A stretch of 64,000 nt of DNA from NCBI RefSeq assembly GCF_040362765.1, contig NZ_BAABWK010000002.1, positions 930,001 through 994,000 on the forward strand. Reading direction: 5' to 3'. The notes under the pieces were generated by a model. The model saw only the letters and a program-made list of their open reading frames with translations. It did no database searches and was not told where the DNA came from. Source of the stretch: Pyruvatibacter sp. HU-CL02332. GTDB lineage: Bacteria > Pseudomonadota > Alphaproteobacteria > CGMCC-115125. This document shows positions 1-64,000 of the stretch, in pieces. The position numbers were made by a program, and so were the translations under genes. Every line of letters begins with the position of its first letter. Within the stretch, counting starts at the first letter, position 1.

Positions 1-810
1 ATCATCTATGGCAAGTGAAACCACATCCCGCTGACCAAGCCCGATTGTGTAGAGGCAGTAATCCGCATCCATATCGACGGCACCCTTGCCCATGAACGTG
101 GACATGACGCCGATACCCGTCGTCTCACACAAGGTACGCAGCTGGGAGGAGGCGCGCTTTCGGATGGCGCCGTTGCCCGCAAGGATCAACGGGCGCTTGG
201 CGTTACGGATCATGTCGAAGGCACGATCCGTGATCTTGTCATCCGGGCCGGGACGTCTGAAACGGCGCGGCTGCATTGGCGTGCGATCTGTCTCGTGCTT
301 GGCAATGTCTTCGGGCAATTCCACCAGCACAGCACCGGGCTTTTCTGTGCGGGCAAGCCGAACCGCCTTGCGAATGATTTCAGGTATGGCATCCGCGTGA
401 TTGACCGAGTATGCCCATTTGGTCACCGGCTCATACATGCCCACCACATCCATGATCTGGTGGCTTTCCTTGTGTTGCCGTGCCGTGGCGCCCTGCCCCG
501 TCAGTACCAACATGGGCGCGCGATCCATATTCGCATCGGCCACGCCCGTAATAAGATTCGTTGCTCCGGGCCCAAGGGTTCCAAGGCAGCCTGCAGGGTT
601 TCCGGTCAGACGGCCATAGACCTCGGCCATAAACGCGGCTCCCTGCTCATGGCGCGTGAGGATGAACTGGATGGGAGACCCTTCCAACGACATCATGAAG
701 TCCGCATTCTCTTCGCCGGGCACACCAAAAATGTGGGTAATGCCTTCCTCCTCAAGGCAGCGAACGAAGAGATCTGATGCTTTCATCTTGTCGGGAGTTG
801 TATCTGGCAT
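1..810 (-). CDS. Acetolactate synthase-like thiamine pyrophosphate enzyme (partial, C-terminus outside window)
   Basis: Reading the reverse strand from an ATG at 810 gives about 270 residues open to the window edge, so only the N-terminal half is present. It matches the TPP-binding N-terminal domain of acetolactate synthases/pyruvate oxidases: KASDLFVRCLEEEGITHIFG near the start, a GVPGEEN loop, and THE-type HEQGAAFMAEVYGR, whose Glu is the usual cofactor-activating residue. The central domain begins near residue 190 (PLILAGNGA). The family condenses two pyruvates to acetolactate; related enzymes act on oxalyl-CoA, glyoxylate or sulfoacetaldehyde, and the missing C-terminal half would be needed to choose. 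A second ATG eight codons in (786), giving MKASDLF, is an equally plausible start. No small regulatory subunit is visible beside it. Confidence 0.8.
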   Translation of the reverse strand, partial: MPDTTPDKMKASDLFVRCLEEEGITHIFGVPGEENADFMMSLEGSPIQFILTRHEQGAAFMAEVYGRLTGNPAGCLGTLGPGATNLITGVADANMDRAPMLVLTGQGATARQHKESHQIMDVVGMYEPVTKWAYSVNHADAIPEIIRKAVRLARTEKPGAVLVELPEDIAKHETDRTPMQPRRFRRPGPDDKITDRAFDMIRNAKRPLILAGNGAIRKRASSQLRTLCETTGIGVMSTFMGKGAVDMDADYCLYTIGLGQRDVVSLAIDD

Positions 811-964
811 TTGTCTGGCTCTGCTTGCAGGCGTACGCGCAACATCGCGGGCACGCATTGTCCACAGGAATATGGTGGCAAGGGAGGCAAACATAAAGGC
901 ACAGCTTGGTGAAGAGCTCACGGTAGCAATCGAAGACCAAGATGGGCGGTCACCTAGGCGACTG

Positions 965-1498
965 TTAAAACTTGTAGTAGCTGCGTTCTGACAGTTTCTC
1001 AGCTTCGTCCAGAGACTCGCCCAGGCTAACCATATCGTCATCGATGGGTGCCAACTCCCACAATGACCCAAGAATGCGGCTGACTTTGCCCTCTTCTGAC
1101 GTCAGAGGAAGCCAGATGTTCTCAGTCATGAACTTGTGACCCGCGGGCGTCGTCCAGGTCGTGTAGGTCACTGTTACAACCTGTTTTTCAACAACAAGTG
1201 ACAGGAACTCCAGAACCAAACTGTTCCTTTCACTCTTGTATAGCTCCACCATGTTCTGACCGGTGAGGTCATATCCAAGACGGTGGGCAAGCTCGGTGCC
1301 AAAAATGCGTATGTCTGCTCGGGCAGGCAGTTGCGGTTCGAGCATGATCATATGCGGAAGGTGGCGGGGCAGATCCATTGGACTGAAGCTAGAGCGTCTC
1401 GGTGATGCAGAACCGCCGCGCAAGCTGTCCCAATGCGCAAGAATCTCGCGATTTTCCTGCTTTTTCAGAACAGGCTGCTGCAGCATGATTTGCGTCAT
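965..1498 (-). CDS. PAS_5-family (PF07310-like) protein, copy 1
   Basis: A 177-residue soluble protein that looks like a single-domain PAS_5 protein. The family pattern is ENREILAHWDSLRG, then PMDLPRHLPHMIMLEP, RIFGTELAHRLGYDLTG, and W-T-TPAGH, and it ends LSERSYYKF. These proteins are small and often occur as several copies per alphaproteobacterial genome; their ligand is generally unknown. There is no output domain, so it may be a stand-alone sensor or adaptor. It is followed on its own strand by the TPP enzyme gene after about 155 bases and preceded by a close paralogue, with which it shares the FGTEL-R-G-DLTG core and the C-terminal LSERS-Y-F tail. ATG codons at 1498 and 1486 are both possible starts. 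Confidence 0.75.
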   Translation of the reverse strand: MTQIMLQQPVLKKQENREILAHWDSLRGGSASPRRSSFSPMDLPRHLPHMIMLEPQLPARADIRIFGTELAHRLGYDLTGQNMVELYKSERNSLVLEFLSLVVEKQVVTVTYTTWTTPAGHKFMTENIWLPLTSEEGKVSRILGSLWELAPIDDDMVSLGESLDEAEKLSERSYYKF

Positions 1499-1633
1499 GG
1501 ACTATATGAATTGCCAGTTTGTGTTTGGTGCAGTGCCGGATCGACGATCTGTCCACAGATCAACTAGTCCAGTGTCTCATAGAAGAGTTAACGCTATTGC
1601 GCCGGCCCCGGAGCAGCTGTGGCTCAAAGAAGC

Positions 1634-2206
1634 TTAGAATTGATAGAAGCTTCGTTCAGACAGAAGCTGGGCCAGTGCCAATGCGCCCCCCAGATCATCC
1701 ACGTCCGCACGAGCCTCAACCACTTCCCAAACAGAACCCAGAACCCTGTTGACCGGTCCAGCCTGAGAAGCAAGCGGCATCCACAGATTTTCTGTGGTGA
1801 AGCTATGACCGGAAGGTGTTGTCCATTCACTGTAGGCAACAGCAACCGCACGCTGCTCCACAACGCATGAGATCATATCGACGACCTCCCGGGCGGGTTC
1901 ACCGGAATAAAGAGTAAACAGGTCAACTCCGGTGAGGTCGAAGCCCAGCCGACGCGCCAGTTCGGTACCGAAGATGCGTACGTTCGCATTCTCAGGGATG
2001 AGTGGCTCAAGTACGATCAAATTTGGAAGGTGCCGCGGAACGTCCATTGGATTGAACTGTGTGCGCAGAGGCACGGAGGCTTCACCGCGGATTTTCTCCC
2101 AGTGTTCAAGCAGTTCCCGGTTCTCTGGTCGCTCGAGATCTGGACGTTTTTCTTGGATGTCTGGCACGGAGTGAGTACAGGCTTTCGGAGTGCGGCAACA
2201 AAACAA
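1634..2206 (-). CDS. PAS_5-family (PF07310-like) protein, copy 2
   Basis: A paralogue of the next gene downstream, with the same order of motifs: ENRELLEHWEKIRG, PMDVPRHLPNLIVLEP, RIFGTELARRLGFDLTG, EWTTPSGH and the C-terminal LSERSFYQF. The pair clearly arose by tandem duplication followed by divergence. The start is uncertain: the longest reading opens with TTG at 2206 and an odd Cys-rich leader without a good ribosome-binding site, while a GTG at 2167 or later would still keep the whole conserved domain, which begins around residue 26. The upstream side faces the HtrA-like gene head to head across about 180 bases, where a shared promoter region must lie. Confidence 0.72.
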   Translation of the reverse strand: MFCCRTPKACTHSVPDIQEKRPDLERPENRELLEHWEKIRGEASVPLRTQFNPMDVPRHLPNLIVLEPLIPENANVRIFGTELARRLGFDLTGVDLFTLYSGEPAREVVDMISCVVEQRAVAVAYSEWTTPSGHSFTTENLWMPLASQAGPVNRVLGSVWEVVEARADVDDLGGALALAQLLSERSFYQF

Positions 2207-2386
2207 TGCCGGAGAACGCCCGACAGGATCAGTCTTACACAGTCAGGTTAACCGATTCTGCTCTAGGGCCTTGGAAATTGGGCGCACTCGTGCCGAAGAT
2301 GATTAATCTGCCCTTGTCTTGACGCCTACACACGCCCAATTTTCGTGTGTGAGCGCAATGCGACACTGACCACAGGAGGAAGACCC

Positions 2387-3382
2387 TTGGGCCTGTTTTC
2401 GCCTCGAAACCAAGCCAAGAAACCAGCCCGTAAGCGCCGCGGATCGTCCAATGATCTGCTGGATGCCTATAGCAGCGCCGTGGCTGGTGCGGTCGATGCA
2501 GTATCTGCGTCAGTTGTTCATCTACAGGTAACGGGGCGGCCTACTCCGGCGGGATCGTCGTCCGGTGCCGGGTCCGGCTTTGTTTTCACGCCTGATGGAT
2601 ACGCGCTGACGAATAGCCATGTTGTGAATGGGGCCAAATCTCTAACTGCGGTGTATCCGGATGGTCGTGAGGTCGAAGCTGAAGTCGTGGGGGCTGATCC
2701 GGATACGGACGTCGCGATAGTTCGCTTACCAGGCAAGCACCGTGAATGGGCGGAGCTTGGAGATAGTGCCGCCCTGCGGCAGGGTCAGCTTGTGGTTGCT
2801 ATTGGTAACCCGCTTGGCTTCGACTGCACGGTCACGACCGGGGTCATCTCCGCTCTGGGACGCTCCCTGCGGAGCCAGTCAGGGCGGCTGATCGACGATG
2901 TCCTGCAAACCGATGCGCCCCTCAACCCAGGCAATTCTGGTGGACCTCTGGTGACACCTGATGGACTGGTGATCGGCATCAATACGGCGGTCATTGCGGG
3001 CGCACAGGGCCTTTGCTTTGCCATCGCGTCCAATACCGCCGAGTACGTACTGGGCGAAATCCTCAAATATGGAAAAGTACGGCGGAGTTACCTGGGTCTG
3101 GGTGCCCAAACGATTGAGCTCCCGCAACGATTAAAGCGCGAGTTGAACCGGAAAGTGTCCGGTGCGGTCCGTGTTGCGCAGTTTGAAATTGGTACGCCCG
3201 CTGCCCAGGCCGGGCTTGCCCCCGGTGATGTCATTCTCAAGTTTGATGGTGAGGAGATTGGTGGTGTGGACGACCTTCATAGGCTTCTCACTGCTGAACG
3301 CCTTGGCAAGAAAATCAAACTCGATGTCTTTCGCAATGATACAGTCATCAAGGTGACGGCAACTCCCGGTGGTCGGGACTGA
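2387..3382 (+). CDS. HtrA/DegP-like trypsin-type serine protease with one PDZ domain
   Basis: An S1C-family protease of 331 residues with a complete catalytic triad: His78 (TNSHVV), Asp108 (DPDTDVAIV) and Ser184 (NPGNSGGPLV). One PDZ domain follows at about 235-325 (GTPAAQAGLAPGDVILKFDG). I chose the TTG at 2387 because a perfect AGGAGGA lies seven bases upstream; the longer reading from a GTG at 2345 has no ribosome-binding site. The N-terminus is basic (KKPARKRR) and shows neither a signal peptide nor a membrane helix, unlike classical periplasmic DegP/DegQ, so the protein may be cytoplasmic or use an unusual anchor. Sixty bases downstream is a response regulator gene on the same strand, suggesting co-transcription, but a functional link is unproven. 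Confidence 0.85.
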   Translation: MGLFSPRNQAKKPARKRRGSSNDLLDAYSSAVAGAVDAVSASVVHLQVTGRPTPAGSSSGAGSGFVFTPDGYALTNSHVVNGAKSLTAVYPDGREVEAEVVGADPDTDVAIVRLPGKHREWAELGDSAALRQGQLVVAIGNPLGFDCTVTTGVISALGRSLRSQSGRLIDDVLQTDAPLNPGNSGGPLVTPDGLVIGINTAVIAGAQGLCFAIASNTAEYVLGEILKYGKVRRSYLGLGAQTIELPQRLKRELNRKVSGAVRVAQFEIGTPAAQAGLAPGDVILKFDGEEIGGVDDLHRLLTAERLGKKIKLDVFRNDTVIKVTATPGGRD

Positions 3383-3441
3383 GTTGAGCTGATGAAGCGA
3401 TCTCACGCCGTGCGGCAGACCTTCTGCAAGGGCAACGACCT

Positions 3442-4104
3442 GTGACGCGTGAGATCAACATTGCGTTGGTAGATGACCATCAGATGTTTCTTGATGGCCT
3501 GGGTGAAGTCATTCGTGTGCTTGATCCCAACTACCGTTGCACCCCGTTTGGGACACCAGCTGAGGCCATCAGTGCGCTTGAGAGCGGTGACAGGTTTGAC
3601 CTGTTCATAACCGACCTCGTGATGGGTGAAATGAACGGCATTGCCTTTGTCATGGCCCTCAAGGCCCGTAGCCCTTCAACCCCGGCACTGGTTGTCTCCG
3701 GGATTGATACGGCACCTCCTATCGACAAGATAATGCAAGCGCGGGCGAACGGCTTTGTTCCCAAGTCAGCGTCTTCGGCCGTTTTGAAGGAGGCGATTGA
3801 GGCCGCCCTCAACGATGACATCTATGTTCCGGACGATATCTGGCGTCAGGTGGAAGCGCATGGGGTGCCGCAAAGCGATGATCCAGCAGACGCGCCGGTC
3901 AGCCCGGAGGAAAGTTTGGGTGCCCGACAGTTGGAAGTAGTGACGCTCATGGCTGAAGGCTGCACAAACAAGGAAATCGGGCAGATCCTCGATATCAGCG
4001 AGAACACTGTCAAAAGCCATGTCAGCGGCATCTTTCGACATATGGGCGTTACCCGCCGAACGGCCTGTGTCAGCAAAGCGCGTGCGCTGGGGTTAGTATC
4101 TTAG
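3442..4104 (+). CDS. NarL/FixJ-type response regulator (REC + LuxR HTH)
   Basis: A 220-residue two-domain transcription factor. The receiver domain (about 1-125) has the acidic pair D11/D12, phospho-acceptor Asp58 (FITDLVM) and the conserved Lys in FVPKSAS. The LuxR-type helix-turn-helix spans about 155-215 (RQLEVVTLMAEGCTNKEIGQILDISENTVKSHVSGIF). It starts with GTG behind an AAGGG. It runs convergently into the hybrid histidine kinase at 4118-5908 with only 13 bases between stops, so that kinase is the most likely partner. It could also be read from the HtrA-like gene's promoter, since only about 60 bases separate them. Confidence 0.9.
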   Translation: MTREINIALVDDHQMFLDGLGEVIRVLDPNYRCTPFGTPAEAISALESGDRFDLFITDLVMGEMNGIAFVMALKARSPSTPALVVSGIDTAPPIDKIMQARANGFVPKSASSAVLKEAIEAALNDDIYVPDDIWRQVEAHGVPQSDDPADAPVSPEESLGARQLEVVTLMAEGCTNKEIGQILDISENTVKSHVSGIFRHMGVTRRTACVSKARALGLVS

Positions 4105-4117
4105 GGTGCGGCCGTGT

Positions 4118-5908
4118 TCAGCCGGTTTCTGATTTTGCAGACCAACTGGCAAGTAGAGCAGTCCGTAGCGCCACCGGGTCGATGGGCTTAAACAAGAGTT
4201 GCGTAGCCTCAACCTCTTCCTTTGACTGTGTAAGGCCAGAGTCGCCGGTCATCAGGATGGCTGGCACCATGTCGTTCAGTTCTCCACGCACTCTCTCGAT
4301 CACATAGCTCCCGTCGGTATGGCTGCCCAGACGATGGTCCGCAATGATGACATCAGGCGTTGCGTCCATGCGATCGAGAAACTCAATCACGTCATCCCGG
4401 CCGTCAGTGCAATAGACCTCGCAGCCCCAACTTGTCAGAACTTCAGACATGGAAAGACGGATCGCTTCTTCATCGTCAACAATCAAGACCTTAAGGCTGC
4501 TAATCCGCCGGCGGTCTTCAGAAACCAGCTTCTCGACATTAGCCGTCAGCTCTGCTTCTTCGGCAGCTAGCGGGATTTCGAGAATAGCCTGCGTCCCGTT
4601 TCCTGGCGTGGAAACCAGGGTGGCCGTAACGCCCATCAAATCGGCCAGACGGCGCACGATGGATAATCCCAAGCCCAGGCCTTTTTCCCTGTTGCGCTCC
4701 GGGTTTCCCAGCTGGACGTACTCGTCGAAAACCGAATTGAGGGCCTCAGGCGGGATGCCGCCGCCTGTGTCGCTGACAGTGAGCCGCGCAGTCATACCGC
4801 CAGCACTCCAATAGACCCAAACCTCTCCACCCTCGGGTGTGAACTTGATGGCATTGGACAAGAGGTTTCCGATCACTCTTGAAAGCAGCGCTGCGTCAGC
4901 GGTGACATTCACGTTGGTGCCCTTGACGCTCAACTTGATGTTCTTTTCGGAGGCTTTGCCTTCAAATCCCTGGATCACCCGATCCATATGGGACCGCAGA
5001 TCAATTGCAGTGAGGTTTGGCACCACGGCGCCGGCGTCCAGGCGGTTGATTTCAACCAACCCATCAAGCAGTTGACCAAGACTGCGCCAACTTGCTGATA
5101 CCTTGTCGATCAACGCCAATGCTTCTGCGTCCTGCGTCCTCTCACGTAAGGCCGACAGATAGAACCCCTGCGCATGGAGTGGTTGTGCAAGGTCATGACT
5201 GGTGGCCGCGAGAAAGCGGGTCTTCTCTTCATTGGCCTTTTGCACAGCGTCGCGCTGACGGCGCAATTCGTCCGTCAACTCAATGTTCCGCTTGGCGGCG
5301 ATCAGGTCCCGCGTCCCGATTTCCACACGGGCGCTTACCGCCATAAAAAATGCATATGCGACGACCACGCCAATTCCATTGGCATTAACGGGCCAGGGTG
5401 TGGCGAACAAAATCCAGGCGGCAAATGGCAGCATCGTCATCGTCGCCAATGCCACATAGGAGCGACGGAAGGCCGACTGGGGCGAAATTCCGCCCAGGGT
5501 GATTGTCAGCACCATGACAACCCCCGAGTACACGCTGATGAGGACATCAGGATCCGCCATCCACGCAGCGCCGATGCCCCATACTGCTCCGGTGACACCG
5601 GATATGACCGTGTGAACCAGTAGATAGGTTTGGGTGTTCACAGAGGTGATGCCGGGAGGCGTGAAAAGTCGCGGCTGAACAATCGTCACCGCAATCATGG
5701 CGCTTGCGATAACAAACCAAACGCCCGCTTTAAACGGACCGATCACGAATGCCATGATGAAGGAGAACATCACTACAAGCGCGAACACGCTTATGGCCGA
5801 CGAGCGCGCCCTGTCGAACAGAAGCTGTGCCTGCTCCATCTCCAGCGCACGCTTGTCCAGGGACACGCGGTCTGTAGCATCCATTGAGTTTTGTGACAGG
5901 TCGGCCAT
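4118..5908 (-). CDS. Membrane hybrid histidine kinase with C-terminal receiver
   Basis: About 596 residues. An N-terminal block of several hydrophobic helices (roughly residues 35-190) is followed by a coiled segment, a dimerisation/phosphoacceptor domain (ATSHDLAQPLHAQ, His at about 238), an HATPase (N box NLLSNAIKFT, G boxes DTGGGIP and GLGLGLSIV) and a receiver domain (KVLIVDDEEA, acceptor in IIADHRLG). The H-box variant SHDL-QPLHA is the one seen in hybrid kinases that pair with LuxR-type regulators. I start at ATG 5908 because TGGGGAGGG precedes it; a longer GTG reading at 5926 exists. The signal sensed by the membrane domain cannot be read from the sequence. It is convergent with the probable partner regulator. 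Confidence 0.88.
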   Translation of the reverse strand: MADLSQNSMDATDRVSLDKRALEMEQAQLLFDRARSSAISVFALVVMFSFIMAFVIGPFKAGVWFVIASAMIAVTIVQPRLFTPPGITSVNTQTYLLVHTVISGVTGAVWGIGAAWMADPDVLISVYSGVVMVLTITLGGISPQSAFRRSYVALATMTMLPFAAWILFATPWPVNANGIGVVVAYAFFMAVSARVEIGTRDLIAAKRNIELTDELRRQRDAVQKANEEKTRFLAATSHDLAQPLHAQGFYLSALRERTQDAEALALIDKVSASWRSLGQLLDGLVEINRLDAGAVVPNLTAIDLRSHMDRVIQGFEGKASEKNIKLSVKGTNVNVTADAALLSRVIGNLLSNAIKFTPEGGEVWVYWSAGGMTARLTVSDTGGGIPPEALNSVFDEYVQLGNPERNREKGLGLGLSIVRRLADLMGVTATLVSTPGNGTQAILEIPLAAEEAELTANVEKLVSEDRRRISSLKVLIVDDEEAIRLSMSEVLTSWGCEVYCTDGRDDVIEFLDRMDATPDVIIADHRLGSHTDGSYVIERVRGELNDMVPAILMTGDSGLTQSKEEVEATQLLFKPIDPVALRTALLASWSAKSETG

Positions 5909-6008
5909 TGGCCCTCCCCAGACCATTGAATCAGCGAACCTGTCTCAATGTTCAAGCAGCGGTCAATCCCTAACCAGGCCTAAATCTCAGGAATAGACGT
6001 ATGGGGGG

Positions 6009-7001
6009 CTAGCCGCCTGTCACGGACATGTGCCGCGGGACTGCCGGAGCGCTGCCTGGGCGGTCGATCACAAAATCATGGCCTTTGGGCTTGCGAGAGA
6101 TCGCCTCGTCGATTGCGGAGGCAAGCGCTTCGTCTGAGCCCGGATTTTCACGCATGACGGCTCTCAGGTCGGCATTGTCTTCTTGGCCAAGGCACATATA
6201 GAGCTGGCCTGTGCACGTAAGCCGCACCCGGTTGCAGCCTTCGCAGAAATTGTGGGTCAGAGGTGTGATGAAACCGAGTTGACCACCTGTTTCTTCAACC
6301 CGAACGTATCGAGCAGGGCCACCGGTGCGATGGGCCAATGGCGTCAACTGCCACCGGGCTGCAAACTGTTCCTGAATGAGGCTCAGGGGAATGTACTGGT
6401 CGAATCGGTCTTCGCCGATCTCGCCCATGGGCATGGCCTCAATGACTGTAAAGTCATGGCCCTCACCGTGGGCCCATTCGATCATGTCTCCAAGCTCATC
6501 TGCATTGTCCTGCTTAAGGGCCACTGCATTGATCTTGATCTGCATACCTTCATCGGTCGCAGCCTTGATACCGTCAAGCACGCCCCCCAGATCACCACCG
6601 CGCGTCACCCGCGCATAGGTTTCAGGTATGAGGCTATCAATCGAGACATTCAGGCGCCGTACGCCTGCGCGCGCCAGTCGCGCGGCGTGGTTTTTCAGCT
6701 GGGTGCCATTTGTGGTCAAGGTCAGTTCATCGAGTGCGCCGGATTTCAGATGTCTTGAAAGGCTGTCGATGAGGTTGAGGACGTCCTTGCGCACCAGGGG
6801 CTCTCCGCCGGTAATCCGCAGCTTCTTCACACCCTTGGTGATGAATGCCGTAGAAAGGCGGTCGAGCTCCTCAAGCGTGAGCAAATCCCGCTTGGGCAGG
6901 AATGTCATCTTCTCGGACATGCAGTATGTGCAGCGCAGATCGCAACGGTCTGTTACGGACAGACGCAGATAGGTGACGCTACGGCCGAATGGATCAATCA
7001 C
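6009..7001 (-). CDS. moaA: GTP 3',8-cyclase (molybdenum cofactor biosynthesis)
   Basis: A radical-SAM enzyme that rearranges GTP in the first step of molybdopterin synthesis. The N-terminal cluster motif C-DLRC-YC sits near residue 20; [11 protein letters not shown] and NVSIDSL follow; and the second C-terminal cluster region ([20 protein letters not shown]) is present. The protein ends in the double glycine (TGG) required for MoaA activity. At 330 residues it is full length. It starts with GTG at 7001 behind an AAGG. It is divergent from mobA across about 130 bases, so both cofactor genes probably share a regulatory region. No other moa genes are in the window. Confidence 0.95.
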
Positions 7002-7133
7002 GCGGTCTTTGACCTTTCGCTCAAGAATGCCTCAGGTTTGCGAGACTATAGCATTATAGCACCGTCCGTTCTAAAATAAAACTTACGTGAGCATATGTCT
7101 TCTGGCATTTGGATTCGGCCAGGACGACGTGCG

Positions 7134-7724
7134 ATGGACAAGGACCAATGTGACTTGGTGACCAGGATTGCAGGGATCATTCTGGCTGGAGGTGCCAGCC
7201 GACGCTTTGGCACCGACAAGGCTGCGACGTTGATCGACGATCGCCCCATGATCGCCCATGTGGCTGGCCGCTTAAGTTCTCAAGTTGAAGCCCTGGCGAT
7301 TGCAGGTGCCGATCAGACGTACTCGCTCGCCTGCCCTCTGCTCGAAGATGGAGCACACGCGACAAAGGGCCCCCTGGCGGGTCTGGCGGCGGGACTGATC
7401 TGGGCGCTCGAGAACAACTTCAGCCACGTGGTCACCGCGCCCTGCGATTTGCCACTGCTGCCAAGAAATCTCGTACGCCTGCTCTCAACACAGGAGCAAA
7501 CATCCCCCGCCGTATTGAAGACTTCACACGGCATTGAAGCCGCTTGCGCCATGTGGCCGATCTCAGTCTTTCCTATAGTTGAAGAGAGACTGAAGGTTGG
7601 AAAATCACTTTCAATGAGGGGTTTGTTGGAAGCTGCCGGTGCTTCCGCCATTCAGGTACATGATGATGATCTGGATGGTTCTTTCATCAACATCAATGCA
7701 CCCGATGATCTGGCACAACTCTGA
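7134..7724 (+). CDS. mobA: Molybdenum cofactor guanylyltransferase
   Basis: MobA attaches GMP to molybdopterin to make the bis-MGD form used by DMSO-reductase-family enzymes. The nucleotide-binding signature LAGGASRRFGTDKA is at about residues 16-30, and VTAPCDLPLLP forms the Mg-binding Asp region near residue 100. The ATG at 7134 puts the signature at the usual distance from the N-terminus and has AGGA about nine bases upstream; a longer reading from ATG 7095 is less likely. At 196 residues it has the usual family length. It is divergently paired with moaA. Confidence 0.9.
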   Translation: MDKDQCDLVTRIAGIILAGGASRRFGTDKAATLIDDRPMIAHVAGRLSSQVEALAIAGADQTYSLACPLLEDGAHATKGPLAGLAAGLIWALENNFSHVVTAPCDLPLLPRNLVRLLSTQEQTSPAVLKTSHGIEAACAMWPISVFPIVEERLKVGKSLSMRGLLEAAGASAIQVHDDDLDGSFININAPDDLAQL

Positions 7725-7924
7725 CGCCTGCGTGCAGCGAACCTCCACACCCCATCCCCACAACACCCATTGCCCATGCCTGAGCACCCAAACACCTGCC
7801 GCCATATTGGGGTAAGCAGGCCCTAGTGCCCGATTCATAGCGTCAACCACTTCGATGTTCTGTCATCCAGGTGACCCCGGCCAAAAATTTGCCCATTTCC
7901 GGTTTGACCAAATCTATCCTGACC

Positions 7925-8722
7925 CTAGTGGGACTTTGATTGCTCCAGTCGCTCCTGCCATATCTCAATTGCCGTCCTGAAATCATGATGAACAGGATCC
8001 TCCTGTTCGATGAGTTCGAGTAGACCTACGTAGTTGATGATTTCGACGAGACGCCCATGCCGCTCGATGAGGCCGTCGCGTTCCATCTGCTTCATGATCA
8101 CATTGATTTTCTGGCGCGAGCACCCAAGCATGGATGCAAACTCTTCCTGCGTGACATCAAGTACGTTCGTGTTTGAAACACCTCTATCTTCATCAATCAG
8201 GTGCGCAGCATCCTGCGCATGAAAAATCATCAGGAGAGCAAACTGGCATTCAAGAGATGCCATTGTTCTCAACTGCAGGCTGACCATGTCCTGGTGATAC
8301 TGAAGACCAATGAAGTTGGTGACATTCTGCAAAAGTTCTATCTGGCTGTTGACGATGTCCAGAAACTTTTGCTTTGGAATAAACAGCACAAGACAATCGA
8401 CCCGGGCAGTCAGTCCGAAGGGCACGCCAAGGCCGTTCAAAACGGCGGGCACTTTCAACGGCCAGCCCGGGCGCAGGACTGCCGTCATCATATGCTTGCC
8501 GTTTGCGTAAGCCCGCTCATTGACCAGCGAACCTTCAACAATCACGACCACCGAGTGGGCGGGTTCACCTGCCTGCAGAACGACTTCTCCCTTCGAAAAG
8601 GTCCATAGCTCCGCCGCTGTTCGTAGTTCCGCTTTGACATCATCCGGCCATGTGGAAAATAAATCCACACGATCAATTGTCGCCTCGACGACACTTCGAG
8701 TATTGGAAACTTTTACACCCAT
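7925..8722 (-). CDS. Crp/Fnr-family transcriptional regulator
   Basis: About 265 residues: a cyclic-nucleotide-binding-type beta roll at 15-140 (FSKGEVVLQAGEPAHSVVVIVEGSL) and a C-terminal winged helix at about 190-230 (VTQEEFASMLGCSRQKINVIMKQMERDGLI). It lacks the N-terminal cysteine cluster of true FNR, so it is not an oxygen-sensing iron-sulfur protein by that criterion, and the recognition helix (CSRQKIN) is unlike FNR's E--SR. The longest open frame begins with a GTG at 8764 inside a strong terminator hairpin, so I use the ATG at 8722, preceded by GGGGGCAGG. It is on the same strand as the Baeyer-Villiger monooxygenase but separated from it by that terminator. Confidence 0.8.
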   Translation of the reverse strand: MGVKVSNTRSVVEATIDRVDLFSTWPDDVKAELRTAAELWTFSKGEVVLQAGEPAHSVVVIVEGSLVNERAYANGKHMMTAVLRPGWPLKVPAVLNGLGVPFGLTARVDCLVLFIPKQKFLDIVNSQIELLQNVTNFIGLQYHQDMVSLQLRTMASLECQFALLMIFHAQDAAHLIDEDRGVSNTNVLDVTQEEFASMLGCSRQKINVIMKQMERDGLIERHGRLVEIINYVGLLELIEQEDPVHHDFRTAIEIWQERLEQSKSH

Positions 8723-8747
8723 GCCTGCCCCCACTTTCGGGCACAAC

Positions 8748-8778
8748 AAAAAGGCCCGCTGCACTGCCGCAGCGGGCC
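8748..8778 (-). terminator. Rho-independent terminator after the Baeyer-Villiger monooxygenase gene
   Basis: A perfect 10-bp GC-rich stem (8753-8762 with 8769-8778, six-base loop) is followed on the minus strand by TTTTTG at 8752-8747. It lies about 100 bases beyond the monooxygenase stop and directly before the Crp/Fnr gene, whose longest frame would begin inside it. Confidence 0.85.
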
Positions 8779-8882
8779 GATACCCAAGTTTTCGCTGGGA
8801 TTTCGCTAACGACCGCTGCAGTTAAGCTCAGCATACACAACCTGCTGCGCCCGACACCGCTGCAAATCACAAGCTCACTGTG

Positions 8883-10682
8883 CTAGGCCAACTCGAGGCC
8901 TTCCAGCTTGCCCGTGGCACGCCATCCTTCAAGTATTTCGAAGTACTTCACAGACCCTGCACCGTATGCGTTGTTCTGCTCACTACGGTCCGCAGGCTTG
9001 CCTTCATTGTTGTAATAGCCCGGCGTGCACTCCTCCAGGAAGCTGCGGCGCAAAGCGGCATTGTCGATGATTTCCTGGACCCAGGCACTCTCAGCTTCTT
9101 CCGTAGGCTGAACAGTACGGGCCTGACGCTTGTTGGCTTCATCAACCACATAAGCAATATGCGCAGCCTGCTCGATCAGCAAGTGAGGATAGTTGGCCGT
9201 GAAGCCTGCCTGTGCGGGGCCCATGATGAAGACATTGGGGAAGTCGCGCACATTCATGCCGTAGAGCGTGCGCATGCCGTCTTTCCATTTGTCAGACAGG
9301 GTGACGCCACCGCGACCCTTGAGGTCATATCCCGCGCGACGGGTGTACTCGGTGCCTACTTCAAAGCCAGTGGCATAGATCAGGCAGTCGATCTCATACT
9401 CTTTGCCGTTGGCCCAAACGGCACCTTCTGTGATTTTGTCGACGCCCTTGCCTTGTGTATCGACCAATTCGACATTGGGGCGGTTGAACGCCTGCAGATA
9501 CTCATCGTGGAAGCAGGGCCGTTTGCAGAACTGGCGGTACCACGGCTTGAGTGCTTCAGCAGTGTTGGGATCGGCAATGATCTCATCGACGCGCGCGCGC
9601 ACCTGCTCCATCTTTTTGAAGTCCGCAAGTTCTGCGAGATCTGCCAGGTCTTTGGGAGAGAGGTTCTTGTTGTCGCCCTGACTGGCGATGAACAGCAGGT
9701 TGCGGATGATGTCTGTCCAGCCATCATTGACAAGGTCTTCAGCGGCAAAGCCACCAGACACGAGAACGTTGAAGTTCTCCATACGGTGCTTGTGCCAACC
9801 TGGCTCGAGTGATTTGTGCCATTCGGGATCTGTCGGCTTGTTGTTGCGTACATCAATGGAGGATGGCGTGCGCTGGAACACGAACAGCTGCTTGGCACCC
9901 GCGGCCAGATGCGGCACGCACTGCACGGCAGTTGCGCCGGTGCCGATGATGCCGATGCGCTTATCGCTGATTTTATCCAAGCCACCTTCTGGCGCACCGC
10001 CCGTATAGGCATAGTCCCAACGGCTCGTGTGGAACGAATGTCCCTTGAAGCTTTCAACGCCCTTGATGCCCGGCAGCTTGGGCCGGTGCAACGGACCATT
10101 GGACATGATGACGAACTGTGCGCGCATCTTGTCGCCGCGATTGGTTTCAATCACCCAGCGTGATGCGTCTTCGTCCCACCACATGTCTGTGACTTCTGTT
10201 TGCAGGCAGGCATTGTCATACAGGTCAAAGTGCCGGGCGATGCGCTGGCTGTGCTCCAGAATTTCTGACGCACGCGAGTACTTCTCTGAAGGGATAAATC
10301 CAGTTTCTTCCAGCAGCGGCAGATAGACATAGCTTTCAATGTCGCAGGCTGCACCCGGGTAGCGGTTCCAATACCAGGTGCCGCCGAAGTCGCCGCCCTT
10401 CTCGATCATCCGCAGGTCCTTGATGCCCGCCTTGCGCAGTTCTGCACCGGCAAGCAATCCGCCGAAGCCACCGCCAATAACAGCTACCTGAACTTCGTCC
10501 GTCAGCGGTTCGCGGGAGAAACCCGGCTCGACATAGGGGTCCTCGAGATACTGCTCCAGCTCACCTGTAACTTCGCGGTACTGCTCATTGCCATCTGTCC
10601 GCAGACGTTTGTCGCGTTCAGCACGGTATTTTTCGCGCAGGGCATCAGAATCGAAGTCGACCAGTTCTTTGACGTCGCTCAT
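8883..10682 (-). CDS. Baeyer-Villiger flavin monooxygenase
   Basis: A 599-residue FAD- and NADPH-dependent monooxygenase of the type that inserts oxygen next to a ketone to give an ester or lactone. FAD Rossmann motif: GGGFGGLLAGAEL, about residue 68. The family fingerprint F-G---H---W appears intact as FKGHSFHTSRW. The NADPH Rossmann motif is IGTGATAVQ. The long N-terminal extension rich in charged residues is typical of one BVMO subgroup. I use ATG 10682, which has GAGGATC upstream, not the longer frame from 10772. It stands alone between two hairpins, so it is probably monocistronic; the native ketone substrate cannot be inferred. Confidence 0.92.
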   Translation of the reverse strand: MSDVKELVDFDSDALREKYRAERDKRLRTDGNEQYREVTGELEQYLEDPYVEPGFSREPLTDEVQVAVIGGGFGGLLAGAELRKAGIKDLRMIEKGGDFGGTWYWNRYPGAACDIESYVYLPLLEETGFIPSEKYSRASEILEHSQRIARHFDLYDNACLQTEVTDMWWDEDASRWVIETNRGDKMRAQFVIMSNGPLHRPKLPGIKGVESFKGHSFHTSRWDYAYTGGAPEGGLDKISDKRIGIIGTGATAVQCVPHLAAGAKQLFVFQRTPSSIDVRNNKPTDPEWHKSLEPGWHKHRMENFNVLVSGGFAAEDLVNDGWTDIIRNLLFIASQGDNKNLSPKDLADLAELADFKKMEQVRARVDEIIADPNTAEALKPWYRQFCKRPCFHDEYLQAFNRPNVELVDTQGKGVDKITEGAVWANGKEYEIDCLIYATGFEVGTEYTRRAGYDLKGRGGVTLSDKWKDGMRTLYGMNVRDFPNVFIMGPAQAGFTANYPHLLIEQAAHIAYVVDEANKRQARTVQPTEEAESAWVQEIIDNAALRRSFLEECTPGYYNNEGKPADRSEQNNAYGAGSVKYFEILEGWRATGKLEGLELA

Positions 10683-10793
10683 GGGGTGATCCTCAGTTTC
10701 CTCGAATGACTTTTTGTCACTTTTATATAGTAAGGAAACCTGACTTGACCAGTAAGTCGTTGAAATCGGCACCTCTTTGGCTGCTAAACGGCA

Positions 10794-10828
10794 GAACCCC
10801 CGCCGGATTCTGCGTCCGGCGGGGGTTC
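10794..10828 (-). terminator. Strong hairpin downstream of malate synthase G
   Basis: A perfect 14-bp stem (10794-10807 with 10815-10828) around a seven-base loop lies about 30 bases beyond the glcB stop. There is no long U tract on the minus strand, so termination is likely but not certain; it could also act as an mRNA-stabilising end. Confidence 0.7.
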
Positions 10829-10858
10829 TTGAGTGTGACTGGGTCGTTGGAGTTTGGC

Positions 10859-12988
10859 TTATGAAGCCTTCTTTTTGACCCGATAGGCATGCAGCAGCGG
10901 CTCTGTGTATCCGCTGGGCTGAACGGCGCCCTGATACACAAGCGCCTTGGCCGCTTCGTAGGCCAGACCATCAAACTTAGGCGCCATCGGCTCATAAGCA
11001 GCGTCGCCAGCGTTCTGGCCATCAACCTTGGCAGCCATACGTTCAAACGCTGCATCAACCTGCGCCGGTGTGCAGATGCCATGCATCAGCCAGTTGGCCA
11101 TGTGCTGAGATGAGATACGCAGGGTGGCGCGGTCTTCCATCAGGCCGATGTCGTTGACGTCGGGCACCTTGGAACAGCCAACGCCCTGATCGATCCACCG
11201 CACCACATAACCCAGAATACCCTGGGCGTTGTTTTCAAGCTCACGCTCAACAACATCCGTCGGCCAGTTGGTGTCCTTGGCAAGCGGCACAGACAGCAAC
11301 CGTTCGAGAGCTGGCGTTGGACGCTTGGCGATTTCATCACGCAGGCCCATTACTTCTACCTGATGGTAGTGAATGGCGTGAAGCGTTGCCGCCGTCGGGC
11401 TTGGCACCCAGGCGGTGTTGGCGCCCGTCTTGGGATGACCGATCTTCTGGTCGAGCATGTCGCCCATCCGATCAGGTGCTGCCCACATGCCCTTGCCGAT
11501 CTGCGCCTTGCCCGAAAGGCCACACGCAAGACCGATAGCGACGTTGCGTTCTTCATAAGCCTGGATCCAGTCAGACGCTTTCATGTCCGCCTTGAGGATC
11601 ATCGGACCAGCTTTCATGCTGGTGTGCATTTCGTCGCCGGTGCGGTCCAGGAAGCCTGTATTGATGAACACGATACGACCGGACACGGCCTTGATGCAGG
11701 CCGCCAGATTGGCGGATGTGCGGCGTTCCTCGTCCATCACGCCGACCTTGATGGTCCCGCGCGACAGACCAATCAGGTCTTCAACCGCTGCAAAGAGGCT
11801 GTCAGTGAATGCCACTTCGTCCGGGCCGTGCATTTTTGGCTTCACAACATAGATGGAGCCAGCCGGGCTGTTGACGCGGCGGCCGTTGGGGCCAACGTCC
11901 TGCAGCGAAATGAGGTTCGTGATGAGGGCATCAAGCACACCTTCAGGTGCCTGGCTGCCATCTTCCAGAAGCACAGCTTCCGTTTTCATCAGGTGGCCGA
12001 CGTTGCGGACGAGCAGCGTGCTGCGGCCCTGCAGGGTTGCTGCTTTGCCGTCAGGCGTTGTGAAGTCTTTGTCAGAAGCCAGCTTACGGGTCAGCGTCTT
12101 GCCACCCTTGTCGAAGCTTTCGACAAGATCGCCCTTCATGAGCCCGAGCCAGTTTGTGTAGGCGTCGATCTTGTCGGCGCAATCAACAGCAGCCACTGAG
12201 TCCTCAAGGTCGACGATAGTGGTGAGCGCTGACTCCATCAGGATGTCGGTGACGCCAGCAGCATCCGTTGAGCCAACATTGGTGGACCTGTCGATCAGAA
12301 TTTCAATATGCAGACCGTTGTGCTTGAGAAGCACAGACTCAGGTGTGTCCGGCAGACCGGTGAAGCCCGCAAAAAGTGACGGGTCCTTGAGGGCTGGCGT
12401 CAGGGCACCACCTTCAATCTTGTAGCCAGTTACATCTTTGTGGCTGCCTGAGGCCAGCGGCGCGAATTCGTCGAGGAGGCTTTTAGCCTTTTCAACAACC
12501 TGCGCACCGCGCTCTTCGTCATAGCCCGGGCCTTTGGCTTCGCCGGGAAGTGCATCGGTGCCGTAGAACGCATCATACAGGCTGCCCCAGCGTGCGTTGG
12601 CTGCATTCAGCACAAAGCGCGCATTGAGAGACGGCACAACAAGCTGCGGGCCAGCCATGGTCGCGATCTCAGGGTCCACATTTTCTGTAGTGATGCTGAA
12701 CTTGGCGGGCTCGTCTACGAGGTACCCAATCTCACGCAGAAATGCTTCATAGGCTGGCGCGTCAGTGATCGGACCCGGATTGGCTTCATGCCAGGCGTCG
12801 ATCTTGGTCTGAAGCTCTTCGCGGAACGCCAGCAGCTTGTCGTTCTCTGGCGAGAACTTCTTGAAGATGTCAGCAGCACCCTTCCAGAACGCGTCGGCCG
12901 TGACGCCGGAGCCCGGAAGGCACTTGCTTTCGACAAATTCAACGAGCGGCGCCGCGATACGGATGCCGTCCTTGTCCAGATAATCCAT
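10859..12988 (-). CDS. glcB: Malate synthase G
   Basis: Condenses glyoxylate with acetyl-CoA to malate, closing the glyoxylate bypass. At 709 residues it has the length of the monomeric G isoform (the A isoform is near 530). Recognisable segments include [18 protein letters not shown]-equivalent [35 protein letters not shown] and the late [11 protein letters not shown] region. It ends in a basic tail. Isocitrate lyase is not in the window; the enzyme can also serve glycolate use. It is followed by a strong hairpin and lies apart from its neighbours, so it is probably a single-gene unit. Confidence 0.96.
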
Positions 12989-13170
12989 GAAAAACCCTCA
13001 AACTTGCATTGTGACAAAGCGGTCGCCATGCCCGCCGGGGTGCGGAAGCAGTCAGAAATCTGCGGTTTCCGGAAGAATGCCTTGAGAAAACAAGACCCAG
13101 CCCCTGACGAATGAGCACGCCATTGGGTGCGGAATTACCCCATTGTGGGAGGTGGGGGCAAGGGGTGCGC

Positions 13171-14196
13171 CTAAAGTGGCAATCGCTCGATTAGCCAGAC
13201 ACACGAAACGATGCCGATACCATAGGTAATCGGCAGCTCAACAAGCCGACGCGAGGCGACGCGGCTGACCACCGCCAGCACCGAGCCAGCGGCCAGCACG
13301 AACAGAATCTGACCTGCTTCGACACCAAGATTGAAGGTCAGCAACGCAACCAGAACCGCCCCTTCTGGCAGTCCGATTTCCTGAAGAGCTCCGGCAAAGC
13401 CAAACCCGTGGAGAAGCCCGAATGCGAAGGCCACAACCCAGGGAAGACGCTCGGACAGACGCGGCACATGATCGTCGCCTGCAAGGGCGCGTATGGCGAC
13501 CTCCCTGGCCAGAAACACAATCGACAGGGCAATGATCGCTTCAACGGGCGCTGAGGGAAGGCTCACCCAGCCCATGGCGGTCATGCCGAGGGTCAATGAG
13601 TGAGATACGGTGAAGGCGGTGATGGTCTCAATAAGGCGCCGGAAGCCGGTAATGAGAAACAGAAGCGCCAACACGAAGAGCAGGTGGTCATACCCCATGA
13701 GGATGTGTTCGACGCCGAGCCAGAAATATGTCCACCCGGCGCCTGAGGCCTGCGGCCCCTGATCCAGCACAACTGATGGTTCTTGGGGCGTCGCGCGAGC
13801 GGTCTGCACCTTGTCGCCCGTCGTCGCTCGGATGAGCACATCCGTGAGTGTGCCATCCAGGCCTTCAAACCGGATTGGCCTGCCGACCAGAAGTTCCTCG
13901 CACACCAGGGCAAACTTGACGCGCAGGGTGGTTGCGTCATTGAGCCTTTGTGGCTGCCCGTCAATTCCGCAGTCAGGCGGGAACTGTGGCTCAACGGAGA
14001 GTGGACGCCCCTGCCGTTTAGGCACTTTCCACACAAGGTCATACCTCATGTCAGCCGTGTTCAGGTCACGCGCTGTATTGATTTCTAGATATGCTGGCCT
14101 GAGTTCATGCGCCTTTGCGACACCAGACACTCCACCGCTCGCAAACAATGCGATGACTGCGGCGCAAACAAGAAACAGATCACCGGTTGGCCTCAT
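13171..14196 (-). CDS. HupE/UreJ_2-family membrane protein
   Basis: A 341-residue protein with an N-terminal signal segment, a predicted periplasmic beta-rich half (about 30-170) and a C-terminal membrane domain of roughly six helices containing GVEHILMGYDHLLFVLALLFLITGF and HGFGFAGAL, the HupE/UreJ signature with conserved His and Asp residues. HupE/UreJ proteins are associated with nickel or other metal transport near hydrogenases and ureases, but this gene is 20 kb from the urease genes. It sits instead at the end of a DUF3604 / PpiC operon, and its start overlaps the isomerase stop by four bases (ATGA), implying coupled translation. Confidence 0.82.
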   Translation of the reverse strand: MRPTGDLFLVCAAVIALFASGGVSGVAKAHELRPAYLEINTARDLNTADMRYDLVWKVPKRQGRPLSVEPQFPPDCGIDGQPQRLNDATTLRVKFALVCEELLVGRPIRFEGLDGTLTDVLIRATTGDKVQTARATPQEPSVVLDQGPQASGAGWTYFWLGVEHILMGYDHLLFVLALLFLITGFRRLIETITAFTVSHSLTLGMTAMGWVSLPSAPVEAIIALSIVFLAREVAIRALAGDDHVPRLSERLPWVVAFAFGLLHGFGFAGALQEIGLPEGAVLVALLTFNLGVEAGQILFVLAAGSVLAVVSRVASRRLVELPITYGIGIVSCVWLIERLPL

Positions 14197-15023
14197 TCGG
14201 CCTGACCTTCGATTTCGATATCATACTGAGCGCTCATGGCCGCATAGGCCGCCTCCTCCGCCTTCACGCGCTCTTCTCCGAGCCAATCGCGCTCCACCTG
14301 CCGCCTTACCTCTGTAAAGGCAACCGGGCGGGACGGAGTGGATGCTGAAAGCTGGACGAGATGATATCCCAGCCCCGACGTGACCGGGCCGGACCAATCG
14401 TTGACAGGCAAGGACGCCAGAGCGTCAGTGAATTTCTCGCCGAACACACGCGTCACTGCATTAGATGTGGCTGCATCCATCTCTGGGGGCAACGCGATGG
14501 GGTCCCCTAGGTCTGATGGCAAAACACCATTAGCAAGTTGCGTCGCTGCCTCCTCCATTCGGGACGTATCGAGCGCGGCAAAATAGACTTGCGTGAAGGT
14601 GTATGTGGGCGGGGCCTCATAGCGCTGTGCGTTTTCATCAAACCACGCCTTCAGGACCTCTTGGGACGGCAATTCCTGCACCGCGGATTCCGCAGCGAAG
14701 AACTCCAGCTTCTGCCGCAACCGTCGACGGATGACCTGATCGTTGACATCAAGGCCAAGTTTGAGCGCCTCGCGGTAGTACACCTCATCCTTGATGTAAT
14801 TGCGGACGAGGCCCTGAAGTTCTTCATCGGTTGGAGGACGATTCCATGTCCTCTGCCAGACCAGTGCCAGCTGCTCCACCTGCTCAACCGAGACAACGAT
14901 GCGACCACTCTCCTGGTCGTCATCACCTACCCAGGCGTAGAGCGCAAAAATGAATGCTCCGGCCAATAGGAAATGGACAAGCGGCTCCCGCCACAGGCCA
15001 GAGGGCCAGCGCGTCTTAGACAT
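14193..15023 (-). CDS. PpiC/parvulin-type peptidyl-prolyl isomerase, membrane anchored
   Basis: 276 residues: one N-terminal membrane helix (about 15-32, HFLLAGAFIFALYAWVG), a SurA/PrsA-like helical domain (about 45-120) and a PpiC domain near 125-240 (FTQVYF, GLGYHLVQLS). It should face the periplasm and help fold exported proteins. It starts 15 bases after the DUF3604 gene with AAGGACGAG upstream and overlaps the next gene by four bases, so the three are one operon. The natural inference is that its client is one of its operon partners. Confidence 0.82.
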   Translation of the reverse strand: MSKTRWPSGLWREPLVHFLLAGAFIFALYAWVGDDDQESGRIVVSVEQVEQLALVWQRTWNRPPTDEELQGLVRNYIKDEVYYREALKLGLDVNDQVIRRRLRQKLEFFAAESAVQELPSQEVLKAWFDENAQRYEAPPTYTFTQVYFAALDTSRMEEAATQLANGVLPSDLGDPIALPPEMDAATSNAVTRVFGEKFTDALASLPVNDWSGPVTSGLGYHLVQLSASTPSRPVAFTEVRRQVERDWLGEERVKAEEAAYAAMSAQYDIEIEGQAE

Positions 15024-15038
15024 TGGAGATACTCGTCC

Positions 15039-17018
15039 TTAGGCGGGGTCGTACCAAATCGGTGAAGAGTAGGCACGTTCCTGATTGATGAGTTCGGCAC
15101 CCTCGGGCAATTCGGTGCCATAGCGAACCACATCATATGCCGTCCAGCGCGGTGTTGGAATCTCAATTGTCCGCACGTAGTAGAAGGCACGTTGCGTTGG
15201 ATCAAAGTCAGGGTCTGTCCAGACGGTGGCCAGCTGAGCAGCACCAATTGTATTGGTCCAGCTTGGGCCGGACAGATCAACCGTGTTGCCTACATCAGGG
15301 ATTTTGCCGTCAGCATCCCGCACACGATCATCAGACCAGACCACATCATGGACCTGCTCCTGGGTTTCACCGTTGGCATCAACCCAGCCCTTGATGATCT
15401 GCACTCGATCAAGATTGGCCCCATCAGGGTCCATGACAGAGTGTACAAGGAATGAAGGCGCCGCGCCGTCAGCACACGCTGCCACGTCACCACCCATGGG
15501 AACGCCCTTGGCATATCCACGTGTCGCAAAATCTGAAGCTTCGGCATCTTCCGCAACAAAATCACAGCCGCCGAAGAAGCGCAGCTTGATGCGTGGTCCT
15601 GTCGAGGCATACACCTCTTTGCGCATCATCGCGTCAAACAGGGCTTCGCGTGTGTTTTCCTTGGCCCAAACAGCGGCATAGCCTGACGCAAGGTACTGCC
15701 ACCCAAGACGGCGGATACCGTCACTACTTCCACCACCATCCGTCTTGTTGGCGCGCCGTTTGCCCGGCTCCACACCGGTATGCTTGCCGAAGAAGTTGTC
15801 CGAGTCCGCAGTTGCCAATGCAGTGTGTGAGTCCGTGGAGCCGATCATCCCGAACTTGAAGGGATTGACGCCGGTGTCTTTCTCAATGGACAGACCGCGC
15901 TTGAGGGCTTCACGCACATAGTCACCTGAAAGCATCTCAGGCGTCTTGTTGCCGACAATGTTCAGATTGCCATCTTCCCACCCTGCGTCGCCGTAAGACG
16001 CAAACTCATCATTTGGAGAAAGGAATGGGTGAGACTCTGAGTCACCTTTGATCTGGGTGACTTCAACAATTGGTTCCCACCGCGCGCGCCGTGTTGCGTA
16101 TTCCGCATCAATTGCAGCGCCCTCAAAGTCCACAAGGGCAAACATCCGCCCGTTCGACAGGTTGGAGTTATGTGGAATGGCCAGAACCTGACCACCCGTG
16201 TTCGCTTCATACTGTTCCAGCACGGTCCAAAGATCAGCGGGGTCTTCGCTCACAGTCGAGGAGAACGGAAACACATTGTTGGTGATCTCCGGTCCGTCCC
16301 GATACACGACAACACGGTGCATGTTGTCGCCTTTTGGCACCGACGTGTATTCGTAGCCAACGAAGGCTGAGAAAGTGCCCGGCTCGTTGTATTGCTCGAT
16401 CAGATCACCACGGGCTTGCCAGAGGTTCTTGAGAATCGGGCCCATGACCTTGGGATCACCCAGCACTTCAGGGTTGGTGCCCTTGGTGTGACCATCAATC
16501 AATTCCAAGGTGGCCTGTGCGGATTCCTTGCCACCGGCCTGAAGCATCTTGCTCCAGCGGGCGAGCCTTTCGTCCGTCATCAAGGCCGGGTTTCCATTGT
16601 AGATTTCCCGCGTGACGCCCAGACCTTCCGCGTGGTCTGCAATCACAAGGAAATCCAATGGACGTGACAGTTGCGCTTCCGTGCCGGTTGTCGAGGTAAC
16701 CTTTTCACCGCTTGCAAACTTGAGCGCTGCTTCGGGTCCGAGTCGCGCACCGAACGCAAACGCATCAGCAGAGTCGGATGTGTGCAGGTGGGTGTCGCCC
16801 CAAAAGACGTCTGTGGCCATTGTGTCAGCCGACGCTGCAGCTACCGGCGTCGCACTCTCGGCTTCAGGTGCAATGGGTTCTGCCGCTGCTACCTCAGTGA
16901 CTTCCGCGGGCTCCGGTGCAGTTGCATCCGCAGTGGTGTCGTTTCCAGCGTCTCCGCAGGCGGCCAATGCCAACGCTGCGCCTGATGCCACGAGTATGCG
17001 TAAATCAAAAGTAGCCAT
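15039..17018 (-). CDS. DUF3604-family lipoprotein
   Basis: A 659-residue exported protein matching the DUF3604 family. An LAAC lipobox at about residues 18-21 predicts a lipoprotein. It is followed by an acidic, Ala/Pro/Glu-rich linker and the family's opening WGDTHLHTSDSADAF, a PHP-like metal-binding His motif. Later conserved segments are VIADHAEGLG, AIPHNSNLSNG and GSTDSHTALA, consistent with a metal-dependent hydrolase fold. The reaction is not established. I start at ATG 17018 (GGGGGA upstream) because that places the lipobox correctly; a longer frame begins at 17060. It is first in the operon with the PpiC isomerase and HupE/UreJ protein. Confidence 0.85.
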   Translation of the reverse strand: MATFDLRILVASGAALALAACGDAGNDTTADATAPEPAEVTEVAAAEPIAPEAESATPVAAASADTMATDVFWGDTHLHTSDSADAFAFGARLGPEAALKFASGEKVTSTTGTEAQLSRPLDFLVIADHAEGLGVTREIYNGNPALMTDERLARWSKMLQAGGKESAQATLELIDGHTKGTNPEVLGDPKVMGPILKNLWQARGDLIEQYNEPGTFSAFVGYEYTSVPKGDNMHRVVVYRDGPEITNNVFPFSSTVSEDPADLWTVLEQYEANTGGQVLAIPHNSNLSNGRMFALVDFEGAAIDAEYATRRARWEPIVEVTQIKGDSESHPFLSPNDEFASYGDAGWEDGNLNIVGNKTPEMLSGDYVREALKRGLSIEKDTGVNPFKFGMIGSTDSHTALATADSDNFFGKHTGVEPGKRRANKTDGGGSSDGIRRLGWQYLASGYAAVWAKENTREALFDAMMRKEVYASTGPRIKLRFFGGCDFVAEDAEASDFATRGYAKGVPMGGDVAACADGAAPSFLVHSVMDPDGANLDRVQIIKGWVDANGETQEQVHDVVWSDDRVRDADGKIPDVGNTVDLSGPSWTNTIGAAQLATVWTDPDFDPTQRAFYYVRTIEIPTPRWTAYDVVRYGTELPEGAELINQERAYSSPIWYDPA

Positions 17019-17183
17019 CGTATCCCCCGAACTGTCCCTTGGACTTATTTTTAATGACACACACTAACTCCACGGCACCCCGATAGGGAAGCCCTGCGGC
17101 CACCTGTCTTTCATCACATTGACCACCTCAGACGCTGAACACTAGGTTGGACGCGAACAAAATCAGAATTTGAGGAAACACAA

Positions 17184-17924
17184 ATGGACGATCTTTTTGA
17201 TCTGAGCGGCAAAGTCGCCGTCATAACCGGGGGCTCGCGCGGGCTTGGCCGTCAAATGTCCCTGGCATTTGCGCAGCGTGGCGCTGACATCGTCATCGCA
17301 AGCCGAAAACTGGATGCATGCGAAGATGTTGCTAAAGAGGTTGAGGCCCTTGGTCGCCGGGCCCTCCCCTTGGCGCTTGACGCATCCAAGTGGGACGATG
17401 TGGGTGCGTTCGCAGATCGTATTTATGACGAGTGGGGTCGCATCGACATCCTGGTCAACAATGCGGGCAAGTCACCCGCCGTTCCTTCGCATGAGGTGAC
17501 GGAGAAACTGTTCGACATGGTGGTGGACCTGAACTTCAAAGGTCCGTTCAGACTTGCAGCCAATGTGGCCCAGCGCATGGTTGAAGCAGGCGGTGGTGTG
17601 ATCATCAATGTTTCATCGAGCGGGGCACTGGTACCGCTGCCGTGGGCGGTGCCGTACTCCGGCGCAAAGGCTGCCCTCAATGCGATGACCGTGTCGCTGG
17701 CGCGGGAGTACGGGCCAAGTGTGCGGGTCAATACAATCTCAGCTGGTCCCTTCCTGACCGACATCTCCAAAGCGTGGAGCGAGGAAGCGCGCGAGAAGTC
17801 AGACAACTCGCTGCAGCGTCCCGGCAAGCCAGAGGAAATCGTTACAACGGCACTCTATCTTGCCAGCCCGGCGTCGAGCTTTACCACCGGTGCCATTGTG
17901 CGATGTGACGGGGGTATGGGTTAA
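17184..17924 (+). CDS. Short-chain dehydrogenase/reductase
   Basis: A classical SDR of 246 residues: NAD(P)-binding TGGSRGLG at about 15-22, NNAG near 91, catalytic Ser in INVSSSG and Y-x-x-x-K in YSGAKAAL (about 156-160), and a C-terminal GAIVRCDGGMG. The Arg after the glycine motif and ASRK after strand 2 favour NADP(H), but the substrate cannot be assigned. It runs convergently into the acyl-CoA synthetase with nine bases between stops. Confidence 0.9.
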   Translation: MDDLFDLSGKVAVITGGSRGLGRQMSLAFAQRGADIVIASRKLDACEDVAKEVEALGRRALPLALDASKWDDVGAFADRIYDEWGRIDILVNNAGKSPAVPSHEVTEKLFDMVVDLNFKGPFRLAANVAQRMVEAGGGVIINVSSSGALVPLPWAVPYSGAKAALNAMTVSLAREYGPSVRVNTISAGPFLTDISKAWSEEAREKSDNSLQRPGKPEEIVTTALYLASPASSFTTGAIVRCDGGMG

Positions 17925-17933
17925 GGCAAAGGC

Positions 17934-19631
17934 TCAGGCCGTTTTTGCCGTGGACAGTCCGAGCTTTGCCACCATGGCCTCGCGTATGTCGATTTTGCGG
18001 ATCTTGCCGGTGACGGTCATCGGCAACTCATCCACGAACTCGATGTACCGGGGCACCTTGAAGCGCGCGATCTGCCCGTCGCAGAACGTCTTGACGTCAT
18101 CCGCGGACAAATTTGTGCCCGGCTTAAGTCGAATCCACGCGCAGACCTCTTCGCCGTATTTGTCATCCGGCACACCCAGTACGGCAACATCCTCAACGGC
18201 TGGATGCGTAAACAGAAATTCCTCGATTTCTCGGGGATAGATGTTCTCGCCGCCGCGGATGATCATATCCTTGATCCGCCCGACAATGTTGCCATAGCCA
18301 GCATCGTCGATGGTTGCCAGATCGCCGGTGTGCATCCAGCCATCGGCACTTAGAACCTCGGCGGTTTTTTCTTCATCGCCCCAATAGCCGATCATTACGG
18401 AATAACCTTTGGTGCACAGTTCTCCGGGTACTCCGGGTGACACCGTTTTATCGTTCTCATCCACGATCTTACATTCAACATGCGGCAACACCCGACCGAT
18501 GGTTGATACGCGTCTGTCGAGCGGGTCATCGCCAGTGCTTTGAAAACTCACTGGCGACGTTTCCGTCATGCCATAGGCGATGGTGACGTCCTTCATGTGC
18601 ATGTCTCCCACCACCTGCTTCATGACTTCCACAGGACATGGCGAGCCGGCCATGCAGCCGGTGCGCAGAGAAGACACGTCAAAGCTCGCAAAGTCCGGGT
18701 GTGCGAGCTCGGAAATGAACATTGTCGGGACACCATAGAGCCCTGTGCACTTTTCAGCTTCGACTGCTTTCAGAGTTTCGCCGGGGTCAAAGGTCGGGGC
18801 CGGATAGACCATGGCCGCGCCATGGGTGAGGCACCCAAGGTTACCCATCACCATGCCGAAGCAATGATAGAGCGGGACAGGAATACAAAGACGGTCCCCA
18901 GGCATGAGGCCGATATTGTGCCCGACGGCATTCCCGTTGTTTAGAATGTTCCGGTGCGAGAGCGTGGCCCCTTTGGGCATTCCGGTGGTGCCGCTGGTGA
19001 ACTGAATGTTGATTGGCTCTGAGGCGTGGAGACCTGCTGCAATCGTGCGCACGTCTTCCAGCTCTCGGGTGGTCGGGTCCGTGCTGAGGTCATTTAGAGA
19101 CAGCCAGCCGGGTCGCGCGTCTTCACCGATGAGGATGACATGCCTGAGGTGAGGCAATGCCTCCGCGGCCAGTTCCTTGCCCGGCGTGAGGTCCGCAATC
19201 TCTGGCGCCAATTTTTCCACCATCGCCGCGTATTCACTTGTCTTGTAAGCGACGGGCGTGACCAGTGCTTTCAGCTCAACCTTGTTGAGAGCGTATTCCA
19301 ACTCAAAGACGCGATAGGCAGGATTCACGTTGACCAGGATCAGGCCGAGTTGCGCCGTCGCGAACTGCGTCAGCGTCCATTCGGCCATGTTTGGCGCCCA
19401 GATGCCGACCCTGTCGCCCTTGCGCAAACCAAGCCGATGCAAGCCTGCAGCAAAAGCTTCGGCCTTTTGTTTGAGCTGCGCATAAGTCCATCTCACATTC
19501 TGGTGGACGGATACTACGGCGTCCTGCTCAGGCCAGGTGGCAACGGCATGGGCCAGAGCATCTGCAATCGTGTGCTCAAGGAGTGGCTGGTGTTTTGCGC
19601 CTTTTACATGCGCTTCCTGGAGCTTTGTCAT
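17934..19631 (-). CDS. Acyl-CoA synthetase (AMP-binding, fatty-acid--CoA ligase type)
   Basis: A 565-residue ANL-superfamily adenylating enzyme that activates a carboxylic acid as acyl-AMP and transfers it to CoA. The P-loop-like motif [18 protein letters not shown] is near residue 210, YGMTETSP near 350, and the hinge and C-terminal lysine motif ([39 protein letters not shown]) are intact. Length and sequence resemble medium/long-chain fatty acyl-CoA synthetases; exact chain preference is not readable. Its start is 165 bases from the divergent VWA gene. Confidence 0.92.
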
Positions 19632-19696
19632 TTTGAGTTACGCCCTGTTGTCTTGCCAGTTACGCACAATGTCATGTTTTTGCCGTGCTCGCCCAC

Positions 19697-19714
19697 ATCA
19701 TCAAAATTGATGAT
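19697..19714. promoter_or_regulatory. Perfect palindrome in the divergent promoter region (candidate operator)
   Basis: ATCATCAA-AA-TTGATGAT: two perfect 8-base arms around a two-base centre, between the acyl-CoA synthetase (start 19631, leftward) and the VWA gene (start 19799, rightward). Its length and symmetry suit a dimeric repressor or activator. Which gene it serves is unknown. Confidence 0.45.
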
Positions 19715-19798
19715 ACGCGTGTACATAGACTCGGTATAGCATTGCTGTCCGTAGGGAGACTTTTCCTGCCGAACATAGGTCTTTTCGGGGAGAGAAAG

Positions 19799-21154
19799 AT
19801 GCGTTTTCGCGCCACCTTGTCTGCAATTGTCCTGTCGGTAGGAGCTGTTGTGACAACGCTCCCGGCCGCGGCTGCCACGAATGTGGTCTACATCCTGGAC
19901 GCATCCAACTCCATGTGGGGCCAGATTGACGGCACCCCCAAAATCGAGACAGCCCGCGAGGTCATGACTGACCTGCTTGGCAATGTGAGCGATGGAACAA
20001 CAATTGGACTGCTCGCATACGGCCACAGGTCGGAAGGGGCATGTGATGACATTGAGGTTCTGGCAGGACTTGGTGCGGCAACGCCGGCGGACCTCATTGC
20101 GAAACTCAACGGCCTCAAACCGACTGGCAAGACTCCCATAGCAGGCGCCCTTCAGGCCGCCGGGGAGACCTTTGCGACCAACGATGCAAACAACAATGTC
20201 ATCCTGATTTCTGACGGCATTGAGACCTGCAACGGCGACCCATGCGCCGTAGCCGCCGAACTTGCTGGCGCAGGCGTTGACACTAAAGTGCACGCCGTTG
20301 GTTTTGACGTGGACAGCGCCGCACGCGAACAGCTGGAGTGCATCGCTGACAAGGGCAATGGCTCCTACTACAACGCGTCCAACGCCAGCGAACTCAAAGT
20401 AGCACTTGCTGAAGTGGTGGATGTTGTCGAAGCAACGCCGGAGCCAGAACCGGAGCCCGTCGCTGAGCCGACGTCCAGCCAGTACTTCTTTGATGACTTC
20501 GACACGGACCTTGGCGAAGACTGGGCCATCAACAACGCCAACGAAGACGCGTATCTTGTTGAAGACGGCAGCCTGCTGATGATCAACAGTGCTGTGGGCG
20601 GCTTCGGCGTTGAAGCTGCACAGAACATTGTGGTTCTCAAACGGCCCCTGCCCGATGGCGACTGGGACGCAAACATGGTTTTCACCGGCGAAATTAAAAC
20701 CGGCCGGGATGTCATCATGTTTGGCCTCTATACGGACTCACAGAATTTCCTGACCTCCCAGGTCTACACCAGCATCGGCTGCTGCAACTGCAGTTCCGCG
20801 GGCCTTGGAAATCTCAAGTCTTCCAAAGGTGTACTTACCCAGTTCAATGTCCCGTTCATCGGCAGTCAGTTCGGGTGCGGTGCCATGGAGGAAGGCCCCT
20901 TCCGCGCTGAACTTGCAGAAAACGAAACGCAGCCCATTCGCCTCTCGCTACACAAGCGAGGGCGCAGCTATCACGTGTCTGCCTTTCGCGGCGACAAGAC
21001 AGAAACCGGCGAGCCGATTGTATTCACAACCGACCCGCTGACATCGCTACGGTCACCTGGTGAGCTGGCATTCACCATCGGCAAGTACGAACAAGCCGAA
21101 GGTGAGATCATGCTGATGATTGACTCAGTGGAGATCGTTTCCGTCAACGAGTGA
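19799..21154 (+). CDS. Exported von Willebrand factor A domain protein
   Basis: 451 residues. A cleavable signal peptide (MRFRATLSAIVLSVGAV...AAAA) is followed at once by a VWA domain (about 27-215) with an intact metal-ion site: DASNS, the Thr in TGKTP and the Asp in ISDG. A short PEPEPEP linker leads to a C-terminal beta-rich domain (about 235-450) with FFDDFDTDLGEDW, resembling LamG/concanavalin-like folds, and a CCNC cysteine cluster. VWA domains bind proteins or carbohydrates. I use ATG 19799 (GGGGAGAG upstream) because it starts the signal peptide; the frame is open back to 19685. It is first in a probable operon of exported proteins. Confidence 0.85.
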   Translation: MRFRATLSAIVLSVGAVVTTLPAAAATNVVYILDASNSMWGQIDGTPKIETAREVMTDLLGNVSDGTTIGLLAYGHRSEGACDDIEVLAGLGAATPADLIAKLNGLKPTGKTPIAGALQAAGETFATNDANNNVILISDGIETCNGDPCAVAAELAGAGVDTKVHAVGFDVDSAAREQLECIADKGNGSYYNASNASELKVALAEVVDVVEATPEPEPEPVAEPTSSQYFFDDFDTDLGEDWAINNANEDAYLVEDGSLLMINSAVGGFGVEAAQNIVVLKRPLPDGDWDANMVFTGEIKTGRDVIMFGLYTDSQNFLTSQVYTSIGCCNCSSAGLGNLKSSKGVLTQFNVPFIGSQFGCGAMEEGPFRAELAENETQPIRLSLHKRGRSYHVSAFRGDKTETGEPIVFTTDPLTSLRSPGELAFTIGKYEQAEGEIMLMIDSVEIVSVNE

Positions 21155-21169
21155 CATGAGTTGGACTAA

Positions 21170-21203
21170 AGGCAGGCAGAACGCGTTTTTGCGTCCGCTG
21201 CCT
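21170..21203 (+). other. Intercistronic hairpin after the VWA gene
   Basis: AGGCAG (21170-21175) can pair with CTGCCT (21198-21203), with an inner ACGC/GCGT pairing around a T-rich loop, followed by CTTTG. It lies in the 72-base gap to the next gene and may attenuate transcription or protect the VWA message. Confidence 0.4.
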
Positions 21204-21226
21204 CTTTGACAGACTGGAAGCCGGCT

Positions 21227-23179
21227 ATGAGAAACAAGCACAGCTTCATGGGCGTCATCTGCGGCGCAGCGCTTCTGCTTTTGTCGTCTCATGCCCTGGC
21301 CCAGGATTCGCCGCCAGAGAACATCGACCAGCCGGTGTTTGAGCCCGAAGTTTTTGCCCCGCCCGTCTTTGAAGTTCCGGAATTTGAGATGCCGGTCTTC
21401 GAGACGCCCGACATCGCGCTTCCGGACCTTGAAATAACTGATATCCCGTCCCCACCTGAGAATGCAGAATCTTTGCCTTCGCGACGTGATGTGAATCGGA
21501 GTGAAGCAAGCCAACCGGAGCGCGTTGGAACAGATTGGCTGACGGAAGTCTATGACCGAATTCTTCCTAATGCGGAAGATTCATGGGTTTTGACCATTCA
21601 CAAGACCCGGGCGGGGCATGACATTTACCGCTCGGAATCCCCTGCACATGGCTACTGGAGCAACACACATAATGAATGGTACTACGGACCTGCGTCGGTT
21701 TCGGTCCGACTGGCAACATATGACAGCGCAGACCAGTACGGCGAGCATGGCATTCTTGTGCAATTGGCTCTTTGGCAGCACTGGATCGCGCAATGGCTAG
21801 AAGACATCAAAACCAAAGAGTCTTACGGGCCAATTGCCGACGAGGCACAATCCAAGATCGACTATGCAAAGCTACGGTTCGACGATGCGGAGATGCTTAT
21901 CCGTGTGCTGCAGGGCTTGCAGCACTACGCGGTCATTGAAAAGCGATATGACCCTCTCAATACAAAACCGATTTCCAATGACAGCGTTGTTCACCTTGAA
22001 GGCGCTACATTCACGGTTACACAGACAAGCTCCGCTGAAGAACCCTCAACCCAAACCGCCAGTATGCCAAGGTGGAGTTCATCGGACTTCGACGACATGG
22101 GAAACGCGCCGCACCGAAGATACGGCGCCGTCATATGGCGTTTTGTTCCTGAGGATATGGCCCGCGTCGCAGCCCTAATAGAAGACTACGACGACATCCG
22201 AGATGAGATGACCCTCGATATTAGTGATGCTGATTTGCCGGACAATCTAGCAAGCATGCGCGACTGGGTTCCAAAGGAATATCATGCCAAGTTTCGCGAC
22301 CCCCTGCTGGCCGCGTTGCATGAAGTAGCGCGCATCGCATGGTGGATTGGCCCCTACAAGGCACCGGACACAAACTGGGCAACATCCGAAGATCAGCTCC
22401 CAGATGGCCTACAATATCAATGGGAAGTTACACGCGATGATGGCGAGCGTCTTGTTGATCGTGCAGGAACGCCATTTTTCAACAAAACTACACAGCTCAA
22501 ACTGCCACCGCTCGAAACCGATACGCTGGTCATGCTGAACATGTCCGTGTTTGGCATTACCGAGGAGCCGGGCGAAATTCCAAGCGAGCCATACTTTTCC
22601 GGCTTAACAACCATCAGCAATGAGTATCGGGCCAAGCACAGCTTTAACCCCGGCTTTCCGCAACGCGAGCGGATCACACACAAACAACTAGATGACTTTT
22701 TCTGGGCCCGGACGATCGTCCACTCAGCAGGCAACGGGGAAAAACTAGACGGACGCGTCAACATCACATCGGAACACTACGACATCTACGTCAATGAGGA
22801 CGGTGATCACCGTAGAATTCGGGATCAGCGACAGACTCATAATGTGATCTGGTCCCTGAGTCATGACGGAGACGTGTGGGCTCCGGGCCCGCCGGACATA
22901 GCAGCAAGTTTTGTTCAGCCGGACGGATCTGGAGGCTTTGAACCTCTGACTGAAAATCTGGATTATGGAACACCCTTCGCCGTGGAGGGTCGTCTGGAAC
23001 TGCCGGCGGCCCGCCAGGTTTACAATCTGGAAATTGACTATGGCGGTGACCGCCCGCATGACGTTCTGCTTTACCCCACAGAGGAAGACCGCACAGTATT
23101 GCGGAGCGATATCCTCTACCTGATGTGGGACGTGGCCCACGCTGAAGCATCGGTGGCGGGTGCGGAGGCTTCGCAATGA
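21227..23179 (+). CDS. Exported protein of unknown function
   Basis: 650 residues that I do not recognise. The ATG at 21227 begins a clear signal peptide (MRNKHSFMGVICGAALLLL...ALAQ). The mature N-terminus (about 27-85) is low-complexity, with repeated P-V/E-F-E/P units (PVFEPEVFAPPVFEVPEFE), suggesting an extended stalk or binding segment. A helical mid region and a beta-rich C-terminal half follow, with Tyr/Trp-rich motifs (ESPAHGYWSNTHNEWYYG) and paired strands such as LKLPPLETDTLVMLNMSVFG. No catalytic motif is evident. It overlaps the next gene by four bases (ATGA) and follows the VWA gene, so the three exported proteins are likely made together. Confidence 0.75.
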   Translation: MRNKHSFMGVICGAALLLLSSHALAQDSPPENIDQPVFEPEVFAPPVFEVPEFEMPVFETPDIALPDLEITDIPSPPENAESLPSRRDVNRSEASQPERVGTDWLTEVYDRILPNAEDSWVLTIHKTRAGHDIYRSESPAHGYWSNTHNEWYYGPASVSVRLATYDSADQYGEHGILVQLALWQHWIAQWLEDIKTKESYGPIADEAQSKIDYAKLRFDDAEMLIRVLQGLQHYAVIEKRYDPLNTKPISNDSVVHLEGATFTVTQTSSAEEPSTQTASMPRWSSSDFDDMGNAPHRRYGAVIWRFVPEDMARVAALIEDYDDIRDEMTLDISDADLPDNLASMRDWVPKEYHAKFRDPLLAALHEVARIAWWIGPYKAPDTNWATSEDQLPDGLQYQWEVTRDDGERLVDRAGTPFFNKTTQLKLPPLETDTLVMLNMSVFGITEEPGEIPSEPYFSGLTTISNEYRAKHSFNPGFPQRERITHKQLDDFFWARTIVHSAGNGEKLDGRVNITSEHYDIYVNEDGDHRRIRDQRQTHNVIWSLSHDGDVWAPGPPDIAASFVQPDGSGGFEPLTENLDYGTPFAVEGRLELPAARQVYNLEIDYGGDRPHDVLLYPTEEDRTVLRSDILYLMWDVAHAEASVAGAEASQ

Positions 23180-26100
23180 TCCTGCCCCACAGTTTTCGCC
23201 CTGCATGGTCAACCTGGCTGATGACCGTTGCGGCTTTTCTCCTGCTGTATCTCCCCAGCGCCTCAGCTCAGTGGTTTGATTTTGGCGAGGAAACCTCGAC
23301 ACACCTCACCTGGGAATTGCTCGAGGGCAGCTGGAAGATCTTCTACCTGGATGATGACCTGGGCGGCGTCTCAGGTGAGGCCAAGGTCGATGGTCAGACC
23401 GTCACAATTACTCTGGTTGATCCGAAGAACGGACAACAGACACCAACAACCGCACACAGCGCTGCCATTGAGGGCGATGAGCTGGTCCTGACGTTCATGG
23501 GACCAAGCCCTGAGGACACGCGCAAGACCGGTGAGGGTTATCCCGATGAAATGATTGCCGTCGATGCACCAGAGATTACAAGCATCACGCTCAAGGGCGG
23601 CACTGAGGAAGTCGAAGCCCAGGTTGCGCCTATGCCGGAGACCGATCTGGATTTCGTTGAGGTCCGGCTTAAGCCGACCAGCGAGACAGCACTCGTCGGC
23701 TATTGGCGCTACCGGGTGCATCCATTCCTAGGTCGGGCGCAAGATGGCCGAGGCCGTGCCGGAGGGCTTGAGCAGGATGACGACGGCGTCTGGTGGGCGT
23801 CTGGTCGTGAATCCTGGCAGCGCCATGAGCCCAAGGTCTTTGGCGTGGTTCCAATACAGGACCAGCTGGCAAAGGAAATGTTCTCCGACGGGACCAACCT
23901 GCCCTACTACAGCTACCCGTTTCGCCCTGGTGCTGAAGACCTTGGAAAAATGCGCACGCTGTTTGTGTTTGGGCGAGACCTGCCACATGACTGGAGCCGC
24001 TCTATAGAAATAGAAGGTGGCTCTCCGGGCGTCACTTACCATGAAATTGCCCGCCTGTCTGATTATGAATCCCGCGAAGCTGCACGCGAGGGTTACCGGC
24101 GCGAGGTTGCCGAGGACGATCACAACATGGATGATTTTGTCCGTGGCCGGAAGATCGTGAAAGACCGGCTGGACGAGTCTCAAGCCGGCAATGTTGACGA
24201 ACTCGACGCTGTCATTCTCCGGGCGACCATAGATGACAAGGTCGTTCCGGGTTGGCAGACGTTCAAGTATGGCGGCTCGGAAGCGGCATGGCTTCTTCAG
24301 TTCGGTGACAACACCGCCAATATGCGCATCGTCCGCAAGGTGGAGCGGCTTGGCGATCGACACGAACCTACCGGCATTCTCTATACGGGAGAAATTTTCC
24401 GAATAGAGATCGAAACCAGATTCAAACTGCCCGTGGACCAGATACCCGTCGTGGTCGCGTCGGTTGCCCCGGGAGCATCCCTGAGCACCAGTGCCAAGAA
24501 AGGCATGCTGATTGGCGATGGAGAGGGTATTCCGGCGATCCGCAGCACCGAAAACCCACGTATCTACAGAACGGAATTCATACGTAACGATCCCCGTGTT
24601 GCGGCGGACAAGTCCATTCAGGCCGGTGAAGGCGGTGCCAAAACGCACATCATTCACGGCGGCCAGGGTGCACGTGTTTTTGCGATGATCTCGTCACCCG
24701 GAATTATTTCAATTCCACCTGCAATGACACAGGCGACGATCTTCAATACGCCGACAGATACAGCGGTCGGTGGAAGCTGGAACAAGTGGCTGGCGGCAGC
24801 TGCTGCGTGCGCTGGGGTCGAGAACGCCGACCGTGTCGTGACGGAACGGTCTGAGGCTGCAACGATTTCAGAGTGGCTTATCAATTCAGGTCGATCGCGC
24901 TTCCCGATACCGGGATCGTTCGAGAGCAAGGTTACGGTTGCTCAGCATGCCGCGATGATGCTGATGCGGGATACATTTGCCCGCCAGATGGATCGAAACA
25001 GGACGGGCTTCTCACGTATCGAGTCGGACGAGGAGATCCTTGCGTTCCGCCGAGCCATGGAACCGATCATCCTGCAAGGACAGTCACCTCTTACTCGCAT
25101 TGAAGTTACCGGCATTGATGGCCAGCCTACGACGTTCGACTGGTCATTCCACAAGTCCACCATTGGTGACGTCCATGACAAGCGGACCAGTGATATCGAG
25201 GCGTGGGCACTGCGCGCCACGCGTGAGGCACTGCGGAAATACATCGACCTGATGTTCAAGACGGCGAAGGACGCACGGGAGATAGACGAGTGTCATGTCG
25301 AGGACCTCCTCAAGCTGACCGGCCATGACTTTGATGCAGTTGCGGCCTTGGCGAAAACCAAACTCATGGTTCCTGCGGACAAGCCGCTCTATTGGGCGCC
25401 TGACTATCGCGCGCGCGGTCACGTGGACACGGTGAAGTTTGCGGCTGATACCGTACGTATCGGCGAGCAGCTGGGAGAGGCTGACCGCCGGGAGGCCGCC
25501 ATGGCGGTTGCGATCGCCACCATTCCCGTCGCCATTGTAGGTGGCATGGCTGGATCATCCGCAGCAATCGTGGCGACGTTTGCGGTCGATGTCATTGATG
25601 TGGGGGCATCCACCTATGCGGAAATTTCAGACAAACTTGGCCGTGATGCCGAATATGATTTTGCGTTCGCGGCTGCGGACGTCATCGGAATGCAAAGGCT
25701 GCAAACAGCAGAGTCACGTCAGCGCAGTTGGGCCAGCGTCATGGGCAAGCTGTTTCCAACAGTGGCATTTGCCTCCATCGGCATCCTTGTTGATGTGCCG
25801 GATATCTATAAAGCTTTTGGAGAAGGTCTGCGCATAACCCGCATCGCGCGGGGCAGACGAGCCCTGGCTGAAGGGCTTGAAATCGAGCAAGCCGCTTCCG
25901 CTGTGCCCACACGCGCAAAAGCCGTCGCGGAGGAACTCGAAGAAACACTTGAGCGCGCGCGTATCGCTCAAGCCGCCGGCGAGGCGCCAACTGCGCCGCC
26001 AAATTTGCGAGGGAGTGATCCTGAAATTGATGCGGGTCTTGCTCGCCCAACGCGCGGCGTGCGGTTCGATGAGTTGCCTGACGCCTTGACTGACAGTGCC

Positions 26101-27222
26101 GACGACATCTTTGCCTATCTTGATGACCTCGCCAGCTCCGGAGTGCTCTCACGTCTCGATGATGCCGTACTTGAAAGTGCGGAGAGCGCTGGCCGTCGCG
26201 GAGACGATGCCTTTGCATGGGAGGCGGGTCTTTCCGCTGAAAGTCGTGCCCTGACGGACCGCCTGATCTCACGCGCGCGTACGGATGTTCTTGATCTTAT
26301 GGAGGAAGCCGGCAGCCGAATTGCGCGGCTGCTGGACAATGCCGACCCGGTCAAGGCCCGCTATGCGCGCGAAGTTCTGGAGTCAGACCCGGGTCTCTCG
26401 CCAGAGGCTTTCGAGAAGGCCGTTGAGACGCTCTACAAACGTCGGCCTCGCGAAATTGGGGAGGACTTCTTCAGACAGGCTGACCCCGCCGACCGTCAGA
26501 TCAGCGAAGCGCTCGAGCAGGCCGGTTGGCGGTCTGAGCTGGAGATCGATGGCGTGGATGGTGGGTACAAGATCTATGACCCGGACCGTAGAGCCGGTGA
26601 GATCATTCGTTCGTTTGATCCGTCTGACGGGACATTCAAGATGGCCTATGCCAAGGCGGAGATGACGCCCAGGCCAAGGGGCCCGGTCATCGACGGGCAA
26701 TTTGAGGTTACGCCGGGGTTCGTCCGAGGCAAGATTGATGACATTCTTCCCGTACCCAATGCCGGGCGGGGTGTGCCGACTATCCAGTACTTTACCATGC
26801 GGCTGATGCATAAACTTGGCGTGCAGTATGGGACTGAAGGTGTCGGCGCCATCAAGAAAACGGTGATGTCCGGCATTGCCAATGTGCGTACCATCACCAC
26901 ACTGGAGTATCTGCGCAAACTGCATATGCCCAACACGCCGCTGGCAGATGTTCCCGCTGAGGAACTGTCTCGCTGGATCATGATGACCCATTCCGCACGC
27001 TATGCTGAGGGCGTGCTGGCAGGTACTGGCTATCGCGTAAAAAAAGCGACTGTCAAAATTGGAACCAGCAGTATGAATGACCCACACCCGATCAGTGTAT
27101 GGTCCGATTTCTTCGACGCACGGTCAGAAACATTGGCGCAGTTTCTGGCACGCCACGGCTTTACAGAGGATACGAGGATGGTTGGGTTGTTCAATATCGA
27201 GCTTGAAGTTGTCCCCTTCTAG
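23176..27222 (+). CDS. Very large exported protein of unknown function
   Basis: 1348 residues beginning with a signal peptide (ends PSASAQ near residue 32). The first 500 or so residues look like beta-rich domains, including a lipocalin-like opening (LEGSWKIFYLDDDLGG) and a WRYRVHPFLGRAQDG segment. Residues about 520-760 are helical, followed by a Gly/Ala-rich hydrophobic helix pair near 775-805 (MAVAIATIPVAIVGGMAGSSAAIVATFAVDV). Long charged coiled-coil-like helices (about 880-1100) and a compact C-terminal domain (about 1150-1348) follow. The order of exported beta domains, hydrophobic Gly-rich segment, helices and distinct C-terminal domain is reminiscent of polymorphic effector proteins, but I see no known toxin motif. 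It is coupled by ATGA to the preceding gene. Confidence 0.78.
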   Translation: MILPHSFRPAWSTWLMTVAAFLLLYLPSASAQWFDFGEETSTHLTWELLEGSWKIFYLDDDLGGVSGEAKVDGQTVTITLVDPKNGQQTPTTAHSAAIEGDELVLTFMGPSPEDTRKTGEGYPDEMIAVDAPEITSITLKGGTEEVEAQVAPMPETDLDFVEVRLKPTSETALVGYWRYRVHPFLGRAQDGRGRAGGLEQDDDGVWWASGRESWQRHEPKVFGVVPIQDQLAKEMFSDGTNLPYYSYPFRPGAEDLGKMRTLFVFGRDLPHDWSRSIEIEGGSPGVTYHEIARLSDYESREAAREGYRREVAEDDHNMDDFVRGRKIVKDRLDESQAGNVDELDAVILRATIDDKVVPGWQTFKYGGSEAAWLLQFGDNTANMRIVRKVERLGDRHEPTGILYTGEIFRIEIETRFKLPVDQIPVVVASVAPGASLSTSAKKGMLIGDGEGIPAIRSTENPRIYRTEFIRNDPRVAADKSIQAGEGGAKTHIIHGGQGARVFAMISSPGIISIPPAMTQATIFNTPTDTAVGGSWNKWLAAAAACAGVENADRVVTERSEAATISEWLINSGRSRFPIPGSFESKVTVAQHAAMMLMRDTFARQMDRNRTGFSRIESDEEILAFRRAMEPIILQGQSPLTRIEVTGIDGQPTTFDWSFHKSTIGDVHDKRTSDIEAWALRATREALRKYIDLMFKTAKDAREIDECHVEDLLKLTGHDFDAVAALAKTKLMVPADKPLYWAPDYRARGHVDTVKFAADTVRIGEQLGEADRREAAMAVAIATIPVAIVGGMAGSSAAIVATFAVDVIDVGASTYAEISDKLGRDAEYDFAFAAADVIGMQRLQTAESRQRSWASVMGKLFPTVAFASIGILVDVPDIYKAFGEGLRITRIARGRRALAEGLEIEQAASAVPTRAKAVAEELEETLERARIAQAAGEAPTAPPNLRGSDPEIDAGLARPTRGVRFDELPDALTDSADDIFAYLDDLASSGVLSRLDDAVLESAESAGRRGDDAFAWEAGLSAESRALTDRLISRARTDVLDLMEEAGSRIARLLDNADPVKARYAREVLESDPGLSPEAFEKAVETLYKRRPREIGEDFFRQADPADRQISEALEQAGWRSELEIDGVDGGYKIYDPDRRAGEIIRSFDPSDGTFKMAYAKAEMTPRPRGPVIDGQFEVTPGFVRGKIDDILPVPNAGRGVPTIQYFTMRLMHKLGVQYGTEGVGAIKKTVMSGIANVRTITTLEYLRKLHMPNTPLADVPAEELSRWIMMTHSARYAEGVLAGTGYRVKKATVKIGTSSMNDPHPISVWSDFFDARSETLAQFLARHGFTEDTRMVGLFNIELEVVPF

Positions 27223-27709
27223 TCGCCCCCTTGCGTTCATCGTGGCGAGTGAGTCCGCAAACCGGTCGCTCTCCTACGAACACTTTGCGGAAGCTCTGAG
27301 CTTCCATGGTATTGACGCACGGCTTGTTTCAAGCAAGCCGGAACACACCGATGCCTTTCTACTCCTCCACAGTCTCGTGGGTGACGCTGGCAAAGGCATG
27401 CAATTGGCAGGGCGGGCCGATGCTGCTCGTACTATCCCCATGCAATTCATGATGGACGGTGCTGAAGCGGCGGTAAGCGGCGGCATGCCTGCGGCTATTG
27501 TCAGGGACGGTTATGCGCGGTGGGCAGACGGCCGCGATCAGAAGCGGGAGATGCCCAGCGGTCTGGTCATTCCAACGTCACTCGCCAAATCGCTGGATCT
27601 GGACGCGGCCATGGAAATGGGTGCCGTTACTGCGACCGACTCTTCGATCCCGTTGCCGGAGCAAGTTGTGCGAACCCTTGAAGCGCTGCATCTCCGTCGA
27701 TCGTCCTGA
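27203..27709 (+). CDS. Small protein of unknown function overlapping the giant gene
   Basis: About 168 residues, not recognised. It begins inside the last codons of the 1348-aa gene in another frame; the start is uncertain, with TTG at 27203 or 27209 the best of several weak options. The frame is open back to 27077, but that part only mirrors the larger gene. The sequence alternates predicted strands and helices (PLAFIVASES, HFAEALSFHG, DAFLLLHSL, GLVIPTSLAKSLDLDAAMEMG) with no signal peptide, so it should be cytoplasmic while its operon partners are exported. Position and size would suit an accessory or immunity-type partner, but that is only inference. Confidence 0.6.
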   Translation: MKLSPSSRPLAFIVASESANRSLSYEHFAEALSFHGIDARLVSSKPEHTDAFLLLHSLVGDAGKGMQLAGRADAARTIPMQFMMDGAEAAVSGGMPAAIVRDGYARWADGRDQKREMPSGLVIPTSLAKSLDLDAAMEMGAVTATDSSIPLPEQVVRTLEALHLRRSS

Positions 27710-27750
27710 CCGTTGCCGTACTAGCTGCCACCCGAGGGGCGGAGCGCTGG

Positions 27751-28071
27751 TTAGTGAAGGCCAAGCTCTGTAAAGGTGAGTTGCTTGTCCGTTTCCATGC
27801 TGAAGCACTGGCCCGGTGCATCTCCAACTGCGCGACACAGATAAAGGTCGGCGTCTGTGTGCACCCAAATTCCACCTTGTGGGTTTGGTAGATAGTTTAC
27901 CTGCGAAGTTCTTTCCGGGTCCTGCCTTCGCTGCGCCTGTGATGTCAGGTACAGACCGCCAATGAATAACATCACAGCGGCGGCGCTCAACACGACGGCT
28001 TGAGCCGTGGTCAAATCGCGCCACAAGTCTGCCAGAGAGGGCCGCGTCGTCTCGGGGTCTGAGGATGACAT
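27751..28071 (-). CDS. Small single-pass membrane protein, unknown
   Basis: 106 residues with one strong membrane helix at about 23-42 (AQAVVLSAAAVMLFIGGLYL), a positively charged flank, and a C-terminal domain of about 55 residues with two cysteines (LYLCRAVGDAPGQCF) that could form a disulfide if periplasmic. No family recognised. It starts six bases after the 2OG-oxygenase stop with GGAG nine bases upstream, so it is the third gene of that operon. Confidence 0.65.
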   Translation of the reverse strand: MSSSDPETTRPSLADLWRDLTTAQAVVLSAAAVMLFIGGLYLTSQAQRRQDPERTSQVNYLPNPQGGIWVHTDADLYLCRAVGDAPGQCFSMETDKQLTFTELGLH

Positions 28072-28077
28072 GGGCAG

Positions 28078-28737
28078 TTACTCCGTTGACTGATGAGTTC
28101 GCGGCCTGTGGACCATATTGAAACTAATAGAGATGCGGTCAGCATCGCTTTCATTCATTTGCACCCCATGCTGCAACCAGCCGGGGAAAATGACCAAATC
28201 ACCTGCTGCGCACTTATGAGCGACATAGTTCGCGTTTGAAACCGACTGTGTGCGGACGGGATATGGAGACGCGACACGGGCAACCACCGGATCATAAATC
28301 TCGATGTTGCCGGAATTCTCCGGTACCTGAACATAGTACGCCCCGCTCAGGAAAGAGCCGGCATGAATATGCGCCTTGTTGCTGTGGCCCGGTCCGTTCA
28401 CGTTGATCCACATTTCGTTCAAGACGAGATCGTAGGCGTCGAAATTGAATTCCATCGCAATGGCGCACTGGACACATGTGGTGCCAATGATCTTGCGGAT
28501 CGACGCAAGTCTTTCGTCGAGATGAAGTTGCGACGTGCTGTGCCATCCCCCCATGTTGGAGCGCTGCTCTCCATCCTGCTGCTGAAGTGCCGGCAAATGC
28601 GACATGATCTCCGCGTTGCGCGCCTCGAAGTCGACCACGCGGCGAATCCAGAGCGGCGTTTGAAAGATGCCCTGAGGTTGCAGGGCGGTCTGCGCCGACT
28701 GATCGCTATTGCCTTGAGTCCCTGCGTCTCTGGTCAT
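28078..28737 (-). CDS. Putative 2-oxoglutarate/Fe(II) oxygenase (TIGR02466-like)
   Basis: 219 residues matching the TIGR02466 group of putative 2OG-Fe(II) oxygenases. LNEMWINVNGPG, then HIHAGSFLSGAYYVQVP with the first metal His, then DLVIFPGWLQHGVQMNES with the distal His, then RISISFNM with the Arg that usually binds the 2-oxoglutarate carboxylate. Related proteins hydroxylate proteins or small molecules; the substrate here is unknown. Its start overlaps the preceding hydrolase stop by four bases, so expression is coupled. Confidence 0.78.
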   Translation of the reverse strand: MTRDAGTQGNSDQSAQTALQPQGIFQTPLWIRRVVDFEARNAEIMSHLPALQQQDGEQRSNMGGWHSTSQLHLDERLASIRKIIGTTCVQCAIAMEFNFDAYDLVLNEMWINVNGPGHSNKAHIHAGSFLSGAYYVQVPENSGNIEIYDPVVARVASPYPVRTQSVSNANYVAHKCAAGDLVIFPGWLQHGVQMNESDADRISISFNMVHRPRTHQSTE

Positions 28738-29597
28738 GCCGCTTCCGCCTCACACCTGGGGGCGGCCCCATGGATGGTTGCACCAATGACCTGCCACCCG
28801 GAAACATGAGACGCATCGGGGACCACGATGAGGCGAGCGCACAGCGTCGCACCGAGGGAGCCAATATAACTATCGACGATCGACTGAGGCACGACCGTGT
28901 CCTGCCCGCCAACAAAATGAATTTGAGGGATACCGGAAAGGATGGCCCTGTCTGCAACGGGATCAAGGGACCCGCTCAGGCCTGATACGCCGTGATGCCT
29001 GGTAAAGGCATTTATATCCATGGGGGCGGCAATGGTGACAAGACCGGCCACGTCCTGTCGGCGGGCTGCGATCAGGGCAGCTATGACTCCGCCGCCTGAA
29101 AAACCGATTAGTCGTATGGTTCGCGTTCCAGGCGACCGGGCCTTCAACGCGGAAACCGCTTCATTCATGGACGAAACGACCTCAGGGGCGAAGCGCCTGT
29201 TGGTCCAGTACGTTGCTTCGCAGTTCCGGCTTCCTGCCCCTACATACTGGCATGGCCGGGCGAGATAGGCTGCAGGCATGCGGCCGTCAGAGCTCATCAG
29301 GCTCATCACCAATGGTGTGGCGGGAGTGGGATCATCTGAGGGGCGCGAACGCGTGATCCATGCCAATCCGTCTCCCTCGATATAGACGGTAAGAACACTT
29401 TCCGTCTCGGCCTGCGCAAATCCGCTCGGCAGAAAGGCTGCAAGGTCAAAACTCCGTGTGGGAATCATAATTTCAGTCAGCGCGCCAGGCGCAGACGCCA
29501 GCGCTGCCGCCCGTCTTGTGTCGAGGTCAGGCACAGCTGTGCATGCGGCAAGCATCGCTGTGCCGATGGATAAAGCAATTGATTTGACCGCACGCAT
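28734..29597 (-). CDS. Alpha/beta-hydrolase-like lipoprotein
   Basis: About 287 residues. From ATG 29597 it opens with a lipoprotein signal ending in LAAC (about residue 18). An alpha/beta-hydrolase core follows: strand VLTVYIEGDG, nucleophile elbow IGFSGGG, a late Asp in HFVGGQDTVVP and a His in VPDASHVSGW, giving a plausible Ser-Asp-His triad. Substrate unknown; an esterase or lipase-like role in the envelope is likely. A longer frame from 29690 would destroy the signal peptide. It is the first gene of a three-gene operon and divergent from the TIGR03032-like gene. Confidence 0.72.
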   Translation of the reverse strand: MRAVKSIALSIGTAMLAACTAVPDLDTRRAAALASAPGALTEIMIPTRSFDLAAFLPSGFAQAETESVLTVYIEGDGLAWITRSRPSDDPTPATPLVMSLMSSDGRMPAAYLARPCQYVGAGSRNCEATYWTNRRFAPEVVSSMNEAVSALKARSPGTRTIRLIGFSGGGVIAALIAARRQDVAGLVTIAAPMDINAFTRHHGVSGLSGSLDPVADRAILSGIPQIHFVGGQDTVVPQSIVDSYIGSLGATLCARLIVVPDASHVSGWQVIGATIHGAAPRCEAEAA

Positions 29598-29735
29598 TTC
29601 GTTTATTGATCCTTCGTCCAGTGGGCAGTGTTTGCGAACGCAAGCCCCCACGTCCAGTGGAAACTCGACATTTGTGCAAATCTGTTGCACCCCACTGGGG
29701 ACCCTTCCCTATCGCAAAGGCGCAGATCAAGGCCC

Positions 29736-30860
29736 ATGTCCGACGCCCCAACAACGAACCCGTCCGATGCAGAGGCGGCTGCTGCGGAGGCTGCAAACCA
29801 GCCTCAGACAACCATTTCCTGCTCGCGCGGCATGGCTTCATGGCTGGCAATGCAGGGGGTGAGTTTCGGGCTGACCTCCTATCAGTCCGGCCGCCTCTAC
29901 CTCATAGGCCATCAGGATGGCGACGTGGTGAGCTTCCACGAGCGGGTTTTCAACCGGGCCATGGGCGTTGCGGCAGATAGCCAGCGGATTTTTCTGGCGG
30001 ACCTGTTCCAGATATGGCGGCTGGAGAACATTCTGGGCCCCGGGCAGATGATCGACCAGTTCGATGCCAACTACGTGCCGCGCAACGCTCAGACAACCGG
30101 GGACCTTGATGCCCACGAGATCGGCATCGACAAGGATGGCCGCGTCATATTCGTAAATACCAAATACTCGTGCCTGGCCACGCCAAGCGTGACTCACAGC
30201 TTCAAACCGATCTGGAAGCCGCATTTTATCTCGCGCCTCGCGCCGGAAGACCGTTGCCACCTCAATGGCATGGCCATGAGTAACGGTGAGCCAAAATATG
30301 TGACAGCTGTGTGCAAGAGCGACATCATCAATGGCTGGCGGGATCGCCGTGCCGAGGGGGGCTGTATCATTGATGTGGCCAGCAACGAGTTTGTGACCCA
30401 GAAGCTCTCCATGCCGCATTCGCCACGGCTGCATGACGGCAAGCTATGGGTCCTCAACTCAGGGCATGGCGAACTTTGCACTGTGGACGAGGCAAGTGGT
30501 GCGCTTACCACGGTCGCTTTTCTGCCGGGATTCCTGCGCGGCCTGGCGTTTCACGGGCGCTTTGCGTTTGTTGGTCTATCGCTGCCGCGCGATGGCAGTT
30601 TCTCAGGCCTGGCGCTGGATGCGGCGCTTGAGAAGCGGGATGCGGATCCGTGGTGTGGCGTGCTGATTGTCGACACTCAATCCGGCGACATCGTTGAGTG
30701 GATCCGCTTTGAAGGTGAGATCCGGGAACTGTTTGACGTGTTCGTCCTGCCGGGTGTGAAAACGCCCATGGCGCTGGGCATGCTCGACCCGCTCATCAGG
30801 ACGATGATTACGATCGAGGACTGGGACCCAAACGACCGGGCACGGGCCTTCCCGGATTAA
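29736..30860 (+). CDS. TIGR03032/DUF4915-family protein
   Basis: 374 residues matching the TIGR03032 family, a beta-propeller-like protein of unknown role. Typical segments are GMASWLAMQGVSFGLTSYQSGRLYLIG, CLATPSVTHSFKPIWKPHFIS, DRCHLNGMAM and PHSPRLHDGKLWVLNSGHGEL. No signal peptide, so probably cytoplasmic. I start at ATG 29736 (AAGG upstream); the frame is open to 29628 but that region is also the divergent promoter. The Ala/Glu-rich first 25 residues are poorly conserved in such proteins. Its neighbour on the other strand is a lipoprotein hydrolase / 2OG-oxygenase operon. Confidence 0.8.
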   Translation: MSDAPTTNPSDAEAAAAEAANQPQTTISCSRGMASWLAMQGVSFGLTSYQSGRLYLIGHQDGDVVSFHERVFNRAMGVAADSQRIFLADLFQIWRLENILGPGQMIDQFDANYVPRNAQTTGDLDAHEIGIDKDGRVIFVNTKYSCLATPSVTHSFKPIWKPHFISRLAPEDRCHLNGMAMSNGEPKYVTAVCKSDIINGWRDRRAEGGCIIDVASNEFVTQKLSMPHSPRLHDGKLWVLNSGHGELCTVDEASGALTTVAFLPGFLRGLAFHGRFAFVGLSLPRDGSFSGLALDAALEKRDADPWCGVLIVDTQSGDIVEWIRFEGEIRELFDVFVLPGVKTPMALGMLDPLIRTMITIEDWDPNDRARAFPD

Positions 30861-31049
30861 CCAAACCGCCGAAATGCACAACTATTTTTCGTCCGTATTC
30901 CGCCGTTTTTCGTGCTCACTCATACTTTCGGGTGATTGAGCTTCCTTAACATACCTGCGTATGACTCACCCTGTTTGTGCGCGGTCGGGGTTGCCGCCGC
31001 ACGCTTTAGTTGAGTTTGCCAGACATGGCACACGGCACAGGGGTGGTTG

Positions 31050-34000
31050 ATGAAACGCGGTACGCAGGACAAGTCGCAGATTACCGCCGCTGAAACGCGG
31101 GTCACTGACCGCCTGCACCAGTCGGCGTATGCCTACTACTCCGCAGCGCATACCAACTCCGGTGATAGCAGCCTGTCCAACGGAGCCAGGCGCATTTTGT
31201 CTGCGGCACTGCTGTCATCGACCTCGCTCCTGGCCGTCGGCATGCTGGGCACCTCGCAGGCCAATGCACAGGCAGCGGCGTGTAACACTGTCGGCACGAC
31301 CGTGACCTGCTCCGGCAATGCGGGCGATGCAACCCAGAACCTCATCGGCACAGACTTCAATGTCACCGCCGACAATACCTTCGTTCAGGACACCTCGGGA
31401 AGGGTGGGAACGGGGTTGTATTCGAACGCCGGTGTCAGACTTACGATGGGCAGCCGGGGAACGGTCACCAACAACGGCCAGATCACAACCGGTCAAGACG
31501 GGACCAGTTTCGCCAGCCAGCACGGCATCATCACCAACACCACCGAAACAGCCAAGGCTTACAATACCGGGACGATCAGCGTTATCGGCAGCGGTCCGAC
31601 GATGGGGATACGGCCAGCCGGTGTCGCGTCGGTATCAACCGGTGGCATCGCGACCTCGATCAACCAGGCGGGCGGCACAGTCAATGTGAACGGGGCATAT
31701 GCCAACGGTATGTATGCCACCGGCGACACGTCTACGGCACGCAACTACGGGACGATCCAGGGCGCTGTGACCAACCCGGTCGGCGTTTATGCCTCGGCCA
31801 TAGGGACGGCGACCGCAAGCAATGCGGGGACGATCAACCTGACGGGCGACGGTCCTGGCATCGGTGTCGGCGCACGCGGCGCCACCGTGAATGTGACCAA
31901 CACCGGCACCGTCACCACCAGTGGTGCCTACATGGCAGGCTTGTTCGGCCGGTCATCCACGGCCGCGACGACCAACATCACCAATTCCGGCACCGTGACA
32001 GCGGCCGCAGCCAATGGCGGCGGCATATATGGCACTGGCCCGATAGTGAACATCATCAACACGGCCTCCGGCGTGGTGACCGGCGGCAGTGGATCCATCG
32101 CTGCGGTAGCAACCAATACGTACGACGCCGGCACCAAGACTTACAATGGTGGCCAGGCAACGGTCACCAATGCCGGCACGCTCAACGGCAATGTAACGTC
32201 CTACAACCGGTTCGGTCGTCCGGTGCGTGTTGTCCTGCCAAACACATTCGTCGTCAATAATAATGGCGGCACCATTAACGGGTCGATCGTCGGCGACAAC
32301 AATGTAAGTGCCGGGATCTTTCTCAATGGCGGCACGGTTGGCGCGGGCAGTACCGCGACGCGTACCGGGTCCAACCGCGACACGGTCTATGTACGTGGCA
32401 CTGGCAACATCATCAATGGTGCCTTCATTGATCCGGGCGGGAATGTTGACTTGCTGAACTTCGAGCAGACCGACACTTTGCTGCTCACCGTCGGCAATGA
32501 AAGTAATGCGTTTGAAGGCTTTGACGTTATCAACTTCAGCAGCGGCGTCACCGATTTCCGCGGTGTCGGCGGCCGCGCAGGACCGACCGGGACAGGCACC
32601 ATGCAAGTTAATACCGGGGGCACATTGCGCGTCTCAGGGACATCCACGTTCCGGGGCAGCAACCTGACCGCACAGGGGTTTGGCACGCGCCGCGGCACCG
32701 TCGACGTTCCAGCTGGTGGCCGTTTGAATTTTACCGGTGATGTGACGTTCAACGACAAGGGCCGATTCCGGGTCGGGATCGCCGGCCAGAACAGTGCCGG
32801 CTACCTGCAGGCCAACAACATCACCTTCAATGCCGGCTCCGAGATTTACGCCGACCTGACGCGCGGCATCGAATTGACGGACGGCCAGGGCATCAAGGTG
32901 GCCAATGCCACGACGACGCTGACAGACAATGGCGCACGGGTCTACGACAACTCGGCGCTGGTGAACTTCACCAAGAGCGTGGTCGGCAATGACCTGTTCC
33001 TGATCCCGCAGCGCGGCGTACGCGCCGTACCGGCCAGCGAGAACAATCGCGGCACGAACAACGCCCGCAACATCGCCGCTGCCATCGACGAATTCATCGA
33101 CACCGCCCCTACCGACAACCCGATCGTGCAATATCTCGCCCAGTTCCCGGTTGCAGAACAGGAAGAGCGGCTGGCGCAGCTGGTGCAGGACACCCTGCCC
33201 TCCGAGTCCGGATCAACAGGCAGTGCCAGCGTTGTCTCTACGGACATGGTCATCGACCTGATCATGGAACGCCTTTCAGGCGGCGGCTTCAATGTGGTGG
33301 ATAGCGGCCAGGGCAATGGCCAGACGGGCGTCGCGGCAGGTGAACTGTTCCTGGGCACTGACTTGAACCTTGCCCTTTGGGGGCGCGTGGGCGGCAGCTT
33401 TGCTGAGTTCACGCCCTCGGGCGTCAATGGCTTTGACTCAAACACCTATGCGGTGTCGGTCGGCATTGATGGGGACATCACGCCAGAGATGCGCTTTGGC
33501 CTTGCAGCTTTCTACTCAGACACAGACGTAGATGAAAACGGCACCAATCCAAACTCGGGCCAGCAGATTGAAGGGCTGGGTGTGCTCGCCTATGCGTCCT
33601 GGCGGCCGAAAGACTGGTACGTCAACGGTACGGTTGGCTATGGCCATAACACATACAAAAGCCAGCGAACCGCTGCAGGTGCTCTGCACACCGCAAGCTT
33701 CAATGGCACGCAACTGATGAGCCGTGTCGAAGCCGGCCGCATTTTCCAGTTTGATGACGGCGCTCTTGATATCACGCCGCATGTGGGACTGCGGGCCAAC
33801 AAGCTGTGGCTTGACGGCTATACCGAGGCGGGCCCGGTCGCCACGACCGTCAACAGTCAGAACATCACCTCCGTTCGGGCCGTGGCCGGTGTCGGCGCGC
33901 GCTACACGTTTGAATATGACAATGGCAGCCGCTTCCTGCCGGAAGGCTACATACGCGGTCTGCAGGAGCTGGCGGACCCGAGCCAGCCGATCACCGGCTC

Positions 34001-34184
34001 TGTTGTTGGTGGCGGGCAGTTCGTCTCAACGCCAACCGAGCGCGATGACTTCTCCTACGCCGTCGGCGCAGGCTTCACCTATGAGTTCACAGACGTGTTC
34101 TCTGTGCGATTGCTCTATGACGGTGAGTTCCAGGACGACTATCGCGAGGACTCAGTCACTGCGGCAATACGCGTTGAGTTCTAG
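31050..34184 (+). CDS. Autotransporter (type Va secreted protein with C-terminal beta-barrel)
   Basis: 1044 residues. The long N-terminal leader of about 73 residues (hydrophobic core AALLSSTSLLAVGMLG, cleavage near ANAQA) resembles the extended signal peptides of autotransporters. The passenger (about 75-660) is rich in Gly, Thr and Asn with degenerate beta-helix turns (NTGTV, NSGTV, NAGTI), as in pectate-lyase-like adhesins. The last 280 or so residues form the outer-membrane barrel and end in RVEF with a terminal Phe, the BAM signal. ATG 31050 has AGGGG seven bases upstream. No protease or lipase motif is evident in the passenger; adhesion or aggregation is likely. It converges with ureG. 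Confidence 0.9.
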   Translation: MKRGTQDKSQITAAETRVTDRLHQSAYAYYSAAHTNSGDSSLSNGARRILSAALLSSTSLLAVGMLGTSQANAQAAACNTVGTTVTCSGNAGDATQNLIGTDFNVTADNTFVQDTSGRVGTGLYSNAGVRLTMGSRGTVTNNGQITTGQDGTSFASQHGIITNTTETAKAYNTGTISVIGSGPTMGIRPAGVASVSTGGIATSINQAGGTVNVNGAYANGMYATGDTSTARNYGTIQGAVTNPVGVYASAIGTATASNAGTINLTGDGPGIGVGARGATVNVTNTGTVTTSGAYMAGLFGRSSTAATTNITNSGTVTAAAANGGGIYGTGPIVNIINTASGVVTGGSGSIAAVATNTYDAGTKTYNGGQATVTNAGTLNGNVTSYNRFGRPVRVVLPNTFVVNNNGGTINGSIVGDNNVSAGIFLNGGTVGAGSTATRTGSNRDTVYVRGTGNIINGAFIDPGGNVDLLNFEQTDTLLLTVGNESNAFEGFDVINFSSGVTDFRGVGGRAGPTGTGTMQVNTGGTLRVSGTSTFRGSNLTAQGFGTRRGTVDVPAGGRLNFTGDVTFNDKGRFRVGIAGQNSAGYLQANNITFNAGSEIYADLTRGIELTDGQGIKVANATTTLTDNGARVYDNSALVNFTKSVVGNDLFLIPQRGVRAVPASENNRGTNNARNIAAAIDEFIDTAPTDNPIVQYLAQFPVAEQEERLAQLVQDTLPSESGSTGSASVVSTDMVIDLIMERLSGGGFNVVDSGQGNGQTGVAAGELFLGTDLNLALWGRVGGSFAEFTPSGVNGFDSNTYAVSVGIDGDITPEMRFGLAAFYSDTDVDENGTNPNSGQQIEGLGVLAYASWRPKDWYVNGTVGYGHNTYKSQRTAAGALHTASFNGTQLMSRVEAGRIFQFDDGALDITPHVGLRANKLWLDGYTEAGPVATTVNSQNITSVRAVAGVGARYTFEYDNGSRFLPEGYIRGLQELADPSQPITGSVVGGGQFVSTPTERDDFSYAVGAGFTYEFTDVFSVRLLYDGEFQDDYREDSVTAAIRVEF

Positions 34185-34273
34185 CGTCCGGGTCGGCTGA
34201 TGTCGGCGCACCCAATTGCGAGTGGGGGGTCAGCTCACAGCATGCAAAGCAGACTTGTCTTAAAGCTTGCTGC

Positions 34274-34894
34274 CTAGGCGGCAAGCCCGCCCGTCTCGAT
34301 AATGAAATTTGCGATGTACGCCGCGCCCTCACCTGCTTTGAGGTTCGTAAAAATGTATGGCCTGCCGGATCGCATACGAATTGTGTCAGTCTCCATCACT
34401 TCAAGTGACGCACCTACATGTGGTGCCAGGTCTTTCTTATTCACAATCAGCAGGTCAGAACGCGTGATACCAGGACCACCCTTGCTCGGGATTTTCTGAC
34501 CGCCGGATACATCAATGACATAGATAGTGATATCAGCGAGTTCCGGGCTGAAGGTAGCCGCGAGATTGTCACCGCCAGATTCAATCAGAATGAGATCCAG
34601 CTTAGGAAACTTAGACTGCATCTGTGACACTGCAGCCAAGTTTATCGAAGCATCTTCGCGGATAGCCGTATGCGGACACCCGCCGGTCTCGACACCCAAA
34701 ATGCGTTCTTCCGGCAGAGCCCCGGCACGCATCAGTATCTTTGCGTCCTCATGGGTATAGATGTCGTTGGTGATGGCGCAGATATCGTAGTCATCACGAA
34801 ATATCTTGCACAGATTTTCCATCAACGCCGTCTTGCCGGAGCCAACAGGCCCGCCAATGCCAACACGCAAGGGTCCGTTTGGGGATGTACTCAT
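34274..34894 (-). CDS. ureG: Urease accessory GTPase UreG
   Basis: A SIMIBI-class GTPase that powers nickel delivery to apo-urease. P-loop [10 protein letters not shown] at about 14-23, the metal-binding C-P-H motif in [21 protein letters not shown], and the guanine-specificity NKKDLAP. 206 residues, full length. It is the last gene of the urease operon and overlaps ureF by four bases. Confidence 0.97.
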
Positions 34895-35580
34895 GTTCTA
34901 TATAGCCTCGTGTACTGAGTTTCGTGTTTCATGGCCGCAATGTCCGCAAGAAAAGCGCTCGAACCAAGATCGTCCAATGTCATTCCCAAGGCATTATGCG
35001 CCGCATCCTCCACATCAGACTGAAGGGCGATCATCGCCTTTTGGCCGTCTGTATGTCCAAGCGGGATCAGCCGGACCCCTGCGGAAACCAGATTGGCCAC
35101 AAAACCGTGAATGTAGGCATCCGTCGCCGGAGCCACATCTATCCCGTGGTCGCAGGCTGCAATGGCGACCGCCACAGGATAGGCAATGGTGGCGCATCCG
35201 TCCTCATGGAGCTGTTCAAGCGTGGTGCTTTGCCATGTGTCCTTGGTGATCTTTGAAAAGGCATCCCCTTGCGACAATGTCTCGAGAGCCCGCTCGCGGC
35301 TGGCTGTCAGAGACGCCGCAAGGGTTGTAATGCGATGAAGGCTTTCGAGGTCCTGTGCCTTCGTGGCTGCATAAGCTGCCGTGAACAGGATCGTGTCGTT
35401 TCGGCAGCTGCCATGGCGCACCAGAAACCCGATCCAATCGACCAGATCCGTTGCATCACAAATGCTGCCTTCTTCCACCAGCCATTCAATGCCATGGGAA
35501 TATGTAAACGCGCCAACCGGATAGGCGGGCGATAGCCAAGCCATTAATTTGTAAAGGTCAGCACGATGCATGGAGATCAA
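34891..35580 (-). CDS. ureF: Urease accessory protein UreF
   Basis: 229 residues, all-helical UreF. The N-terminal [27 protein letters not shown] is diagnostic. UreF bridges UreD (UreH) and UreG in the nickel-insertion complex and gates GTP hydrolysis. It overlaps both ureE and ureG by four bases, so translation is coupled. Confidence 0.95.
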
Positions 35581-36095
35581 TCCTGACCAGTTTCATGGAC
35601 ATGGTCATGTGCATGGGTTTCACCGTGACTGTGATCATGTCCGTGACTGTGACCCTGCAAAGGCACATTGCCGCCATAGGCCCCGCCTTCAGGATTGAAG
35701 GGTGCCAATATCTCGGTCACCTTCCCGCCCAGCCCCTCAATCATCTTTGCAATCACGTGATCGCTGCGGATCCTGAGGCCGCCTTCGAAAATTTCGGCAG
35801 CCAGATGGCGATTGCCGACGTGCCAGGCTATCCGCGCAAGATGTACCGGGTTTTCGGCTGTAATCGTCATAAGTGCCTCAGGCGCAGCGCGCACCAGCAC
35901 CATTTTGTCATCCGCCAGTGCTATGGCGTCTCCGTCACGAATACTGGGCACCGCTGACAGATCGAGCAGAAAACGCGTCCCACCCTCACCGTGAAGGGTG
36001 ATCCGTCGACGGTGACGGTCCTCATAGTTCAGCACTACCGTGTCAACGATGTCACCGGCCCAATCAGACACAACGGACAAACCACGCAGCATCAT
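35577..36095 (-). CDS. ureE: Urease accessory nickel chaperone UreE
   Basis: 172 residues: an N-terminal peptide-binding-like domain (about 1-75) and a metal-binding C-terminal domain (HVGNRHLAAE and RSDHVIAKMIEGLG). The tail is strongly His-rich (HSHGHDHSHGETHAHDHVHE), as in UreE proteins that store or carry several nickel ions. It starts four bases after ureC and overlaps ureF by four. Confidence 0.95.
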   Translation of the reverse strand: MMLRGLSVVSDWAGDIVDTVVLNYEDRHRRRITLHGEGGTRFLLDLSAVPSIRDGDAIALADDKMVLVRAAPEALMTITAENPVHLARIAWHVGNRHLAAEIFEGGLRIRSDHVIAKMIEGLGGKVTEILAPFNPEGGAYGGNVPLQGHSHGHDHSHGETHAHDHVHETGQD

Positions 36096-36099
36096 TACC

Positions 36100-37809
36100 T
36101 CAGAACAAAAAGTAGCGTTGCGCCATGGGAAGGACTTCGGCGGGTTCGCAGGTTATCAAATCACCATCAACCCGGACCTCGTAGGTTTCAGGATCCACAT
36201 CGATATTGGGCATCAGATCATTGTGGACCATATCAGCCTTGCCGACGCTGCGGGTGTTCTCAACGGCGACCATACCCTTTGCCGTACCAAGGCGGTCCTG
36301 CAGACCATCCTCAATGGCTGCGCCGGAAACAAATGTCACGCTGCTTTCAAGACGTGACTTTGCGAATGATCCAAACATCGGACGGTAGTGTACCGGCTGG
36401 GGCGTGGGAATTGATGCATTGGGATCGCCCATGGGCGCAGCTGCAATCGTGCCGCCGACAATAACCAGCGCCGGTTTGACGCCGAAGAAAGCCGGGTCCC
36501 ACAAGACGAGGTCGGCTCTCTTTCCAGGTTCAATTGACCCGACATGTTTTGAAAGCCCCTGAGCGCGCGCCGGATTGATTGTGTATTTCGAGATGTAGCG
36601 CTTCACTCGCATATTGTCGCTTGTCGCACTGTCTTCAGGCAGCGCACCACGCTGTCGCTTCATCTTGTCAGCGGTTTGCCAGGTGCGGATCAATACCTCG
36701 CCAACACGGCCCATGGCCTGACTGTCGGACGAGATGATTGAGAATGCCCCCATGTCATGGAGGATGTCTTCGGCAGCAATCGTCTCACGCCGAATGCGGC
36801 TTTCCGCAAAGGCAATATCCTCAGGGATAGACGGGTCGAGGTGATGACACACCATGAGCATGTCGAGATGTTCATCAAGGGTATTGATCGTGAACGGACG
36901 CGTGGGGTTGGTGGAGGATGGAATGACGTTCGGCAAGCCACAGACCTTGATGATGTCCGGGGCGTGGCCACCCCCTGCCCCCTCGGTGTGATAAGCGTGG
37001 ATTGTGCGGTTCTTGAAGGCGGCAATGGTATCTTCAACAAAACCACTCTCATTCAAGGTATCCGTATGGATCATCACCTGAATATCGAAGCGGTCGGCGA
37101 CCGACAGGCAGCAATCAATTGCCGCCGGTGTTGTGCCCCAGTCTTCATGGAGCTTTAGCGAACAAGCGCCTCCCCGAATCTGCTCTTCCAGCGCTAATGG
37201 AAGTGATGAATTTCCCTTGCCAGAAAAGCCGAGATTTACCGGAAACCCGTCTGCGGCCTGAATCATGCGGCCCGTATGCCATGCGCCTGGCGTGGCGGTG
37301 GTAGCGTTTGTCCCGGTTGCTGGTCCAGTGCCGCCACCAAGCATGGTGGTGACACCTGACATGAGGGACTCTTCAATCTGCTGTGGGCAGATGAAGTGAA
37401 TGTGAGCGTCTATGCCACCAGCGGTGAGAATTTTTCCCTCACCGGCAATAACCTCCGTAGACGGACCAATAATAATATCGACATTGTCTTGTGTATCAGG
37501 GTTACCGGCCTTGCCGATGCGTTCAATCTTCCCATTGCGCAAACCCACATCGGCTTTCACAATGCCCCAGTGATCGACAACAACGGCATTTGTGACGACT
37601 GTATCTACAGCACCTTCGGACCGTCCAAGTTGCGATTGCCCCATACCGTCGCGAATGACTTTGCCGCCGCCGAACTTGACCTCGTCTCCGTAGGTCGTGA
37701 AGTCTTTTTCAACTTCGATAAAGAGCTCAGTGTCAGCAAGCCGCACCCTGTCTCCGGTCGTTGGACCGAACATGTCTGCATATTGCGCCCCGGAAAATCT
37801 GACCGCCAT
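36100..37809 (-). CDS. ureC: Urease alpha subunit
   Basis: The catalytic subunit (569 residues), hydrolysing urea to ammonia and carbamate. The nickel ligands are visible: HAHIHF near residue 135, the lysine that is carbamylated in [34 protein letters not shown], and the flap MVCHHLDP with catalytic Cys and His. It begins one base inside the end of ureB (TAATG). It is a separate polypeptide, as in most bacteria. Confidence 0.98.
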
Positions 37810-38123
37810 TATGTGCCCTCCACAGGCCCCATGACTTTCTGCTGAAAGCCGTAAATGTGGCGACGCCCTCCGAAATTCACCAGCGTGACGTCGCGTTTCT
37901 GGCCCGGCTCGAAACGCACTGCTGATCCGGCCGCAATATCAAGCCGCATGCCCAGTGCCTTGTCCCGGTCGAATACCAATGCATTGTTGGTTTCAAAAAA
38001 ATGATAGTGGGATCCGACCTGGATCGGCCGATCGCCTGAGTTTTTTACCACCAGATCAACTGTTGGTTTGCCATCATTGAGAACAATGTCCCTGTCGGCG
38101 GCTATGCATTCGCCCGGTTTCAT
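37809..38123 (-). CDS. ureB: Urease beta subunit
   Basis: 104 residues with the family hallmarks [30 protein letters not shown] and [17 protein letters not shown]. It forms the (ABC)3 urease with UreA and UreC. Its ATG overlaps the stop of the preceding small His-rich gene (ATGA), so ribosomes translating that gene would run into ureB. Confidence 0.97.
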
Positions 38124-38359
38124 ACATCATCTCTTTTGGCTTGATTGCGTGCGGCCACAATGCCGATACCAGCCCCAAGAACCGTGCTGGCGATAATCAA
38201 TCCAACAACGACCTCGATGGCGAAATTTCCATCAGAAACGCCGTGGGGATGCGCGTGGGGTGTGGCTCCCACATGTGCCAAGGCGCTGGTGGTGGCGGCA
38301 CACAGTGCGGCGGTTCCGAGCGTTGTTCCAAGAGTTCGAAATCTGATGCGATGTGACAT
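38120..38359 (-). CDS. Small His-rich membrane protein inserted between ureA and ureB
   Basis: 79 residues. A signal peptide-like start ([16 protein letters not shown]) is followed by a His-rich stretch ([12 protein letters not shown]) and one membrane helix at about 47-69 ([25 protein letters not shown]) with a short basic tail. This predicts a single-pass protein with a periplasmic metal-binding patch. I do not recognise a family. It lies 43 bases after ureA and overlaps ureB by four bases, so it is a genuine member of the operon. A role in nickel capture or supply is inferred from its histidines and position; it is far too short to be UreJ/HupE. Confidence 0.72.
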
Positions 38360-38402
38360 CTATCTGCTTCCTCGTTTGGCTACTGGCTTAAAGCCGGAAT
38401 CG

Positions 38403-38705
38403 TTAGCGAATGGGTTTGTGAACGGTTACGAGTTTGACGCCGTCAGGGAATGTCGCCTCGACCTGAATGTCATGGAGCATGTCAGCGATGCCCTCCATCA
38501 CTTGATCCTTCGACAGCACATGCGCTCCGGCCTCCATGAGGTCTGCGACACTGCGCCCGTCGCGGGCACCCTCAACAACAGTGTCAGAAATCAATGCCAC
38601 CGCCTCCGGGTAATTCAACTTCACGCCGCGCTTGAGGCGCCGCTCGGCCACCTGGGCTGCCATTGCGATCAGGAGTTTGTCTTTTTCTCGTGGCGTTAGG
38701 TTCAT
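38403..38705 (-). CDS. ureA: Urease gamma subunit
   Basis: 100 residues, full length: [38 protein letters not shown] and the C-terminal [13 protein letters not shown]. It is separate from ureB, as in most alphaproteobacteria, and follows ureD by 16 bases. Confidence 0.98.
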
Positions 38706-38721
38706 CGTTTCCTTCTCTTCC

Positions 38722-39642
38722 TCAGATAGACCAGACCGCTGGCATTCTCGTGTTCCGGAACCGATCGAGCACGTGATGAATCCCTTTTGTCAGGTCATAT
38801 CCGTCTCTGGCAGCAAATCGCGCGATCAGCATACCGTTCCAGGCGCTTGCGGCGGCCCGGCCTGGAAAGTCGGACAACAAGTCGCGCAGCTCTTCGAGCC
38901 GGGCTTCTGCATCGGTTGCGACATAGCGTAAAGTCGCCATTGCACGATTGGGCCCAAGAGCTGCCGGGTGGCCCAGTGTCTGAGACACATTGCCTGCAAC
39001 AGCAAAGGTGTCCGTATGGATGAGATCACCATCGCGACGGATTTCCCAACAATCTGTCAGATCGCCACGTTGGACGCTTTCTCCCATCGCTTCGCGACCA
39101 AAAATGAAAGCCTCGATCCCAAGAAACGTCGCCGTGCCCGACAGCGCAACACTGGTCCGCCGACGCAAATGCCCCCCGTCAAAAACGATTGTTGGCTGAC
39201 CCAGCCACTCAAGGGCTGCGCCGTCGCTGACGTCCAGCGTGACATTGACCACAGCGGGAGTGCCAAGGGATCGATAAATCTTTTCGCACGCCTGCGTGGT
39301 GAGAACAGCTTCCGCTCCTGGTTGAACAAAAGCGGCAAAGCTGAGCTTGTCACCACCCGTGAGCCCGCCACCGAGATTGATCATCACAGCTTCCAGCGGG
39401 GCGCCGTCGCGCGCATTGGGAAAACGGATCTTGAGCGAGCCGCTTTGGTAAATGTCTGAAGGTACCGTCGAGGTGCCATCCAACCGGCACTTTAAGACGC
39501 CTTCGCCCTTGCATCGCTGGAACTGCGCCTGAAGACGAGTTTCCCCACCAGCATCCTCGGCTACCGGAGGCAAGGACCGCGTTGCGGTGCCGCTCTCGGG
39601 ATCGTCTCCTGTCGGCTCATACAGTGAGGAGTTTTCGTACAC
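38722..39642 (-). CDS. ureD: Urease accessory protein UreD (UreH)
   Basis: About 306 residues matching UreD, the scaffold that binds apo-urease and recruits UreF and UreG. Typical segments are [35 protein letters not shown] and [16 protein letters not shown] favour the GTG at 39642, with GGGGA seven bases upstream; ATG 39660 and GTG 39669 are alternatives. All of them lie inside the 3' end of urtE, so the importer and urease genes overlap and are co-translated. Confidence 0.9.
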
Positions 39643-40306
39643 TTTCTGTCCCCATATCATCCTGCACACCGGACGCGACCACGCGCCCTCTGTCCAGGAC
39701 TATGAAAGTGTCGGCTAGCTCTTGGGCAAAATCAAAATATTGCTCAACGAGAAGGATAGCCATGTTCTGCTCATCACGCAGATAGGTAATCGCGCGGCCG
39801 ATATCCTTGATGACGGAAGGCTGAATACCCTCGGTTGGTTCGTCCAACACCATGACATCCGGCCCCATAACCATGGCGCGAGCAATAGCCAATTGCTGTT
39901 GCTGGCCGCCAGACAAGTCACCGCCACGACGCGACAACATGCTTTTTAGAACGGGGAACAGCTCAAAGACATCCTCCGAGACAGTGGTGTTTCTGCCTGT
40001 GGCAAACGCAATCTCGAGATTTTCTTTGACCGTAAGCAACGGAAATATCTCCCGTCCCTGCGGCACATAGGCGATCCCCATTCTGGCCCGTGCAGACGCT
40101 GTTGCATTGGATATCTTCTTTCCCCTTAGCGTAATGGTGCCGCTCTTGACGCGCTGTTGTCCGACAATGCCGCGCAGAAGAGTGGTTTTTCCCACGCCGT
40201 TGCGCCCCATGACGCAGGTTACTTTGCCCGCTTCGGCAGAAAGGTCCACATCCCAAAGAATTTGGGCAGCGCCATAACTGAGATTGAGTCTGCTGATGTT
40301 GAGCAA
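39617..40306 (-). CDS. urtE: Urea ABC transporter ATPase UrtE
   Basis: 229 residues, LivF-like ATPase of the branched-chain-amino-acid-type urea importer. Walker A GRNGVGKTT, signature LSGGQQQQLAIARA, Walker B VMVLDEPTEGIQPS. The real start is almost certainly TTG 40306: it follows the urtD stop by one base, has GGGGAG five bases upstream, and gives the usual family N-terminus MLNISRLNLSYG. A longer frame from 40354 would overlap urtD without a good site. The 3' end overlaps ureD. Confidence 0.94.
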   Translation of the reverse strand: MLNISRLNLSYGAAQILWDVDLSAEAGKVTCVMGRNGVGKTTLLRGIVGQQRVKSGTITLRGKKISNATASARARMGIAYVPQGREIFPLLTVKENLEIAFATGRNTTVSEDVFELFPVLKSMLSRRGGDLSGGQQQQLAIARAMVMGPDVMVLDEPTEGIQPSVIKDIGRAITYLRDEQNMAILLVEQYFDFAQELADTFIVLDRGRVVASGVQDDMGTESVRKLLTV

Positions 40307-40307
40307 T

Positions 40308-41060
40308 TTATCTCCCCAGATAAACTTCAATGACGCGCTCATCGGAGCTGACATGATCGAGCGAGCCTTCCGCCAGCACAGACCCTTCGTGCAGCACGGT
40401 CACGCGCACGTCGAGATCACGAACAAACGTCATGTCGTGCTCCACGACCACGACGGTGCGTGTCTCATTTATCTTTCGCAGCAACTGAGCCGTCTGGGCC
40501 GTCTCGGCGTCGGTCATCCCAGCGACCGGCTCATCCACCAGCAGTAACGCGGGGTCCTGTGCCAGAAGCATCCCGATCTCCAGCCACTGTTTTTGACCGT
40601 GGGATAGCTCAGATGCCATGACCTGTCCGACATCCTTAAGATGGGTGGTCTCCAGGATCTCTGAAATCCGTTCCCGCTTTTCCACAGTGGGTCTTGCGAA
40701 AAGGCGTGAGATCACGTCCCGCCGGTCTTTAAGGGCGAGCAGCAGATTGTCAAAGACGGTGTGGCAGTCAAAGACCGTTGGTTTTTGAAACTTGCGACCT
40801 ACGCCGAGGTTCGCAATCTGCGATTCACTCAACCCGGTCAGGTCATGACGATCCTTGAAGTAGGCGGTTCCGGAATCGGGCCGGGTCTTGCCGGTGATAA
40901 CATCCATCATAGTTGTCTTGCCGGCACCATTTGGACCGATGATGGCGCGCATTTCGCCCTCGGCGATTGCCAGCGACAGATCATTGAGGGCCTTGAACCC
41001 GTCAAAGCTCACACTAATGGCATCAAGATTGAGGAGATGCGGGGTGGTGGATGTTGTCAT
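40308..41060 (-). CDS. urtD: Urea ABC transporter ATPase UrtD
   Basis: 250 residues, LivG-like ATPase: Walker A GPNGAGKTTMMD, LSHGQKQWLEIG (the family's variant of the ABC signature), Walker B ALLLVDEPVAGMT. It pairs with UrtE to energise the UrtBC permeases. ATGA overlap with urtC. Confidence 0.95.
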   Translation of the reverse strand: MTTSTTPHLLNLDAISVSFDGFKALNDLSLAIAEGEMRAIIGPNGAGKTTMMDVITGKTRPDSGTAYFKDRHDLTGLSESQIANLGVGRKFQKPTVFDCHTVFDNLLLALKDRRDVISRLFARPTVEKRERISEILETTHLKDVGQVMASELSHGQKQWLEIGMLLAQDPALLLVDEPVAGMTDAETAQTAQLLRKINETRTVVVVEHDMTFVRDLDVRVTVLHEGSVLAEGSLDHVSSDERVIEVYLGR

Positions 41061-42241
41061 GCACCTGCTCCCGGTGCTTGCTTGGTTTCCACAACATCCT
41101 GGTCACCGTCTTCTGTATCCCTGACCTCAGTTGCCCCATGGGCCTTTGCATTGCGCGCGGGGAAGAAAGATCTCGCAGCGCCGACAATACCGTGCGGCAA
41201 AAACAATGTGACCAGGATGAAGAGAGCACCAAGAGCGAACAACCAAATCTCAGGCATTGCCCCGGTGAACCAGGTCTTGAAACCGTTGACAACAATCGCA
41301 CCGATAATGGGCCCCACCAATGTGCCCCGGCCACCGACAGCAACCCAGATTACGGCTTCAATTGAATTGGCCGGCGAGAATTCACTTGGGTTGATGATAC
41401 CCACCTGCGGTACGTACAAGGCGCCAGCTACGCCCGCCATACATGCAGAGACCACCCATACGAACAGTTTGTAGTTTTCAGCGCTGTAACCAAGAAAGCG
41501 CGTGCGGCTTTCAGCGTCGCGCACCGCCAGCAACACCTTACCAGCCTGGGAGTTCACAATGGCCCTGCAGATAGTCAGGCAAGCAGCAAGAGCCGCGGCT
41601 GTTGCGATGAATAGCCCCACGCGCGTTCCGTCGGACTGTATGTCAAATCCGAGGATTTCCTTGAAATCCGTCAGGCCATTGTTGCCGCCAAGGCCAAGTT
41701 CGTTGCGGAAGAATGCGAGAAGAAGCGCAAATGTCATCGCTTGCGTGATGATCGACAGATAAACGCCCGTCACCCGCGCGCGGAAAGCGAAAACGCCAAA
41801 CGCGAAGGCGAGCAACCCCGGCACAAACAGTACCATCAGCATGGCAAACGGGAATATATCGAAGCCCTGCCAGTACCATGGCAGCTCCTGCCAATTCAGG
41901 AACACCATGAAGTCAGGAAGAATTGGATCGCCATACACCCCACGTGGCCCGATCATCCGCATGAGGTACATCCCCATGGCGTAGCCACCGAGCGCGAAAA
42001 AGGCTCCGTGTCCCAGGGACAAAATTCCGCAGTAGCCCCACACTAGGTCGAGAGCCAAAGCCAGCAAAGCATAGCAAAGATACTTGCCGATCAAAGTGAC
42101 GGAGTAAGTGGAGAGATGGAAGATTGAATCTTCCGGTACGAGCAGGTTGCACAGTGGAACCAGAATGCAAGCAATCAGGAGCGCGATGTAGACGCCACTT
42201 GCAAGGCCCCAGGAGATACCGCTGAGTCTGCGAATGATCAT
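41057..42241 (-). CDS. urtC: Urea ABC transporter permease UrtC
   Basis: 394 residues, LivM-like membrane protein with about ten hydrophobic segments. Family motifs include LDLVWGYCGILSLGHGAFFALGGYAMGMYLM and GRGTLVGPIIGA. A charged C-terminal tail of about 35 residues is unremarkable for UrtC. It overlaps both urtB and urtD by four bases. Confidence 0.95.
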   Translation of the reverse strand: MIIRRLSGISWGLASGVYIALLIACILVPLCNLLVPEDSIFHLSTYSVTLIGKYLCYALLALALDLVWGYCGILSLGHGAFFALGGYAMGMYLMRMIGPRGVYGDPILPDFMVFLNWQELPWYWQGFDIFPFAMLMVLFVPGLLAFAFGVFAFRARVTGVYLSIITQAMTFALLLAFFRNELGLGGNNGLTDFKEILGFDIQSDGTRVGLFIATAAALAACLTICRAIVNSQAGKVLLAVRDAESRTRFLGYSAENYKLFVWVVSACMAGVAGALYVPQVGIINPSEFSPANSIEAVIWVAVGGRGTLVGPIIGAIVVNGFKTWFTGAMPEIWLFALGALFILVTLFLPHGIVGAARSFFPARNAKAHGATEVRDTEDGDQDVVETKQAPGAGA

Positions 42242-43998
42242 GAGTCCACAAACCGTCCCTTAAGTGCGAAGAGCCCTCGAGGACGCCACTGGATAAACAG
42301 GATGATAAAGATCAGGATCAATATCTTGGCTGCAACCGCGCCGGCGAAAGGCTCAAACAATTTGTTTGCTACTCCGAGGGACATCGCCCCAACGAATGTG
42401 CCCCACAAATTGCCCACGCCCCCAAACACAACCACCATGAAACTGTCGATGATATAGGCCTGACCCAGGTTGGGGCTGACATTGTCGATTTGCGACAGGG
42501 CAACGCCGGCTATGCCCGCAACGCCGGAGCCAAGGCCGAAGGTTAGTGCGTCCACCCAACTGGTTTTGACGCCCATGGATTCAGCCATTTGCCGGTTTTG
42601 AGTGACCGCACGCATCTGAGAGCCAAATCGCGTACGCCGGATGAAGGTCAAAAGCACTCCCATCACGATGAGAGAAAAGACAATGATCCAAAGACGCGAT
42701 TCCGTGATCGTCAGCTGACCCACTTCGAATGAGCCGGACATCCAGCTCGGCGCCTGGACCGGTTTGTTGGTCGGACCAAAAATGCTGCGAATGAGCTGCT
42801 GCAAGATCAAGGACAGGCCCCAAGTCGCCAGCAGCGTTTCCAATGGGCGGCCATACAGAAACCGGATAATAGTCCGCTCGATTAGCATGCCTGCGGAGCC
42901 GGATACGATGAAGGCTGCGGGGATTGCGAGAAGCAACGATATTTCAAGCAAACCGGGCGCAACCGACATCAACACCTGCTGAACAACAAAGGCGGTGTAC
43001 GCCCCCAGCATGATCATTTCGCCATGGGCCATATTGATGACGCCCATCACACCAAAAGTAACGGCCAAACCAAAAGCTGCCAGGAGCAGAACCGAGCCAA
43101 GAGAAATGCCGAAGTACACATCCTGCGCCAACTGCCAGTACGACAGTGTCCGCTCTATAGCCTCAATGGCCTCGAGCCTTGCCGTTTCCATTGTCGGATC
43201 GTCTTGTGGGCCAAGGCGCAACAGAGAGTCGAGTGCCGTGCGATCGCCGCGGTCTTTGAGTACAGCCATGGCATCCATAACTGCAGCTGGATCTTCTGGT
43301 GGGCTGGCCAAAATCATGACTGCTCGCGCTTGTTGGAGCGCGTTGGCAATCTTTGGATCCTGTTCAGCCGCGATCGCTTCTTCGATAAATGGCAGGGTCT
43401 CAGGATTTGCGCCTGTAAAGGCGTTCTCGGCAGCCGCCAGGCGGATATCTGGGTCTCCTGAAGTCAGCGATATCCGGGCGATCAGATCACGGAGTACACG
43501 TCGCAATTTGTTGTTCACGCGTACTTTTTTGAGATCACCAGGGACAGCCTGCAGGACTTCACCTGTTGAGGCTGATCTAATCTCACCATCTTTCCCATCC
43601 AGTGCAATCACGATGGGACCATCGGCGATGGCAAACAGTGTTCCCTCGGCTAGCGCTTTGAGGATCGGCAACCCCATTGGATGGTCGAGGGCTGCTATGC
43701 GCGCAACAATTTCAGCTTTCTTCGAAAACCCTGCAACACGCATTTCGTCCAACAGCTGCGGAAGAACCGGCTGGGGCTCAGACTCCAGAGGTCCGGTGAT
43801 TTCTGTCTCTTGGAGTGGAGTGTCGATTGTTCCGACAGGATCACCCAGCGCGCCCTGGCTAAAAGCCGGCTGCGTCAATGCTGCAGCAATTCCTACGGTG
43901 GCCAGCCACAACATGGCGCTTCGCAGTATGATCAACTGCCTTGGCATCACGTGCGCCCACTGGCGAGTTGGGTAGATGTTCATTTTTGGTGCCGGCAT
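42238..43998 (-). CDS. urtB: Urea ABC transporter permease UrtB
   Basis: 586 residues. As is usual for UrtB, a LivH-like permease domain (about 290-580, with NMAHGEMIMLGAY and GLGSGVAGIAGVALSQID) is preceded by a long extracytoplasmic N-terminal region with HEAT-like helical repeats behind a signal peptide. The signal sequence fits best from ATG 43947 (MPRQLIILRSAMLWLATVG); the frame is open to 43998 and the true start is undecided. It is separated from urtA by 155 bases that hold a stem-loop. Confidence 0.95.
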   Translation of the reverse strand: MPAPKMNIYPTRQWAHVMPRQLIILRSAMLWLATVGIAAALTQPAFSQGALGDPVGTIDTPLQETEITGPLESEPQPVLPQLLDEMRVAGFSKKAEIVARIAALDHPMGLPILKALAEGTLFAIADGPIVIALDGKDGEIRSASTGEVLQAVPGDLKKVRVNNKLRRVLRDLIARISLTSGDPDIRLAAAENAFTGANPETLPFIEEAIAAEQDPKIANALQQARAVMILASPPEDPAAVMDAMAVLKDRGDRTALDSLLRLGPQDDPTMETARLEAIEAIERTLSYWQLAQDVYFGISLGSVLLLAAFGLAVTFGVMGVINMAHGEMIMLGAYTAFVVQQVLMSVAPGLLEISLLLAIPAAFIVSGSAGMLIERTIIRFLYGRPLETLLATWGLSLILQQLIRSIFGPTNKPVQAPSWMSGSFEVGQLTITESRLWIIVFSLIVMGVLLTFIRRTRFGSQMRAVTQNRQMAESMGVKTSWVDALTFGLGSGVAGIAGVALSQIDNVSPNLGQAYIIDSFMVVVFGGVGNLWGTFVGAMSLGVANKLFEPFAGAVAAKILILIFIILFIQWRPRGLFALKGRFVDS

Positions 43999-44083
43999 CC
44001 ATTGTTGAATCTTATTCCGCCGACGGACGGAAACGAAATGGCAAGCATGTCAGGGATCTAGCGACATGCCTGCCATCCGCTTA

Positions 44084-44133
44084 GAGGGGTCGCTGTCGGC
44101 GCGAAACAGGTAAAGCGACGAACAGCGACCCTC
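44084..44133 (-). other. Stem-loop between urtA and urtB
   Basis: GAGGGGTCGCTGT (44084-44096) pairs with ACAGCGACCCTC (44122-44133) with one bulged base, giving a 12-bp stem. No U tract follows. Such structures after binding-protein genes commonly give more binding protein than permease, by partial termination or mRNA protection. Confidence 0.6.
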
Positions 44134-44153
44134 GATTGGCCTATGCCTTTACG

Positions 44154-45434
44154 TCAGTGCATTTCTGCAAGACCAAGGCACTTTTCTGTCGTGGTGTCGA
44201 AGTTCCCGCAGTTGAGCTCAACCCAGTCGGACTTCAGGTCCTTGGAACCTGGAAGGAAATCCGTCCATGCGTCGCCCGGCACGAGACCTTCGGTTTGCCA
44301 AACAACATCGAACTGGCCGTCAGCCTGAATTTCGCCGATGAGGACTGGCTTCGTGATGTGATGGTTTGGGAGCATCACTGACATACCACCTGTGAGGTTA
44401 GGCACTTCGATACCCGGCATGGCTGCAATTACTGCATCAACATCTGCAGTGCCTGCTGCTTCCACAGCCTTCACCCACATGTTGAAACCAATGTAGTGGG
44501 CTTCCATCGGGTCATTGCTGACGCGATCAGGGTTCTCGGTGAACTCTTTCCATGTCGAGATGAACTCGGCGTTCTCAGGAGAGTCAACGGACTGGAAGTA
44601 GTTCCAAGCCGCGAGGTGACCGACCAGCGGGCCTGTATCAAGACCTGCCAACTCTTCTTCACCCACAGAGAATGCAACCACCGGGATGTCTTCAGCCTTG
44701 ATACCCTGATTGGCCAACTCCTTGTAGAAAGGTACGTTTGCATCGCCATTGATGGTTGAAACCACGGCTGTCTTTTTGCCGGCTGACCCAAACTCGCGAA
44801 TGTCAGAAACAATCGTCTGCCAGTCAGAATGACCAAATGGCGTGTAGTTGATGAGGATATCTTCTTCAGCAACACCCTTGTCCTTGAGATACGCCTCAAG
44901 GATTTTGTTGGTCGTACGCGGATACACATAGTCCGTGCCGGCCAGAACCCAACGTTCGACGCTCTCTTCTTCCATGAGATAGTCAACCGCAGGGATTGCC
45001 TGCTGGTTCGGAGCCGCGCCGGTGTAGAACACGTTGCGGGAGCTCTCTTCACCTTCGTACTGCACTGGATAGAAAAGGATGCCGTTCAGCTCCTCAACCA
45101 CCGGGAGAACGGATTTGCGAGATACCGATGTCCATGCGCCAAAGACGACAGACACTTCATCTTCGGACAGAAGCCCGCGCATTTTTTCAGCGAACAGAGG
45201 CCAGTTGGAAGCAGGGTCAACCACCACTGGTTCGAGCTGGCGACCAAGGACACCGCCCTTGGCATTTTGCTGCTCGATCAGCATCAGCATGGCGTCTTTG
45301 AGAGTCGTCTCACTGATCGCCATAGTGCCGGACAGGGAATGCAGAATACCAACCTTGATTGGGTCTTCTGCATAAGCAGCGCTTGAGGCCATCGTCAATG
45401 CGAGGCCGGCAATCGCGCCTTTCACAATCTTCAT
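44154..45434 (-). CDS. urtA: Urea ABC transporter substrate-binding protein UrtA
   Basis: 426 residues with a signal peptide (ends SSAAYA) and the UrtA fold of the LivJ type: IKVGILHSLSGTMAISE, LPVVEELNGILFYPVQYEGEE, FYTGAAPNQQAIPAVDYL, GTDYVYPRTTNKIL. It captures urea in the periplasm for UrtBCDE. It follows the outer-membrane barrel gene by 42 bases with no terminator, so it may be read from that gene's promoter. Confidence 0.97.
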   Translation of the reverse strand: MKIVKGAIAGLALTMASSAAYAEDPIKVGILHSLSGTMAISETTLKDAMLMLIEQQNAKGGVLGRQLEPVVVDPASNWPLFAEKMRGLLSEDEVSVVFGAWTSVSRKSVLPVVEELNGILFYPVQYEGEESSRNVFYTGAAPNQQAIPAVDYLMEEESVERWVLAGTDYVYPRTTNKILEAYLKDKGVAEEDILINYTPFGHSDWQTIVSDIREFGSAGKKTAVVSTINGDANVPFYKELANQGIKAEDIPVVAFSVGEEELAGLDTGPLVGHLAAWNYFQSVDSPENAEFISTWKEFTENPDRVSNDPMEAHYIGFNMWVKAVEAAGTADVDAVIAAMPGIEVPNLTGGMSVMLPNHHITKPVLIGEIQADGQFDVVWQTEGLVPGDAWTDFLPGSKDLKSDWVELNCGNFDTTTEKCLGLAEMH

Positions 45435-45476
45435 AGATAAACTCCGATACTTGTACTGGATAAACGGCCGAGCGAC

Positions 45477-46289
45477 TTAAAAGGCCATCGAGATGCCGAC
45501 AGAACCGGTGAGGAACGTGTCATCAGGGTTGCCTGGAATGGCGTCATTGTCGGTTGTGTAACCGACCAGATCGAAATTCATCGACCAGGAGCCGTAATCG
45601 TCAGCGATAAAGGAGAGTGGGACACCGACGGATGCGCCAAGGTAAGAGTAGGCATAGCCACCTTCAGTGCCGCCCTGGAAATCATCGTCAAGGAAGATCC
45701 CGACGCCAGCCGGGATGCTGACTGAAACTGTTTCCGTCAGATCGAAACCAGGGGAAACGCCCAGCACAAGAGCTGAACCTTCAGCCTGAGCACCGTTGCC
45801 GGCTGTACGAATGTGCCATGTCAGCGACGGGCTCATTGCCCAAGCGCCCAGCAGATCGGAGTCATCATAGGACAAGCCGAAATCGAGAATTTCTTCGATG
45901 TCGCCCGCATATGCCCAGGACTGGTACGTCGCTGAAACGGTTACGGTCTCGATTGTGTATGCCGCACCGACCCAGAAATCGACTTCCTGAAGCGTGCCGC
46001 CAATCGCGCTGTTGGCGTTGTCATTGATGTCCGCCCAGACGCCGGTGTAGACGCTGAGTTCATCAGTTGCCTGAACACTTATGTCTGCAAAGGCAAATGT
46101 GGTGGAGCGATCACCGAAGAATTCGGTGCCGCCGGCCCAAACGTCTGCGCCGTATGAAATGAAGTGTGAGTTGTAGCTGACACCAACGTTGCCGGACACT
46201 TTATCGGCGGCCATTGATGATGTTGCGGCCATTACGCCAAGTGCACCGCTGCAGAGAGCGACGCCAAGTTTGCTGATCTGTTTAGTCAT
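45477..46289 (-). CDS. Predicted outer-membrane beta-barrel protein, porin-like
   Basis: 270 residues from ATG 46289 (GGGGGATTTCC upstream): a signal peptide (ends SSMAA), then a string of amphipathic beta strands rich in aromatic residues and Gly, ending GSVGISMAF with the terminal Phe typical of barrels inserted by BAM. It resembles small porin-like families such as TorF, but I cannot name the family with certainty. It lies directly upstream of urtA in the same orientation, so it may be the outer-membrane entry for urea or a related solute; that is inference. Confidence 0.72.
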   Translation of the reverse strand: MTKQISKLGVALCSGALGVMAATSSMAADKVSGNVGVSYNSHFISYGADVWAGGTEFFGDRSTTFAFADISVQATDELSVYTGVWADINDNANSAIGGTLQEVDFWVGAAYTIETVTVSATYQSWAYAGDIEEILDFGLSYDDSDLLGAWAMSPSLTWHIRTAGNGAQAEGSALVLGVSPGFDLTETVSVSIPAGVGIFLDDDFQGGTEGGYAYSYLGASVGVPLSFIADDYGSWSMNFDLVGYTTDNDAIPGNPDDTFLTGSVGISMAF

Positions 46290-46599
46290 GGAAATCCCCC
46301 AAGGAATTGAGTCAAAACGGGCCGGGGAATCACCTGTTTTCAAGCCAGTTCATGCCCCGCACGTCAAAGCTCACATCCATGGTGCGGCGCAACAATACGT
46401 CATTGTGCGTATGTTCCGCCCTTGGGAGGCGTGGAGGATGGTAAACGGTCCACACTGTGGCGCTTTTGCACTTGCTCATGTGAGACCCGCAGATATGCAG
46501 GTACAAATCTGAGGCGGAGTGTGGATGTTAGGTCCTACACTTGGCTGGCACCGCATCATGTCGCTGCCGCAACATCACGTCCTTTGAAAGACAGCGTCA
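46290..46599. other. Divergent intergenic region (porin/urt and kinase genes)
   Basis: About 310 bases without a gene. It must carry promoters for the leftward porin-urt-ure genes and the rightward transporter-kinase. An imperfect dyad GCAACAAT-acgtc-ATTGTGC lies at 46389-46408 and could be an operator. I find no convincing sigma-54 element here. Confidence 0.4.
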
Positions 46600-49500
46600 T
46601 TGGCAATTCCAAAGCAGAAAGTTGTTCCCCAGAGGCGCAGCTACAACCAATGGGTCGTCAATGAGACTCTGGAAGACTTCGCCTTGCGCTTTACCGCGCG
46701 AAAGGCCCGGGGTGGATCCATTTTTCGGGTCACCAACACTGCCCTAGGGACCGTTTCGTTTCTGGTCCTGGAAGCGATTGGTGCATCCATTACGCTTGCC
46801 TATGGCTTTACCAACGCTGTGACCGCCATCCTGGTGGTTGGCCTGGTTATCTTCCTGCTTGGGTTGCCACTGAGTTATCATGCGTCGCGCAATGGGTTGG
46901 ACATTGATCTCCTCACCCGCGGAGCCGGATTTGGCTATGTCGGCTCGACCATCACATCACTGATTTATGCGTCATTTACCTTCATCTTCTTTGCTCTAGA
47001 AGCCGCCATCATGGCGCTGGCGCTAGAGATGTGGCTTGGCGTGCCCACTTACCTGGGGTACCTCGTGACTGCCCTTGTCGTGTTGCCCTTGGTGACTCAC
47101 GGCTTTACGTACCTCAGTAAATTCCAGACCTGGACGCAGCCCGTTTGGCTCGGTCTGCAGATTATTGCAGTGATTTCGGTGGTGAATTCCGATGCGCTGG
47201 CCTTTGCCGACTGGGCGGTCTTTGCTGGCGAGCTTGGTGATTCAGATGCGCCCTTCAACCTTCTTTTGTTCGGCAGTGCGTGCAGTCTCATTTTTCCGCT
47301 CGTCGCTCAGAATGCGGAACAAGTTGACTACCAGCGGTTCATGCCGGAACAGACGCGCAAAAACCGCCTGGCTTGGTTGGCATCCGTCGTGGCCGCGGGA
47401 CCTGGTTGGGTTATCCCGGGTGTGCTCAAGATGCTGCTCGGATCTTTTTTCGCTGTCCTTCTCCTCAACATCGGCTTTTCGCTCGAACAAGCAGGACAGC
47501 CGACCGAGATGTACCTGTATGCTTTTACTCAGGCATTCGGGGACACAGGTTTCACAATCGGCGTTGCGGCTGTGTTCGTCATCCTGTCGCAACTGAAGAT
47601 AAACGTGACCAACGCCTATGCCGGGTCTATCGCGTGGTCGAACTTTTTCGCCCGTCTTACACACAGCCACCCTGGTCGCGTTGTTTGGCTGTTCTTCAAT
47701 GTTTCATTGGCGTTGATGCTCATGGAGCTTGGAATCTACCAGACATTTGAACGGACATTGGGCCTGTACGCCAATATTCCCCTGGCGTGGATGGCAACCG
47801 TGGCCGCAGACCTTGCGATCAACAAACCGCTTGGACTTTCGCCAAAGAAGATCGAGTTCAGGAGGGCATACCTACCCAACTTCAACCCGGTTGGTCCGGT
47901 GAGCATGACCATCGCCTCCGTCATCGGCATTGGCATTTATGCCGGGATTGCAGGCATAGAAAACCGGCCTTACGCGACCTTCGCGTCACTGCTCATACCT
48001 TTCTTTCTGGTGCCACTCATCGCATGGCTGACCAAGGGAAAATACTATCTCGCTCGCCCTGTCATAGAGGTCGCAGGCCCTGGTGAAGAAACTGAGTGCT
48101 GCATCTGTCAAAATGCATTTGAGTCTCAGGACATGGCGTCCTGCCCTGTTTATGCAGCGCCCATATGCTCGCTATGCTGTGGGCTGGATGCAAGATGCCA
48201 CGACGCATGTAAAGACGATGGCGATACGCGGCCTGAATCTACTATTCTACTTCGTATGTCGCGTTACCTCGCCCAATTCACCGGCAACATATTGAACGCG
48301 CGCCTGCTGAAGTATCTGGGCGCACTGGCCATCGGCGTCGCTCTCGCTGCCATGCTGCTCAGCCTCGCATACCTGCATCTGCTCGACTCACCGGGTCTGG
48401 ACAGGGACACTATCGAAGCGACCCTTATTGCCTGTTTCTTCATTATCGTCTTCGTCATCGCGATCGCGATTTGGCCGTTTCTTCTTGCAAAGGAAAGCAG
48501 TCTGGCGACGCGGCTGGAAAGCCAGGCTCAAACAGAGCTTCTCTACAAAGAAATCAGGGCTCGTCGCGAGACTGACGCTGAACTGCAGCTCGCCAAGGAA
48601 CTTGCCGAGGCCCGCAATGAAGCGAAGACAAAATACGTTCAAGGCACCAGCCATGAGCTAAGAACGCCACTGAATGCGATACTGGGGTATGCGCAGCTTC
48701 TAGAAACAAAACCCGATCTGCCTCGAGAGCTGGAGCATGGATTGAGCGTCATCCGACGTAGTGGCGCGCATCTTTCAAGCCTAGTCGATGGCTTGCTCGA
48801 TATTTCCATGATCGAAGCGGGAAAATTCAAAACCTACAGCGATGAAGTTCCGATCCGCGAGTTTCTGGATCAACTGGTGGATATGTTCACGTTGCAGGCG
48901 CGCGACAAAGGCCTCTCCTTCATTTTTGAGCAGCCCGAGCACATGGCGCGGATCGTACGCGTGGATGAAAAACGACTTCGGCAGGTGCTGATCAATCTGG
49001 TATCCAATGCCATTCGATACACCCACACTGGCAGTGTGACACTGCGATTGAGTTACTCCGGTGAAGTGGCTCGCTTCGACATCATCGATACCGGTGTTGG
49101 CATCGTTAACGAAGACCTTGAGCGCATTTTTGTACCCTTTGAGCGTCTGGAGTCGCCTCAGCGACCAGCAACGAAGGGGTCAGGTCTTGGACTGACGATT
49201 ACCAAGTTGCTTGTCGAGGCAATGGGCGGCGAGATTACCGTTACTAGTCAACCCGGTACCGGAAGTTGCTTCACCATACGGATTTTCCTGCCGGCGGTGA
49301 CCCACCCCACAAAGGCTGAGACGAAAGTCCGGACGCCAATTGTTGGGTATGAAGGCCCTCGTCGGACCATCCTGATTGTAGATGACGACACCCACCACCT
49401 TGATTTTATGCGCGACGCCCTTAGCCAGGCCGGACTGTTTGTTCTTACAGAGGATAGCGGCGAAGGCTGCATCGTTACCGCCAGCACATGCAGTCCAGAC

Positions 49501-49992
49501 GCTGTTTTACTCGATATCTCGCTGCCCGGCATCGATGGTTGGACGGTCGCGAGAGAGTTGCGCAAGAACGCGGATCCGAACATCAAGATCATCATGGTCT
49601 CGGCCAATGCACGAAATGATCCCAAGCGGGCGGAGGAATCTGAATTCCACAATGCCTATTTGATGAAACCGGTGCACTTGCCGACCTTGATGAATCAACT
49701 TAAGTCCATCTTCGGCTTCAAGTGGATCTATCAACCTCCTCCCGGAGATGATGAGGCAGAACCTGAAGCAATTGCCCCAGTAGCAACGAGAGTCATCCCG
49801 GCAGATGACATCGAACGTCTGTTGGAACTGGCAAAAATAGGCCACGCGAGGGGCATATTGGACGCGCTCGATGCTATATCAGCACGCCATCCGGAAGCTG
49901 ACATGTCTCTCAATCAGATGCGCGTGATCGCGGAAAGTTGTGACTTTGAAACGCTTCAAATTGAACTCGAGAAGCTGATCGCAAATGATTAG
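46600..49992 (+). CDS. NCS1-type transporter fused to a hybrid histidine kinase
   Basis: 1130 residues. Residues 1-490 are a full NCS1-like permease of about twelve helices (YNQWVVNETLEDFALRF, TLGTVSFLVLEAIGASITLAYGF, FPLVAQNAEQVDYQRFMPE). Next comes a cysteine-rich patch at about 500-545 (ECCICQNAF...CSLCCGLDARCHDAC), then two more helices (about 570-630). A coiled segment leads to HisKA (His685 in SHELRTPLNAILGY), HATPase (NLVSNAIRYT, DTGVGI, GSGLGLTI), a receiver (Asp972 in LLDISLPGIDG) and a C-terminal helical domain (about 1065-1130). NCS1 proteins carry nucleobases, hydantoins and allantoin, so the transporter part probably senses a nitrogen-rich solute. The start is a TTG with a weak ribosome site. 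It overlaps the next gene by eight bases. Confidence 0.9.
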   Translation: MAIPKQKVVPQRRSYNQWVVNETLEDFALRFTARKARGGSIFRVTNTALGTVSFLVLEAIGASITLAYGFTNAVTAILVVGLVIFLLGLPLSYHASRNGLDIDLLTRGAGFGYVGSTITSLIYASFTFIFFALEAAIMALALEMWLGVPTYLGYLVTALVVLPLVTHGFTYLSKFQTWTQPVWLGLQIIAVISVVNSDALAFADWAVFAGELGDSDAPFNLLLFGSACSLIFPLVAQNAEQVDYQRFMPEQTRKNRLAWLASVVAAGPGWVIPGVLKMLLGSFFAVLLLNIGFSLEQAGQPTEMYLYAFTQAFGDTGFTIGVAAVFVILSQLKINVTNAYAGSIAWSNFFARLTHSHPGRVVWLFFNVSLALMLMELGIYQTFERTLGLYANIPLAWMATVAADLAINKPLGLSPKKIEFRRAYLPNFNPVGPVSMTIASVIGIGIYAGIAGIENRPYATFASLLIPFFLVPLIAWLTKGKYYLARPVIEVAGPGEETECCICQNAFESQDMASCPVYAAPICSLCCGLDARCHDACKDDGDTRPESTILLRMSRYLAQFTGNILNARLLKYLGALAIGVALAAMLLSLAYLHLLDSPGLDRDTIEATLIACFFIIVFVIAIAIWPFLLAKESSLATRLESQAQTELLYKEIRARRETDAELQLAKELAEARNEAKTKYVQGTSHELRTPLNAILGYAQLLETKPDLPRELEHGLSVIRRSGAHLSSLVDGLLDISMIEAGKFKTYSDEVPIREFLDQLVDMFTLQARDKGLSFIFEQPEHMARIVRVDEKRLRQVLINLVSNAIRYTHTGSVTLRLSYSGEVARFDIIDTGVGIVNEDLERIFVPFERLESPQRPATKGSGLGLTITKLLVEAMGGEITVTSQPGTGSCFTIRIFLPAVTHPTKAETKVRTPIVGYEGPRRTILIVDDDTHHLDFMRDALSQAGLFVLTEDSGEGCIVTASTCSPDAVLLDISLPGIDGWTVARELRKNADPNIKIIMVSANARNDPKRAEESEFHNAYLMKPVHLPTLMNQLKSIFGFKWIYQPPPGDDEAEPEAIAPVATRVIPADDIERLLELAKIGHARGILDALDAISARHPEADMSLNQMRVIAESCDFETLQIELEKLIAND

Positions 49993-50905
49993 CAGTCCCG
50001 ATGATCGCCCTGTTTTTCTCGTTGTTGATGACGACACTGATTCACTGAGTCTTCTGAGTGACGTCCTCGAAGGCGCGGGCATTTCGGCCTTGGTAGCGCC
50101 GAGCGGAACCGCCGCCCTCGCCATTCTCAGCAGGATTGTGCCTGACGGCATTCTGATGGATGCGGTCATGCCGGGTCTTGATGGTTTTGAGACGTGTCGG
50201 CAGATCAAGCAGAATCCAGAATGGGCCGGTATTCCACTGATCTTCATGACCGGCCTCAAGGATACAGAAAACATCGTTCGTGGCTTCACGGCAGGTGGTA
50301 TTGACTACATCACCAAGCCATTTCGTATTGAAGAGCTAACCGCCAGACTCCTGTCGCACATTGCGCAGTCTCGGATGGCCAAATCCACTCGGCACGCTCT
50401 GGATTTCACAGGATCGCCACTATTGGCTGTTTCGGCCAACGGCATCCCATCGTGGTGGAATGCCCCTGCGGATGAGCTTCTGAGACAGCTGCTGCCAGGT
50501 CAGGCAATTGCTGCCGGCTCGGAAATATCCGGCCTCAGCGATATGTTGATTTCAGCTGGTGTACTTGAGGGCACCACAGCAACAATCGAGGGCATCAGCG
50601 GGAAGACGCTGATTGCAAAACTCCTCGGCACCGTTGAGCGCGATGAGTTCCTCATTGAGTTGAGCATTCAGCATTCTAGTGAGGACACCGATCACCCAAT
50701 TGCGACGCTAAGGGAGAGCTTCGGCCTTACAAAAAGAGAGGCAGAGGTCTTGCTATGGGTCACCCGCGGCAAGGCCAACCGCGACATAGCGGAAATCATG
50801 AGCTGCAGTCCTAGAACCATCAACAAGCACCTTGAACAGGTCTTCAGCAAGATGAATGTGGAAAACAGAACAGCAGCGGCAATAGCGGCAGTGTCCAAAA
50901 TCTAG
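49985..50905 (+). CDS. LuxR-type response regulator, partner of the transporter-kinase
   Basis: 306 residues: an N-terminal receiver (acidic D15-D17, acceptor Asp59 in ILMDAVMPGLDG, Lys in YITKPF), a middle segment of about 100 residues without a clear domain (about 130-230), and a LuxR helix-turn-helix at about 240-300 (LTKREAEVLLWVTRGKANRDIAEIMSCSPRTINKHLEQVF). The ATG lies inside the end of the kinase gene (eight-base overlap), so the two are certainly a pair. The next gene downstream is the guanidine operon, 475 bases away, a natural target. Confidence 0.92.
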   Translation: MISSPDDRPVFLVVDDDTDSLSLLSDVLEGAGISALVAPSGTAALAILSRIVPDGILMDAVMPGLDGFETCRQIKQNPEWAGIPLIFMTGLKDTENIVRGFTAGGIDYITKPFRIEELTARLLSHIAQSRMAKSTRHALDFTGSPLLAVSANGIPSWWNAPADELLRQLLPGQAIAAGSEISGLSDMLISAGVLEGTTATIEGISGKTLIAKLLGTVERDEFLIELSIQHSSEDTDHPIATLRESFGLTKREAEVLLWVTRGKANRDIAEIMSCSPRTINKHLEQVFSKMNVENRTAAAIAAVSKI

Positions 50906-50975
50906 CCTCGAAATCCTGATCAGCTTGTAAGTCCCAACAATACGCCTGCAGCCAAAAGCTGGATGCTAAATCCGG

Positions 50976-50992
50976 TGCGCTCGCTCGGTGCA
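50976..50992. promoter_or_regulatory. NtrC-like enhancer site
   Basis: TGCGCT-CGCTC-GGTGCA fits the NtrC consensus TGCACC-N5-GGTGCA with two mismatches in the left half and a perfect right half. It lies about 190-210 bases before the predicted start of the guanidine operon transcript, a usual enhancer distance. Confidence 0.45.
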
Positions 50993-51158
50993 TGGCGCTA
51001 GAAGTGAACCTCGCAAAATTCTAACAGGAACCTGTTTAGAGGAACCCTCCCTGCAGAGCCTGATTATGAATCGGGCATTTGGATGGATGGGTGACCAGTC
51101 AATAGGCAATGGCGTGTACGGAACAATACAAACCGTTAGAAAACGGGTGTTTGTTTGT

Positions 51159-51173
51159 TGGCACGCTTCTTGA
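51159..51173 (+). promoter_or_regulatory. Sigma-54 promoter of the guanidine operon
   Basis: TGGCAC-GCTTC-TTGA matches the RpoN consensus TGGCAC-N5-TTGC with a single mismatch, in the -12 element (GA for GC). The predicted start is near 51185, which is where the riboswitch begins. This spacing agreement is the main support. Confidence 0.65.
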
Positions 51174-51185
51174 GTTGTTAAGTTC

Positions 51186-51306
51186 GATAGCAGCTAGGGT
51201 TCCGGCCGGTGGTGATCTTGTGGATCTGCCGGTGTCTGGTCCGAGAGCTGCGGCCCTACCGGTCAACAGCGGTTGGGTACACGGCGGGACAAAAGCCCGG
51301 GAGGTC
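51186..51306 (+). promoter_or_regulatory. Guanidine-I riboswitch (ykkC subtype 1)
   Basis: The conserved blocks of the ykkC/guanidine-I aptamer are present in order: CTAGGGTTCCGG at 51194-51205, CTGGTCCGAGAGC at 51236-51248, and ACACGGCGGGACAAAAGCCC from 51279, continuing GGGAGG. GCAGCT/AGCTGC at 51190-51195 and 51246-51251 can close the first stem. This class binds guanidinium and usually turns genes on. It precedes the ABC importer and carboxylase genes by about 75 bases, which reclassifies the 'urea carboxylase' operon as a guanidine operon. Confidence 0.92.
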
Positions 51307-51372
51307 TAACGCGTTTGGCAAAACAGCGTCCGGCCCGCCGTGACCTCCAAACTCCAAGACCTACAATGGAGT
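51280..51372 (+). promoter_or_regulatory. Riboswitch expression platform with alternative pairings
   Basis: Three pairings compete. CACGGCGGG (51280-51288, part of the aptamer) is complementary to CCCGCCGTG (51334-51342). GGAGGTC (51300-51306) is complementary to GACCTCC (51342-51348). The two cross and cannot form together. Further on, ACTCCA (51351-51356) pairs with TGGAGT (51367-51372), which contains the ribosome-binding site of the first gene. There is no U tract, so control is probably at translation. Confidence 0.55.
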
Positions 51373-51379
51373 ATTGGCT

Positions 51380-52453
51380 ATGAAGAATTTTTCACGACTA
51401 CTGATTGCCCTCACAACATCTGCGAGTCTGATGTTCGCAGGCGCCTCGGCTGCGCTAGCGGAGGAAAAAACAGAGTTCAAGCTGGCGTGGTCGATCTATG
51501 TTGGTTGGATGCCCTGGGGATGGGCTGCCGACCAGGGAATCGTCGACAAGTGGGCTGACAAGTACGACATCAAAATCGAGGTTGTTCAGTTCAACGATTA
51601 TATCGAGTCCATAAATCAGTACACGGCTGGTGCCTTTGACGGCGTTACCGCCACAAACATGGACATTCTGGCTATCCCGTCTGTAGGCGGCGTGGACACA
51701 ACGGCCCTGATCGTGGGTGACTTCTCCAACGGGAATGATGCCCTCATTCTCAAGGACGCAGATACGCTGGAAGCAGTTGTCGGTCAGAAGGTCAATCTGG
51801 TTGAGCTGTCGGTTTCTCACTATCTGCTTGCACGAGCGCTTGAGAGCATTGGCAAGGCTGAAAAAGATATCAGCGTCGTCAACACTTCTGACGCCGACAT
51901 GATTGCTGCCTATCAGACCGATGATGTGACAGCTGTAGTGACCTGGAACCCGTTGGTTGCAGAAATTCTGGAAACGCCCGGCGCCAACAAGGTTTTTGAC
52001 TCATCCGACATTCCGGGTGAAATCATGGACCTCACGGCTGTGAACACGGAGACTCTGGCGGACAACCCTGCGTTCGGCAAAGCTCTCGCAGGCGCTTGGT
52101 ATGAGACTATGTCCATCATGCTGTCGGACACACCAGAAGGCGAGGCCGCACGGACGGCCATGGGTGAAGCATCCGGCACTGATCTTGCCGGCTACGACAT
52201 GCAGCTTGCATCCACAGAAATGTTTGCAACGCCCTCAGACGCTGTGACGTTCACAACATCCAAGGATGTCGAGGCAACCATGCAGGCGGTTCGCATGTTC
52301 CTCTTTGAACGTGGCCTCCTCGGTGACGGTGCTGATAGCCCTGACATCGTAGGAATCGGCTTTCCTGACGGGTCAATCCTCGGCGACGAAGAAAATGTGA
52401 AGTTCCGTTTCAATGCCGACTACATGGCCATGGCAGCCGACGGCACTCTCTAA
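51380..52453 (+). CDS. ABC transporter substrate-binding protein of the guanidine/urea-carboxylase region
   Basis: 357 residues with a signal peptide (ends ASAALA). It belongs to the NMT1/TauA/SsuA-like binding proteins and fits the subgroup found beside urea carboxylases (TIGR03427-like): FKLAWSIYVGWMPWGWAADQGIVDKWADKY, VTATNMDILAIPSVGGVDTT, VNLVELSVSHYLLARAL. It should deliver the substrate, most likely guanidine given the riboswitch, to the permease encoded next. ATG 51380 has TGGAG about ten bases upstream; a TTG two codons earlier is less likely. Confidence 0.9.
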   Translation: MKNFSRLLIALTTSASLMFAGASAALAEEKTEFKLAWSIYVGWMPWGWAADQGIVDKWADKYDIKIEVVQFNDYIESINQYTAGAFDGVTATNMDILAIPSVGGVDTTALIVGDFSNGNDALILKDADTLEAVVGQKVNLVELSVSHYLLARALESIGKAEKDISVVNTSDADMIAAYQTDDVTAVVTWNPLVAEILETPGANKVFDSSDIPGEIMDLTAVNTETLADNPAFGKALAGAWYETMSIMLSDTPEGEAARTAMGEASGTDLAGYDMQLASTEMFATPSDAVTFTTSKDVEATMQAVRMFLFERGLLGDGADSPDIVGIGFPDGSILGDEENVKFRFNADYMAMAADGTL

Positions 52454-52509
52454 CGCAACCTGCATGAGCCTTCCGCATCACAACTAGACACTGGAAAGCA
52501 GGCACTCGC

Positions 52510-53349
52510 ATGCCCTCTACCCGACGCGAACGGCTCATCAACCGACACCCTGGACCGGCGGCCGGGCGACTACTGGCACTTGCACCCTTCGTGCTCTTGT
52601 TGCTCGCCTATGCCGTCGGTTCAGAAATCAGACTTGCCGACAACCCGAATGACAAACTGCTGCCAAGCTTCAGCGCAATTGCAGATGCGGTGCAGCGGAT
52701 GGCCTTTGAGCCAGACAGGAGAACCGGCAGTTACCTCTTGTGGGAAGACACAGTAGCCAGCCTCTCGCGCCTCGGTGCAGGCGTGCTTCTGGCAACCTTC
52801 ATGGGTGCTGTTGTTGGCATTGCCGTCGGCCTTATCCCATATGCTCGTCACACCATGTCTGCCTTCATTGCCGTGTTCGCAATGATCCCACCTCTTGCTG
52901 TCTTGCCCATTCTGTTCATTACCTTCGGCCTGGGTGAGCTCTCCAAAGTTGTTTTGATTGTATTTGGAATAGCCCCATACATGACGCGCGACATTGCCCT
53001 TCGCGTTTCTGAACTTCCTGCCGAACAGATCGTCAAGGCGCAGACCCTTGGGGCGTCGACCTGGCACATCGCATGGCGGATTGTGCTCCCTCAGATGCTG
53101 CCACGCATTATTGATACGTTGCGCCTGTCGCTAGGTGCGGCATGGCTTTTCCTTATTGCCGCAGAAGCGATCGCGGCTCAAAGCGGCCTTGGATACCGCA
53201 TCTTTCTCCTACGGCGATATCTGGCCATGGACGTGATCCTTCCTTACGTCTTCTGGATCACATTCCTTGCCGTTGGCTTTGACTACGCATTGCGCAAATA
53301 CCAGGGCTGGGCTCATCCCTGGTTCGCAAGCCAAAGGGCACAAGCATGA
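52510..53349 (+). CDS. ABC transporter permease (guanidine operon)
   Basis: 279 residues, about six membrane helices, TauC/SsuC-like. The cytoplasmic EAA loop is EQIVKAQTLGASTWHIAWRIVLPQMLP near residue 175. It forms the channel of the importer with the ATPase encoded next, which overlaps it by four bases (ATGA). It is 56 bases after the binding-protein gene. Confidence 0.92.
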   Translation: MPSTRRERLINRHPGPAAGRLLALAPFVLLLLAYAVGSEIRLADNPNDKLLPSFSAIADAVQRMAFEPDRRTGSYLLWEDTVASLSRLGAGVLLATFMGAVVGIAVGLIPYARHTMSAFIAVFAMIPPLAVLPILFITFGLGELSKVVLIVFGIAPYMTRDIALRVSELPAEQIVKAQTLGASTWHIAWRIVLPQMLPRIIDTLRLSLGAAWLFLIAAEAIAAQSGLGYRIFLLRRYLAMDVILPYVFWITFLAVGFDYALRKYQGWAHPWFASQRAQA

Positions 53350-54110
53350 CCGAAGTCAGTGTCCAGGATGTCTGGATGGAGTATGGCGACCAGATTGTTC
53401 TGGAGCGCATCAACTTTGACGTGCCGGCCCACTCGTTCATTTCACTTGTGGGTCCGTCTGGATGTGGCAAGTCGACATTTCTACGGCTCTTGCTCAGTCA
53501 GGAAAGAGCAACACGTGGAGCCATACTCATTGACGGCAACCCCATTGCTCCCAACCCAGAGCCTGACAGAGGCGTTGTGTTCCAGAAATACTCCGTGTTT
53601 CCACATCTGACAGCTGTCGAAAACGTAATGCTCGGGCTTGAGATTGAGCGCGGCGGCATCTTTGCTCGATTGCATGGGCGTGCGCGGCGCACAGCGCGTG
53701 CAGAAGCAATGGAAATGCTTGAGGGCGTTGGACTTGGAGACTCGGCCAAGAAGTATCCCTCTGCGCTTTCAGGTGGCATGCAGCAACGCCTTGCCATTGC
53801 TCAAGCGCTTATAATGAAGCCTCGGGTCCTGCTGCTGGACGAACCTTTCGGCGCTCTTGATCCAGGTATCCGGTCTGAAGTACATGACTTGATGTTGCGG
53901 CTTTGGTGGGACACCAAAATGACCGTGTTCATGGTCACTCACGATTTGAGTGAGGCCTTTTACCTTGGCACGCGGGTCATCGCCTTTGACCGCAAACGCA
54001 AAAGAGAAGAGGAACTGGAGCGCTACGGCGCGACGATTGCCTTTGATACCCTGACCGACCCCGCCCCCTTTATCGCCAAGCTCAAGGCTCAGGAGGCAGC
54101 GGCAGGATGA
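53346..54110 (+). CDS. ABC transporter ATPase (guanidine operon)
   Basis: 254 residues, TauB/SsuB-like: Walker A GPSGCGKST near 38, Q-loop VFQKYSVFP, signature LSGGMQQRLAIAQA, Walker B VLLLDEPFGALD and switch His in MVTHDLSEAF. A charged C-terminal stretch (FDRKRKREEELERYG) follows, as in other ATPases of urea carboxylase-linked importers. Confidence 0.93.
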   Translation: MTEVSVQDVWMEYGDQIVLERINFDVPAHSFISLVGPSGCGKSTFLRLLLSQERATRGAILIDGNPIAPNPEPDRGVVFQKYSVFPHLTAVENVMLGLEIERGGIFARLHGRARRTARAEAMEMLEGVGLGDSAKKYPSALSGGMQQRLAIAQALIMKPRVLLLDEPFGALDPGIRSEVHDLMLRLWWDTKMTVFMVTHDLSEAFYLGTRVIAFDRKRKREEELERYGATIAFDTLTDPAPFIAKLKAQEAAAG

Positions 54111-54121
54111 AAGTCTGTTCT

Positions 54122-54139
54122 CGCCGGGACGACCCGGCG
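54122..54139 (+). other. Intercistronic hairpin between importer and catabolic genes
   Basis: CGCCGGG-acga-CCCGGCG, a perfect 7-bp stem with a tetraloop, 12 bases after the ATPase stop. No U tract. It may protect or partly insulate the importer part of the message. Confidence 0.5.
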
Positions 54140-54233
54140 GTTGGCGCAATGCCACCTCACGAGACATGGCCCAGGACGACCTGGTGTGAAACGAACGGCT
54201 TAACAAGCCGGCTTCGACCAGATGGAGGTGTCT

Positions 54234-55004
54234 ATGAGACCCCGAAGCGAGACGCATCAAAGTGAAATCATCCTCAGTGAAACCATGCAGGGCGGCGCCC
54301 ATTGGTCACTGACTATCAGGGCGGGCTTCACGCTGCGCCTAACGGATAGTGAAGGCGGCGCCAATGTCGGCATGCTTTTCTACAATCCGGCAAATCCGCT
54401 GGAACGCTACAACGCACCTGACACTCTCAAATGTCAGCACACCTTCAAGCTGACCAAAGGCAATTGCCTCTATTCAGATATGGGTCGGATTTTCTGCTCC
54501 ATCGTCGAAGACACACATGGTTGGCACGACACCGTCTGCGGCAACAGCACGCGCGCGGGTCTGGAGGGTCGCTACGGCGCGATGACGTACCAGGAGTACC
54601 GAAACGAGCGTGCTCAGAACGGTCTGGACAGTTTTCTTGTTGAAGGTGCGAAATACGGATTGGGCAAAAAGGATCTTGCTGCAAACGTAAATTGGTTCAG
54701 CACGGTCAAGACCGATGCTGACGGCACACTTGGATTTGTTCAAGACGGTGGGACAACTGGTGCCCATGTAGAACTGCGCTTTGAGATGGATACACTGGTG
54801 CTGCTTCATACCTGCCCTCACCCCTTGGATCCGTCGCCGACCTACGCTCCCAAACCCGTACGTGTCGAGCTCTTTGAAGCGCAACCTGTCGCCGACGATG
54901 ATTTCTGCAGGACATCGCGCCCGGAAAACGGACGGGGTTTTGAAAATACGGAGCTGTATCGCCGCGGGTCAATCGGCTCTTCACCGTCGATGGGTGGGAA
55001 TTGA
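54234..55004 (+). CDS. Urea carboxylase-associated protein 1 / carboxyguanidine deiminase subunit
   Basis: 256 residues matching UAAP1 (TIGR03424-like, DUF1989 fold): [76 protein letters not shown], and [20 protein letters not shown]. Published work on guanidine catabolism assigns the two associated proteins to a heteromeric carboxyguanidine deiminase (CgdAB) that turns carboxyguanidine into allophanate and ammonia; conserved Cys, His and Asp here fit a metal-bound active site. ATG 54234 is preferred over 54222 because GGAGGTG lies just upstream. Confidence 0.9.
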
Positions 55005-55008
55005 GATC

Positions 55009-55659
55009 ATGATCAAGGAAAGCCCATTCCACTCCGACAAGGCACTCTACCGCGAGATCGTGGAGGCAGGCGCATACTGGATGCATGTGGTCGAAAAGGG
55101 CCAGGTGCTCAGAATTCTCGATCTTGAGGGAAACCAGGCAGCGGACACCCTGTTTTACAATGCCACTGATCCAACGGAGCGCTATAGCGCAATTGATACC
55201 ATCCGCGAGCAGGGCAACGTCTACCTCACTGCCGGGACGAAACTTCTTTCAACCGAAAACAATGTGATGCTGGAAATAACGGCTGACACGTGCGGGCAGC
55301 ACGACACGTTGGGCGGAGCTTGCGCAACGGAATCCAATACCGTGCGCTATGCCCATGACACCAAGTACATGCATGCGTGTCGAGACAGCTGGCTTCTGGC
55401 CGTCGCTGAAAATGATGGGTACGACATGTCAAAACGTGACATCACGCATAACATCAACTTCTTCATGAATGTGCCGGTAACGCCCGAAGGTGGCCTGACT
55501 TTCGAGGATGGCATCAGTGCGCCAGGAAAATACGTGGAAATGCGCGCTGAGATGGATGTGCTTGTGCTCGTTTCCAACTGCCCGCAATTGAATAATCCCT
55601 GCAACGCGTACAACCCGACCCCGATCGAAATGCTGATCTGGGACGGGGCGTCGGCGTGA
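55009..55659 (+). CDS. Urea carboxylase-associated protein 2 / carboxyguanidine deiminase subunit
   Basis: 216 residues matching UAAP2 (TIGR03425-like), homologous to the preceding gene: [84 protein letters not shown]. It begins four bases after the UAAP1 stop. The two paralogues are expected to form a heteromeric deiminase. The frame is open upstream, but that part is only the shadow of UAAP1. Confidence 0.9.
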
Positions 55660-55688
55660 CGCGCGGCTACAAGGGAGAGTCCAGAAAA

Positions 55689-58600
55689 ATGTTTAACACT
55701 GTTCTTGTCGCCAATAGAGGCGAGATAGCCTGCCGCATCATCCGAACCCTGAAGGTTATGGGTGTGAAGTCGGTTGCCATCTACTCAGAAGCAGACCGAC
55801 ACTCTTTGCATGTTCAGCAAGCGGACGAGGCCTATTGCGTAGGTCCCGCCGCGGTGTCTGAAAGCTACCTCAACATCCCAAAGATCCTCTCCATCTGCCG
55901 AGAGGCTTCGGTGGACGCTGTCCATCCCGGCTATGGGTTCTTGAGCGAGAATGCCGACTTTGCGGAGCGGCTTGGGGAAGATGGCATTGTGTTCATTGGC
56001 CCAAGACCAGACCACCTGCGCGAGTTTGGGACCAAGCATACAGCTCGCGCTCTTGCTCAGGAGGCAGGTGTACCTCTCCTGCCCGGCACAGAACTGCTTC
56101 TCAGTCTGCGTGAAGCGCTTACAGCAGCCGACGACATTGGATATCCGGTGATGCTCAAGAGCACGGCCGGCGGTGGCGGCATCGGCCTGCAGCTTTGCCA
56201 GTCCAGCACTGAACTCGAAAAGGCGTTCGAGTCAGTCCGCCGCATGGGCGAAGCCAATTTCGGAAATGCCGGTGTGTTTCTGGAAAAATTTGTAAGCGAT
56301 GCCCGCCATATAGAGGTTCAGATATTTGGTGATGGCGAGGGCAATGTCGTTACCCTCGGCGAGCGCGACTGCTCGCTGCAACGGCGCAACCAGAAGGTTG
56401 TAGAAGAGACTCCCGCGCCGGGCATCTCTGACGAGCAACGCATTGCCCTTGCAGATGCTGCCTACAGTCTTGGTTCTTCAGTTTCCTATGCCTCCGCGGG
56501 AACGGTCGAATTCATCTATGACATCCGCGAGAAGCAATTCTACTTCCTCGAAGTCAACACGCGGTTGCAGGTCGAACATGGTGTCACTGAAGAAGTCTTT
56601 GGGATTGACCTGGTCGAGTGGATGGTGCGGTTGGCTGGCGGCGATTTAGCACCACTCGCCGAAAAGTCTCTGACCGCATCAGGGGCAGCTATGGAGGTGC
56701 GCATCAATGCGGAAGACCCCGGTCGCAACTTCATGCCCAGCGCAGGTCGGCTGACGGAGGTTGGTTTTGGTCCCAACACCCGCGTGGATGGGTGGATCGA
56801 GACGGGCACAGTGGTGACGTCTCACTATGATTCGCTGCTTGCTAAGCTCATCGTCAAAGGCAAAGACAGAACCGATGCACTGGTGAAGCTACAACAGGCG
56901 CTCGAGGATACATCGCTCTATGGAATAGAAACCAACCTGGACTATCTGGGCACCATCGCCGCATCGAGCATGTTCGCCGACGCCAACGTCTCAACACGGG
57001 TGCTAGGAGAGTTCGACTATCAACCAAGACGAATTGAGGTGATAGCCGCCGGCGCGCAATCGAGTGTTCAGGACCTTCCCGGTCGCGTCGGGTATTGGGC
57101 CGTTGGGGTTCCGCCAAGCGGGCCAATGGATGACTTATCGTTCCGCCTCGCCAACCGACTTGTGGGCAACGAAGAATCTGCTGCCGGGCTTGAGTTTGCC
57201 GTCACCGGCCCAACATTGCGATTTGCCTCTGCCGCAACCATTGCTCTTGCCGGCGCGAACATGTCGGCGAAACTTGATGGCGTTGAAATACCCAATTGGG
57301 AAGCGGTGGAGGTTGCGGCCGGTCAAACCCTGACACTCGGTGCCATTGTTGGCGCTGGCAACCGGACGTATCTCGCTATTCGCAATGGGATTGATGCACC
57401 GTCCTATCTGGGAAGCCGATCCACTTTCATTTTGGGTGGCTTTGGTGGCCATGCGACAGGACAGCTGCGGACCGGTGACATCATTCGGTTGAATCGCGAT
57501 GGCGCGACCGCCGCAACGCTGCCGCCGATCATCCCGAGCAACCGCCCCGCCCTTACGAAGGAATGGGAGCTCGGTGTCCTCTATGGCCCCCATGGCGCGC
57601 CGGACTTCTTTACTGAGTCCGACATCGAAACGCTGTTTGAAACATCCTATGAGGTTCATTTCAACAGCGCACGAACGGGCGTCCGTCTGATTGGACCTAA
57701 ACCCGAATGGGCCAGAGAGGATGGAGGCGAAGCTGGGCTGCATCCCTCCAACATCCACGACAATGCGTATGCCGTTGGAACCATCGATTTCACCGGAGAC
57801 ATGCCGATTATTCTGGGGCCTGACGGCCCAAGTCTTGGAGGCTTCGTCTGTCCGGTCACTCTGGCAAACGCAGAACTCTGGAAAATGGGTCAATTGCACC
57901 CGGGTGACCGCGTCCGCTTTGTACCTCTGACAGCTGACGAGGCAGTTGCCCTTGATGAGAAACGAAAGCATTTTGTCGAGCGGCCTACAGTGGCAGCGCC
58001 TGAAATCATCTCGCACACAGCGTCTCGTGGGCACAGCGCCCAACAACCGGCAATTTTGGGAAAGGGGGAAACCAACGGCATTGAAGTGGTGTATCGGCGC
58101 GCGGGCGACGCTTATCTTCTCATAGAGTTCGGGCCGCTTGTTCTGGATCTGCGGTTGCGATTGCAGGTGACGGCTTTGATGGCGTGGCTCGAAGAGGCCG
58201 CGCCTGACGGCATCATTGATCTCACCCCGGGTATCCGATCCCTTCAGGTCCATTATGACCCAACATGCTTGTCGACAAGCCAGCTGCTTGACTTCCTCAA
58301 GCAGGCCGAGGGTGAAATGGCTCGCGCAGAAGATCTGACGGTGCCGAGCCGCGTGGTCCATCTGCCGTTGAGCTGGCGTGACGAACAAACTGAACTCGCC
58401 ATGCAGAAGTACCAAGAGCTTGTTCGCGCGGATGCACCCTGGTGCCCGTCAAATGTCGAGTTCATTCGCCGCATCAACGGTTTGGCTGATGAGCAGGCGG
58501 TCAAAGACATTGTGTTTGATGCCGACTATCTGGTCCTTGGCCTAGGTGACGTGTATTTGGGCGCACCAGTGGCAACGCCGATAGATCCACGACATCGTCT

Positions 58601-59318
58601 TGTAACGACAAAGTACAATCCGGCGCGCACATGGACGCCCGAAAACGCTGTCGGCATCGGTGGGGCATACATGTGCATCTACGGCATGGAGGGGCCCGGT
58701 GGGTATCAGCTCTTTGGCCGAACGTTGCAGGTATGGAGCACGTGGCAGCAACGCGGCAACTTCCAACAGGGCAAACCATGGCTGCTTAGATTTTTTGACC
58801 GGATCAAATTCTTCCCTGTATCGCCTGAAGAGTTGCTGGAAGCACGGGATGCGTTTCCACATGGCGCCTATGAGATTGAAGTGGAGGACGGTTCATTCAA
58901 TCTGGCAACTCATGAGGCAGCGCTTGCCACCGATCAGGATGCTATCCACGCCTTCAAAGATACTCAGCAAAGAGCGTTCGAAGCGGAACGACAAAGGTGG
59001 CGCGATCAGGGGATTGACCAAGTCGCCATCGAGGAAGCGTTCGCGGTGGATGAGCCAGACATTGTCGTTCCCGATGGTGGGTTCGCCATTGAGGCATCTC
59101 TGCCCGGCAACGTGTGGAAGGTCCTCGTAAAACCGGGCCAGTCCGTCGAGGTGGGAGATCCGGTTGTCATTCTTGAAAGCATGAAGATGGAAGTCGAGAT
59201 AGTGTCTCCTCAAGCTGGTCTGGTTCACGATATTCTCTGCAAAGCTGGACAAACCGTCGATCCAGGCCAGACCGTCATGGTAATGTCGGTTGATGTTGGA
59301 GCAGTCCAGCATGCTTGA
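55689..59318 (+). CDS. uca: Biotin-dependent guanidine (formerly urea) carboxylase
   Basis: 1209 residues with all domains in one chain. Biotin carboxylase at about 1-445 (MFNTVLVANRGEIACRIIRTLK, ATP-grasp MLKSTAGGGGIGLQ, EVNTRLQVEHGVTE). Carboxyltransferase at about 450-1000 (PGRVGYWAVGVPPSGPMDD). Biotin carrier at about 1130-1205 with biotinylated Lys1166 in ESMKMEVEI. Asp700 sits in the motif IDFTGD, where, from memory, urea-specific enzymes carry Asn (NFTGD); Asn-to-Asp at the substrate site is reported to mark guanidine carboxylases. Riboswitch and deiminase genes agree. ATG 55689 has GGGAGAG upstream; a GTG at 55656 would overlap UAAP2. The stop overlaps atzF. Confidence 0.93.
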   Translation: MFNTVLVANRGEIACRIIRTLKVMGVKSVAIYSEADRHSLHVQQADEAYCVGPAAVSESYLNIPKILSICREASVDAVHPGYGFLSENADFAERLGEDGIVFIGPRPDHLREFGTKHTARALAQEAGVPLLPGTELLLSLREALTAADDIGYPVMLKSTAGGGGIGLQLCQSSTELEKAFESVRRMGEANFGNAGVFLEKFVSDARHIEVQIFGDGEGNVVTLGERDCSLQRRNQKVVEETPAPGISDEQRIALADAAYSLGSSVSYASAGTVEFIYDIREKQFYFLEVNTRLQVEHGVTEEVFGIDLVEWMVRLAGGDLAPLAEKSLTASGAAMEVRINAEDPGRNFMPSAGRLTEVGFGPNTRVDGWIETGTVVTSHYDSLLAKLIVKGKDRTDALVKLQQALEDTSLYGIETNLDYLGTIAASSMFADANVSTRVLGEFDYQPRRIEVIAAGAQSSVQDLPGRVGYWAVGVPPSGPMDDLSFRLANRLVGNEESAAGLEFAVTGPTLRFASAATIALAGANMSAKLDGVEIPNWEAVEVAAGQTLTLGAIVGAGNRTYLAIRNGIDAPSYLGSRSTFILGGFGGHATGQLRTGDIIRLNRDGATAATLPPIIPSNRPALTKEWELGVLYGPHGAPDFFTESDIETLFETSYEVHFNSARTGVRLIGPKPEWAREDGGEAGLHPSNIHDNAYAVGTIDFTGDMPIILGPDGPSLGGFVCPVTLANAELWKMGQLHPGDRVRFVPLTADEAVALDEKRKHFVERPTVAAPEIISHTASRGHSAQQPAILGKGETNGIEVVYRRAGDAYLLIEFGPLVLDLRLRLQVTALMAWLEEAAPDGIIDLTPGIRSLQVHYDPTCLSTSQLLDFLKQAEGEMARAEDLTVPSRVVHLPLSWRDEQTELAMQKYQELVRADAPWCPSNVEFIRRINGLADEQAVKDIVFDADYLVLGLGDVYLGAPVATPIDPRHRLVTTKYNPARTWTPENAVGIGGAYMCIYGMEGPGGYQLFGRTLQVWSTWQQRGNFQQGKPWLLRFFDRIKFFPVSPEELLEARDAFPHGAYEIEVEDGSFNLATHEAALATDQDAIHAFKDTQQRAFEAERQRWRDQGIDQVAIEEAFAVDEPDIVVPDGGFAIEASLPGNVWKVLVKPGQSVEVGDPVVILESMKMEVEIVSPQAGLVHDILCKAGQTVDPGQTVMVMSVDVGAVQHA

Positions 59319-61125
59319 TCTTCAGATTAGCGTTCTTCAGGAAGCATATGCGTCAGGTACCACTACGCCTGAACAAGTGGTTGCCGAAGTCTATCGTCGG
59401 ATAGAAGCCTGCTCTGATCAGGCTGTTTGGATTTCCTTGATCCCGCCTGAAGACGCTGCCGCAGCCGCGCAAGCCCTCTCAAAAGACGGTGACCAAAGAG
59501 AGGAGATGCCCCTTTTTGGTGTTCCTTTCGCGATCAAGGACAACATTGACTGCGCAGAGCTGCCGACAACCGCAGGCTGCCCCTCCTACGCTTACACGCC
59601 CGGGGACGACGCCACCGCAGTGGCGCGGTTGCGGGCAGCAGGCGCAATTCTGATCGGCAAGACGAACCTCGACCAGTTTGCCACCGGCCTGGTTGGAACC
59701 CGATCTCCTTACGGTAGTCCGCATTCTCCCTTCAGTGAGGAGTACATCTCCGGCGGCTCCAGTAGTGGCTCGGCCGTGGCAGTTGCACGGGGGCTTGTGT
59801 CGTTTGCACTTGGCACTGACACCGCTGGGTCCGGTCGAGTTCCTGCATCTTTCAACAACATCGTGGGTTACAAACCAACGCGTGGCATTGGAAGCACCAA
59901 GGGTGTCGTGCCTGCGTGCCGAACCCTCGATTGCGTGAGCGTTTTCGCTGCGACCTGCGGCGATGCGGCCGTGGTCAAGAAAGTCATTGAAGGTTTCGAC
60001 GCAGGTGACCCCTATTCGCGCGTGCTTGATGTGCGCCCACTTCACGGAGCCGAGTTTAGCTTTGGCGTCCTGGACGAGGGAAGCCGCAACTTCATGGCAG
60101 ATGAAGGGGCTGAAGCTTTGTATGATGGTGCCATCAAGGCATTGAAGCGCCTGGGCGGCGTGCCCGTCGAATTTGACTACACACCCTTTCGCAAAGCCGC
60201 TGAGTTGCTCTATGCGGGCCCATGGGTCGCTGAAAGATATGCCGCAATAGGCCGACATATCGATGGCAAAAATGAGAATGATGAACCGAGGAGTGATCTC
60301 GCAGGTGACATTGACCCAGTTGTCGCGGGAATCGTCCGTGGCGGACTTTCATCTTCGGCGGTAGATGCATTCCTTGGTCAATATCTGCTGGCAGACCTTC
60401 GCCGGACAATTGACCAGACATGGAACCAAGTCGATGTACTGTTGTTGCCGACAACACCGACGACCTATCGCAAAGACGAAATCGCTGCTGACCCTGTGAG
60501 TCTAAATGCAAATCTTGGTCTCTATACAAACTTTGTGAACCTGACAGATTGCGCCGCCGTTGCGGTGCCGGTCGGGTTCAGGAATGGTTTGCCTGCAGGC
60601 GCAACACTCGTTGGGCCAGCGTTTACAGATGAAGGCCTGCTATCACTAGGGGACAAGTTGCACCGCTCCGCATCACATGAGCCGCGCGTCGGCGCCACTG
60701 ATGTTCCTCTGAGCCCGTCCCTTGCAGGCGGCAGCCAAGGTATCGAACTTGCGGTTGTCGGTGCACATCTTGTTGGACAACCGCTCAACTGGCAGCTCAC
60801 GTCACGCGGCGCGAAACTGAAGGAAGCTACCCACACTACTGGCAACTACAATCTGTTCGCCCTGGCAAATACCAAACCCGCCAAGCCCGGACTCGCCCGG
60901 TCGGTTCGAGGCGGCGTGGCTATTGAGGTAGAAGTCTGGCTGCTTTCCGATGAGGCATTCGGAAGTTTTACCGCCGAAGTGCCTGCGCCTTTGGCAATCG
61001 GAAATGTTGAGCTTGCGGACGGGAGATGGGTAAAGGGTTTCGTATGCGAACCCTGGGCATTGGTCGACGCAGACGACATATCGAAGTTTGGTGGCTGGCG
61101 CGCGTACCTCGCAGACTCTCAATGA
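59311..61125 (+). CDS. atzF: Allophanate hydrolase
   Basis: 604 residues. The amidase-signature domain (about 1-440) has the Ser-cisSer-Lys triad: Lys76 in FAIKDNID, GGSSSGSAVAVA, and the nucleophile in GTDTAGSGRVPA. The C-terminal domain (about 470-604; LAVVGAHL, GQPLNWQL, GFVCEPWAL) is the second AtzF domain, which removes the remaining amine or decarboxylates the intermediate. It splits allophanate to ammonia and CO2, the last step of the guanidine route. ATG 59311 overlaps the carboxylase stop by eight bases; the frame extends to 59290. Confidence 0.95.
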   Translation: MLDLQISVLQEAYASGTTTPEQVVAEVYRRIEACSDQAVWISLIPPEDAAAAAQALSKDGDQREEMPLFGVPFAIKDNIDCAELPTTAGCPSYAYTPGDDATAVARLRAAGAILIGKTNLDQFATGLVGTRSPYGSPHSPFSEEYISGGSSSGSAVAVARGLVSFALGTDTAGSGRVPASFNNIVGYKPTRGIGSTKGVVPACRTLDCVSVFAATCGDAAVVKKVIEGFDAGDPYSRVLDVRPLHGAEFSFGVLDEGSRNFMADEGAEALYDGAIKALKRLGGVPVEFDYTPFRKAAELLYAGPWVAERYAAIGRHIDGKNENDEPRSDLAGDIDPVVAGIVRGGLSSSAVDAFLGQYLLADLRRTIDQTWNQVDVLLLPTTPTTYRKDEIAADPVSLNANLGLYTNFVNLTDCAAVAVPVGFRNGLPAGATLVGPAFTDEGLLSLGDKLHRSASHEPRVGATDVPLSPSLAGGSQGIELAVVGAHLVGQPLNWQLTSRGAKLKEATHTTGNYNLFALANTKPAKPGLARSVRGGVAIEVEVWLLSDEAFGSFTAEVPAPLAIGNVELADGRWVKGFVCEPWALVDADDISKFGGWRAYLADSQ

Positions 61126-61319
61126 TTTGCGGCAGATATCCAGCGTCACATCTCGAACAAGACGCTGCTCGGGCGGGGCCGGAAGGTCAATGTGGACCGG
61201 GATGGAACTGGCTGAGTTTGCAGGATTCACACTGCACTGCGTCACTTTAGAACCGGTCTCCACTTTAGTGTCCTGCAGATTGCGCAAATGCCTCAACTGA
61301 TGAGTCGCATGCTTTACAC

Positions 61320-61345
61320 GGTGTAGCTAGGCGGAATCGAACCAC
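61320..61345 (-). other. tRNA-3'-end-like fragment
   Basis: On the minus strand the segment contains GGTTCGATTCC, a canonical T-arm, followed by GCCTAGCTACACC. Upstream sequence folds into an ATCTCG/CGAGAT stem but not into a complete cloverleaf, and the acceptor halves do not pair, so it is not a working tRNA. Confidence 0.35.
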
Positions 61346-61730
61346 TCGATCTCGCCCTCTAAACGAGATAGCCATCGGGCCGGAAGCAGCAACACCAACT
61401 CAACGGCAAACGAACGCGCCAAGGATTCTTTGGCAGGAAGTTGATGCACAACTCAGCAAGGACCAGAGCCTGGCGATCATCGCGATAAGGGGGCGGCTCG
61501 CACTACATATACCTGAGCCGATATCGAGTGCTTCTGATGGCCGGAACTTGGTCGAAACAACGGCTAAATCAGGCGTTTGTGGCGCCAACGAAATCGAAGA
61601 CTCATCAGTCTCCGATTGAACTGTCATTTCCGAACTAGTCTCCGGCGGAACAAAACCGGTCTCTGGCGCGGAAACCTGCCAAAAACGGATATCGCGAAAT
61701 CGGTTTGAGAGACACTAAGCGAGTTCGAAT

Positions 61731-61753
61731 CCTGTCAGCCCCAATTCGGCCAA
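61731..61753 (+). other. tRNA-3'-end-like fragment resembling tRNA-Gln
   Basis: GTTCGAATCCTGTCAGCCCCA resembles the T-arm and acceptor end of the nearby tRNA-Gln (TTCGAATCCTGCCGCCCCA) but lies in the opposite orientation about 100 bases away. No 5' half is present. Confidence 0.4.
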
Positions 61754-61851
61754 TATATTAGTCTCTATACTGACTAACAATCCACAACCAATTGATTTCA
61801 ATAAGAATTTTTGTTTCGGAGTTGGCGGCGGGAGGAGACTTAAGAGGCTGG

Positions 61852-61923
61852 CTGGGGCGGCAGGATTCGAACCTGCGCATGGCGGCATCAAAAGCCGCTG
61901 CCTTACCACTTGGCGACGCCCCA
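61852..61923 (-). tRNA. tRNA-Gln (anticodon TTG)
   Basis: A complete cloverleaf on the minus strand: acceptor TGGGGCG/CGCCCCA, anticodon arm GCGGC-TTTTGAT-GCCGC with anticodon TTG reading CAA, and T-arm GCAGG-TTCGAAT-CCTGC. The first base U matches bacterial tRNA-Gln. CCA is not encoded. 72 bases including the discriminator G. Confidence 0.95.
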
Positions 61924-62117
61924 GCAGACGCTTCGCTTTGAAGCGCGAATGGGGGAACATAAAGAGCGCTTATGCCCCGTGCAATGCCCATTTGGATGTC
62001 ATTTTGGCCGCCCCTTTGGTGCCAGACAGCTGACGATGAGTATCGGCCTTCAGGGGGCCTATATCGGGCTTGCCTGAGGTCGCTCCATGCCGCTATAACG
62101 CCGCCTTCGCGTGGTCA

Positions 62118-62194
62118 CGGAGTGTGGCGCAGCCCGGTAGCGCACCTCGTTCGGGACGAGGGGGTCGCAAGTTCGAATCTTGCCACTCCGACCA
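62118..62194 (+). tRNA. tRNA-Pro (anticodon CGG)
   Basis: 77 bases with encoded CCA: acceptor CGGAGTG/CACTCCG, D-arm GGCGCAGCCCGGTAGCGC, anticodon arm CCTCG-TTCGGGA-CGAGG with anticodon CGG, T-loop TTCGAAT. It closely resembles other bacterial tRNA-Pro(CGG). It sits between tRNA-Gln and a convergent kinase gene. Confidence 0.96.
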
Positions 62195-62238
62195 GTGAAA
62201 CGGCGACCTACCCTATATTCTCAGCAGCACAGAGCCAG

Positions 62239-63630
62239 TTATGCGGCAGATGTGTCGACGTGGTTTTCCTGCTGGATGTGAAGCGGGAAAGCGATTGATA
62301 CTTTTGTGCCTTCGCCCACGATGCTCTCAAGCTTGAAATCACCGGACATTATTTCTGTCAGGGACTTCGCAAGTGGAAGCCCCAGGCCGGTACCGTCTTG
62401 CTGGCGGGTCATTGCATTGGCCACTTGGCCAAATGGCGCCAACACATTTGGCAGGTCCTCTTCGGGAATACCAATCCCGGTATCACTCACAGCGATGCAC
62501 CAGCGGTCCATATCGTTTGCAACCTGAACGCTTACGCTGCCTCCAGGCTCTGTGAACTTCACCCCATTGGAGATAAGATTGAGCAGTATCTGCTGGAGCG
62601 CACGAGGGTCAGCCATCACGGTGGCGTCTTCCGGAACATCGGAAACTCTGAATTCGACCTGCCGCTGATCAGCCTGAGGCGCAATCATGGAAGCAGTCTC
62701 GTTCAAAGCTTCACTGAGACGTACCGGTTCTGGAAAGACTTCGAACTTGTTCGCCTCGATCTTTGAGAGATCAAGAATATCATTGACGAGCTTCAACAAG
62801 AAACCACCGCTGCTGTGAATGTGCTGGGCGTATTCTCCGTATCGCTTGTCTCCCAGATCACCAAAAATGCGGTGCTCCATGAGTTCTGAGAAACCAAGAA
62901 TAGCGTTGAGTGGTGTTCGAAGTTCATGGCTCATATTCGCCAGGAACTGGCTTTTCGCCCGGTTAGCGCCATCAGCCTGCAGCGCAGCCTTTTCTGCTCG
63001 AATGCTCGTTGCCTTGAGCAGCTCTTGCTGGCGCTCCAGGCGTTGAATGGCCCTGATACGTCGCAATTCGTTTGCCGCTCGATGGCGAATCTGAGTCATA
63101 CGGATCGCGTAGGCGAGTGATGCCAGCAATGCGCTAAAGAAGAAGTGGAAGCTGTAGTGGGCAATCATGTCACTGCCGGTGTTGGGACCCATCAATGCGT
63201 AGGAGACGCCAGCCATGCAGAGCAGGATGATGCCCACAAGGGTCATCGTAGAATGAACGACAAGACCGGCGGCAATCACTACCAATGAAAGCGTCGTGGC
63301 GATTGACGCATCAGGGTGCACGACCGCATGCACGATGGTCACAACCGAGAGTATCGTCATGACGATCGCTTCGAAGCTGCGGGTCCGTTCTGCTGCGGCG
63401 CCAATCCACGTTGAACACATCCGCATACAGAAGAACGAGCAAGAAGCCGCGAGTGAAACCGCAAACATCACCAAGTTTGCGGGATGCGGGAGGAAGAACA
63501 GGTGCATACCCATCATCACGGCATAGAACACGCCCACGCCCGTTGTCAGGTAGCGCAGGGCCTGATGGCCTTGTTCATGCTTTAGGCGCTCAATGGCCGC
63601 TGAGGGCCGGCGGCGCAAAAACCGCAACAT
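62239..63630 (-). CDS. Membrane sensor histidine kinase (non-hybrid)
   Basis: About 463 residues: six hydrophobic segments (about 30-190), a coiled-coil linker (AIQRLERQQELLKATSIRAEKAAL), HisKA with MSHELRTPLNAILGFSELMEH (His near 230), and HATPase (NLISNGVKFT, DTGIGIPEEDLP, GTGLGLPLAKSL). No periplasmic sensor domain is evident, so the signal may be sensed in the membrane. The architecture resembles PleC/DivJ-type kinases, but no partner regulator is next to it. ATG 63630 has AAGGA ten bases upstream; an alternative start is at 63663. Confidence 0.9.
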   Translation of the reverse strand: MLRFLRRRPSAAIERLKHEQGHQALRYLTTGVGVFYAVMMGMHLFFLPHPANLVMFAVSLAASCSFFCMRMCSTWIGAAAERTRSFEAIVMTILSVVTIVHAVVHPDASIATTLSLVVIAAGLVVHSTMTLVGIILLCMAGVSYALMGPNTGSDMIAHYSFHFFFSALLASLAYAIRMTQIRHRAANELRRIRAIQRLERQQELLKATSIRAEKAALQADGANRAKSQFLANMSHELRTPLNAILGFSELMEHRIFGDLGDKRYGEYAQHIHSSGGFLLKLVNDILDLSKIEANKFEVFPEPVRLSEALNETASMIAPQADQRQVEFRVSDVPEDATVMADPRALQQILLNLISNGVKFTEPGGSVSVQVANDMDRWCIAVSDTGIGIPEEDLPNVLAPFGQVANAMTRQQDGTGLGLPLAKSLTEIMSGDFKLESIVGEGTKVSIAFPLHIQQENHVDTSAA

Positions 63631-63781
63631 GGGTGGACATCCTTGGAGCTCGTGAAGCCCCAATGTGACCTGCCGTTGCTTAATATGGAGTAAGGCCGAC
63701 GCCTTTCGATTTACCGAAAACCGGCGCGTTTGCTGATTGCAGTGCTTAATTCCTGATCATTTTTGCCGCCGCCGCATAGCT

Positions 63782-63795
63782 TTGACCCAGATCAA
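63782..63795. promoter_or_regulatory. FNR/FixK-type binding site
   Basis: TTGACCCAGATCAA fits TTGA-N6-TCAA and differs from the common TTGAT-N4-ATCAA box at one position. It ends 77 bases before the start of the rightward gene at 63873, which would put a transcription start near 63830 if it acts as a class II activator site. It could also serve the leftward kinase. Confidence 0.6.
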
Positions 63796-63872
63796 GGACA
63801 AAAATGACGCCTGCGTCATGATTTACCCATCACACCAACGGCTGCGTGCCGCGCTTGTGCCGGGAGGATTTC

Positions 63873-64000
63873 ATGGCCGAGACCCAAAAAGACCAGATCA
63901 CAAAAGACGAAATCTACAACACTGTGGAGCCGGATGACTTTGCAGCGATGATTGAATGCGACCGCTATCTTGAGCGGGCAAGTGCATTCGACAAAATTAT
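63873..64000 (+). CDS. Start of an unidentified gene (cut by window edge)
   Basis: An ATG at 63873 with GGGAGGAT upstream opens a frame running off the window: MAETQKDQITKDEIYNTVEP, then DDFAAMIECDRYLERASAFDKI. These 42 residues are charged and helical, with no signal peptide, and are too few to identify a family. The FNR/FixK-type site upstream suggests expression at low oxygen. Confidence 0.6.
   Translation, partial: MAETQKDQITKDEIYNTVEPDDFAAMIECDRYLERASAFDKI

Follow-up and report, generated by a model that had tools for sequence, protein, structure and literature searches.

The 64-kb stretch of DNA analysed here (the window), which sits in a 3.45-Mb genome, encodes a hybrid histidine kinase whose N-terminal domain is predicted to have an NCS1-type transporter fold. 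We propose that this kinase is a transceptor-like urea sensor that, through a REC-LuxR regulator, switches on the porin-urtABCDE-urease genes, and we put the probability of this reading at about three in four. The domain order of the protein, its conserved pairing with the regulator, the conserved synteny and a kinase-dependent palindrome were established by sequence analysis and structure prediction. As nitrogen sources, urea and small amides are of major importance, and the family supplies for them a candidate sensor, a candidate regulator, a predicted DNA site and predicted target promoters.

Domain organization of the kinase and of its partner regulator

The kinase ORF (46600..49992, + strand, TTG start) encodes 1130 residues in the order NCS1-Cys-2TM-HisKA-HATPase-REC. 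Pfam models delimit HisKA (676-741), HATPase_c (789-897) and REC (924-1034), all above the cut-offs; HisKA and HATPase_c together cover 48625..49290 and REC covers 49369..49701 (+ strand). The protein contains SHELRTPL, with the phospho-acceptor histidine, and LLDI motifs, which are mostly kept among homologues. With these three domains, it is a hybrid histidine kinase; its REC domain is C-terminal, there is no obvious HPt domain and no PAS domain was found by Pfam. The N-terminal part consists of the transporter-fold domain (residues ~28-480, 46681..48039, + strand), a module containing eight cysteines and two extra membrane helices (residues ~567-627, 48298..48480, + strand), the latter visible both in the hydropathy profile and in the AlphaFold model. 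The ORF, the Pfam matches, the model and the structure comparison thus bear out the fusion of NCS1, Cys-rich, kinase and receiver parts described in the initial annotation, which had also correctly placed a Cys-rich patch between two membrane blocks: residues 500-537 follow the transporter-fold helices and precede the two further ones.

The partner response regulator (306 aa, 49985..50905, + strand) is composed of a REC domain (residues 12-122), a middle region of about 115 aa and a GerE/LuxR HTH (residues 248-301), as defined by Pfam. Its ORF overlaps that of the kinase by 8 nt, as had been noticed from the sequence, and the pairing of the two proteins is conserved. A Rhodoblastus genome bin (L035, 9641-14299) has the two proteins in a single open frame of 1553 aa, either a true fusion or an artefact of the assembly.

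The transporter-fold domain

Residues 1-490 did not reach any Pfam model, PF02133 included. The NCBIfam CodB model matched the kinase with 24.5 bits (E 1e-5; cut-off 326 bits), and hhalign with CodB alone gave a weak match (E 0.0034, probability 9.6). Since Pfam and PDB sequence searches gave nothing significant for the window protein, a structural route to the NCS1 assignment was taken. A kinase-free relative from Klebsiella does pass PF02133 (38.1 bits, cut-off 23.5).

An AlphaFold model of residues 1-660, built with 32 relatives, had a mean pLDDT of 76.6. The best structural match of this model was CodB, with a Z score of 32.8 over 397 residues (3.6 Å, 16% identity), followed by Mhp1, with Z scores of 26.7-29.5 (best 29.5) and 14% identity; the matched span extended from residue 24 to residues 480-511. 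The other LeuT-fold families listed scored 25.7 or less. SLC5-type chains align with the model too, at Z values of about 22-23, and the ranking favours NCS1. Because CodB and Mhp1 top all other LeuT-fold families listed, the identification of this domain as an NCS1 permease, proposed from the sequence and missed by PF02133, is right at the fold level: as modelled, the N-terminal domain is of the NCS1 type in fold and divergent in sequence.

Distribution and gene neighborhoods of the family

The sensor module was found in 63 loci of named genomes (52-64% identity), in about 50 genomes of an even sample of 398 across the phylum and, in a plasmid collection, in 529 records, 342 of which are from Klebsiella. 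The family spans alpha-, beta- and gammaproteobacteria, together with hundreds of Klebsiella and rhizobial plasmids in that collection. The neighborhoods were surveyed in 58 kinase loci of about 20 kb each, 56 of which came from the even sample of Pseudomonadota and two from the search for relatives. Genes for fmd-type uptake and hydrolysis of short amides, true urt genes or urease genes adjoin the kinase in 56 of the 58. The most common context is an fmd-type urea/amide ABC operon (37 loci; 36 with formamidase, and 20 with aliphatic amidase as well), followed by urease (7), urt (6), urt plus urease (4) and formamidase only (2); one of the remaining two loci is a contig of 4.8 kb and the other is without any urea/amide genes. 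The 63 named loci agree with this picture. It has been proposed, given its amidase neighbors, that the fmd-type ABC cluster carries acetamide or formamide and not urea (PMC3098086). In the two Klebsiella plasmids that were examined, the sensor module lies beside fmd-type urt genes and formamidase.

The same module also occurs without a kinase. Kinase-free paralogues are located in urease clusters in Klebsiella and Acinetobacter, adjoin formamidase in Tsukamurella and Moraxella, and directly precede an aliphatic amidase in Arthrobacter U41; the paralogue of Methylovirgula adjoins the kinase pair, together with formamidase and amidase. Among the paralogues examined, two plasmid copies had no urea/amide neighbors. 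Since these paralogues mostly adjoin urease, formamidase or amidase, there is good evidence, of a genomic kind, that the NCS1-type fold of this family handles urea and short amides. In the tree of the sensor module, the window protein groups with Parvibaculum (100/100), next to an fmd-type relative (96/91), and the type of neighborhood switches several times across the tree, which suggests that ligand preference shifted repeatedly between amides and urea.

In two loci (L127 and L147) the NCS1-Cys module is attached to another type of kinase, which is not a hybrid, in a protein of about 885 aa; both loci have formamidase nearby and lack the palindrome described below. Near the kinase pair of another locus (L158, 13488-13651, − strand) a TwoAYGGAY RNA motif was found (RF01731), whose 46 bits are slightly above the cut-off.

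The predicted target genes

As stated in the initial annotation, the kinase is located between urea and guanidine operons, with urt and urease genes upstream on the − strand and a guanidine/urea-carboxylase operon downstream. The first gene of the predicted target operon (45477 to 46289/46343, − strand) encodes a protein with a signal peptide that we take to be a porin-like outer-membrane protein and possibly a urea/amide channel of the outer membrane. It has no Pfam or NCBIfam match, and a 60% identical counterpart occupies the same position in Parvibaculum indicum (L006). It is followed, on the same strand, by the gene of the urea-binding protein UrtA (44154..45434; 565 bits with TIGR03407) and by urtBCDE (39617..43998). 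UrtA, UrtB and UrtC exceed the cut-offs of their families (TIGR03407, TIGR03409 and TIGR03408, respectively), and UrtD and UrtE were assigned by gene order and homologues. In the urease cluster (34274..39669, − strand), UreC (36100-37809) and UreG (34274-34894) match annotated records and the other subunits, with the accessory genes, were assigned by order. A search for the formamidase FmdA in the window's own genome gave an empty answer, which as weak evidence makes urea a likelier local ligand than formamide. A match to RF02514 (5' ureB small RNA; 102.7 bits) lies antisense to the urease genes, at 37368-37656 on the + strand, and the same model also matched in L006, L077 and L158.

A palindrome upstream of the kinase and urtA genes

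A motif search in the 420 bp upstream of 43 fmd-type kinases, from which the window was excluded, gave nATACGTCa-tt-TgACGTATn. The search imposed palindromic symmetry, so that the evidence lies not in the symmetry itself but in the recurrence of the motif in held-out loci. With the window thus kept out, the family palindrome is ATACGTCA-nn-TGACGTAT, a mark of the divergent promoters. Of 59 held-out loci, 54 have their highest-scoring site, as judged over the entire locus, no more than 600 bp upstream of the kinase. The site goes with urtA: if an urt-type locus has this gene 2-6 kb from the kinase, the top site is 98-133 bp upstream of urtA, and a urease-type locus with a distance of 6 kb has a site of 13.6 bits at 146 bp upstream of the gene. 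The urtA promoters of kinase genomes in which the kinase is by urt or urease, and urtA in or near the neighborhood, scored 21-30 bits (4/4), and none of 40 control promoters of urtA from kinase-free genomes reached 15 bits (best 6.6). Of 12 fmd-type genomes that also possess a separate, true urt operon, 11 lack the palindrome at that operon, so that not all urea operons are controlled by the system. The site is predicted to be bound by the partner regulator.

In the window the only strong match is AATACGTCATTGTGCGTATG (46394..46413), which scores 20.5 bits, the next best site in the 64 kb having 8.5 bits. Since the best score in 100 simulated 64-kb windows was 19.9 bits, the significance of this score is no more than moderate when taken by itself, and the case depends on where the site lies and on its conservation. 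The site lies in the region between the divergent porin-urt and kinase genes, and the probable start codon (ATG) of the porin-like gene follows after about 105 bp; the same gene order in P. indicum comes with a 22-bit site. The pattern ATACGYN6RCGTAT has two matches in the genome, of which the window site is the only intergenic one; the other (C1:965019, 10.8 bits) was discarded because it falls within a long open frame and is probably due to chance.

Some loci count against the proposed control. In several of the urease type the site is weak or takes a variant form, TACGCC...GGCGTA. In L216-L219 and L129, where the kinase is by urease and urtA elsewhere, the variant TACGCCA-nn-TGGCGTA is located upstream of urtA. 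The Tistrella-type loci L073 and L172 likewise have a strong palindrome upstream of the kinase and no urea/amide genes nearby; either the kinase itself or genes located elsewhere must be their target.

Proposed mechanism

According to the mechanism we propose, the NCS1-type transporter-fold domain would bind urea or, in the majority of relatives, a short amide (formamide or acetamide, for instance), and a conformational change would travel through the Cys module and the two extra helices to the kinase. The phosphate would then pass to the co-encoded REC-LuxR regulator, a dimer of which would bind the palindrome at 46394-46413 and activate the divergent porin-urtABCDE-urease genes, and perhaps the regulator's own genes too. 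We infer urea as the ligand and activation, not repression, as the sign of the control, and the sensor may have retained transport. The earlier suggestion that a urea-like nitrogen solute is sensed and that the adjacent urea genes are controlled is supported by the nearly universal synteny with urt, fmd or ure genes and by the palindrome, which tracks urtA.

In a different, rather unlikely reading, the transporter-fold domain serves chiefly to anchor the protein in the membrane or carries out active transport, and the kinase reads another signal, such as cytoplasmic nitrogen status or a proton/sodium flux, that is incidentally of use for urea/amide genes. The residues common with the kinase-free paralogues are kept, so that transport may persist, and a parallel is offered by the debate on CbrA, which has been argued to perceive its signal in the cytoplasm: according to the work quoted in PMC9100948, its SLC5 domain is not essential for signal perception, and the transporter domain of the window protein need not be the sensor either. 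Against this stand the good conservation of the sensor module (52-64% identity), the urea/amide neighborhoods that most kinase-free paralogues keep, and the two genomes in which the module, although joined to a different, non-hybrid kinase, is still near formamidase.

A broader proposal, which we regard as evenly balanced, is that these proteins form a widespread, uncharacterised class of NCS1-type transceptor kinases for urea and short-chain amides, whose paralogues are still kinase-free urea/amide permeases and in which a metal-binding Cys module couples the fold to the kinase. If true, one fold would be both sensor and carrier for the same ligands, and the natural kinase-free paralogues let transport and sensing be compared within it.

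Comparison with known systems

CbrA, CrbS and RpuS are SLC5/STAC histidine kinases (PMC13022988, PMC9100948, PMC5715377), in which, as here, a linker module connects a LeuT-fold transporter domain with the kinase part. Two of them, CrbS and RpuS, are hybrids that contain REC and are paired with a LuxR-family regulator, and RpuS/R regulates a nutrient transporter gene; the window has the same arrangement of transporter-fold domain, linker, hybrid kinase and adjoining LuxR-type regulator. However, its transporter domain is, by the structural ranking, more probably NCS1-type (CodB/Mhp1) than SLC5, its linker consists of the eight-Cys module and two helices with no STAC recognised by Pfam, and its predicted targets are urea/amide ABC genes, whereas theirs are acetate, pyruvate and histidine genes. 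The initial annotation had named SLC5-type fusions such as CbrA as known and an NCS1 version as less familiar (Z of 32.8 for CodB vs. about 22-23 for SLC5). The best reading of the family is that of an uncharacterised NCS1 counterpart of CbrA, CrbS and RpuS, which we class as a transporter-fused kinase outside the SLC5/STAC family.

The recruitment of a nitrogen-solute transporter as the sensory module of a kinase is also seen in Ks-Amt5, a fusion of an Amt ammonium transporter with a histidine kinase that binds its ligand without translocating it (PMC5764959), but the Amt fold is unrelated and the ligand is ammonium. The present family adds one more kind of transporter to those known from such fusions with kinases (SLC5 and Amt). 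With respect to CodB and Mhp1, the domain described here is fused to a kinase, and its expected ligand is urea or an amide and not cytosine or hydantoins. Amide utilisation genes, an ABC transporter included, are controlled by AmiC/AmiR (PMC13209695), and similar targets are predicted here. In that system, however, the sensor AmiC resembles periplasmic binding proteins and AmiR acts as an antiterminator (PMC13209695), unlike the kinase and REC-LuxR pair. The chromosomal urtABCDE/fmdA/amiE cluster is without amiC and amiR (PMC13209695), which leaves room for another regulator such as this one. In the open-access papers searched, we found no NCS1-type or urea/amide membrane sensor kinase.

The guanidine operon

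The guanidine utilisation operon (51374..61125, + strand), a neighbor of the kinase pair, encodes an ABC transporter, two DUF1989 proteins, a carboxylase and an allophanate hydrolase. The initial annotation suggested that the kinase coordinates it with the urea operon, sensing guanidine or several nitrogen solutes. The position of the kinase between both operons and the resemblance of guanidine to urea speak for this view, as does the fact that three genomes of the same genus lack both urtA and a full-length carboxylase: among the sampled genomes of the genus, both modules are therefore confined to this species, and they may adjoin because they were acquired together. Nevertheless, no guanidine genes were found in the 58 survey loci or in the 63 named ones, so that the co-occurrence with nitrogen-compound operons, proposed as a check, held for urea/amide operons (56/58) and failed for guanidine. 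No palindrome was found at the guanidine promoter (maximum 1.0 bit in 50800-51400), which carries a guanidine-I riboswitch instead (51183..51305, + strand; RF00442, 84 bits, gathering score 63). This element is RNA-based and independent of the kinase, and accounts by itself for the control of the operon downstream. On the grounds of synteny, missing palindrome and separate riboswitch we rejected the coordination as very unlikely; the kinase probably does not control the guanidine genes, which are not among its predicted targets. Nor does any neighborhood point to allantoin or hydantoin, the other ligands that had been suggested.

The cysteine module

The module between the transporter fold and the two extra helices (residues 500-537, 48097..48210, + strand) is a putative metal-binding element, zinc-knuckle- or treble-clef-like, modelled by AlphaFold with moderate confidence as a beta-hairpin followed by a helix. 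The linker region had no significant match in Pfam. The cysteines of the module (500, 503, 515, 523, 526, 527, 533 and 537) are invariant among kinase-type homologues, the pattern being kept in all 166 complete ones scanned, and from this conservation the module is predicted to bind metal. That it is itself the sensor (of metal or redox state, e.g. of the nickel that urease requires), with the NCS1 domain secondary, is most improbable despite this invariance, since the majority of relatives adjoin formamidase or amidase and not urease, and the reduced or degenerate module of kinase-free transporters fits a structural role. In the kinase-free relatives of Klebsiella, Acinetobacter and Moraxella only CxxC...CxxC remains, and in the actinobacterial ones the module is degenerate, with some or most cysteines lost. 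This pattern suggests one metal site that the kinases share with the transporters and another that is characteristic of the kinases; the kinase-free paralogue of Methylovirgula, a near relative of the kinases, keeps all eight cysteines.
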